From assembly GCA_900319995.1 (NCBI GenBank), contig ONQO01000017.1:1-32800 (forward strand): 32,800 bases of DNA, written 5' to 3'. The position numbers were made by a program, and so were the translations under genes. The stretch is from an uncultured Bacteroidales bacterium (GTDB lineage Bacteria > Bacteroidota > Bacteroidia > Bacteroidales > Paludibacteraceae). Within the stretch, counting starts at the first letter, position 1. Each line of letters starts with the position of its first letter. Shown here one piece after another: positions 1 to 32,800 of the stretch. The notes under the pieces are model-generated. The model had not been told where the DNA came from and made no database searches. It saw only the letters and a program-made list of their open reading frames with translations.

Positions 1-369
1 TATGTCATCACCCAACTCATGGCTATTGGTATTGACGGTTTTATCAGCAAGAACGGACCCTTGGAGGAAATACGGCTCGCCATCGACTCCGTCGCGGAGG
101 AAGTGCCTTTCTACGGTCGCGACATTGCGGTACTGGTGCGCGATATAGCTGATGCCAAACTCAATAAGCGTGCCACGTCATTGCTCACCAAACGCGAACT
201 GGAAATCATCGAGGCATGCTGCGCAGGCAAACTGGGCAAAGAGATAGCGGATGAATTCCACATCTCCCTCCGGGCTGTCAATAGCCATAAGACCAATATC
301 TTCAACAAACTCGGTCTCTCATCTTCCGTCGAGATGGTTCGCTTCGCCCTCGAGCACGGCATAATCTGA
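1..369 (+). CDS. LuxR-type response regulator, C-terminal part
   Basis: The reading frame is open from the first base, so the gene begins outside the window. What remains is the end of a receiver domain (the stretch around GIDGFISKNG is the usual last strand and helix with the conserved lysine) followed by a LuxR/NarL DNA-binding domain. The helix-turn-helix runs from LTKREL through KEIADEFHISLRAVNSHKTN to the IFNKLGL helix. This arrangement is that of NarL/FixJ-family regulators, which a sensor kinase phosphorylates. The partner kinase and the phosphorylated aspartate lie outside the window. The frame stops at TGA 367-369 and a hairpin terminator follows. Family assignment is firm; the regulated genes are unknown. 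Confidence 0.9.
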   Translation, partial: YVITQLMAIGIDGFISKNGPLEEIRLAIDSVAEEVPFYGRDIAVLVRDIADAKLNKRATSLLTKRELEIIEACCAGKLGKEIADEFHISLRAVNSHKTNIFNKLGLSSSVEMVRFALEHGII

Positions 370-419
370 TGCTACCTTTCATTAATTAGTTTATCTTATA
401 AATATCCTGAACATTCAAG

Positions 420-450
420 CACCCTGCATTTCAATGCGGGGTGTTTCTTT
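420..450 (+). terminator. Rho-independent terminator after the response regulator
   Basis: An 11-base stem (CACCCTGCATT at 420-430 against AATGCGGGGTG at 433-443, with one G-T pair) has a very short loop and is followed by a T-rich run. It lies 50 bases after the stop codon of the regulator. Confidence 0.7.
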
Positions 451-971
451 TGTCTATCCCCTCGTCCTCCTCCATCTGATGCCGGTTTCTCACTTGGTCT
501 ATTGCGTCCGCATTTGATGCGGATATGAATATGTTTTCTTCGTTCATTTCAGGTCGATACTATCGACCGCTCCAAAACAATTAATATGAAATACAAATCT
601 ATGTACAAATACTTGTTGGCACGGTAGTGCTACGGACGGTAAAGCAGGGTTTTGTATGTTTTTTTCTTGGCTCTCTCTCCGCCTTGCATGGTGGTTCTAT
701 AAAAAGTTCTATCTTTAATAAGGTGTGCGCTCTGCGCACAAGCGATCTTTGACATATTGTCTTCTCTTTCCCCTTTTATAAGGTGTTCTTATCTCGCTTC
801 GCTCGAACGATTATTTCTCTGCCGCTCCGCTCTATCGATTGCTGCGCTTCGCTCACTTCTTTGTCTTTGCTCCGCAAAATTTCTTTATAGGATGGGGTCG
901 TCTTACAGCTTGCATCGCCGGACATGCTATACAAAGAAAGACCCCCAAGACGAATCTCAGAGGTTCTCAAA
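451..971. other. Gene-free stretch with small hairpins
   Basis: I see no convincing gene here; the open frames have unnatural composition and no recognisable domains. There are two clean hairpins: TCCGCAT with its complement at 507-523, and GGTCGAT with its complement at 552-568. From about 793 to 880 the motif GCTTCGCTC or GCTCCGC recurs four times, the last as a TTTGC-TCC-GCAAA mini-hairpin. The same mini-hairpin sequence occurs in the insert inside the broken vsr near 3208. Confidence 0.5.
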
Positions 972-1010
972 GTGGCGGTAAGGGTTTTCATAGCAAGCCT
1001 ATTTGTTCGA
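972..1010 (-). pseudogene. Fossil of a glycosylase/ogt gene junction
   Basis: These 39 bases match the junction of the glycosylase and ogt pseudogenes at 28064-28102 in 33 positions. Read on the minus strand, the last codons of the glycosylase (ending IGLL and stop) overlap the ogt start (MKTLTAT here, MKTITAT at the other locus) in the same ATGA arrangement. Homology fades on both sides: upstream lies the cupin stop codon, and downstream the frame continues as unrelated sequence to about 776. This looks like a leftover of a second or earlier copy of the repair gene pair. Confidence 0.55.
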
Positions 1011-1024
1011 GAATCACCGTGTTT

Positions 1025-1414
1025 TTAGAGTTCCGGGTGCTGGATAGTTATTTCTGCTCCGGGAGAAGAGAAGTAGAACATATTGAGAATGACGGGTTTG
1101 GAACTGCGGTTCTCGCCCCGATGGATAGTGCCGATGACTTCCACAAGAGCTTCGCCTTCATGGAAGGTTTTCTCTGTTCCATCTTGGCAAACGATGGTTA
1201 AGTCGCCCTGCTGAACGATGCCGTAATTGACTACGGTATGATGATGCCAACCGGTCTTGGCACCAATCGGGAAGTCCAATCGGATCACCCGTAGTTCGGG
1301 TTGTCCTTGTGGAAAATCCGGCAACATAGCCCCATCCCAACTCTGGGAAGTACGAATCAGTTCTGTTGTTTTAATAGCCATAGATTGAGATATATTATGT
1401 GGACAATTGTTCAT
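1025..1414 (-). CDS. Cupin-domain protein
   Basis: A small single-domain cupin. The first cupin motif is visible as the WHHH cluster followed by a G-x-V-x-Q-G-D-L turn, and the second as the stretch around EVIGTIHRGEN, so a metal-binding beta-barrel is likely. The substrate cannot be told. The frame given starts with MNNCP, 12 bases after the stop of the Nudix gene. An internal start at 1381 (MAIKTT) would give a protein of about 118 residues, closer to the usual single-domain cupin size, and is equally plausible. It is transcribed after the Nudix gene, probably as one operon. Its stop codon lies next to the repair-gene fossil at 972-1010. Confidence 0.82.
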   Translation of the reverse strand: MNNCPHNISQSMAIKTTELIRTSQSWDGAMLPDFPQGQPELRVIRLDFPIGAKTGWHHHTVVNYGIVQQGDLTIVCQDGTEKTFHEGEALVEVIGTIHRGENRSSKPVILNMFYFSSPGAEITIQHPEL

Positions 1415-1426
1415 GAGGAGATTGTT

Positions 1427-1807
1427 TTATCGTTTTAGTTCTTCAATAATTTCTTCGTCGGCTGGCAGCCACTGAACGGAGTGCAGTTCGCCGGGGTTCA
1501 GCCATCTGGCGGCTTCGTGCTCCAAGAGCGTAACTGCACTATCTAAGGTACACTTGAAACAATGCATCGTCAGATGAAAAGTAGGGTAGTCATAATCAAT
1601 CGTCCGCAATAGTTCACCGACTTCTATCTCTGCGTCCAACTCCTCGCGTATCTCGCGTTTCAAGGCTTGTTGGGGCGTTTCTCCGGCTTCCATCTTACCG
1701 CCCGGAAACTCCCACCAGTCTTTCCATTCTCCGTAGCCTCGTTGCGTGGTAAAGATTCGTCCTTGCTCGTCAAAAATGATGGCAGCGACAACTTCAATGG
1801 TTTTCAT
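1427..1807 (-). CDS. Nudix hydrolase, MutT-like
   Basis: A 126-residue Nudix protein. The Nudix box runs from G37 (GGKMEAGE, then seven residues, then REIREEL), with the catalytic glutamates E55 and E56. The usual glycine after the EE pair is replaced by aspartate (ELDAEI), a variant I believe occurs among (deoxy)nucleoside triphosphate pyrophosphohydrolases. The N-terminal motif EVVAAIIFDEQGRIFTTQR is typical of MutT-type enzymes that clear oxidised nucleotides such as 8-oxo-dGTP. Substrate is inferred from family only. It is the first gene of a likely two-gene unit with the cupin gene 12 bases downstream. No Bacteroidota-type promoter is obvious upstream. Confidence 0.88.
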   Translation of the reverse strand: MKTIEVVAAIIFDEQGRIFTTQRGYGEWKDWWEFPGGKMEAGETPQQALKREIREELDAEIEVGELLRTIDYDYPTFHLTMHCFKCTLDSAVTLLEHEAARWLNPGELHSVQWLPADEEIIEELKR

Positions 1808-1856
1808 TCTTATTCAAAATGATTAATGCGCCAATCACTCCCGGCACCCCGGAGCG

Positions 1857-1922
1857 TTCTCCCGACGGAACGGGAGAAGCGGCCTCCGCCTAAGAGGGTA
1901 TAATAATCACCGCCAACGGCGG
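1857..1922. repeat. Two intergenic hairpins
   Basis: In the 188-base gap before the Nudix gene there is a hairpin with 8-base arms (TTCTCCCG at 1857-1864 and its complement at 1871-1878) and a second, CCGCC-AAC-GGCGG, at 1910-1922. Neither has a T-run, so a regulatory or structural role is as likely as termination. Confidence 0.45.
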
Positions 1923-1995
1923 AAAGATAACAGTCAATAGAACTTGTAAACAGGACATAGTCGTAGGTGTGTTTATAGGGTTCCCCTATATATAA

Positions 1996-2361
1996 TTAGT
2001 ATCTATGACTCTCGTATTCGTCAACTATGGCGTATATATCTAAATCCGATAAGATTTTGTTTTTGAAGGTCTTATCTACCAATAAAGCCAGTTTTGCCAA
2101 TTCCTTTCCCTGTTCGTTCAATTCAAAATATACAGGTTTCCATTTCTCGGGGTCGTTCTCGTTGTCATTAATGGCAAAATCATCTGTTTTGCCGAACTGC
2201 GGGAGAAAATGTTGGAAAAACATCTCCCCTTCTCCATAACCAAATTCGGTGGTGAAATCAACAGTCAGCATGTCCACCTTTCCGCCATTCTCAGCTGCCG
2301 CTTTGGCGAAAATCATTGCTTCCAAAAGGTAAGCATAGGGATCTCTAAGGTCATATTCCAT
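1996..2361 (-). CDS. Hypothetical protein, 121 aa
   Basis: I do not recognise this family. The protein is acidic and soluble, with no signal peptide or membrane segment. The N-terminal half begins with a predicted helix (DPYAYLLEAMIFAKAAAENG), and the C-terminus carries another helix and a tyrosine-rich acidic tail. It stands alone on the minus strand, with about 70 bases between its start and the sigma-like gene. Codon use and a frame free of overlaps make it a likely real gene. Confidence 0.6.
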   Translation of the reverse strand: MEYDLRDPYAYLLEAMIFAKAAAENGGKVDMLTVDFTTEFGYGEGEMFFQHFLPQFGKTDDFAINDNENDPEKWKPVYFELNEQGKELAKLALLVDKTFKNKILSDLDIYAIVDEYESHRY

Positions 2362-2430
2362 AATTTGAGATTTATTTAATTTGCTTTGTCAAAAGGCAAT
2401 TTCTTTGCCGTATTTTATCGTTATAGTTTT

Positions 2431-2751
2431 TCAGGCTTGAGCCTTGGCTATGTGAGCTTTCAGGGAAGCAAGGGCACGGCGGTGCAGATTGTACAGATTA
2501 GGAAGGGAGACTTCCATTTCTTCTGCCATGAACTGCATGGAAAGACGCTCACGGTATAGTCCGACCAGCAGGCGGCGGTAGCGTTCATTCGGCAAGCTGT
2601 CCAGCGCATCGGCTATGGCATATTGTTTCTCGTTCGGTTGCCCGGCAAACAGGCTGTCCTCGTCCAAGAACCTGTCCATCTGGTCCGGCTCCATATTGAT
2701 TTCGTGCCTGTCATGCCAAGGGTCAAAATGTGTTGTTTTGTTCATGTTCAT
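2431..2751 (-). CDS. Small sigma-region-4-like HTH protein
   Basis: The open frame extends upstream to 2916, but that part overlaps the duplicated leader sequence and the hairpin at 2839-2897. I therefore place the start at MNMNKTTHF (2751) or two codons later (2745). The C-terminal half resembles region 4 of sigma-70-type factors: LDSLPNERYRRLLVGLYRERL, then a helix-turn-helix (MQFMAEEMEVSLPNLYNLHRRALASLKAHI). Region 2 is missing, so it is not a complete sigma factor; it may be an anti-sigma-like or stand-alone regulator. The start follows the 71-base repeat at 2762-2832, the same sequence that lies upstream of the rhuM-like gene, so the two genes may share control. Confidence 0.65.
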   Translation of the reverse strand: MNMNKTTHFDPWHDRHEINMEPDQMDRFLDEDSLFAGQPNEKQYAIADALDSLPNERYRRLLVGLYRERLSMQFMAEEMEVSLPNLYNLHRRALASLKAHIAKAQA

Positions 2752-2761
2752 TTGCGTTTTT

Positions 2762-2832
2762 GTGTTAATAGATTCGTGTTTATATATACCCCTCCATATA
2801 TAAGTCAAAAAAGACCTGAAATCTATCACCTT
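2762..2832 (-). repeat. Leader repeat, copy 1 (upstream of sigma-like gene)
   Basis: This stretch is nearly identical to 5043-5112. A 27-base core containing CCCCTCCATATATAAGTC is the same in both copies. On the minus strand it reads TTGACT, then a GGAGGGG block, then TATATA, and it lies just before a coding start in both places. It looks like a promoter or operator region duplicated with the vsr gene. Confidence 0.75.
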
Positions 2833-2838
2833 CGCGTT

Positions 2839-2897
2839 CGGCAAGGAGGTTACAAAAGTCGATACCACTCTGCTTAATCGACGAGGTAACTCCTGCC
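2839..2897. repeat. Long nested hairpin in the broken vsr region
   Basis: An outer pair of arms (GGCAAGGAGGTTAC at 2840-2853 and GTAACTCCTGCC at 2886-2897, with two unpaired bases) encloses an inner perfect pair (GTCGAT at 2858-2863 and ATCGAC at 2877-2882). It lies in about 130 bases that are present after the vsr-like sequence here but absent after the intact vsr at 5111. It may be part of a small inserted element. Confidence 0.6.
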
Positions 2898-2963
2898 TCC
2901 GCTCTCCCCATAGCAAACAGCCTTCGGCTTCGGTTTACTCTGGGGACTCCAATATAGATGGAC

Positions 2964-3487
2964 TTTTTTGCAAGTGCTAGTAAATTGCGGTTGAGGGTGA
3001 CGGCTACTTGCTGCATGGTGGGTTCTGTTTTCTCTTTGGTTAGGTTGCATGCCCAGATGACGATTACCTGCCATCCGGCGTCAAGCAGCAACTGGTAGTT
3101 CCGTCGGTCCCGTTCGCGGTTGCGGTCAATCTTCGCCTGCCAGAAGGCGGTGTTGGTCTTGGGCAGTACGAACTGTCTGCATTCCTCATTAATAAAGAGT
3201 TCTATGTTTGCTCCGCAAACTCGCGCGGCGTACTTACTCCTCATACCATCCACCGGATGCTATTTCGGTACGCCTGTTCCGCTTCATCAGAAACAGCCGT
3301 TGACGAAAATCGCCGTTCTGTATCTGCGCATCACTATATCCGGCTTGCCCGGCACGCTCTTGACGTTCAGTCTGTACCGGTATCCGTGCGCCCAAAGCCA
3401 TTTCCGGACCGTTATCTCCGGCTTCGTCGCCTTGCTGCGGATATGCGACATGCAGCGATGGCGTTGTGCAGGTGTCAGGATGTCTGG
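2964..3487 (-). pseudogene. vsr: Broken second copy of vsr
   Basis: The sequence closely matches the intact vsr at 5111-5569, but it cannot make a working enzyme. It lacks the start codon: the frame enters directly from the stop codon of the doc-like gene. The 21 bases that encode the catalytic and zinc-binding stretch after GCFW are replaced by 110 bases (3177-3286), which shifts the frame and removes the HGHEGC motif. After ALAKK the C-terminus runs into foreign sequence. A frame from 3253 down to 2780 remains open across the second half, so a shortened peptide may still be made. It marks one end of a duplication around the rhuM-doc pair. Confidence 0.85.
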
Positions 3488-3493
3488 TATAAA

Positions 3494-3958
3494 TTATACA
3501 TCTTCTTGAAAATCGGTTGATTTATCACGTATCGCATTAGCAATATCGATTTTTAACTCTTCATCATAGTCTGTTCCATCTACCATACATACCATGATTC
3601 TCTGCAATAATTCTTTGTCAATATTGCCTGCTGCTACATGATATACAAATGCTTCAATTTCTGACATAAAAACTTTAGCAGCCAGAAAATATCCATTATG
3701 TAATAAAAATGCCGCGCCAATAGTCAGTGCTATTCGTTTGTTTCCGTCAATAAAACAATGTCCACAACAAAACGAGAAAACAAGATATGTTAATTTTTCT
3801 GCAAAAGAAGGATAGTAGGTATCATTTTGCACAAATTCCAATGCTGCACGAATATTCCCTTCTTTTAATATTCCGGGCGAACCACCACCACTTTTTTCTA
3901 TCATCTTATGGTATATGGATAGTAGTTCATCATATTCAATATATCTAATCTTCTCCAT
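3494..3958 (-). CDS. Doc/Fic-family toxin-like protein
   Basis: A 154-residue Fic-fold protein of the death-on-curing type. The active loop is H67-CFIDGNKR-IAL. It has the HxFxDGNKR form of Doc, which phosphorylates EF-Tu, rather than the HPFxxGNGRxxR form of AMP-transferring Fic enzymes; the second arginine is absent. The N-terminal part (ELLSIYHKMIEKSGG, IRAALEFVQNDTYYPSFAEKL) is typical of Doc-like proteins in bacterial genomes. It is translated after the RhuM-like gene, with a 14-base overlap, so the two are surely coexpressed. A toxin role with the upstream protein as regulator or antitoxin is inference from family and context. Confidence 0.88.
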   Translation of the reverse strand: MEKIRYIEYDELLSIYHKMIEKSGGGSPGILKEGNIRAALEFVQNDTYYPSFAEKLTYLVFSFCCGHCFIDGNKRIALTIGAAFLLHNGYFLAAKVFMSEIEAFVYHVAAGNIDKELLQRIMVCMVDGTDYDEELKIDIANAIRDKSTDFQEDV

Positions 3959-4970
3959 CTTCGTCTGCCTGTTTTAAGCGTTTCAGAACATCAGAGTTTT
4001 CTTCAAGAATCTGGTCAATATCTATAGATTTGTCGCCAATAAAACGATCGTACTCTTCAGGAGAAACGGCTCTCAGGTATTCTTCTATATTACTATGATA
4101 TGCATCTCTGAAACTCAAATCGCGTGATGCCATTTTAGCACGAGCATCATCCAAGTATGGCTTTTGCATCGGTGCTTCCGCAAGTTTCATGATTAATGTC
4201 TCCACTTCTTGTACCGTTAATTTGATATTTCCCTTTTCATTATAGGCATCGCGTATAGCAGCTCCTACACCATTCTCAAAGGAGGCGATTACAAGTAATA
4301 CCTCGGCATAGAGAGTATGGCGAACATTATCTTTACTATCTAATTTTAATATCTCGCGATATTCCTTTGCATTCTCTCTAAAGACAGCCTTGTATATAGC
4401 ATTAGTAACCTCTGAATACATGTTTGTTTCGTGTCCGTTTACATAAGCCCGCAAAGCTGATGTGAGTTGTTTACGATAATTGGTTTCTTTAATGGCAGTA
4501 GGCAAATAATTGGCATCGCGTCGATTAATATACTTGGTTCCTCCTCCGACTCTTTCATTAATCGTGGCAATCACAATATCCAAAATTATGCTACGTACCT
4601 GTTTAGCTTTTTCGCTTTCGGTAAGGAGCATACCAATATTAAGAAATGCACGGAAATTGAAAAGTCCTAATTGAGTCGTTTTGCTCGTCTCATTTATAAG
4701 ATGACCAAATTGTAACTTCAACTCTTTCAGCCGTTTACCCTTGCATAAAACATATCCGTTATACTTTAATTCATTTTCATATTCAGCTAAATATCTATTT
4801 ATGGTAGAAATATCTACTTCATAGAAATCTGCAACCATTTTTTTAGTAAAGCGATATTCGCCTTCAAACTCCATGCCTGTAATACCAAGATTATCCTGAA
4901 TTTTGGCTACTGCATATTTGTTGTTTAGAACATTTTGCCGTTCAATATTAGAAACAGTAAGATCATTCAT
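3945..4970 (-). CDS. RhuM-family DNA-binding protein paired with Doc
   Basis: A 341-residue cytoplasmic protein of the RhuM family. The N-terminus holds the typical segment: a degenerate start, then YRFTKKMVADFYEVDISTINRYLAEYENELKYNGY, which reads as a helix-turn-helix. This is followed by the conserved FNFRAFLNIGMLLTESEKAKQVRS stretch and a C-terminal half of helices rich in acidic residues. RhuM-like proteins often sit next to Fic/Doc proteins in mobile islands. The overlap with the doc-like gene supports a working pair in which this member could bind the operon promoter or restrain the toxin. The leader repeat at 5043-5112 lies just upstream. Exact biochemical role is unknown. Confidence 0.82.
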   Translation of the reverse strand: MNDLTVSNIERQNVLNNKYAVAKIQDNLGITGMEFEGEYRFTKKMVADFYEVDISTINRYLAEYENELKYNGYVLCKGKRLKELKLQFGHLINETSKTTQLGLFNFRAFLNIGMLLTESEKAKQVRSIILDIVIATINERVGGGTKYINRRDANYLPTAIKETNYRKQLTSALRAYVNGHETNMYSEVTNAIYKAVFRENAKEYREILKLDSKDNVRHTLYAEVLLVIASFENGVGAAIRDAYNEKGNIKLTVQEVETLIMKLAEAPMQKPYLDDARAKMASRDLSFRDAYHSNIEEYLRAVSPEEYDRFIGDKSIDIDQILEENSDVLKRLKQADEDGED

Positions 4971-5042
4971 ATTATTTTTGAGTTTTGCATTTCGTTATTC
5001 TTCTTTTTTTGTGCAAGAGCAAGAAAATCGCGGTTGTGTTTA

Positions 5043-5112
5043 GTGTTAAAAGATTCGTGTTTTATATACCCCTCCATATATAAGTCAAAAAAGAGTCCGA
5101 ATCTATCACCTT
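5043..5112 (-). repeat. Leader repeat, copy 2 (upstream of rhuM-like gene)
   Basis: This is the partner of 2762-2832, located between the end of the intact vsr and the rhuM-like start. On the minus strand it carries TTGACT, the GGAGGGG block and TATAAAA with about 16 bases between the outer boxes, like a sigma-70-type promoter rather than the Bacteroidota TAnnTTTG form. Confidence 0.7.
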
Positions 5113-5569
5113 AAAAGCAACTTTTTTTCATTTTTTTTGCAAGTGCTAGTAAATTGCGGTTGAGGGTGACGGCTACTTGCTGCATGGTGGGTTCTGTTTT
5201 GTCTTTGGTGAGGTTACATGCCCAGATGACGATTACCTGCCATCCGGCGTCAAGCAGTAACTGGTAGTTCTGTCTGTCCTGTTCGCGGTTACGGTCAATC
5301 TTCGCCTGCCAGAAAGGCGTGTTGGTCTTGGGCAGTACGAACTGTTTACATCCTTCGTGTCCGTGCCAGAAACAGCCGTTGACGAAAATCGCCGTTCTGT
5401 ATCTGCGCATCACTATATCCGGCTTGCCCGGCACGCTCTTCACATTAAGCCGGTATCTGTATCCGTGCGCCCACAGCCATTTCCGGACCGTTATCTCCGG
5501 CTTCGTCGCCTTGCTGCGGATATGTGACATGCAGCGGTGGCGTTGGGTAGGTGTCAGAACATCGGGCAT
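5111..5569 (-). CDS. vsr: Very short patch repair endonuclease Vsr
   Basis: A complete Vsr, 152 residues, matching the length of E. coli Vsr. Vsr nicks DNA 5' of the T in T:G mismatches that arise when 5-methylcytosine deaminates. Visible features are the N-terminal MSHIRSKATKPE motif, the metal-binding D51 in GKPDIVMRRYR, the zinc/active-site stretch GCFWHGHEGC (C66, H69, H71, C74) and the WQAKIDRN helix. Position 64, histidine in the E. coli enzyme, is asparagine here, which I believe is a common variant. The partner cytosine methyltransferase is probably the fused enzyme encoded at 8482-11505. The last residues (MKKSCF) come from sequence not shared with the broken copy. Confidence 0.93.
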   Translation of the reverse strand: MPDVLTPTQRHRCMSHIRSKATKPEITVRKWLWAHGYRYRLNVKSVPGKPDIVMRRYRTAIFVNGCFWHGHEGCKQFVLPKTNTPFWQAKIDRNREQDRQNYQLLLDAGWQVIVIWACNLTKDKTEPTMQQVAVTLNRNLLALAKKMKKSCF

Positions 5570-5656
5570 GGTATAGGGGTTTATTTAAATATTCGGCAAC
5601 TGTGACAATTTTAATTTATGTCTATATTGTTGAAATACAGTACAATGCGCGCTTAT

Positions 5657-5718
5657 TTCGTTTAAAGTTCGTTTAATATTCATTTATTTTTCGTTTACTT
5701 TTATTCAATCTAAACGAA
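5657..5718. promoter_or_regulatory. Phased TTCGTTTA repeats upstream of vsr
   Basis: TTCGTTTA occurs at 5657, 5668 and 5690, and its complement TAAACGAA at 5711. The spacings of 11, 22 and 21 bases put all four on nearly the same face of the helix. They lie in the gap before the intact vsr and could be binding sites for a regulator. No promoter box of the usual Bacteroidota type was found nearby. Confidence 0.5.
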
Positions 5719-5796
5719 CTATTAAGACAAAACCCATTCTTTTCCTTTGGCTACTTTGATTTTTCCAGCCAAGCGCAGGCTTGAGAGCAAACAGAA

Positions 5797-6366
5797 TTAT
5801 CGTTTGTTTAATTGCTCTATCAACCAATTGAATTCCTCGCCGTTTAGATTCTTACTTTGTATGTACCTCAGCGCATCCTCTGCTTTGTGCCATTTGTTTG
5901 TTTTTATCGGTTTCGGCTCATGTCCTTCTTTGGCAAACACGGACAAATCTATTTCTTTCTTCCAATTAGAGATAGTTCCATTCGAATTGATTTCAAGTTC
6001 TATATAATCGCCGTAATCTCCTTCTATCTCAAATGATGGAATAAGCCTGTTTGGGACATATCCGCAAATCTGCCAAATCGGCTTTTTCTCTGCATCTAAA
6101 AGCGTATATGTTCCGCTGTCCATCACTTTAGCCTGCATTCGCAAATACTCGTTATATTTATTCCATTCTACTAATCGACCCTCTTTGATGTCAATGGTCA
6201 TTTCTAACCGCATATCATCTGTATTCAGCATAGGTGGTACAAAATCTTCGTCACATTCCAACTCAGTCATTACACCATCATCGAAGGTGATTAAATTGTC
6301 TTCCGGATAGTACGGAATGGATATATGCACGTATTGTGTTTTGGATTTTAATTCATCGGTGGTCAT
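5797..6366 (-). CDS. Hypothetical protein, 189 aa
   Basis: I do not recognise a family. The protein is acidic and soluble, mostly predicted beta-strand in the first two thirds (TQYVHISIPYY, VMDSGTYTLLDAEKKPIW) and helical at the end (KAEDALRYIQSKNLNGEEFNWLIEQLNKR). It starts 6 bases after the stop of the deoxyribosyltransferase-like gene, so the two are one transcription unit. It may be an accessory or immunity-type protein of the island, but nothing in the sequence proves it. Confidence 0.7.
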   Translation of the reverse strand: MTTDELKSKTQYVHISIPYYPEDNLITFDDGVMTELECDEDFVPPMLNTDDMRLEMTIDIKEGRLVEWNKYNEYLRMQAKVMDSGTYTLLDAEKKPIWQICGYVPNRLIPSFEIEGDYGDYIELEINSNGTISNWKKEIDLSVFAKEGHEPKPIKTNKWHKAEDALRYIQSKNLNGEEFNWLIEQLNKR

Positions 6367-6372
6367 ATCTGT

Positions 6373-6801
6373 TTATCTTATTGTTTTTATCAACTCTCCC
6401 AAAGAAATGCAAACTTTTGTGAAGAGTTTGTACATCAGTTCGGGCTCAAAACTGTCTTTGTCCGGGATGTAGGCAAAGACTTTCTTTCCCTGTCCGGCAA
6501 ACCAACCGGCTTCTGTGTGTGCAGATCTTCCGCACGGCAATACCAGCACGCAAGCATCGCAAGCACTCATAGCATCAATATCGTTCTTGAACTGCCGCTC
6601 AGCTAACGGATGAGAGAGGTTGGCTTGGTACTTCGCAGGAGTCCAGTCCATGCAGTTCGGATCGACATCCGTCCAATGGAATCCGGGATCACCTGAAAGC
6701 GGATTGCGAAAGTCGTACACTTCATACCCCGCCTCCCGCAAGGCGGTTACCACTTCGGGATAATATGTGTTCCTCCAAGAGGATGCGATGTAGAGGTGCA
6801 T
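6373..6801 (-). CDS. Nucleoside 2-deoxyribosyltransferase-like protein
   Basis: A 142-residue Rossmann-like protein of the nucleoside 2-deoxyribosyltransferase family. It begins with the strand LYIASSWRN, followed by the YEVYDFRNP turn. The active-site region is near DACVLVLPCGRSAHTEAGW, where the glutamate in TEAG is the expected nucleophile. Family members move deoxyribose between bases or hydrolyse nucleotides, and similar genes are common in phages and mobile islands. Distant relatives (SLOG/DprA-like) also serve in defence as nucleotide sensors, so a role in nucleotide salvage or in signalling is open. It is cotranscribed with the hypothetical gene downstream. Confidence 0.78.
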   Translation of the reverse strand: MHLYIASSWRNTYYPEVVTALREAGYEVYDFRNPLSGDPGFHWTDVDPNCMDWTPAKYQANLSHPLAERQFKNDIDAMSACDACVLVLPCGRSAHTEAGWFAGQGKKVFAYIPDKDSFEPELMYKLFTKVCISLGELIKTIR

Positions 6802-6906
6802 TTATTGGCACTGCTCTATAGATAACTTTTTCAATGCCATAGTTTGCGTGACATGTCGCTTAATACTGAGGACTGTAGTATTAAGTGGTTCTTTCTAAGA
6901 AACAAT

Positions 6907-7275
6907 TTATAATGTCAAACCGGCATCAAAGTCTTGGAGATATTGAGGAGGAATTGTTTGCCGAATGGCTTGGATGTTTTGAGCAGTGCCAGTTACAAAA
7001 CTATGGTTAGCACGAATATTTTCAATAAATTCATTACAGTTAACTCGTGCAATAATATTGCCGACTCCAGCTGTTAAAGATACATTAAAAGGGTATGGTA
7101 ATGGTCGTAAAATCTGAATCCGACCTTCACTGGCCCATGCACCTTGTTCTTCATTATGTTCCCAAACCAAACTTGTGCTACCATCAGATTTTGCGAGGTA
7201 GCCTAAGAATTTGTAATACTCATGCTCGTTGGCAAATTGAACTTGTCCCGAAGTGCCAAAAGAAGATTTATACAT
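6907..7275 (-). CDS. Hypothetical protein next to the HNH nuclease
   Basis: A 122-residue protein with no family I can name. It is soluble, with short strands (SGQVQFANEHEYYKFLGYLAKSDGS, GRIQILRPLPYPFNV) and a conserved-looking acidic C-terminus. It starts 11 bases after the stop of the HNH nuclease, which in turn follows the methyltransferase by 4 bases, so it is the third gene of the modification-restriction unit. An accessory role, for instance in target recognition or in control of the nuclease, is inferred from position only. Confidence 0.68.
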   Translation of the reverse strand: MYKSSFGTSGQVQFANEHEYYKFLGYLAKSDGSTSLVWEHNEEQGAWASEGRIQILRPLPYPFNVSLTAGVGNIIARVNCNEFIENIRANHSFVTGTAQNIQAIRQTIPPQYLQDFDAGLTL

Positions 7276-7286
7276 AATTTTTTAAA

Positions 7287-8477
7287 TTAAATGTTGTTAT
7301 ATAGAAAACGTAACTGCGTTCGGATTTCCTCAAAGTTCAAAGACATACTCAAATCTTTGTTGAGACCGGTGTTTATTACTACGATGAAAGATTCTTTACG
7401 ATAATACTTGTCTCCATACATCCGCAAAGACTTTTCAATAGTATTAGATTTCGCGATTAAGCATACAAGTTGATAATCTCTGTTGATGACTTGGGTGTTG
7501 TTGCTAGGATGAGCCTTAGTATAGTGTTGTGTAGCTGTTAGCTTGATAAGATTCTCTAAATAATGCGCAATCTGTGGAAATTCTGATTTTGGGAATATAT
7601 GGTGTACCTGAGTCGCTTCTCCTTGTCCATATTGGTCATGCACTTCACTTTCAATTTGTATCTTACGAAGAAGGTTCATAGCTTTTGTTACTTGATATGC
7701 GTCATACTCCGCTTGTAGTCTTAATTCGTCATCCGAAGCTGCTTGGGTACGTGTTAGTGCTTTTGATTTATCAACATCACGCCAATTGATACGATTATAC
7801 ATCAAATCTGAAAAAGTAATTGCATATTTAGACTGGCGTCCCTTTTCTGTTCCCTGAATACCATGCTCACAACAATAAACATTGAATACTTTAGTGAAAA
7901 TACGACGCACCTCTACTTCGCCATTTATTTTTGTGTTTCCAATGATAAACCGTTCATACTTTTCTTTTAAATCTGCAAAATCATATTTGGTTGCTGCTCC
8001 CTGTTTTGCTTTTCTTCTGTAATCCTCAAATACTCGAAGAAAGTTACTATCTGCGAGTACTTTGGTAATATAGACATACAAAAAGTTATATGCGTTACGT
8101 TCTTTGGTCGCTACGTAATCAAGAATATCCCAATTAGCAACACTATAATAGTTAATATTACCTCGTTTCTCTATATCCAAAACATGGGCATATGCTAACA
8201 TACGCAATGGTTGTTGTATGAACTTATCATACTCACTATGTGCTGATTCTTCTTTAGGGTTGGGTTTCCCAAAGATAGCAGAGGCATTTTTTATAAAATA
8301 TGGCATGTCCCATACATCTTGCACCGTGAACTCACCTTGCGGATTCAAGTTCATTAAGCAGTCTGCAATGAAACACACTACATCTGGTGTGCACTTTTGA
8401 TCCATAAATCGTGCGTCTCCACTTTTGCGCACGTCCAAATCAAATTGATTTAGATACTTACTAATTTCCTGTATCAT
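7287..8477 (-). CDS. HNH restriction endonuclease (candidate)
   Basis: A 396-residue protein with an HNH nuclease core near its C-terminus: V-H292-H293-IFPKSEFP, N309 in ENLIKLTATQH, and H323 in KAHPSNN. This is the two-histidine plus asparagine pattern of HNH enzymes with the long ENLI-LTATQH extension often seen in restriction-type nucleases. The first 240 residues are unrecognised and may bind DNA. The gene begins 4 bases after the stop of the fused methyltransferase, which is strong support for a restriction-modification pair. Cleavage specificity cannot be read from the sequence. Because two base types are modified by the partner, an asymmetric site is expected. Confidence 0.85.
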   Translation of the reverse strand: MIQEISKYLNQFDLDVRKSGDARFMDQKCTPDVVCFIADCLMNLNPQGEFTVQDVWDMPYFIKNASAIFGKPNPKEESAHSEYDKFIQQPLRMLAYAHVLDIEKRGNINYYSVANWDILDYVATKERNAYNFLYVYITKVLADSNFLRVFEDYRRKAKQGAATKYDFADLKEKYERFIIGNTKINGEVEVRRIFTKVFNVYCCEHGIQGTEKGRQSKYAITFSDLMYNRINWRDVDKSKALTRTQAASDDELRLQAEYDAYQVTKAMNLLRKIQIESEVHDQYGQGEATQVHHIFPKSEFPQIAHYLENLIKLTATQHYTKAHPSNNTQVINRDYQLVCLIAKSNTIEKSLRMYGDKYYRKESFIVVINTGLNKDLSMSLNFEEIRTQLRFLYNNI

Positions 8478-8481
8478 AAAA

Positions 8482-11400
8482 CTACACTTTTAATTTACCA
8501 AAGAAGAATACTGAATTATTATCAATGTTTAGCGAACGAGTGCCACGATTCCTTGCTATTCCGTAGAACTTACAGAACTCATCAGTAGCATAGTATGCGA
8601 GGTCGTCAGCCGTAACTGTTTCATCGGGGATTGTTGTCAAGATAGCTACCGAACCATCAGCAATACAGTTTTGCGGCATAAAGCAAGCACGAGGATAATA
8701 TGTCAGATTAGGAACCAGAACACAATCTGTGCGATTCATATATTTTCCCACTTCTAAATTGCTGACATCATCAATGTATGTATCATAATCATCAATGTTA
8801 ATTATCTCGTTACTTCCAATGTTTCTGGACTTCAATACGCGTATTTTGCCTTGTTGTAATGTATTCGCTTTTGTTAACGTGCGGTCGCGAAAGGCTCTAA
8901 AAATGCCAAATCTCATCTTATTCGCGGCAGCATCAAAATCTTTATTGCGATAAATCAACCAATAGGGATATGCAGGATCTGTTATGTAATCCTGCTCATG
9001 TATCTCTATAGAATTAGTGATGTAAGACTCCACTTTCGTTAGCCCACGTTTGACTTTTTGGTTGATTGTGAACGCTATCGTTTCTATCTTTACACCCTTA
9101 AAGCCTTTTTCTCCAAAATCAATGATATTCGTGATAGGCAGTTTATTCATTAGGTTACGTGTGCCTCCAAACTCAGGAGCATTTATTAAACTCTTTGGTA
9201 CAATCAAAGAGACCACATCACCTATTTGCAGAGCTTTCTCAATAAAGAACGAGAAGATATTGCTTGTATCTGTATTCTCAACTGAAGACTTATATTTCTT
9301 TAATAGATCTTTGTCAGATACTTTCATATAAGGCGGATTGCCGACAACAATATCATAATGTTTATTGAAATTCTGTAACAAAGTGTCCTTATTAATAAAG
9401 TTCAGCCGTACGTTTTCCGGTTGTGGGATAGATTGCAAAATTTGTTTGAGTATAGCAATACTTTCCGGATTGATGTCAATTAGATCTATATGCAATTCCT
9501 CAACATTTGCGTACTTCTGGAAAAGTGACGGTAAAAAGTTTCCAACACCGGTTGCCGGTTCAAGAATATGCAGAATTTTATTGTCAGGGTAATCAGGCAG
9601 ATTTTTTACTACTGCATAGCAAATATCTTGACGGGTATAGTAAGCGGCAGTTTCAGTTCTTGCTCCATTGGCATATTCTGCAATTTTAGCCAAGCGTACA
9701 AAGCCTAATTTGCGGTGCTTCTTGATATATTGAAGTAATTTTTTACTATCAGTTAAGTCATTTTTTTTGATAATATCAAGCACCTCTTGTTCTGTTAACT
9801 CTGTATCAGCAAGCTTATCTTTTATTTTGTGTGCAATCTGCTGGAAAATGATGGTTGGAACCGCCTCTCCTAAACTTTGACGGATATTTACATCTTCTTT
9901 CTTTAGATATTTTTGTTTCTCTTCCAAGGGAAGTGCGTTTAATTGTTCATATGGGATCTCACTCCATTGGAATGATTGAGGAACGGACATCATCAGCATA
10001 ACCTCACGGATAGAGAAAACACGATTATCTGTTGGATGAACGGTGTTTTGACTAGCCAGAATGTCATTTCGCGTATGAACACAAGGAGCTACTTTATCCC
10101 AATATTGGCGCGTATATTTGTCTCCATTTTTACGTTGATTGAATACTATCTCTCCATCTTTTTCTTTGTGGGGTATTCTTGTCTCGTCCTCATTATCAAA
10201 AGCTGATTGCCCCTCGGTGATATTTTCAATCCATTCTAACATGTGGGGAGCATAGGGGCGGAAAGTGTGGTAAATGTCTTGATCCCATATTTCACCCATT
10301 TGATTTAAATGTGGAAGATGTCCTATTGTTTGACGCAAGGTTTGTTCTTCTTGTTTGTCCGGGAATAATTCAAGAGGGGTTATTTCTTTTTGATCTTTGC
10401 GCACACCAATAACAAGGGTTCGAGTTCGACTGCTGGGATTTCCATAATCCTTAAAGTTGAGAACTTTGGCTGCGATATTGTAGTCTCCTGCTAAATCTAA
10501 TTCGATAGCTTCCTTAATAGGTTTATCTACACCATCTATATCAGTGCATATAGATTTTAGGAAAGCTGAAACGTTCTCAAATACAAAGAATCGGGGATGC
10601 ATTGCGCGTATCATCTTTATGGATTCTACTACTAAAGAATTACGTTTCAATTCATCGCCTTTCTTGTGGTTGGCAACTGACATTCCTTGGCACGGCGGTG
10701 TTGCAATAACGACATCCAAATCGGTAAGACGATTCTGGCGTTGCCACATTTGTAATTCATCAAAAACTCGTTGTTGTGTTTCCGGCAGTGTGATATCACC
10801 ACAAATATAACCACTATCATACAAGCACTTATGATTGTATCGCTGAACATTCAAACGACGCTCTATAAGTTCTACCGTCGCTACACAATTGTAGTTCTCT
10901 TGTTTGAATCCATAACAGCCGACACCGGCACTACTAAACAAACTGATATATGTCAATTGGTTATTTTGTAATTGACGTTGTGGTTTTTGCGATTGTTGCA
11001 ACTCCTCTAAGGTTGTATCAGCATATGTTTGCCAGATATTTAAAGTATGCTTTTTGTAATCATTGAACAAATGCTTAACAAATTGCAATTCAAAAACGAT
11101 GCGCAGATCATTGGGGTCATTATCTAGTTCACCCTCACGGCGTGAACCAACGCGAGCAATCTTTATTAAATAAAGGTCACGAATACCATAATAATCAAGG
11201 TCACATTGCTTTCCAATGTACGGAATAAAGTAATACAACTTATTTAATGCAACCGTACTAGGGAAACGCTTGCCCGTATAGTAAATCTTAGCCGTCCCGT
11301 CCAAGAAGTGCTCTATATTGTCTTTCTTAACATTGCAAATTAGCACATTTTTAGACAAGTCTAAGTCCTCGAATCCATTTTCTGGTTCGTTCTGTACTAT

Positions 11401-11505
11401 TATTTCTGGAAATTGAGCTTGAACACTAAATAAGTCCAGTTCTGGAATCTGAGATTTATTTGTACTTCTTGACATAATTATCGTTATTTTTTCATTATAT
11501 AGCAA
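8482..11505 (-). CDS. Fused cytosine-C5 and adenine-N6 DNA methyltransferase
   Basis: One 1007-residue chain with two methyltransferases. Residues 1-180 are an unrecognised N-terminal region. Residues 185-565 form a cytosine-C5 enzyme: motif I LFSSAGVGCYGF (189-200), catalytic C272 in TPPCQG, FENV (309-312), SSRTRT (358-363) and motif X GEAVP (546-550). Residues 620-815 form an adenine-N6 enzyme with LEPATGVGNF (648-657) and the NPPY tetrad (723-726). The last 170 residues resemble a TaqI-type specificity region. Together they would protect both strands of an asymmetric site. The start could also be M11 at 11475. It is followed by the HNH nuclease gene. No frameshift or missing motif is seen, so both activities should be intact. 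Confidence 0.92.
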   Translation of the reverse strand: MLYNEKITIIMSRSTNKSQIPELDLFSVQAQFPEIIVQNEPENGFEDLDLSKNVLICNVKKDNIEHFLDGTAKIYYTGKRFPSTVALNKLYYFIPYIGKQCDLDYYGIRDLYLIKIARVGSRREGELDNDPNDLRIVFELQFVKHLFNDYKKHTLNIWQTYADTTLEELQQSQKPQRQLQNNQLTYISLFSSAGVGCYGFKQENYNCVATVELIERRLNVQRYNHKCLYDSGYICGDITLPETQQRVFDELQMWQRQNRLTDLDVVIATPPCQGMSVANHKKGDELKRNSLVVESIKMIRAMHPRFFVFENVSAFLKSICTDIDGVDKPIKEAIELDLAGDYNIAAKVLNFKDYGNPSSRTRTLVIGVRKDQKEITPLELFPDKQEEQTLRQTIGHLPHLNQMGEIWDQDIYHTFRPYAPHMLEWIENITEGQSAFDNEDETRIPHKEKDGEIVFNQRKNGDKYTRQYWDKVAPCVHTRNDILASQNTVHPTDNRVFSIREVMLMMSVPQSFQWSEIPYEQLNALPLEEKQKYLKKEDVNIRQSLGEAVPTIIFQQIAHKIKDKLADTELTEQEVLDIIKKNDLTDSKKLLQYIKKHRKLGFVRLAKIAEYANGARTETAAYYTRQDICYAVVKNLPDYPDNKILHILEPATGVGNFLPSLFQKYANVEELHIDLIDINPESIAILKQILQSIPQPENVRLNFINKDTLLQNFNKHYDIVVGNPPYMKVSDKDLLKKYKSSVENTDTSNIFSFFIEKALQIGDVVSLIVPKSLINAPEFGGTRNLMNKLPITNIIDFGEKGFKGVKIETIAFTINQKVKRGLTKVESYITNSIEIHEQDYITDPAYPYWLIYRNKDFDAAANKMRFGIFRAFRDRTLTKANTLQQGKIRVLKSRNIGSNEIINIDDYDTYIDDVSNLEVGKYMNRTDCVLVPNLTYYPRACFMPQNCIADGSVAILTTIPDETVTADDLAYYATDEFCKFYGIARNRGTRSLNIDNNSVFFFGKLKV

Positions 11506-11577
11506 GTATTTTACAATATATGATTTATCGTAGATCTCGCCAAAAATGATTTCCTATATGTGCAGTATGATAGCACT

Positions 11578-12594
11578 TTATTTTTCGATACTAAAGAACA
11601 ACTTATAATAATACATGTTTTTAGATTCATCAAATCCTCGTTCTATGAAACTTCCCGTCTTATATAAGTGAAGTTCTGCCGTGTCATCTAATTTTATGCA
11701 GCGTGTTGCTTTATGAATGTTTATTGCTTTTTTGTCTATTTCAAATTGATCAGCGATACTATTTCCAGTTTTTGACTCATATTCTTCTTTGTATTCTAAA
11801 AATAATTTTTCATATTCTTTATCTTGAAAAACTAATTTAGAAATTTCTGTCAAGTTCGCTTCTTCTGCATTTAGTAGAATTTCATTACATCTATTGATAA
11901 TGTGTACCTGTTCTGACTTAGGTAGTTGATTTTCTTTACCTAATTTGTTAACGACAAAATCAGTGAAAACTTCAATTATATTATGTGAATTATTATAGCT
12001 ATTGTTACAGGGGATAACGCCTAGGAAATCATCTTTCCAAAATTTAGTATCTTTGCTGTTGTCAATTATGAGCACCTTAGGTGTGTGTTCTGTAAAGATT
12101 ACCAAACAGGCTTTGTCAATTTTATTAGCAGAAAATCCTTTTTTAATGTTAATGTGTAACTCTCCCTGAGGATCAATAGTTGTTTCGATAAATTCTTTTT
12201 TCGTCTCTATTTTGACTATGCCGATTCCTTCGTAGTAGGTGTTGTTGATAAGAATATCTTCTACTTTTACAATGAATACATCTCCATCCTTTATTGTTGG
12301 TGATGTGGATATCGCTTGTAAATGTTTGAACAAGGACACAGAACTTTGTGAAAACTCTGCACCTTGAAACATACTTAATATTATTTGATAGGCAACATTA
12401 TATCTAATATCTACATGATGCGAGAATGCAAACTCGTTTTTTTTATTGACAAACGGTTTCAAGAAAAACTCTTTAAGGATTTCCTGATTCTCATCTTGCA
12501 GATTCATTTCTGCATTATTAACTATACATTTTGTTACATCACTACTAAAATGATGACAGATAACTCTATCTATCAACGCATCTTTGATATTCAT
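11578..12594 (-). CDS. NdpA/YejK-like nucleoid-associated protein
   Basis: A 338-residue cytoplasmic protein that fits the 37-kDa nucleoid-associated protein family (NdpA/YejK). Signatures are the short basic N-terminus with an early pair of helices, the strand block GDVFIVKVEDILINNTYYEGIGIVKIE, the stretch GFSANKIDKACLVIF, and FWKDDFLGVIPCNNSYNNSHN followed by the helix FTDFVVNKLGKENQLPKSEQ. Members bind DNA non-specifically. The gene follows the membrane protein gene with a single base between them, and 72 bases separate it from the methyltransferase start, so the group may read through. A role in an anti-phage system is inference from neighbours. Confidence 0.8.
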   Translation of the reverse strand: MNIKDALIDRVICHHFSSDVTKCIVNNAEMNLQDENQEILKEFFLKPFVNKKNEFAFSHHVDIRYNVAYQIILSMFQGAEFSQSSVSLFKHLQAISTSPTIKDGDVFIVKVEDILINNTYYEGIGIVKIETKKEFIETTIDPQGELHINIKKGFSANKIDKACLVIFTEHTPKVLIIDNSKDTKFWKDDFLGVIPCNNSYNNSHNIIEVFTDFVVNKLGKENQLPKSEQVHIINRCNEILLNAEEANLTEISKLVFQDKEYEKLFLEYKEEYESKTGNSIADQFEIDKKAINIHKATRCIKLDDTAELHLYKTGSFIERGFDESKNMYYYKLFFSIEK

Positions 12595-12595
12595 A

Positions 12596-13243
12596 TTACA
12601 TTTTCCTTTTTAAAATTATTACCGATACAAGACTACTTGTCGCATATGATGTATAAAAAAATATTTTAAGCATGAGATACAAAACGACTATGCGATAAAT
12701 AATCATACTCCAAAAATAAAATCCCATCAGAATACTATTGAGAGATAATTGAGAAATATTATCAATAATAGTATATTCTGATATGTTTAAAGAGAATGCA
12801 TCAAACCATAATATGTTTGGTAATAGCATAAATAAGACTATTGTAGAAAATAGAATGTTCAATCCTAATGTATAGAAGAATCGAACAGTATAGTTGTTCT
12901 CTTGTAGTATGTTAATTTTTTGCTTCTGAGTTAGCCTCTCGTTTGCAGGTTTAGCATTTTCTTCTTCCTGCGATGGTAATTTTATCGGTTTTAATTTATC
13001 TTCGACAAAGACTAAAACAGTTATAAAGAAACCTACAAATATGGAAAGAATACTTGTGGCATAATCCAAAAATCCATTGGAAAAACCATTTGGAATTCCC
13101 CATACAAATAACAGTGTAATTATGATAAATATTGTATATGAAATCCAAATATTTTTTATGTCTTCCCCGTTTATGTCTTTCTTTAAGACATTACGACTTT
13201 TGGCAAAAAATAGTTGTATAATATCAATCCACTCTTTTAACAT
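12596..13243 (-). CDS. Four-helix membrane protein of the three-gene operon
   Basis: A 215-residue protein with four predicted membrane helices: IWISYTIFIIITLLFVWGI, YATSILSIFVGFFITVLVFV, FFYTLGLNILFSTIVLFML and FYFWSMIIYRIVVLYLMLKI. A charged cytoplasmic loop with QEEENAKPANERLTQKQKIN separates helices 2 and 3, and the N-terminus has a soluble helix (KEWIDIIQLFFAKSRNVLKK). No family is recognised. Its start overlaps the preceding gene by 20 bases and its stop is one base from the next start, so all three are translated together. The pattern of a small four-helix protein beside a cytoplasmic DNA-binding protein recalls Kiwa in layout, but homology is not claimed. Confidence 0.72.
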   Translation of the reverse strand: MLKEWIDIIQLFFAKSRNVLKKDINGEDIKNIWISYTIFIIITLLFVWGIPNGFSNGFLDYATSILSIFVGFFITVLVFVEDKLKPIKLPSQEEENAKPANERLTQKQKINILQENNYTVRFFYTLGLNILFSTIVLFMLLPNILWFDAFSLNISEYTIIDNISQLSLNSILMGFYFWSMIIYRIVVLYLMLKIFFYTSYATSSLVSVIILKRKM

Positions 13244-14264
13244 TATTCTCTATTCTTAATTCTGGCAATATTGTGTTTTCAAATAGATTATTGCAGAATG
13301 TTGCTAAACTTGTAAAATCAGGCGTTCCGTCTTCATTAAATCTAATCATCTCATCTGTTAAATATACGACAGGTGCGAATTCTGCTTCTCTAGTATTCCA
13401 TTTAAATACTTTTGTTGATTTCATTTCATCGTTTTTAGCCTTAACTTCACAATTCTCAAATTGTTCTAAAGTATGATGATTCTCTTTATCTCCAAACATC
13501 TTAGGGATGAAATGTGCTCTAAATCGTTCTGCCCATGTCATGCTAATATTATGATCTTTCTTCGGCGTAACGACGATAGACACATCGTATTCTGCTAATT
13601 CTTCCTTTATGGGATTATCTTCTTCAAATCTATCTCCGACTATAGTTTTCTTAAATGTCAAAGAAGTTAAGCGAGCATCTTCTCTGAATTTTTCTTGAAT
13701 GGCTTTTGGCGCAAAAATAATCATTTCGGGTTTGAGATAATTATCTTGTTTGAAAAGATCTGCTATGTATTTCCTGGCAAAATTAGAAATGCTTTCTTGT
13801 GCAGAATCCGTATGTAACATAAAGAATCCTTCTGAACTATCAAGAGGGAAGTATGCAAAAATGTAGTAATACTGTAATACGGGTTGGGTCTGACGTATGT
13901 TATCTGATTCGATTTTGTTAATCAAATTGGTTACTATTCGTTCTTTCCCATACGCGCCTCCATTAACAACCCCAGAAATAATATATTTGTCGTTTTGAGG
14001 TTTTGGGCGCATCTCCCAATACTTATTAATAGTCCTTCCTGTCGGATTCTTTATAATAGTGATGCATTTCTTTTGTCGATCATTTTTGGCAAAACCATTT
14101 ATAAGGCTAGCCATAAAATAATTATATAATTTTGAAAAAATCACATCATCTGTATCAGTATTTTTGCACCTCTTTGTTTCCAACATAAATTCGCGGAATG
14201 TTTTTGAATCCTCACTTTTGTGTTTGAGGGAGAAACGGAAGAATTCTAATTTCGGATATGACAT
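13224..14264 (-). CDS. Unknown protein, first gene of the three-gene operon
   Basis: A 346-residue soluble protein I cannot assign. The first third is helical and basic (FREFMLETKRCKNTDTDD). A central block of strands, LQYYYIFAYFPLDSSEGFFM, is followed by a helix pair (SISNFARKYIADLFKQDNYL) and a strand, PEMIIFAPK. The last part contains SIVVTPKKDHNISMTW and FAPVVYLTDEMIRF. No signal peptide or membrane segment is present, and no nuclease or ATPase motif stands out. It lies about 45 bases after a canonical promoter at 14314-14345 and overlaps the membrane protein gene by 20 bases. Its unusual AT content matches the next two genes and not the flanks. Confidence 0.7.
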   Translation of the reverse strand: MSYPKLEFFRFSLKHKSEDSKTFREFMLETKRCKNTDTDDVIFSKLYNYFMASLINGFAKNDRQKKCITIIKNPTGRTINKYWEMRPKPQNDKYIISGVVNGGAYGKERIVTNLINKIESDNIRQTQPVLQYYYIFAYFPLDSSEGFFMLHTDSAQESISNFARKYIADLFKQDNYLKPEMIIFAPKAIQEKFREDARLTSLTFKKTIVGDRFEEDNPIKEELAEYDVSIVVTPKKDHNISMTWAERFRAHFIPKMFGDKENHHTLEQFENCEVKAKNDEMKSTKVFKWNTREAEFAPVVYLTDEMIRFNEDGTPDFTSLATFCNNLFENTILPELRIENNVKRVD

Positions 14265-14313
14265 AGTAGTATAAAATTAAAGTTAAACAATAAGCTCATT
14301 CTAATTTCGCCTG

Positions 14314-14345
14314 CAAAGGTACAACTTTTTTTTGATATATGCAAG
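14314..14345 (-). promoter_or_regulatory. Bacteroidota-type promoter of the three-gene operon
   Basis: On the minus strand TACCTTTG (14321-14314) lies exactly 20 bases after CTTG (14345-14342). This fits the TTTG / TAnnTTTG promoter of Bacteroidota. Transcription would start near 14307, giving a 40-base leader to the start codon at 14264. Confidence 0.75.
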
Positions 14346-14447
14346 ATTTTTGTAAAAATTACAAAAATAATCGTTTGAGCGTAGCGAAATAAGAAATTTA
14401 TTTGCATTTGGGGATGGGATTTTCTGTTTGCGGGTGGGGTGAGGCTT
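14346..14447. other. Short gap, nothing recognised
   Basis: AT-rich at its left end and G-rich at its right. No gene, promoter or clear hairpin is visible. Confidence 0.4.
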
Positions 14448-14564
14448 GACAGTCTGCGTCTTTTATCGCCCATGTATGGTCGATACTATGGAGAAAAGAC
14501 GCGGGCAGACTGTTGGGGAAAAAAGACGCGGGCAGGCTGTTGGGAAAAAAGACGCAGGCTGTAT
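14448..14564. repeat. Tandem and inverted 27-base repeats
   Basis: AAAAGACGCGGGCAG occurs at 14494 and 14521, with a shortened third copy (AAAAAAGACGCAGGCTG) ending near 14561; the period is 26-27 bases. A fourth, inverted copy lies at 14448-14464 (CAGTCTGCGTCTTTT). The cluster sits right after the stop codon of the 119-residue gene, so it could act as that gene's 3' end or as a recombination hotspot. Confidence 0.65.
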
Positions 14565-14569
14565 GTTCT

Positions 14570-14929
14570 TCACTCGGCGGACTTCAGAGTGGAGATGATG
14601 AAGCCGCGGAGAGTGGTGCAGAAATGGTTGTTCGGCTTGGGATTTTCAGGCGTCGGAGCATGGTAGCGGAAATGCTTGCGGTAGTCCGCATAACGCTTTT
14701 CCCACTCGGCACGCAGGGCAGGGTCTTTGAGGATGGCTGAGGCTTGTTTGACAGCCATGCCGAAGGTGGAACGGGTCGCTCCCTGTTCCGCTGAGGCTGT
14801 GCCGCGGAAAGGGTTGTCCAGGGCGTAAGCATGTGTTTGACCGTTCCGCGTGCGCAGAACGATACGACTTTTCCGGTTCAGCTTGCCGCTGAACGAATCG
14901 AATTCAATACTGGGTGTGACTTTTGCCAT
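14570..14929 (-). CDS. Small conserved Bacteroidales-type protein of unknown function
   Basis: A 119-residue basic protein. It opens with VTPSIEFDSFSGKLNRKSRIVLRTRNGQTHAY, a strand-rich segment, and ends in a helical part with many alanines and charged residues (MAVKQASAILKDPALRAEWEKRYADYRKHF). I recall short proteins of similar make-up in gut and oral Bacteroidales but cannot give a function. A nucleic-acid-binding role would fit its positive charge; this is a guess. The gene is preceded by a good promoter at 15036-15067, giving a leader of about 100 bases that contains the repeat at 14977-15009. Confidence 0.72.
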   Translation of the reverse strand: MAKVTPSIEFDSFSGKLNRKSRIVLRTRNGQTHAYALDNPFRGTASAEQGATRSTFGMAVKQASAILKDPALRAEWEKRYADYRKHFRYHAPTPENPKPNNHFCTTLRGFIISTLKSAE

Positions 14930-14976
14930 AGGGTGGTTTGATTGTATTGTTTAGTTAGTTGTATTGTGCGTATATC

Positions 14977-15009
14977 CTCCGTATATCGTCCGTAAATTGT
15001 ACGTAAATG
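14977..15009. repeat. Interspersed CTCCGTAT repeat, copy 1
   Basis: A 33-base block with an internal period of about 11 bases (CTCCGTAT, GTCCGTAA, GTACGTAA). It matches 32097-32129 in most positions, although the two loci are otherwise unrelated. Here it lies, in inverted sense, in the transcribed leader of the 119-residue gene. Confidence 0.55.
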
Positions 15010-15035
15010 CTACGACGGAGACAGCTAATCGGGTG

Positions 15036-15067
15036 CAAAGATACAATAATTTTTTGATATATGCAAA
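15036..15067 (-). promoter_or_regulatory. Bacteroidota-type promoter of the 119-aa gene
   Basis: On the minus strand TATCTTTG (15043-15036) follows TTTG (15067-15064) with a 20-base spacer, a perfect match to the Bacteroidota promoter layout. Confidence 0.8.
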
Positions 15068-15467
15068 TTTATTTGCAAGAATAGGCCATTTTAGGCAGTG
15101 ATAGGCCGGAATAGGCATACGACGAGATAGGGAGGCTGTGCTCGCGGAAACAGCTGCGAGGGTTAGACAGGAGGAGAGAGGACGAAGGAGGGCGGACGAA
15201 GGAAAGGAGAGAGGGTAGGCGATGAAGGATGGGGCGGCTCCGAGAGCCGATGTCGGGATATAATCCCGACGCAATGGACGAAGGGAGCATCATAAGAGGG
15301 TGAAGGGGAGTTGGGCAAAAAGGACGAAGGGAGCACAGAGGTGGACAAAATGACACCCAAAGGTGGACAAAATGGCACGAAAGTGGACAATTTGGCAGGG
15401 ATGGAGGGGTTGGCACGGAGATTGCAATATTCAGGGTGAAAACGTTTAAAAGCGAGCCTGCTTCGTC
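15068..15467. other. Gene-free, purine-rich repeat stretch
   Basis: No gene is convincing in either strand. ATAGGC recurs three times at about 15083-15117. From 15150 on the plus strand is dominated by purines, with GGACGAAGGGAGCA twice and GTGGACAAAATG or close variants three times between 15343 and 15392 at a spacing of about 22 bases. The open frames here are proline- and serine-rich artefacts of the purine bias. Confidence 0.5.
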
Positions 15468-15578
15468 GGGAGCGACAATCAACGATTAAGTTACTCCGTA
15501 ACAAATGTAGTTGTTGTGCTCCCTCCTCTCCCCAAGGATTAGAAATCCTTTGGGACCCCATAAAGAGGAGATTCTCCT
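15468..15578 (+). promoter_or_regulatory. Hairpin-rich region before hsp20
   Basis: Three hairpins follow one another. GGGAGC, ACAA and AAC (15468-15483) pair with GTT, TTGT and GCTCCC (15110... read 15510-15523) around an apical GTTAC-TCC-GTAAC. CCCAAGGATT (15531-15540) pairs with 15544-15554. AGGAG-ATT-CTCCT lies at 15566-15578. They sit about 90-200 bases before the hsp20 start. Whether they are transcribed with it is not known, and no promoter box was found. Confidence 0.45.
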
Positions 15579-15665
15579 ACAGACCGCAAACAACGCAAGA
15601 TTGTTTAACCTGGGTTTTCGGAATCAAACAAGATGACGAAGCCCGCAAATTTAGGAGATTTAATT

Positions 15666-16094
15666 ATGACACCTGCAATGTATCGTAGAAACAGTTGGTT
15701 CCCAACAGTATTTGATGAGTTTCTGAACTCGGATCTGATGAACACCGTAAGTACAACCGCTCCGTCGGTTAACGTCAAAGAAACCGAGAAAGCGTATATC
15801 GTTGAACTGGCAGCGCCGGGCGTAAAGAAAGACTACTGCCGCGTTCATATCGACGAAGACCACAACCTCTGCGTCGCCATCGAGAACAAGTTCGAGCACA
15901 AAGAGGAAGACAAACACTCGCACTATCTGCGCCGCGAGTTCTCGTACACCAACTACGAGCAGAAATACAGTCTGCCGGAAGACGTGAACGAAGAAGAAAT
16001 CAACGCCAAGGTAGAAGACGGTATTCTGACTATCGAACTGCCGAAACTAAAGAAAGTAGAAGGCAAGACGACAAAGCAGATTGAGATCAAGTAG
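15666..16094 (+). CDS. Hsp20-family small heat shock protein
   Basis: A small heat shock protein of 142 residues, a holdase chaperone that forms oligomers and keeps unfolded proteins soluble. The alpha-crystallin domain starts at APSVNVKETEKAYIVELAAPG and ends with the conserved EDGILTIELPK strand (the A-x-x-x-G-V-L-like motif). The C-terminal tail KQIEIK carries the I-x-I motif that locks subunits together. I start at 15666 (MTPAMYRRNSWFPTVFDEF) rather than 15633, because AGGAG lies 8 bases before it and the N-terminus then matches Bacteroidota relatives. It stands alone on the plus strand and is followed by a terminator. Confidence 0.95.
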   Translation: MTPAMYRRNSWFPTVFDEFLNSDLMNTVSTTAPSVNVKETEKAYIVELAAPGVKKDYCRVHIDEDHNLCVAIENKFEHKEEDKHSHYLRREFSYTNYEQKYSLPEDVNEEEINAKVEDGILTIELPKLKKVEGKTTKQIEIK

Positions 16095-16147
16095 TCGAAA
16101 GGTGCCTACGGGCACTCCGATAAATGTCGAAAGTCGAAAGACAAAAG

Positions 16148-16175
16148 AACGGCAACCGGAAGGCTGCCGTTTTTA
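16148..16175 (+). terminator. Terminator after hsp20
   Basis: AACGGCA pairs with TGCCGTT, enclosing a short loop, and is followed by a run of five T. It lies about 55 bases after the hsp20 stop. Confidence 0.85.
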
Positions 16176-16299
16176 TTGCAGGAGGGTTCCGCGGATATCG
16201 TAGAGATGCCCGTTATAGTTCGTCCAAAATTATATTCACCTATCTTCTTCAGCCCTTCCGGCAGACGAAAAATAAGAGTATTATTTTTGCTTTTTATGT

Positions 16300-16329
16300 G
16301 ATAGTACGGCAACCCAATGCCGTACTATC
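16300..16329. terminator. Conserved hairpin after BspA-like gene 1
   Basis: A perfect 12-base stem (GATAGTACGGCA and its complement) with the loop ACCCAA. The same element, with one change, follows the second BspA-like gene at 21161-21190. It lies 40 bases after the stop codon on the minus strand. No T-run follows, so it may stabilise the 3' end rather than terminate by itself. Between it and the stop, ATTACGT recurs, including the palindrome GATTACGTAATC. Confidence 0.65.
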
Positions 16330-16368
16330 TTCGTAATTACGTCATTACGTGATTACGTAATCCGTGAT

Positions 16369-19300
16369 TTATTTTACACGCTGGCCTCGGGCGTTGAAGA
16401 CAGCGCCGTCGGGCGTGATGATATAGAGCACACCGTCACGGAGCACCTTGATACTTTGTACTTGGTCACTTGGTACTTCCCCTATTCCTTCTCCAGCGAC
16501 CTTGAAGAGTGCGGTGTAACTTGCATCGCCGGTGACCACCACGGTACGCGGGTTGTCGGTGTTCTCGTCGGACCACTTGACGAACTCATATCCTGCCGCA
16601 GGCACGGCTACAAGGGTGATGGTTGAGCCCTCGTCATAGACGCCTCCGCCGTTGACGGAACCACCCTCTGCCGGCTCTGCCGTCACGGTGATGGTGTAGG
16701 TCGGTTTCTCTATCACTTTCTCGGTGAAGATAGCGGTAAAGGTGGCATCGCCGGTCACGGTCACTACACGCGGGTTGGCTGCCACGCCGTCCGACCAGAC
16801 GGAGAACTGGAAGCCCTCTGCCGGAGTGGCGGTGAGCGTTGCCATCTCGCCTTCCTTATACTCGCCTCCGCCGCTGACGCTACCCTTCTCCGGGTCAAGG
16901 CTGACAGCGGTAATGGTGTAGGTCTTCTTGTAGTTCGGGTCGGTATCGAAGACTGCGCTGATTTTGTATATGTACTCGGCTGACGGGTCGAACGGACGGA
17001 AGGTGTAGCCGTCCCATACATTCTCCTCGTTGAAGGTCATCTCGCCCGTCTCCGGGTCCATACCCATCATGGTGCGCTGGATAAGATTCTTGATGTCGAG
17101 AGTCAGCTTGACAGTCGCATTGGTCGTGTTGTTGCTCCAGCCTTTGAAGACGAATCCTTCGTCCGCTGTAGCGGTGAGAGTAATCTCCTCTCCGAGCTTG
17201 TGCATGCTGCCTCCCTCTACGTTAACGACACCGCCGCCGTTATGCGAAACCTCAACCGCTACGTCTATTGCACGGAGCCGGCAAACGGCTTTCAGGTTCT
17301 CGTCGTGCTGCGGTTGCTCGGTCGGCTCCGTACCGCCGCCACCGCTGCTGTAGCGGTAGAGCTGTACAGGCTGCTGGTTGTTGTAACTCGTCGATTTGAA
17401 GAAGCGGAAACGCAGCTGGTCTTGGGCCTTGTTGAAACGCAGGTGTGCACCGGAAGCGGCGATGATGTCGATACCGCCGTCGGCACCCATAGCCAGTGTC
17501 AGAGGTTCGCCCATTGTGGTGGACACGTTCAGCTTGTTAGCGTCCGAGTTGACGTTGATATACTCGCCCATCGAGTTATGGATAGCCCATCCGGTGCCGT
17601 TCGGCTCGATGGTAAATTCGGCGGACGGGTTCATATCTGAGGTCATGTCGCCCATCAGGGTCACGGTCATGTAGTTATTGGCTGCATCCATGTTCGCGAG
17701 CGAGCCGTCCAGCACTTTCATCATCGACAGGTCATCCGGGTCCTCGTAACCGATATAATAGGTGCCGGACCAGTCCACAGTGTCAGCTGTCACTTTGTAG
17801 TAACCGGGCATACCCATTCCGCCGCCCATGTCACCGCCCATGCCGGGCATGTAACGGATGTAGAACGAGCACTTGGCAGGATCCTCTGGGTCCATCATCG
17901 GCTGGTCGGCTACGCCGTCCGCCCATTGCCATTCCTTGAACTCATACCAGTCGTTGGTGATATGCGCTCTGAGGACAGCCTGCTCCTCGTTGATGAAACG
18001 CTGGTCGTTGCGGTCATGGCCGTATTCGTTGGTTGCCTCGATATAGCCCGCCTCTTCCGGCACCATGGCAAAATGCTGCTGGTGGAAATCGGACGGGAAG
18101 GCACTGAACGCACCTATGAACCAGAAGTTCCACTCGTTGAGGTCGAAGGTGCGCGGGTTCTCCGTCGATCCGTCTATCTTCCAGTACTGGAACGCAGCGC
18201 CGTCTGCAGGGATGGCTTTCAGTGTCACCGTACCGTCGCAGCTCAGCGGAGAGGTAATCTCTATCCGGCTGTTGGTGGACCAGAAATCCGTGCCCATCAC
18301 GTCGCGGCCTAACAGCTCGTCCAGATAGGTCTGGGTGAACTTGGACTCGGAGTTCTCAATCGTCGCGCAGACGGCTTTCCACGTAGCGTTATTATATATA
18401 TCATTATAATTCGCGCACGTAGCGACAATCTTCTTGACCGAACATCCGGAGAAGGCGGAGTTGCCCGGCGTGCAGACGGAGCCGGTGAGGTTGATGGTTG
18501 CTAACGATGCGCAGTTGGCAAACGCATTGGCATTGATAGACTTGATGTTGTTGAAGGTCACCTCCTTGAGTCCGGCTCCTGCGAACGAATACAGGTCGAA
18601 GGTCTCCAAGCCTTTATAGACGAACTTGTCGATAGCGGCTGCGTTGGCGAACATATATTTCGGAGCGGTCTTGACGGACGCCGGCATATAGAGTGCCTTG
18701 ACGGCTGTTCCGGCGAAAGGTCCGTTCTCCGGTTTGGTGACGGAAGCGGACTGCACTTCGGCGTTGTAGCAGACGAAGGCGACCGAGTCGATGGTACAGT
18801 TCTTGAAGGCATTGGCGCCGATGGTCTTCACGCTGGTGGGGAACTCCAAGAGTTTGAGGGAGGCACCTGTCAGCAGCTGACGCGGTACAAGGGTCACCTC
18901 GTCACCCAAGTTGAACTTGGTGATCTGTTTGCCGATGGTCTCGTCGAAGGGACCGGCGTAGGCGTACGATTTAGCCTCCCAGTTGACGGTCTTGAGGGCG
19001 GTACAGCCTTTGAAGACATCGGTGTAGATGGTGGTCACGTTCACGGGGATGGTGACGGTAGCCAGTTTCTTGCAGTTCATGAAGGCGTTATCCTCTATCT
19101 TCATCAGCGCGGAGCATTTGGTGCCGGCTTCGGTGATGAGTGTGTTCTTGAACGCATTCTTGCCGATGGCGGTCAGTTTGGTGAGGTTAACGGGGTTGGT
19201 GCCCGACAAGTCGGCGTTCTCAAACACACTCTCGCCGAACGTCTTCGCATTAGTGAGGGTGATGTATTTGAGTTTGGTGCAGTCATGGAAAGCATGGTTG

Positions 19301-21042
19301 CCGTATTTCTCCACGCTTGTCGCCCAGTTGACCGTCTCTACGCCCTTGAAACTATAGAAGAGCGAGTCGGGAATCTCGGTCACAGAGGTGCCTAAGTCGA
19401 TAGAGGTGATGCGTCCGCGATAGGACGATCCGCTCGATTCGGTGGTGAGGAACAGGTTGGCATAGCTTCCGCCTGCGTTGGCACGAGACAGACTCTTGCC
19501 GTACAGATACGAGATAGAGGTCAGTTTGGACTGGTAGCCGCCCGCAATCTCCTTGCCTAATTTGAGGGTCCAAGAGGAGTTCGGGATGACCAGTTCGGTG
19601 ATGCCCGTCGAGTAGAAGGCATGCGTGCCAATCTCGGAGATATTGGTGTTGTACGATTTCAGACCCGTCGTCAGCGCGTAGCACTGGAAGAAAGCATATT
19701 CGCCTATTTTATACGTCTTGGAGGGGAAACCCGTTGCGCCGTTGGTGGTGATGGTCTTGAGGGCAGAACATTTCTGGAAAGCGTAGCGGTCAATCTCCGT
19801 ATTGTAGTTGTCAATACCGTCCTCGAAGTTAACGGTCTCCAGCGCGGTACACTCGGCGAAAGCGGACTGGCCGATCTTACCGCCGGTGTTGGCAGGAATG
19901 GAGATATTCTTGATGGCTTTGAGTCCTGCGCATATATATGCAGGCACGGAGCAACCGGCAGCTGTGCTCTCGAACTTGAAGGTGGTAATCTTGTCCGCCG
20001 ATGAGCGGAAGATAGACATGTTGGATGATGTGATGCCCGGGTCTCCGCCGCGCCAATAGACGGTGTTGATGGCGGAGCTGTTATAGAACGCATTGCCGTC
20101 CACCTTGCCGCCGATGGATACGTACGTCAGCTTCGGACAGGCGGAGAAGGCATATTTGCCGATCGTGGTGTTGTATATGCTGGCGTAAGCCCAGATGTCA
20201 TCGGGCATCACGACGGAAGCGAGGTTCTGAAGATTGCAGAAATAGTAGTCCGGCACCGAACCGTATAAGATGACGCCGACCAAGCTGTACCGCTGAGTAT
20301 AGAAGGGGGAGTAGGTCTCGCTGGTGATAGAAGCGGAACCGCCTAACCATGTAACGAAGTGGATTCCCTTACAGTCGTTGAACGCTTTTTGGTGGATGTC
20401 GGAACCACCGCAGACGATTGCAGGAATCTCATAACAGTTACCGAAAGCGTATTCGCCGATCTTGTGCGTTACATTCGCGCCGCCGTTCTTGACAATCTCG
20501 CCGCACTCAACAATCATATTCAGTTTGATACAATTGAGGAACGCTTTGTCCGCTATGTCGCCGAACTTGACGTACGAAAACGAGGTGGGATTGGCACCGC
20601 TTGCCAGCGTACCGGTGCACCAGCGGAGACTCAGCAGAGACTGGCTCGAATAGAAAGCGTACTCGTCCACCTTGAGGTAAGAGGGTAACTCGCCAAACGA
20701 GTAGGCAAAGACGATGTTCTCATGGAGAGACTCCTTGAATACATGGTCGCCGATTTCGGTTAGACGGAAGACCTTGGTGGAGCCGCTGTAGGTATGCTGG
20801 AAAGCAGCGGGCACAAAGAGGTTCTTGTACGCGAGCCCCTTTAGGTCCACGGCGGTCAGTTTGCACTCGCCCGGAGTGGAGCCCGAAGGCAGTTTGGTCA
20901 CCTGATAACTAAAGGAGACGGTTTGCTGTCCCACTGAAACAAATCCTGCGGAACCGAACGTATCACCCACCTTGGTGATCGTTGCCGCTTGCAGGCCGAT
21001 AGCAGCTATCAGCACTGCAAAGAGAGATAAAATCTTTCTCAT
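16369..21042 (-). CDS. BspA-like leucine-rich-repeat surface protein 1
   Basis: A 1557-residue secreted protein. The signal peptide is MRKILSLFAVLIAAIGLQA. Residues about 30-890 are BspA/LRR_5 repeats (units such as IGEYAFFQC, LKTITTNGA, SVKTIGANAFKNC). A shared module beginning YLDELLGRDV follows at about 890-1010, then an acidic glycine/methionine-rich part. Two or three InlB/Listeria-Bacteroides-type repeats (GGSVNGGGVYDEGSTITLVA, GYEFVKWSDENTDNPR) cover about 1270-1510. The tail ends VLRDGVLYIITPDGAVFNA and GQRVK, which resembles a sorting tail for the type IX or a related outer-membrane route. Such proteins usually mediate adhesion to host or to other bacteria. It is the last gene after the regulator and its paralogue. 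Confidence 0.9.
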   Translation of the reverse strand: MRKILSLFAVLIAAIGLQAATITKVGDTFGSAGFVSVGQQTVSFSYQVTKLPSGSTPGECKLTAVDLKGLAYKNLFVPAAFQHTYSGSTKVFRLTEIGDHVFKESLHENIVFAYSFGELPSYLKVDEYAFYSSQSLLSLRWCTGTLASGANPTSFSYVKFGDIADKAFLNCIKLNMIVECGEIVKNGGANVTHKIGEYAFGNCYEIPAIVCGGSDIHQKAFNDCKGIHFVTWLGGSASITSETYSPFYTQRYSLVGVILYGSVPDYYFCNLQNLASVVMPDDIWAYASIYNTTIGKYAFSACPKLTYVSIGGKVDGNAFYNSSAINTVYWRGGDPGITSSNMSIFRSSADKITTFKFESTAAGCSVPAYICAGLKAIKNISIPANTGGKIGQSAFAECTALETVNFEDGIDNYNTEIDRYAFQKCSALKTITTNGATGFPSKTYKIGEYAFFQCYALTTGLKSYNTNISEIGTHAFYSTGITELVIPNSSWTLKLGKEIAGGYQSKLTSISYLYGKSLSRANAGGSYANLFLTTESSGSSYRGRITSIDLGTSVTEIPDSLFYSFKGVETVNWATSVEKYGNHAFHDCTKLKYITLTNAKTFGESVFENADLSGTNPVNLTKLTAIGKNAFKNTLITEAGTKCSALMKIEDNAFMNCKKLATVTIPVNVTTIYTDVFKGCTALKTVNWEAKSYAYAGPFDETIGKQITKFNLGDEVTLVPRQLLTGASLKLLEFPTSVKTIGANAFKNCTIDSVAFVCYNAEVQSASVTKPENGPFAGTAVKALYMPASVKTAPKYMFANAAAIDKFVYKGLETFDLYSFAGAGLKEVTFNNIKSINANAFANCASLATINLTGSVCTPGNSAFSGCSVKKIVATCANYNDIYNNATWKAVCATIENSESKFTQTYLDELLGRDVMGTDFWSTNSRIEITSPLSCDGTVTLKAIPADGAAFQYWKIDGSTENPRTFDLNEWNFWFIGAFSAFPSDFHQQHFAMVPEEAGYIEATNEYGHDRNDQRFINEEQAVLRAHITNDWYEFKEWQWADGVADQPMMDPEDPAKCSFYIRYMPGMGGDMGGGMGMPGYYKVTADTVDWSGTYYIGYEDPDDLSMMKVLDGSLANMDAANNYMTVTLMGDMTSDMNPSAEFTIEPNGTGWAIHNSMGEYINVNSDANKLNVSTTMGEPLTLAMGADGGIDIIAASGAHLRFNKAQDQLRFRFFKSTSYNNQQPVQLYRYSSGGGGTEPTEQPQHDENLKAVCRLRAIDVAVEVSHNGGGVVNVEGGSMHKLGEEITLTATADEGFVFKGWSNNTTNATVKLTLDIKNLIQRTMMGMDPETGEMTFNEENVWDGYTFRPFDPSAEYIYKISAVFDTDPNYKKTYTITAVSLDPEKGSVSGGGEYKEGEMATLTATPAEGFQFSVWSDGVAANPRVVTVTGDATFTAIFTEKVIEKPTYTITVTAEPAEGGSVNGGGVYDEGSTITLVAVPAAGYEFVKWSDENTDNPRTVVVTGDASYTALFKVAGEGIGEVPSDQVQSIKVLRDGVLYIITPDGAVFNARGQRVK

Positions 21043-21097
21043 GTCATTTTTAATTTTAGTTGTTTTAATATAATAGTTTATTGTTATATGTAATGCA

Positions 21098-21154
21098 TTC
21101 GGATTATTCGGATAAACTCGGATTAATTCCGATTAACTCCGATAATCTCCGATT
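21098..21154. repeat. TCGGA/TCCGA repeat array between the BspA-like genes
   Basis: Six short units, three of the TCGGATTA kind followed by three of the inverse TCCGATTA kind, spaced by about 10-12 bases, make an imperfect palindrome of some 57 bases. It sits just upstream of the conserved hairpin on the plus strand, i.e. between the hairpin and the start of BspA-like gene 1. Confidence 0.6.
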
Positions 21155-21160
21155 CCTTGT

Positions 21161-21190
21161 GATAGTACGGCAACCCAATGCCGTACTACC
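21161..21190. terminator. Conserved hairpin after BspA-like gene 2
   Basis: The same stem and loop as at 16300-16329, with one mismatch near the base, 5 bases beyond the stop codon of BspA-like gene 2. Its recurrence after both paralogues suggests copying together with the gene ends. Confidence 0.65.
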
Positions 21191-21194
21191 GATA

Positions 21195-24100
21195 TTATTT
21201 CACGCGTAGGCCTTGTACATTGTACATTGTACCGTTGTACATTATATAGAGTACGCCGTCACGGAGGATCTTTGTACATTGTACCTTGTCCCCTTGTACA
21301 TTGTTGATTCCCGTAGCCGCCTTGAACTGAGCGCAGAGGCGGAGCAGATACTCGGACTCGGAGTGGTAGGACTCTAAGGTTCCGCCGCCCATGTTCACGG
21401 GGTACTCGTTGTAGGTCATATCTCCTAACTCGGGATCCCAGCCCATCGGCTGACGCTCGATAAGCATTTCGGGCATGATGGTCAGCTCGCGGGTGGCGTC
21501 CTTGTTGCCGTCTTCCCATTGGTCGAACTCGAAGCCTTCCTTCGGCGTTGCCGTCAGCGTTACGGTGCTGCCCACGCTGGAGTACGCCTCGCTCAACTCA
21601 ACCGTACCGTTGCCGTCCGTGCAGCGCTCTACGGTCACAGGCACTGCTTTGAGCTCGAACACTGCCGTCAGGTTCGGGTCGAACTGAGGATCGTAGGTGG
21701 TCCCGCCGTCCATCCACATGCCTGTCTCCGGGTCGAACTCACCCGCTCCCATATTCTCCATAACGTCAAGCATAAGAGAATAGGTACCCGGAGTCTCGTA
21801 CCGTTCTTCCGGTCTCATAGAGTATGCTCCTTCGTCGTATTCCCACTCCTTGAAGTCGTACCAGCCGTTGCTCATAGGAGTAAGATAAGCCTCTTCTCTG
21901 TCCACGTTGCCCATGATAATAAACTTCTGGTCGTTGCGGTTGTGTCCGTACTGGTTGGTGATCTTGATGGCTCCGGCACCGGCAGGTTTCACTTGGAAGT
22001 TGGTCTGATAGAGGTTGGCATCGTTGTAGCACTGGGCACCGAGATACCACAAGTCGTAGTTGCTGAGGTCGAAGTCGCGCGGGTTCTCCGTTGAACCGTC
22101 GCCGCGCCAGTAAGCGAAGGTATAACCCTCATCCGGATTGCACTTGAGCGTTACATTACCCTCGCAGTCAAGGTCGCTGACCACCTCGATCTTTCCGTTG
22201 TTTGACCACCACGAGTCGCCATGGTCGTTACCGAGCAGATTGTCAAGATAGGACTGGGTATATTTGGTGTCAGTAGCTTGTATGTTAGCGCACACGGCAG
22301 TCCAATTGGCGTCCGCTTTGATGGCATCGATGATGGAGCAGCTCGCCTTGATAGTCTTCACGTTGCAGCCCTCGAAGGAGTTGGACTGGATAGCAGGAAC
22401 GGCTTTGGAGATAGTGATAGTCTCTAACTTGGCGTTGTTCGCAAAGGCGCGGGTGCCGATGGTCTGTACGCCGTTGAACTCTGCCGACGCCAACTTGGCG
22501 TTGTTCGCAAACGCTTCCTCGCCGATGCTTTTCAGGTTCGCCATGGTGCCCATGTCGTGCATATACATCAGCTGCGTGTTGGCGAAAGCGCGTTTGCCGA
22601 TAGTGGACAGCTGCTCGAACTTGCACGCGCCGTTGTAGTTAGAGCCCTCGAAGGCGGACTCGCCTACTTCTGTCACGTTTGCCATCTGTGTCTGGTTACC
22701 CTCGCCCCACATAGCCTTGCAGTTGCGGAAAGCGTTTTTGCCTACATAGACCACCGATTTCAGCGATGGCGAACCGCCGTCAGTCAACACCTGTGCCAGA
22801 CCCTCGTAGTTATAGAACAGCGAGTCAGGTATCTCCACGCGAGAGGGGTTGAGACGGAACTCTGTCACTTGCTTGCGCTCGGACTTGTACATATCCTCTA
22901 TCGGAACGAAGAGGTTCGCCCAGCTGCCGCCTACATCACTGCGCGTCAGGTCTTTGGGCATGAACGAGATGGAGGTCACCTTGCACCGCGAACCGCCTAT
23001 CAGGACAGAACCTACTTTCTTCACATTCTCAGGAATATACAGATAGGTCAGACCGGCGTTGTAGAACACCTCGCGGCCTAAATAGGTCAGTTTCGTGTGT
23101 GTGGGTTTGAGAGGACATTGGGCAAGGCTCTCGCACCACTCGAACGCTGCGTCATAGATTCGCTCGATGGACACAGGCAGGTTGATGGTACTCAGTGCCG
23201 CACAGTCCATAAAAGCTTGCGTACCGATGACGCCACAGGTCGAGTTGGCGGCAAATGTCACTTGCGACAAGGTCTTGCACCCCTTGAAGGCTGCCTCGCC
23301 TATTCCCGGGACATAGTTCGGAATGGTTACGGATGTCAGTTTGCTCATGCCATAACAGAGATAGGACGGAATATAAGAATTCGGCTTTTGATTGGTAGAA
23401 GTCTCCTCAATGGTGAAACTCGTTACGGTGCTGCGGCAGGAATAGAAGAAACTGCCGTTCTCGGAGGTCGGTACCTGACTGTTAGCAAGGTAACCGCCAC
23501 GGTAGGTCACGGAGGTCAGTTTCGGGCAGCTCGCAAAGGCATCCGGATGAATGGCACCTGCCACCTGCACCGATGTCAGGTTGGAGCAGTAGCCGAAGCC
23601 CTTCTCACCGACACCCATATAATAGATATTCGTGTTCGCCAAGTTGTCAAAGAAATCTGCCCGAGACTTTACCTCTTTCAGCGCGGTAAAGTCCTCGAAG
23701 AAATGCGCGGGAACACTACCAAAGATGTTAATTGTCTCCACACTCTTGCGCATCGGATACATAGGCGACTGGCTGGAAGAAGTCAACGATGAGGTATAAC
23801 CGCCGTACCAGTAAATCGCCTTCACGCTCGTGCAACCCTCGAAAGCCGTCTTGTCTATCAAACCGCTGAGATATAAATTCGAACTCAGAGAAGAGCAGCC
23901 GGAGAAAGCACCAGAATTGATGAACCCGTTCTTGGTGGCTCTGAAATTACAATCCGTCATGGCGGAACAGCCCTTAAAAGCATCGGTTCCTATCCTCTTG
24001 CAATCCACACGGAAGGTACCGCCGTTGTTTTTACAAGATCCACATTTTTTAAGTTTGGAGAGCCCCTTGAAAGCACTGCTTCCAATTTCAAAATCGTAAG

Positions 24101-24515
24101 TGAATGCAAGATCATTACCAGTAGTAGAAGGATAGGTAAGATAGTTCAGCCAAATCTCCGTAGCATTGGTCTGACTTGTAAAGGCATTGCTGCCTATTTG
24201 GGAAACGACAAACTTTCTGCCGTTCTTGTCCGTAAAATAGGCGGAGACATACCACTTTGTGTCAGAACCCGTGCTATTAGTAGCTCCGGTTATAGTAACA
24301 AAGCCCGGATTGCTGCCCGAGGGCATCGCGGTTACCGTTACCGCACAAGAACCGAAAGGAGTACTTGAAACGTAATCGCCTCTGCGGGCATACGTCCAAC
24401 CGGTGGCTCCCACTTTGTTGAGGTCGGAGGTTGACGTGTCTTGGGCGAACGACGTTCCGACTACGCCTGACAGCATACACGCTGTCAAGGCAAAAACAGA
24501 AAAGATTTTTTTCAT
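21195..24515 (-). CDS. BspA-like leucine-rich-repeat surface protein 2
   Basis: A 1106-residue paralogue of the protein encoded downstream. The signal peptide is MKKIFSVFALTACMLSGVVG followed by TSFAQD. LRR_5 repeats (AFKGCSAM, AFSGCSSL, AFEGCTSV, AFANNAKL) fill residues about 100-740. The shared module starts at YLDNLLGND (about 757) and includes GSTENPRDFDL, also seen in paralogue 1 as GSTENPRTFDL. One InlB-type repeat (TLTATPKEGFEFDQWEDGN) precedes the tail, which ends ILRDGVLYIMYNGTMYNVQ and GLRVK. It lacks several of the C-terminal repeats of its neighbour, so it is shorter. Surface adhesion is the likely role. The A-rich leader before ATG is usual for Bacteroidota. Confidence 0.9.
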   Translation of the reverse strand: MKKIFSVFALTACMLSGVVGTSFAQDTSTSDLNKVGATGWTYARRGDYVSSTPFGSCAVTVTAMPSGSNPGFVTITGATNSTGSDTKWYVSAYFTDKNGRKFVVSQIGSNAFTSQTNATEIWLNYLTYPSTTGNDLAFTYDFEIGSSAFKGLSKLKKCGSCKNNGGTFRVDCKRIGTDAFKGCSAMTDCNFRATKNGFINSGAFSGCSSLSSNLYLSGLIDKTAFEGCTSVKAIYWYGGYTSSLTSSSQSPMYPMRKSVETINIFGSVPAHFFEDFTALKEVKSRADFFDNLANTNIYYMGVGEKGFGYCSNLTSVQVAGAIHPDAFASCPKLTSVTYRGGYLANSQVPTSENGSFFYSCRSTVTSFTIEETSTNQKPNSYIPSYLCYGMSKLTSVTIPNYVPGIGEAAFKGCKTLSQVTFAANSTCGVIGTQAFMDCAALSTINLPVSIERIYDAAFEWCESLAQCPLKPTHTKLTYLGREVFYNAGLTYLYIPENVKKVGSVLIGGSRCKVTSISFMPKDLTRSDVGGSWANLFVPIEDMYKSERKQVTEFRLNPSRVEIPDSLFYNYEGLAQVLTDGGSPSLKSVVYVGKNAFRNCKAMWGEGNQTQMANVTEVGESAFEGSNYNGACKFEQLSTIGKRAFANTQLMYMHDMGTMANLKSIGEEAFANNAKLASAEFNGVQTIGTRAFANNAKLETITISKAVPAIQSNSFEGCNVKTIKASCSIIDAIKADANWTAVCANIQATDTKYTQSYLDNLLGNDHGDSWWSNNGKIEVVSDLDCEGNVTLKCNPDEGYTFAYWRGDGSTENPRDFDLSNYDLWYLGAQCYNDANLYQTNFQVKPAGAGAIKITNQYGHNRNDQKFIIMGNVDREEAYLTPMSNGWYDFKEWEYDEGAYSMRPEERYETPGTYSLMLDVMENMGAGEFDPETGMWMDGGTTYDPQFDPNLTAVFELKAVPVTVERCTDGNGTVELSEAYSSVGSTVTLTATPKEGFEFDQWEDGNKDATRELTIMPEMLIERQPMGWDPELGDMTYNEYPVNMGGGTLESYHSESEYLLRLCAQFKAATGINNVQGDKVQCTKILRDGVLYIMYNGTMYNVQGLRVK
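21271..21299 (-). repeat. 29-base repeat inside BspA-like gene 2
   Basis: The sequence TTTGTACATTGTAC followed by CTTGTCCCCTTGTAC matches 28392-28420, inside the glycosylase pseudogene, in 27 of 29 bases. Here it encodes the residues VQGDKVQCTK just before the C-terminal tail. A related TTGTACATTGTACATTGTAC lies at 21213-21232 in the same gene. Confidence 0.75.
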
Positions 24516-24581
24516 AATGTTTTTGATTTTTAGTTAATAATAATTTGGTTTGTTAATAAATTTTATATAAAAACTTTCAGT

Positions 24582-24617
24582 TTTCAGCCATCAGCCATCA
24601 GCCATCAGCCTTCAGCC
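24582..24617. repeat. CAGCCAT heptamer repeats
   Basis: A 7-base unit (CAGCCAT, varying to CAGCCTT and CAGCCGT) is repeated five times, preceded by two CAGTTTT-like units. It lies between the regulator stop and BspA-like gene 2 and would be in the intergenic transcript. Confidence 0.7.
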
Positions 24618-24635
24618 GTTAGTTTTTTGTATGGG

Positions 24636-26363
24636 CTATGCCTGCGTGCCCGTTTGGGACTCGGATTTTTTTATATCGGCGGCTTGTGAGGGTTTGGCTT
24701 CGGAGGGTGTAATCCCGTAGTAGCGTATGAAAGCGCGGGTGAAGTTGGACATCTGGGTGTATCCGCATCGTTCCGCGACCTCTGTAATCGTGATGTCGCG
24801 GTAGCTCTCCAGCAAGTATTTGGCTTTCTGCATGCGCACTTGCATGATATATGCCTGAGGTGTCATGGACATTGTCTGGGACAGCCTGCGTCGCAGTGTG
24901 GCGGTGCTGATGTGCATGCGGCGGGTTATATTGTCCATGCTGATGGTGCCTTTTTCGGTTTCGGTGTCAATGGTGTTGACCAGTTCCGCAAGGAACGCTT
25001 TGTCATCCTTGGTGAGGCTTTCCGCCTGCTCCGTCTTGGTGGTAACGAGGTTGCGGTAATGGCGGTTGACTTCGTCGTACCGCCCTTTGAGCAAGGCGAT
25101 ATCCTGTTTATAGTCAGTCTCTTTGCGTTTGTGGAACCGCCATACGGCAATGACCGCAATACCGATAATGACAAGCAGCAGGACGGCGCTAATGAGGGAG
25201 GTGGCGAGGATGACTTTCTTCTGGTGTTCGGCCTGTTGCTGTTTCTCCTGCAGGATGTCGTTGTAATAGATGGCATTGTATTTGCCGAGTGCTTCTCCCG
25301 TTTCCTGTCTGTAGATGGAGTCCTGCAGCACTTTGGCTCTCTCGAGGTGCAGCAAGGCTTCAGCGGGAAGTGCCTGTTTGGTGACGCGGTACAGTCCTTC
25401 GCGCGCATGAAGTTCGTTCCGCAGATCTTTCTGCTTGAGGAAGAGTGCGGCTGCCTCGCGGTAGTATTCGGTCGCCTGCTCCGTATTCCCTTCGTCCGCC
25501 ATGATGTCTCCCATCTGGTTCATACATATGCCCCACGAGTGCATGTTCCCCGTTTTGAGCAGCAGGGGGATGGCCTCCGCCAGTGCCTTTTTGGCCTTGT
25601 CCGGTTTGCCCATTCCGAGGTGTACGTTGGCCACTTGGGAGAGCCGTACGCCTATTTTGGCACTGTCTTTGGTTTCTCGTGCGATGTCCAGCGCGCCCTC
25701 GGCGTATTTAAGTGCTTTGGGATAGTCGCCCAAGCCCTTGTACATCTCGGAGGCGGTGCCGTACAGCACGGCGCGGCGGGACGTGTTGCCCGTGAGGGCG
25801 TTGGCGGCAATACCCTCCATGATGTATTTCTCCGCCTCTTGCGCTTTGCCTCCCGCCACGAAGACGCAGCCTATACTGTTCAGTGTGGAACTGAGACGGT
25901 CGTAGTCCCCGCTCTTGCTGTCTATCTTGTAGCTTTTGAGAAGCACTTCCGCGGCTCTCTCGTAATCGCTCATGTGGAAATAAGTACCTCCGAGCATGCT
26001 GTACACATCGCTCTTGGATATGTCGTCCACCCGGTCCGTGCAGCACTGCGCCGCCTTCTTGCCGTACCGGACGGCCGAACCGTAGTCGCCCTCGTCGTAG
26101 AACCATTCGGCAATATAGAAATACACATTCACATCCACCGAGTCAATGTGCGCCGTAGGGGGGAAGGCAATCGAGTCGCCGGTATAACCGATGCGCTGCA
26201 GGTAGGCAAAGAAATCATTGGCGAGTACCAGCCGCTCTTTCGGTGAGGTGGTGTTACTATACCGTACGGCGTAGTCTGTTATCTGCTCCGTCCGGGTGAC
26301 GGCGCGGACAGAAACCGCCGTCATGGCCAGGATAAAGAGGATGATTTTAACTGAGTGTCTCAT
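24636..26363 (-). CDS. Periplasmic TPR / membrane / AraC-type hybrid regulator
   Basis: I start at 26363 (MRHSVKIILFILAMTAVSVRA), because the upstream in-frame ATG at 26396 lies inside the promoter. That gives 575 residues. A signal peptide is followed by tetratricopeptide repeats (DYGSAVRYGKKAAQC, DYERAAEVLLKSYKI, DYPKALKYAEGALDI, KPDKAKKALAEAI, NTEQATEYYREAAAL) facing the periplasm. One membrane helix lies near residues 380-405 (ILATSLISAVLLLVIIGIAV), then a short coiled region and a C-terminal AraC helix-turn-helix pair (ITEVAERCGYTQMSNFTRAF). It would sense an outside or envelope signal and switch genes on directly. The two BspA-like genes downstream on the same strand are the obvious targets, by position only. 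Confidence 0.9.
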   Translation of the reverse strand: MRHSVKIILFILAMTAVSVRAVTRTEQITDYAVRYSNTTSPKERLVLANDFFAYLQRIGYTGDSIAFPPTAHIDSVDVNVYFYIAEWFYDEGDYGSAVRYGKKAAQCCTDRVDDISKSDVYSMLGGTYFHMSDYERAAEVLLKSYKIDSKSGDYDRLSSTLNSIGCVFVAGGKAQEAEKYIMEGIAANALTGNTSRRAVLYGTASEMYKGLGDYPKALKYAEGALDIARETKDSAKIGVRLSQVANVHLGMGKPDKAKKALAEAIPLLLKTGNMHSWGICMNQMGDIMADEGNTEQATEYYREAAALFLKQKDLRNELHAREGLYRVTKQALPAEALLHLERAKVLQDSIYRQETGEALGKYNAIYYNDILQEKQQQAEHQKKVILATSLISAVLLLVIIGIAVIAVWRFHKRKETDYKQDIALLKGRYDEVNRHYRNLVTTKTEQAESLTKDDKAFLAELVNTIDTETEKGTISMDNITRRMHISTATLRRRLSQTMSMTPQAYIMQVRMQKAKYLLESYRDITITEVAERCGYTQMSNFTRAFIRYYGITPSEAKPSQAADIKKSESQTGTQA

Positions 26364-26393
26364 GCGTCTGCGTATTAGTAGTGAAATTTTGTG

Positions 26394-26424
26394 CAAAGGT
26401 ACAACTTTATTCTGAATTATCAGT
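26394..26424 (-). promoter_or_regulatory. Promoter of the TPR-AraC regulator
   Basis: TACCTTTG on the minus strand (26401-26394) is a perfect -7 box, placed so that transcription would start near 26387, 24 bases before the chosen start codon. The -33 box is poor (ACT where TTG is expected). Confidence 0.6.
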
Positions 26425-26485
26425 TATCATTTTCTAAAAAAAATTTATCATTTTGCAAATTATCGTTAATTTTTGTCTATTTGCG

Positions 26486-26540
26486 GCTAAAAAAAACGGT
26501 ATCACGGCATTGGCTTACCGTGATACCTGTGTCTTTTTGA
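26486..26540 (-). terminator. Strong, probably two-way terminator
   Basis: GGTATCACGG (26498-26507) and its complement (26518-26527) form a perfect 10-base stem with a 10-base loop. The minus strand continues with eight T and the plus strand with TGTGTCTTTTT. A second hairpin, GACGCC-GCGAA-GGCGTC, lies at 26539-26555. It ends whatever is transcribed from the right. Confidence 0.85.
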
Positions 26541-26567
26541 CGCCGCGAAGGCGTCAGCCGTTTATCA

Positions 26568-26684
26568 TTACTTGAGCGTTTGCCCGAGGATGTTGTACAT
26601 TTTATCACCCTTGATGATAATGATAACTCCGTCACGGAGAATCTTCGTACTCTGTAGCCATAAACATTTAGATTTATGGCGCAT
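26568..26684 (-). pseudogene. Orphan C-terminal tail of a surface protein
   Basis: A frame of 38 codons on the minus strand encodes STKILRDGVIIIIKGDKMYN and then ILGQTLK before the stop. This is the same tail as in the two BspA-like proteins (CTKILRDGVLYIMYNGTMYN and GLRVK there). The rest of the host protein is missing: before the tail there are only about 13 unrelated residues and then stops. It is followed by a strong terminator, as an intact gene would be. I read it as the 3' remnant of a deleted third surface protein gene; translation from the ATG at 26684 is possible but unlikely. Confidence 0.75.
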
Positions 26685-26770
26685 CGCGTTTCCCTTTCTG
26701 AGCATTGAGACCGAGGAAAACCGTTCGAAGCCCCGTTGCTCATTATTCCAACTCGGATACGCGAGTTATA

Positions 26771-26805
26771 CAATAAAAAACTCGATCTCATTTCTGAAAT
26801 CGAGT
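26771..26805 (-). terminator. Terminator of the promoter-only unit
   Basis: ACTCGAT at 26780-26786 pairs with ATCGAGT at 26799-26805 and, on the minus strand, is followed by seven T. It would end transcripts started at the promoter 27040-27071. Confidence 0.6.
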
Positions 26806-27032
26806 ACAAAGTTAGTGATTTTATTTTAGAAGTACAATTGGGGACTATTGCTCGTCAACATCCGTCAACATTATTTTTTTGTTCGTCAACAATTGTCAAC
26901 ATAGAACATTATATTCTTCTACCACATGTGGTTACAAATGATCGTTCCTTTGGAGCAATGTTTCCACATATTCTTCTTATTTCTTATTGCTTTGTTCAAT
27001 AATTTTTGAACATAAAATCATTTTTGAACAAA
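26806..27032 (-). ncRNA. Candidate small RNA or leftover leader
   Basis: A canonical promoter (27040-27071) and a terminator (26771-26805) bound about 260 transcribed bases in which no frame longer than about 20 codons exists on the minus strand. Inside are TGTTGAC four times in two pairs (26852-26901), the perfect palindrome ACCACATGTGGT (26921-26932) and three TTGAACA half-sites near the 5' end. A second, weaker promoter match (TTG, 20 bases, TAACTTTG; 26837-26807) sits just before the terminator hairpin. Either this is a small regulatory RNA or it is the surviving 5' end of the deleted surface-protein gene whose tail is at 26568-26684. Confidence 0.4.
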
Positions 27033-27039
27033 TCCGCTG

Positions 27040-27071
27040 CAAAGGTACAACTTTTTTCTGAATTATGCAAA
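27040..27071 (-). promoter_or_regulatory. Canonical promoter without an obvious gene
   Basis: TACCTTTG (27047-27040) follows TTTG (27071-27068) with exactly 20 bases between them on the minus strand. It is among the best promoter matches in the window. Confidence 0.75.
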
Positions 27072-27161
27072 TTTATTTCCAATAATCATTCCGAAAGATT
27101 AAAAAATTAGAGATTTTGAGTGAACGAATGAACGAATGAACGTTGAACGATTTAATGAGCA

Positions 27162-27187
27162 CAAAAAAGACGAGCCGGAGCTCGTCT
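27162..27187 (-). terminator. Terminator of the repair operon
   Basis: AGACGAGC (27168-27175) pairs with GCTCGTCT (27180-27187). On the minus strand six T follow. It lies about 45 bases after the GNAT stop codon. Next to it, GAACGAAT is repeated at 27122-27140. Confidence 0.85.
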
Positions 27188-27232
27188 GGTGGGAACTACT
27201 GTTCGCTGTTTGCGAACGGCGAACACTTGGAC

Positions 27233-27544
27233 TTACGCCAAGATGTCTTTGTATTCGTCTGTGCGGGTAAGGAAGGCTTGCGCGTAGGAGCAGAGAGGGA
27301 TGATGTGGCGGTTGTTGGCACGCGCAAATTCCACTGCGGCAAGAACCATCTGGCGGGCAATGCCGCGTCCCTCAAAGCCGTCAAAGACGCGGGTATGATC
27401 AATGATCATCCGTTGTGGAGTGGGGCGTTGGTACGTCATCTCGCCGACCTGTACCGGTTCCGTGCATGCACCTTCTTCCGTGGCTTGCATCCATGCTTCA
27501 AAAACGCCGTTCTTTTCGGTCTCTTGGTGTAGAATAGTTATCAT
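27233..27544 (-). CDS. GNAT-family N-acetyltransferase, small YidJ-type
   Basis: A 103-residue minimal GNAT protein. The acetyl-CoA loop is seen as FEGRGIARQMVLAAVEFARA, the compact version of the QxxGxG/A motif, followed by NNRHIIPLCSYAQAFL, the usual last strand and helix of this small subfamily. Targets are unknown. It is the last gene of the group that begins with the DUF1294 gene: 45 bases separate its start from the end of the ogt pseudogene, and a terminator follows. Its intact frame contrasts with the two broken repair genes upstream. Confidence 0.88.
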   Translation of the reverse strand: MITILHQETEKNGVFEAWMQATEEGACTEPVQVGEMTYQRPTPQRMIIDHTRVFDGFEGRGIARQMVLAAVEFARANNRHIIPLCSYAQAFLTRTDEYKDILA

Positions 27545-27589
27545 AGTTGCTTTGTTTTAGCAGTCATTTACGTTACCATCTCGTGACCA

Positions 27590-28083
27590 TTACGGACGTC
27601 TCTGTAGGATGTTTTCCACTTTCAGCAGTCGTTTCTTAATTTCTATGCCGTATTCGTAGCCGCCTATTTTGCCGTGTGCGGCGATGACGCGGTGGCATGG
27701 AATAAGTAACGCTACATGGTTCGCTCCTACGGCTTGTCCTACCGCCCGTGCGGAACGGCAACCCACCATCCGGGCTAATTCTCCGTAACTGACCGTCTCG
27801 CCGTATGGAATGGTCAATAATGTCTGCCATACGCGCTTCTGAAAATCTGTGCCTTGCGGATTGATCCGCGGTACGTTACATGGTCGTTTGCCCGCAAAAT
27901 AATCATCTAACCATTGGATGGTTTCCGCGATAATCGGCGGCGTTGGGACCGCTTCTTTCGGAGCTTCTTTGGGACGGCTGAGGCTTTCTCGCAGCAGAAC
28001 CGCAGACTTGTTATTGTCTTGCCGTTACTTTCGATGAAGATCGGTCCAAGAGGCGAGGAATATGTGGCGGTAATGGTTTTCAT
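27590..28083 (-). pseudogene. ogt: Frameshifted methylated-DNA-cysteine methyltransferase
   Basis: The protein repairs O6-methylguanine by transfer of the methyl group to its own cysteine. The C-terminal frame (27590 up to 28024) holds ETIQWLDDYFAGKRP, the RVWQTLLTIPYGETVSYGE segment, the active-site IPCHRV and the ending GGYEYGIEIKKRLL. The start, MKTITATYSSPLGPIFIESN, is in a different frame (28083 down to a stop at 27907). The change of frame must lie between about 28024 and 27910. It is either a true mutation or an assembly error. The start overlaps the stop of the upstream glycosylase by ATGA. Confidence 0.85.
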
Positions 28084-28612
28084 AGCAAACCAATAGTTTC
28101 GAACATTTGCCGGTACGCGTCGGCTTTTTTGTCAAGGGATAGCGGATAAGCGCGTGAGGAGGATGGCATTCGCCAGAAACGGATGGTTCGTCCGGCGAAA
28201 CTTGTTTCGACAGATTCGCCGACTTTGGGTAGAACGCAATGAAGAGTCTCTGCTAATGTTTGTTTTCCAGATGTTCATCCGCCGCATTGCCTTGCAAGCG
28301 AATGACGGCTTGCGCCGTGTCGAAGATGGCAATGCCTTTTGTTTCGCAGAAAGAGACGATCTTTTCACGGTTGAACACCCTCTTTTCTCCTTTTGTACAT
28401 TGTACATTGTCCCTTTGTACTTCAAAATATGTCTTATCGCCAAAGAAAATCTGTCCCATGATCCGCCACATGTCGTTCTGCGGGTTCGGGTAGAAAAAGT
28501 CCATACACCACCGTTCTTTGGGCGGCGGAAAACTGCCGAGCATCAGCAACTCTGCGTTCGTCGGCAGAAATGGCTGCAACGGGTGGCGTTCTATTTCGGG
28601 TGTGGCAGACAT
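28080..28612 (-). pseudogene. Broken hypoxanthine/uracil-DNA glycosylase
   Basis: The first frame (28612-28253) has the motifs of DNA-deoxyinosine glycosylases of the uracil-glycosylase superfamily: HPLQPFLP, LMLGSFPP, FFYPNPQNDMWRIMG, and GIAIFDTAQAVIRLQGNAAD. It then hits a stop. The proper ending (PKVGESVETSFAGRTIRFWR followed by MPSSSRAYPL) is found in another frame down to 28080. By comparison with the family, about 30 residues between the two parts, including the usual AIVTTGQKAT stretch, are missing, so an out-of-frame deletion is likely. A 29-base repeat at 28392-28420 adds about 9 residues (QRDNVQCTK) to the first half. Confidence 0.82.
28392..28420 (-). repeat. 29-base repeat inside the glycosylase gene
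   Basis: Matches 21271-21299 in 27 of 29 bases and is read in the same sense and nearly the same frame (VQRDNVQCTK here, VQGDKVQCTK there). The family does not have these residues, so the repeat looks inserted. Confidence 0.75.
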
Positions 28613-28646
28613 CGGTTCTCTTTTTTACAATTCTAATCCGTTATTC

Positions 28647-28940
28647 TTATCTGTAAAAATAGAAATAATACACCGCAACGATGGCTATGGCAAGGTGGAG
28701 GCAGAGGATGAGAGGGAGGCCGTAGCGGAAACGGGGATGCTGGGTCTTGTGATGCCAGACTTTCATGCCGAGAAAAGCACCGACACTGCCGCCCAAGAGG
28801 GCAACGGAGAGGAGACGGGCTTCCGTGACACGCCATTTGTCATGCCGCGCCTTCCATTTGTCAATGCCATAGAGAAAAAAGGCAAAGATATTGATTGCCG
28901 CGAGGTAGAGCAAGAGAGCATATAACAGGTACTTAGTCAT
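28647..28940 (-). CDS. DUF1294 membrane protein
   Basis: A 97-residue inner membrane protein of the DUF1294 family. It begins with a helix (YLLYALLLYLAAINIFAFFL), then the family motif YGIDKWKA, a basic segment (WRVTEARLLSVALLGGSVGA), FLGMKVWHHKT, and a last helix (YGLPLILCLHLAIAIVAVYY). I take the start at 28940 (MTKYLL), which gives the normal family length; the frame reaches back to 29021 but with unlikely residues. It lies 34 bases before the glycosylase gene and probably heads that operon. Function of the family is unknown. Confidence 0.9.
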   Translation of the reverse strand: MTKYLLYALLLYLAAINIFAFFLYGIDKWKARHDKWRVTEARLLSVALLGGSVGAFLGMKVWHHKTQHPRFRYGLPLILCLHLAIAIVAVYYFYFYR

Positions 28941-29126
28941 CTTCTTTTTTTGAGATACGTGATATAGGGTTCTTTTTGTTGGGGGGGCGGGATGGATGAT
29001 GCTATAACGGATTGTGGGCATGGGATATGGGTGTTCGTATCTGCTGCAAAATTACTACATTTTTTTTAATTACGCAAGAGTTTAGGCATAAAAATCCATA
29101 TTTTCTGCATTTTTCTATCTCTAAAA
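28941..29126. other. Divergent intergenic region
   Basis: Lies between the leftward repair operon and the rightward toxin-antitoxin pair. It holds a G7 run at 28981-28987 and an AT-rich part before the rightward promoter. I see no gene. Confidence 0.4.
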
Positions 29127-29158
29127 TTTGCATATCTCGTAAAAAAGTTGTACCTTTG
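29127..29158 (+). promoter_or_regulatory. Promoter of the zeta-like toxin-antitoxin pair
   Basis: TTTG (29127-29130), 20 bases, TACCTTTG (29151-29158): a perfect Bacteroidota promoter, 29 bases before the small ORF. Confidence 0.85.
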
Positions 29159-29187
29159 CAGCCTAAAAGTAGCAAAGACTTGCAGAT

Positions 29188-29343
29188 ATGGACGACTATC
29201 GTTTTACAAATATTGATCAAGAGCCGACCGATGAGCAGTTGTCTCAACTCATGCGCGAGGTGGCAGAAGATGCAAAAGAACGCTATGAAAAAGCGCGTAA
29301 TGCCTATTTTGCACAACTCACCCAAATGGTTCAGGCCATATGA
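29188..29343 (+). CDS. Small acidic helical protein, likely antitoxin
   Basis: A 51-codon frame that starts 29 bases after a perfect promoter and ends in an ATGA overlap with the zeta-like gene. It begins MDDYRFTNIDQEPTDEQLSQ and continues as a single charged helix (MREVAEDAKERYEKARNAYF). Size, acidity, helicity and the overlap fit the small antitoxin member of a type II pair. No DNA-binding motif is seen, so control of the operon by this protein alone is uncertain. The product is not a family I can name; the antitoxin role is inference. Confidence 0.75.
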   Translation: MDDYRFTNIDQEPTDEQLSQLMREVAEDAKERYEKARNAYFAQLTQMVQAI

Positions 29344-29936
29344 GGAACCCCATTCTCATAGTAATTGCCGGTCCAAATGGTTCCGGCAAGACATCCACCA
29401 CTCGTTTGGTTATCAAGCATGAGTGGGCAGAGCAATGTGTCTATATTAACCCCGATGAGATTGCGCAATCCAAGTTCGGAGACTGGAATGATCCCAATGC
29501 CGTGCGCAAATCGGTTGAGTACTGCGAAGAATGGCGCGAACAACTTCTGCGTGAGCACAAAGACTTCATATTCGAGACCGTTTTGTCCTCAGATGGTAAA
29601 GTAGATTTCCTCAAGCGTGCCAAAGAAGAAGGCTATTTTATCCGCATGTTCTTTATTTGTACAGAGACACCTGCTATTAATGCTGCACGTATTGCCAAGC
29701 GCGTCATGGAAGGAGGACACGATGTACCTATACAAAAGATTATTACGAGGTATCTGAAGGCTATAACCAACGCCACAAGGGTAGCTTCTTTTGCGGACCG
29801 AGTATACTTCTACGATAACTCTATAGATAATCAAGAGGCACGCATTCTATTCCGTACAACCGATGGTAAACTGGCTAAGCAATATACCGATTCCATCCCT
29901 GGGTGGGCAGAAACGATAAAAAACAAACTCAAATAG
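29340..29936 (+). CDS. Zeta-toxin-like kinase
   Basis: A 198-residue P-loop protein. The Walker A is AGPNGSGKTS (K17). YINPDEIA follows as in zeta/UDP-N-acetylglucosamine kinases, then FIFETVLSS, GYFIRMFFICTETPAINAAR and RVMEGGHDVP with KIITRY, the conserved block of Zeta-like (ZTL) proteins. Zeta toxins phosphorylate UDP-N-acetylglucosamine and stop cell-wall synthesis; related chromosomal ZTL proteins may have other substrates. The gene overlaps the 51-residue ORF by ATGA. It ends with an in-frame stop, and the hairpin-rich region follows. Confidence 0.88.
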   Translation: MRNPILIVIAGPNGSGKTSTTRLVIKHEWAEQCVYINPDEIAQSKFGDWNDPNAVRKSVEYCEEWREQLLREHKDFIFETVLSSDGKVDFLKRAKEEGYFIRMFFICTETPAINAARIAKRVMEGGHDVPIQKIITRYLKAITNATRVASFADRVYFYDNSIDNQEARILFRTTDGKLAKQYTDSIPGWAETIKNKLK

Positions 29937-30241
29937 CGTCTCGCTCAGACGTTAAAAGAGCACATAGCGCAAAGCGTTGCGCACATATTAACAAGCATTA
30001 CTATTATTTCGCGAGAACCGAAAGCGTCAGAAACTTAACGGAAATATAAAACCCGAAATAATATATAGGCAGCATACTAATGGTATGCCTTCCGAACTAG
30101 TAATAGGTGCTTACACGTTTAGTGTGAGTTTCTTATAGTTCGGTATAGGCTTTTTCTGACGCTGCCTTGGTCTCGCGATAAGAAACTCGCACTTTTCTTA
30201 TCGCTACGATTGATAGTTATGCACAAATTTAACTATCAATC
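29937..30241 (+). repeat. Intergenic region built of nested inverted repeats
   Basis: At least seven hairpins fill this gap. GTTAA/TTAAC (29951/29988) encloses GCGCAA-AGCG-TTGCGC (29967-29982). A long imperfect outer stem joins 30007-30033 (TCGCGAGA...GCGTCAGAAA) and 30153-30178. Inside it are GCATAC/GTATGC (30072-30088), CCGAACTA/TAGTTCGG (30092-30099 and 30136-30143) and CTTACAC/GTGTGAG (30110-30128). CGATAAGAAA pairs with 30194-30203. Last, GATTGATAGTT (30208-30218) pairs perfectly with 30231-30241, directly before the ATG of the sulfatase gene. No Bacteroidota promoter box is seen. It could be a structured leader RNA, a MITE-like element or a recombination site. Confidence 0.7.
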
Positions 30242-32008
30242 ATGTTACAAAAAATCAAATCTTTCCTCTCAAAAGACAATCACGCACAATGGCTTGTATT
30301 CGCTATTTTTGCACTAACAATTTTTGTTAAGTGTTTCTTCTTTCACTGGTATTGCTTTCATTCGGTACTAATTTCCAGTTTATGGCATGCTCCGTATGAA
30401 TTCTTTTCATTTTGGTGTCCAAAGATAGCAGTGTCACTCTTTTTTGCCAGTTTTATCTTTTTCTTCAAACGTTCATGGTGGACAGTATTGTTCTCTTTTG
30501 TATTGGATTTCTGGATATTAGCTAATCTGGTCTATTTCCGTGCGAATGCAATTTTCTTGGACATATTCTCTTTCTCTATGACCAGCAATATGGATGGCTT
30601 CTGGAGTAGTGTGATTTTCTATTGTTCTTGGAATGATAGCATATATTTCATTATCACAATACTATATGCCTTATTTATGCTACTTATTCCCACGTTTAAT
30701 AAAAGAGTGTGGTATTATGGAATAGGTGGTATTATCATATCATACATTATTTCTCTTTTTGGCATTTTTAGCATGACACGCAGATGGGAAGAAAACATGG
30801 GAGTAATGTTCTATAATCCTATAAGTCTTTCAATGCGTACTACACTTTCTTCATTATCATATACGGATCACGTGAAGGATTTTTCAATAATTCATTCTGT
30901 CGGATTCATACTTGTTGATTGGGTTGACAATATTAAAGCAGAAGATAGTAACATAGATAAAGAAGCATTATCCCTGCAAGTAAAACCTTTTGTGCGGGAG
31001 AATAATAATGCAACATTTGATACTCCCCTTATCCTTATTTTAGTGGAGAGTTTGGAAGATTGGGGTGTAAACGAAACTTCTACTCCAAATCTGTGTAAAT
31101 TCTTGCAAACACACAAGTGTTTACATGCCCATAAATTAACAAAACAAACTATTGGAGGAACTTCTGCGGACGGACAAATGATAATGAATACTGGCTTATT
31201 GCCAATTAGTCAAGGCGCAGCATGTTTCCGTTTTCCCACAAATAAATATCCATCTATCGGAGAATGTTGCACGGGAAAAACCGTAACTATATTACCGCAT
31301 CAAATTGGTATTTGGAATCAACAATATATGAGTCCAGCATATGCTTATGACACAACAATTATTCGTAACGAAAATGATAGTTTGTTATTCTATACAACTA
31401 TGGATTGTTTGCATAACGGCTACCAAATGATTCAAACTATTACGATGTCCTCACATTCACCATTTAAGTATGGAGCATCCAAATCTCATTTGCAACTCCC
31501 AGAAGATCTACCTGCATACATGTCTGACTACCTCAAAAGTATTCACTATATGGATGAAGGCCTGCAAGTTCTACTATCCCAAATAGATGAAGATTCGCTA
31601 CTCTCAAAAGCTACTATTGTCATTACAGGAGACCATACTATATTTCCTGACGATATGCGAGCAGAATACGCACATCTGTGTCACAATAACAATTACAACT
31701 ATAGGATTGGAGAGGCCTTTATTCCTTTGATTGTTTATTCTCCACAAATTCAACAGGAGATACAAATCACAGATACTTGCTATCAAATGGATATTTATCC
31801 AACAGTGATGCATCTCATAGGCTGCGAGAATTATTATTGGAAAGGCTTCGGAGCGAATCTAATAGACACAACTGCTCGGTCGCGCCGGCTTATTACAGAA
31901 AAGGAGGCATTTGAATTATCGGACAAACTCATCCGAAGCAACTGGTTCGAAAAAAATCAGAAGACCATCTTGACCAAGTCCTTCAAGTTGGTCAACTTTG
32001 CCAACTAG
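30242..32008 (+). CDS. LtaS-like membrane sulfatase / phosphoglycerol transferase
   Basis: A 588-residue protein with five N-terminal membrane helices (residues about 17-176: WLVFAIFALTIFVKCFFFHW, KIAVSLFFASFIFFF, LFSFVLDFWILANLVYF, IYFIITILYALFMLLI, YGIGGIIISYIISLFGIF) and an outer sulfatase-fold domain from about 260. Metal and active-site residues visible are E269 in LILVESLEDW, T307 in GGTSADGQ and D464-H465 in ITGDHT. This is the layout of lipoteichoic acid synthase relatives, which in Gram-negative bacteria decorate envelope glycans with phosphoglycerol or phosphoethanolamine. Substrate unknown. It is alone on the plus strand; its start codon follows a perfect hairpin. AT-rich codon use differs from the surface-protein locus. 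Confidence 0.88.
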   Translation: MLQKIKSFLSKDNHAQWLVFAIFALTIFVKCFFFHWYCFHSVLISSLWHAPYEFFSFWCPKIAVSLFFASFIFFFKRSWWTVLFSFVLDFWILANLVYFRANAIFLDIFSFSMTSNMDGFWSSVIFYCSWNDSIYFIITILYALFMLLIPTFNKRVWYYGIGGIIISYIISLFGIFSMTRRWEENMGVMFYNPISLSMRTTLSSLSYTDHVKDFSIIHSVGFILVDWVDNIKAEDSNIDKEALSLQVKPFVRENNNATFDTPLILILVESLEDWGVNETSTPNLCKFLQTHKCLHAHKLTKQTIGGTSADGQMIMNTGLLPISQGAACFRFPTNKYPSIGECCTGKTVTILPHQIGIWNQQYMSPAYAYDTTIIRNENDSLLFYTTMDCLHNGYQMIQTITMSSHSPFKYGASKSHLQLPEDLPAYMSDYLKSIHYMDEGLQVLLSQIDEDSLLSKATIVITGDHTIFPDDMRAEYAHLCHNNNYNYRIGEAFIPLIVYSPQIQQEIQITDTCYQMDIYPTVMHLIGCENYYWKGFGANLIDTTARSRRLITEKEAFELSDKLIRSNWFEKNQKTILTKSFKLVNFAN

Positions 32009-32208
32009 GTGTCTTAACCTTACTCAGTGCCTGTCTGATCCTTAGCGTCACCTAAGCATGAAAGTACAGGTATGGTCTAGGATTACCAGGTAATTACTCC
32101 GTATTTTGTCCGTATTTAGTCTGTAAATGGGTTGTTGATGTGTTGCGTTTGTGCGTGAGGTGATTTGAGGGGATGATATATATGCGGAATAAAAAGGTTA
32201 AAGATGCG
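32009..32208. other. Gene-free stretch with nested hairpin and repeat
   Basis: CTTAG/CTAAG inside CCTGT/ACAGG forms a nested hairpin at about 32027-32070. The CTCCGTAT repeat, copy 2, occupies 32097-32129. No coding frame is credible. Confidence 0.5.
32097..32129. repeat. Interspersed CTCCGTAT repeat, copy 2
   Basis: Partner of 14977-15009; both share CTCCGTAT, GTCCGTA and GTAAATG in the same spacing. Confidence 0.55.
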
Positions 32209-32258
32209 TGATACATTCCGAAATCGTATGTTTTTTGCCTAGATTTCGGAATGTATCA
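32209..32258. repeat. Perfect 17-base inverted repeat
   Basis: TGATACATTCCGAAATC at 32209-32225 has its exact complement at 32242-32258, with a 16-base loop that contains six T. No T-run follows the stem on either strand, so a plain terminator is less likely than a protein-binding or mobile-element end. Between it and the promoter at 32430 I see only AT-rich sequence. Confidence 0.75.
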
Positions 32259-32429
32259 GCATAAAAAGAGATGTATTAGCGAATGATAGATTTAGAAAGA
32301 TTTTGCGCTCAAGGAACATTTAAAAAAACGTTTATCGTATTTATTAGTGTTTTGGCATATTATTTTTTGGTATTTGATATAATATGATGAGAATTATTTT
32401 ACGTATTTGATATAATTTTCGCTTAAATA

Positions 32430-32461
32430 CTTGCGCATATCAATATTTTTTCGTACCTTTG
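32430..32461 (+). promoter_or_regulatory. Promoter of the AAA_14-type ATPase
   Basis: CTTG (32430-32433), 20 bases, TACCTTTG (32454-32461). Transcription would start about 10 bases before the first ATG. Confidence 0.8.
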
Positions 32462-32477
32462 CAGCGAATTTTATAAC

Positions 32478-32800
32478 ATGACGATTATGGAGTACATATT
32501 TGAACGTAAGATTTACCAGCAGATGCTGCAATGGAAAGAAGAAAATCAAGGTAAAACAGCACTCTTGATAGAAGGAGCTCGTCGTATTGGGAAATCCACA
32601 ATCGCTGAACAATTTGCCAAACAAGAGTACAAGAGTTATATCCTCATTGACTTCAACAAAGCGACTGCCACTGTTAAAAGTTTGTTCAATGATTTGATGG
32701 ACTTGGATTACATCTTCATCTATCTGCAAGATGCCTATAAAACGACTTTGTATCCTCGCGAGTCGGTTATCATCTTTGACGAAGTGCAACAATGTCCGTT
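32478..32800 (+). CDS. AAA_14/DUF4143-type ATPase, N-terminal part
   Basis: The frame is open to the window end; about 107 residues are visible of a family that usually has about 400. Start is ATG 32478 or the more usual 32487 (MEYIFERKIY). The Walker A is GARRIGKST (K39) and the Walker B is VIIFDEVQQCP, with a short helix QMLQWKEENQGK before the P-loop; this is the form of the Bacteroidota AAA_14 ATPases that end in DUF4143. Their cellular job is unclear. The minus-strand frame across it is a shadow. Confidence 0.9.
   Translation, partial: MTIMEYIFERKIYQQMLQWKEENQGKTALLIEGARRIGKSTIAEQFAKQEYKSYILIDFNKATATVKSLFNDLMDLDYIFIYLQDAYKTTLYPRESVIIFDEVQQCP

Follow-up and report, generated by a model that had tools for sequence, protein, structure and literature searches.

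Here we demonstrate that three adjacent genes on the minus strand of a 32,800-nucleotide stretch of DNA from an uncultured Bacteroidales bacterium (the window, by which we mean this whole stretch) form a true unit, which is conserved in other loci and lies in a defence island. Profile comparisons identify its first product, P1, as a remote homologue of Sbash gp30 and CarolAnn gp44, the cytoplasmic components of abortive-infection systems (RexA family), hydropathy gives the second, MEM, the topology of a four-helix membrane protein, and the third, NDP, is a divergent NA37/YejK nucleoid-associated protein, as judged through its cassette relatives and tblastn. We consider it probable that the cassette is a Rex-like abortive-infection system, with P1 as the sensor and MEM as the channel, to which an NA37 component has been added. 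The features concerned are as follows.

13224-14264, minus strand: P1 gene, an open reading frame of 346 amino acids, soluble product
12596-13243, minus strand: MEM gene, an open reading frame of 215 amino acids
11578-12594, minus strand: NDP gene, an open reading frame of 338 amino acids
14314-14344, minus strand: promoter of the Bacteroidota type, exact motif (-33 TTG, N20, -7 TAccTTTG), 80 bases 5' of the P1 ATG
8482-11505, minus strand: fused C5-cytosine and Eco57I-type methyltransferase (PF00145 1.9e-39, PF07669 6.9e-17, PADLOC MTase_II)
7287-8477, minus strand: type II restriction endonuclease belonging to the adjacent system (PADLOC REase_II 5.7e-103)

The original prediction, made from the sequence of the window, described three tightly joined genes behind a canonical promoter in an AT-rich block of a restriction island, and each of these elements was recovered. 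The open reading frames are real, with an overlap of 20 bases between P1 and MEM and a gap of one base between MEM and NDP. The Bacteroidota -33/-7 promoter consensus is TTG-N20-TAnnTTTG, and the promoter upstream of P1 fits it perfectly; the motif occurs eight times in the window against 0.52 expected from shuffling, a count reached in 0 of 100 shuffles. In the 250 bases preceding 12 other P1 copies no such motif was found, and the promoter is therefore not a conserved feature of the cassette. The GC content of the cassette block is 30.9%, compared with 44.4% for the window, and of 603 equally long sliding windows 10 are as low. The restriction genes nearby comprise the methyltransferase, the type II endonuclease and a Vsr nuclease gene. 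The methyltransferase begins 72 bases after NDP on the same strand and is a neighbour outside the cassette.

MEM directly follows P1 in all 16 counted loci with a full-length P1, and NDP stands third in 11 of them and is absent from the other five. The gene order kept in other loci indicates that the unit is not due to chance, and the five loci without NDP indicate that this protein is dispensable for the P1-MEM pair. Left out of the count were L031 (P1 cut short at 146 amino acids, MEM and NDP not found by tblastn), L006, L014 and L032 (first 27 P1 residues only), L007 and L015 (match interrupted by stop codons), L010 (coinciding with L026) and L025 (from a different assembly and 99.96% identical to L026). 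Two pairs of loci share the cassette at the DNA level: L021 and L023 share 91.7% identity across 9842-12627 only, a stretch that ends at the NDP stop codon, and carry different restriction-type genes upstream, and the 83.6% match between L026 and L030 is confined to the cassette, reaching 79 bases before the NDP stop. In addition, the distances among P1, MEM and NDP proteins are correlated (r 0.80-0.90, n=8). As to whether homologues of the three proteins occur mostly apart, P1 and MEM are together in all 16 intact loci, and NA37 proteins do lie mostly elsewhere, with two of 24 full-length NA37 genes in 300 genomes of the bacterial family belonging to a cassette. Among the matches listed in the open-licence literature, judged by titles and the starts of abstracts, there was no description of the three-gene cassette.

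The first protein had been thought to match nothing, which holds for Pfam, NCBIfam, PHROGs and PDB sequences; remote relatives nevertheless exist in the Sbash/CarolAnn type. Comparison of P1 with the Sbash/CarolAnn family by hhalign gave 71% (E 3.7e-5, about 190 columns), with a score of 43.9 that was reached in 0 of 200 column shuffles (maximum 20.2). The strength of this match depends on the alignment used, falling to 41.5% for the L012/L013 pair and, when only the 12 closest P1 rows are kept, to 11.2% (E 0.0027). Each of the four Sbash-family proteins singly outscores all 184 decoys, and in a set of 217 proteins a P1 HMM places all four right after its own 18 entries. The Sbash-family HMM in turn finds, outside its own family, only P1 proteins down to E 0.031, followed by a DUF4747 protein at 0.07, such that in reciprocal searches of a small test set each family comes next after the other's own members; BLASTP, again in a small set, links the P1 of L012 to Sejanus gp46 (E 7.3e-5). 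No similarity was detectable between P1 and lambda RexA, DUF4747 or Butters gp30, and the wider kinship with the Rex family thus rests on layout. Tblastn with P1 found no match in plasmid or phage records (in the phage set with the L013 copy as sole query), nor did a first scan of genome contigs with the window P1 as sole query or a scan of viral contigs with queries A6 and A5. Other identities for P1 were considered and set aside. A single weak PADLOC match to PbeD (E 0.0017) was dropped, being absent from five P1 relatives; a divergent NA37 paralogue was rejected; and a DUF4747 protein found no support, neither the window P1 nor five other P1 proteins matching PF15931 and the profile comparison reaching 0.2%, with profiles that do not align.

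MEM contains four hydrophobic helices, in agreement with the four-helix membrane protein originally described, as do 15 of 16 homologues, and both of its ends and its 42-residue middle loop are predicted from hydropathy and positive charges to be cytoplasmic. This layout resembles that of Sbash gp31, Butters gp31 and the partners of DUF4747 proteins, and the topology shared with Sbash gp31 includes the cytoplasmic middle loop, a region where two substitutions in Sbash gp31 abolished defence (PMC6426596). At the sequence level hhalign supports the match to Sbash gp31 weakly (score 19.4 against 17.4 for the reversed control, E 0.037), and among 232 open reading frames the Sbash gp31 HMM brought up Butters gp31 (0.0023), then two MEM proteins (0.011, 0.039) and then an unrelated frame (0.058), again a weak similarity; Sbash membrane partners were absent from the first 16 outside matches of the MEM HMM, and PDB sequences held no convincing match for MEM. 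To the earlier question of whether the first two proteins match a known system, the answer is therefore a remote match for P1 and, for MEM, a likeness of layout with weak sequence support. MEM is proposed to be a RexB-like channel or effector.

Sbash and CarolAnn are phages with validated abortive-infection systems (PMC6426596, PMC6426606), in which, as in the cassette, a soluble-protein gene (gp30 and gp44) is followed by an overlapping gene for a four-helix membrane protein (gp31 and gp43). The function of such relatives is treated in PMC6426596, PMC6426606, PMC7542560, PMC11077077 and PMC12894663. Sbash gp30 and CarolAnn gp44 are dimers that bind DNA non-specifically, and non-specific binding is also reported for RexA (PMC11077077); for CarolAnn, neither protein is reported to be toxic alone and a phage protein is required for toxicity (PMC6426606), and in Butters the soluble protein protects alone and its membrane partner weakens protection (PMC7542560). 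Whereas these are prophage-borne two-gene systems of Actinobacteria, the cassette lies in genomes that probably belong to Bacteroidota, frequently amid restriction genes and mostly with an NA37 gene in third place. The RexA/RexB pair of lambda and the RexAB pair of Pseudomonas putida share its two-component logic and four-helix partner, but for lambda there is no detectable sequence similarity between MEM and RexB either. The activation of RexA is proposed rather than demonstrated, and only five RexAB-like systems are described by a 2026 count (PMC12894663). DUF4747 genes are paired with a four-helix protein in the same two-gene layout in all eight loci found, one of which (L072, in another genome) has NA37 next, beside a Septu-type ATPase, such that NA37 has probably joined pairs of this kind on two occasions; the membrane proteins of the DUF4747 pairs do not align with MEM any more than the DUF4747 profiles do with P1; DUF4747/CarolAnn are named among immune operons (PMC13373217).

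The original prediction had instead likened the cassette to Kiwa, which also sets a small membrane protein next to a DNA-binding protein. In such a scheme, reported for Kiwa (PMC12904381), MEM would sense phage attachment and NDP, with or without P1, would clamp the incoming phage genome so that replication is blocked and the cell survives. A four-helix membrane protein and a nucleoid-type protein are indeed present; Kiwa, however, consists of two genes with the membrane gene first, and profile comparison removed the resemblance, as P1, MEM and NDP each gave about 0.1% against the KwaB or KwaA alignments tested by hhalign (positive control 98%), and membership of Kiwa was rejected on these grounds. 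PF16162 (KwaB) was absent among Pfam matches at E<1 for the window P1, NDP and five other P1 proteins. In the four KwaA proteins 4-6 residues precede the first helix and 16-33 make up the first loop, where MEM has about 26-39 and 7-12; the comparison is partial, only three helices having been detected per KwaA protein. With NDP missing beside the P1-MEM pair in five loci and P1 homologous to a different known system, we regard a Kiwa-like mechanism as unlikely. A weak KwaB match in L034/L036 (22.4 bits) was judged from the surrounding genes to be due to chance.

A further possibility is that the cassette is an accessory of restriction-modification, sensing damaged self DNA or the products of restriction, or else controlling the restriction enzyme, and is not independently anti-phage. 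The adjacent same-strand gene belongs to restriction-modification in eight of 16 loci (two of the eight by likeness to L022); in L022, L023, L024 and L027 restriction-type genes lie 2-20 bases upstream on the same strand, the L013 pair sits between HsdR and HsdS, and in the window the gap between NDP and the methyltransferase holds no promoter motif of the type searched. Our restriction-gene density test used a 6-kb distance picked after the loci had been viewed and methyltransferase counts merged by hand. However, the cassette or pair adjoins unrelated restriction types (I, II and Eco57I-type), carries a promoter motif of its own in the window, and, among the neighbours scanned, has no recognised adjoining restriction gene in L012, L018, L019, L020, L026, L028, L029 and L030. 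We therefore judge an accessory role improbable. Other defence neighbours include SEFIR (L018) and RdrB/KAP (L026). The suggestion of an undescribed defence system thus stands in part: the cassette is conserved among defence genes and its three proteins have no convincing system match in the PADLOC-DB version searched, but P1 matches a known kind.

For the third protein, the proposed NdpA/YejK relationship proved sound through the family, as PF04245 was found at E 0.1 or better in eight of 11 cassette NDPs (best 1.9e-26), though the window copy is among the three without such a match. Tblastn with NDP matched four plasmid records at 25.5-31.2%, and in three of these the annotation reads nucleoid-associated protein; a search of the sequences of solved structures found nothing convincing for NDP or the NA37 protein of L008. 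Cassette NDPs form one clade (100/99) apart from the 17 further NA37 proteins of the tree, and NDP is net acidic (41 K+R against 52 D+E). A YejK-domain system that protects E. coli against phage (PMC13092281) may be a relative of the cassette. NdpA2 of Pseudomonas, which produced no shift on its own in one published EMSA, regulates the transfer genes of an integrative element (PMC8565334), and this precedent would suit a toxin-antitoxin or mobile-element maintenance unit with NA37 as its transcriptional regulator, as would the genes near L028 (Bacteroides sp. 51) that look mobilisation-related by sequence. Against this, the CarolAnn proteins are not reported as toxic singly and need a phage protein (PMC6426606). 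NDP, moreover, closes the cassette, and its distances track those of P1 and MEM, and we consider such a unit very unlikely.

Rex exclusion has long been known, and classic Rex is a "cell suicide" form of phage defence. In the Rex-like reading that we prefer, P1 would act as a cytoplasmic sensor of infection and MEM as an inner-membrane protein that stays closed until P1 opens it through the cytoplasmic middle loop, whereupon membrane potential and ATP would be lost and the infection aborted; channel activity, DNA binding and abortive infection are here inferred from the relatives. NDP, expressed from the same operon, is probably a DNA sensor or scaffold; its most likely task would be to recognise or retain phage DNA or replication structures, and in this way to govern the firing of P1. 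Within restriction-modification operons the cassette could form a second layer, acting if restriction fails; this backup logic, like the specific role of NDP, is pure inference. The cassette would carry the Sbash/CarolAnn type beyond actinobacteriophages into Bacteroidota genomes and place it in restriction-modification operons, tied to a dedicated nucleoid-type protein, an extra component not reported in the known versions of Rex. Natural versions without NDP (L029) and with it (11 relatives) make the contribution of DNA sensing to activation of the Rex type directly testable.

A broader and more tentative idea, which we think possible but would not favour, is that NA37 is a general, swappable DNA-sensing part of suicide systems that act on membranes or nucleotides, the window cassette being a three-component Rex in which a separate protein reads the DNA trigger. 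Within the bacterial family, NA37 occupies third place in gene runs with a variable middle gene. This gene encodes a four-helix membrane protein in the cassette and in the DUF4747 run of L072, which includes a PtuA-type ATPase and an HNH-looking protein. In L073 it encodes a RelA/SpoT protein and follows an NA37-like gene, beside restriction-looking genes. In L070, L071, L075 and L076 it encodes an uncharacterised protein of 398-514 amino acids, and L070 also carries ATPase- and helicase-like genes in a Gabija-like build.

The cassette occupies the minus strand of the window, in the order P1, MEM, NDP:

13224-14264, minus strand, open reading frame of P1
12596-13243, minus strand, open reading frame of MEM
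11578-12594, minus strand, open reading frame of NDP

As the original prediction held, the three genes are tightly joined: the end of P1 runs 20 bases into MEM, a single base separates MEM from NDP, and a motif at 14314-14344, 80 bases ahead of P1, agrees perfectly with the Bacteroidota promoter consensus. Promoter motifs in the window and the named relatives of the cassette point to a Bacteroidota genome as the source. The cassette has a GC content of 30.9% versus 44.4% for the window. The predicted restriction surroundings are also borne out, since NDP is followed on the same strand by a fused C5/Eco57I methyltransferase gene (72 bases on) and then by a type II endonuclease gene. No promoter motif of the Bacteroidota type was found between NDP and the methyltransferase gene, and read-through from one into the other is therefore possible. 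Elsewhere in the window, adjoining genes on the minus strand match PDC-M59A (3945-4970, E 2.9e-184) and PDC-M59B (3494-3958, E 1e-62) of the PADLOC candidate system PDC-M59, which points to a second candidate defence system in the same island (3494-4970). A Vsr mismatch endonuclease (5111-5569, minus strand, 1.8e-32) lies near the C5 methyltransferase system, and a nucleoside 2-deoxyribosyltransferase-like protein (PF05014, 8.9e-08; 6373-6801, minus strand) is encoded between Vsr and the restriction genes. The window also encodes a zeta-toxin-like kinase (29340-29936, plus strand, 8.4e-13) and, at 16369-24515 on the minus strand, two large leucine-rich-repeat proteins of the BspA type, 1557 and 1106 aa long, that contain InlB-type repeats.

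We find that P1 is remotely related to the soluble components of the Sbash/CarolAnn type of Rex-like phage defence pairs. P1 had been described as matching nothing, and this stands for Pfam, NCBIfam, PADLOC-DB, PHROGs and PDB sequences, in which neither P1 nor MEM, scanned along with five other proteins of each kind, gave a convincing match. It does not stand against the Sbash family, comprising Sbash gp30, CarolAnn gp44, a Rhodococcus protein and Sejanus gp46, which is annotated as a RexA family abortive infection protein. A 14-row P1 profile matched the alignment of these four proteins in hhalign at 71% (E 3.7e-5, score 43.9, 193 columns), and the match was weaker with fewer P1 rows (11.2% for the 12 closest rows, 41.5% for the pair L012/L013; L numbers denote loci in other genomes or contigs found by our searches). 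Reversed profiles scored 13.5 and 13.3, and the highest score in 200 column shuffles was 20.2; taken one by one, the Sbash-family proteins scored 27.2-31.6 against P1, and none of 184 other ORFs of similar length exceeded 24.6. Searched against 217 proteins, a Sbash-family HMM built without P1 returned, after its own members, solely P1 proteins down to E 0.031 (13 entries from 11 distinct loci, window P1 at 0.0026), followed by a DUF4747 protein at 0.07 and then more P1 proteins. The P1 HMM ranked the four Sbash-family proteins straight after its 18 own entries (E 0.0013-0.081), with the first unrelated ORF at 0.38, and BLASTP in a small set linked the P1 proteins of L012 (E 7.3e-5) and L030 (0.003) to Sejanus gp46. 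In the alignment, the common core spans P1 residues of about 94-178, around GG..G and P.D...G motifs. P1 gave no alignment with lambda RexA, Butters gp30 or DUF4747.

Hydropathy analysis shows four helices in 15 of the 16 MEM homologues and three in that of L029. Positive charges at the N-terminal end and in the middle loop predict an N-in/C-in orientation for MEM. Its segment lengths agree with those of Sbash gp31, Butters gp31 and the DUF4747 partners, and likeness to the Sbash gp31 family by sequence is thin (score 19.4, reversed 17.4). Among 232 ORFs, a Sbash gp31 HMM found Butters gp31 at 0.0023, two MEM proteins at 0.011 and 0.039 and an unrelated ORF at 0.058; in the reverse search with a MEM HMM, no Sbash partner stood among the 16 best hits from outside MEM.

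The kinship of the third protein to NdpA/YejK was confirmed: NA37 (PF04245) is matched by 8 of the 11 cassette NDPs with E values of at most 0.1 (lowest 1.9e-26), no Pfam family scored for the window copy itself, and tblastn with NDP retrieved four plasmid records with identities of 25.5-31.2%, of which three are annotated "nucleoid-associated protein". The suggested likeness to Kiwa, by contrast, found no support. In profile-profile comparisons with KwaB (five genomes) and KwaA (four genomes), P1-KwaB, MEM-KwaA and NDP-KwaB each reached about 0.1%, against 98% for a control between two P1 branches. Helix spacing also differs, with 4-6 residues before helix 1 and 16-33 between helices 1 and 2 in four KwaA proteins versus 26-39 and 7-12 in MEM (L029 aside, where the first helix was missed), in a partial comparison, as the simple hydropathy scan detected only three helices per KwaA.

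P1 was present in 7 of 300 genomes of the same family (five full-length, counting the window's own), searching 395 genomes from the phylum by profile, again including the window's own, added one locus, and one of three scans of viral contigs yielded another. An earlier scan of an 84,980-species collection with window P1 alone returned zero loci, and a pattern scan of it found 13; 12 of the 13 named genome records from the latter are metagenome assemblies or uncultured by label. Counting full-length P1 only, with L010, L025 and L026 merged and fragments excluded, gives 16 loci. The P1 relatives are 20-47% identical to window P1. MEM is the next gene in all 16, overlapping P1 by 4-29 bases in 15 (exactly 20 in five). 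NDP is third in 11 loci, which are the 12 closest apart from L029; the four distant loci (L011, L012, L013, L018) do not have it there. The distance matrices of P1, MEM and NDP correlate across 11 loci (r 0.91-0.95) and across the eight left after removal of the closer relatives L023, L024 and L030 (r 0.80-0.90; permutation p 0.0006 or less). L021 and L023 share 91.7% DNA identity confined to 9842-12627, a stretch whose final base completes the stop codon of NDP; upstream of it, L021 carries a MutH-type endonuclease with a C5 methyltransferase, and L023 a DUF1016 nuclease and two genes resembling, by protein starts and order alone, the N6-methyltransferase/HSDR_N and specificity genes of L022. 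L026 and L030 share 83.6% DNA identity over the cassette alone, starting 59 bases ahead of P1 and breaking off 79 bases short of the NDP stop. Since identity is limited to the cassette, we infer that recombination or selection handles the three genes as one piece. On a contig labelled Limnohabitans, a P1 cut to 146 aa (L031:1354-1794, plus strand) stands straight after an Eco57I-type methyltransferase, without MEM or NDP, and is either a decayed copy or a binning error.

A soluble-plus-membrane layout is tied to abortive infection in the literature on Sbash gp30/gp31, CarolAnn gp44/gp43, Butters gp30/gp31 and lambda RexAB (PMC6426596, PMC6426606, PMC7542560), and a putative function of this kind is what the sequences suggest for the cassette. 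By homology to the Sbash/CarolAnn-type systems, P1 would be the sensor and MEM the effector. Sbash gp30 and CarolAnn gp44 are dimers with non-specific DNA binding, like RexA (PMC11077077); two substitutions mapping to the cytoplasmic middle loop of Sbash gp31 abolish defence, and the authors propose channel opening (PMC6426596); and the CarolAnn proteins are singly non-toxic, a phage protein being toxic when both are present (PMC6426606). The Butters soluble protein is described as protecting alone (PMC7542560), which warns that the roles can differ. The shared operon, together with the single clade formed by cassette NDPs, suggests that NDP may adjust sensing by way of DNA; protection of E. 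coli by a YejK-domain system has been reported (PMC13092281).

Restriction-modification genes adjoin the unit on the same strand in 8 of the 16 loci (the window, L011, L013, L021, L022, L023, L024 and L027), L024 being counted by 97.9% DNA identity to L022 and L023 by likeness to L022. The gap is 2 bases in L027, 5 in L022 and L024 and 20 in L023, and in L013 the pair has HsdR on one side and HsdS on the other, with MEM overlapping HsdS by 4 bases. Three of the six survey genomes have a methyltransferase gene no more than 6 kb from the pair, against 0.18 expected from their methyltransferase gene density (p 0.0004, with the span picked post hoc and gene fragments merged by hand). Other neighbours include a SEFIR protein downstream in L018, an HNH_5 protein upstream in L012 and a RhuM gene downstream in L022 and L028. 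L026 encodes on its opposite strand an adenosine-deaminase protein, a match to RdrB at E 1.5e-31, as well as a KAP NTPase that matched no PADLOC family; we read the two as a RADAR-type pair. Among the minority of neighbours scanned in L019, L020, L029 and L030, no defence gene was recognised.

NA37 matches occur in 26 of the 300 family genomes (24 full-length, two of them in the cassette). In a tree of 28 proteins (11 cassette, 13 of the 22 other full-length family copies, two plasmid and two phage; long-branch warning for L009 and the phage rows), the cassette NDPs form one group with support of 100/99. The NA37 gene that adjoins DUF4747, a single gene recorded under both L048 and L072, falls outside it, and NA37 thus probably joined a soluble-plus-four-helix pair twice. 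A four-helix protein directly follows DUF4747 in all eight loci in the 300 genomes, one of these eight genomes having NA37, and DUF4747/CarolAnn operons figure among the immune operons downstream of CapKS in a 2026 paper (PMC13373217). Found via NA37 neighbours, L072:5641-10026 (plus strand) is a run of five genes for DUF4747, a four-helix protein, NA37, a PtuA-type ATPase and, last, a product with HNH-like cysteines. The run combines a Rex-like layout, NA37 included, with a Septu-like pair.

Wider flanks were viewed for seven of the 22 non-cassette copies; the other 15, judged from short flanks, look like stand-alone genes. Besides the DUF4747 pair of L072, NA37 is accompanied by large genes in L074, by an NA37-like and a RelA/SpoT gene in L073, and in L070, L071, L075 and L076 by a preceding gene of ~350 aa (a 401-aa ORF in L071) plus one of 398-514 aa. 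The first genes clearly resemble NA37 in L070, L071 and L073 (BLASTP 6e-7 and 5e-7; for part of the L073 gene, Pfam 1.5e-5). The resemblance is weak in L075 and not demonstrated in L076, and as a profile these genes reached only 4.6% against cassette NDPs. L073:701-3720 (minus strand), where the NA37-like and NA37 genes flank RelA/SpoT and restriction-looking genes adjoin, is a possible nucleotide-synthetase defence or toxin cassette. In L070:4131-10892 (minus strand), the NA37-like gene, a 510-aa unknown gene and NA37 precede a Gabija-like set of ATPase-like and helicase-like genes, identified by no more than their size and sequence start. Three phages, Danklef and Freya of Polaribacter and Gundel of Tenacibaculum, have NA37 genes of their own, with no P1 or MEM recognised beside them in the two records viewed (L068, L069); these could be decoys or the phages' own nucleoid factors.
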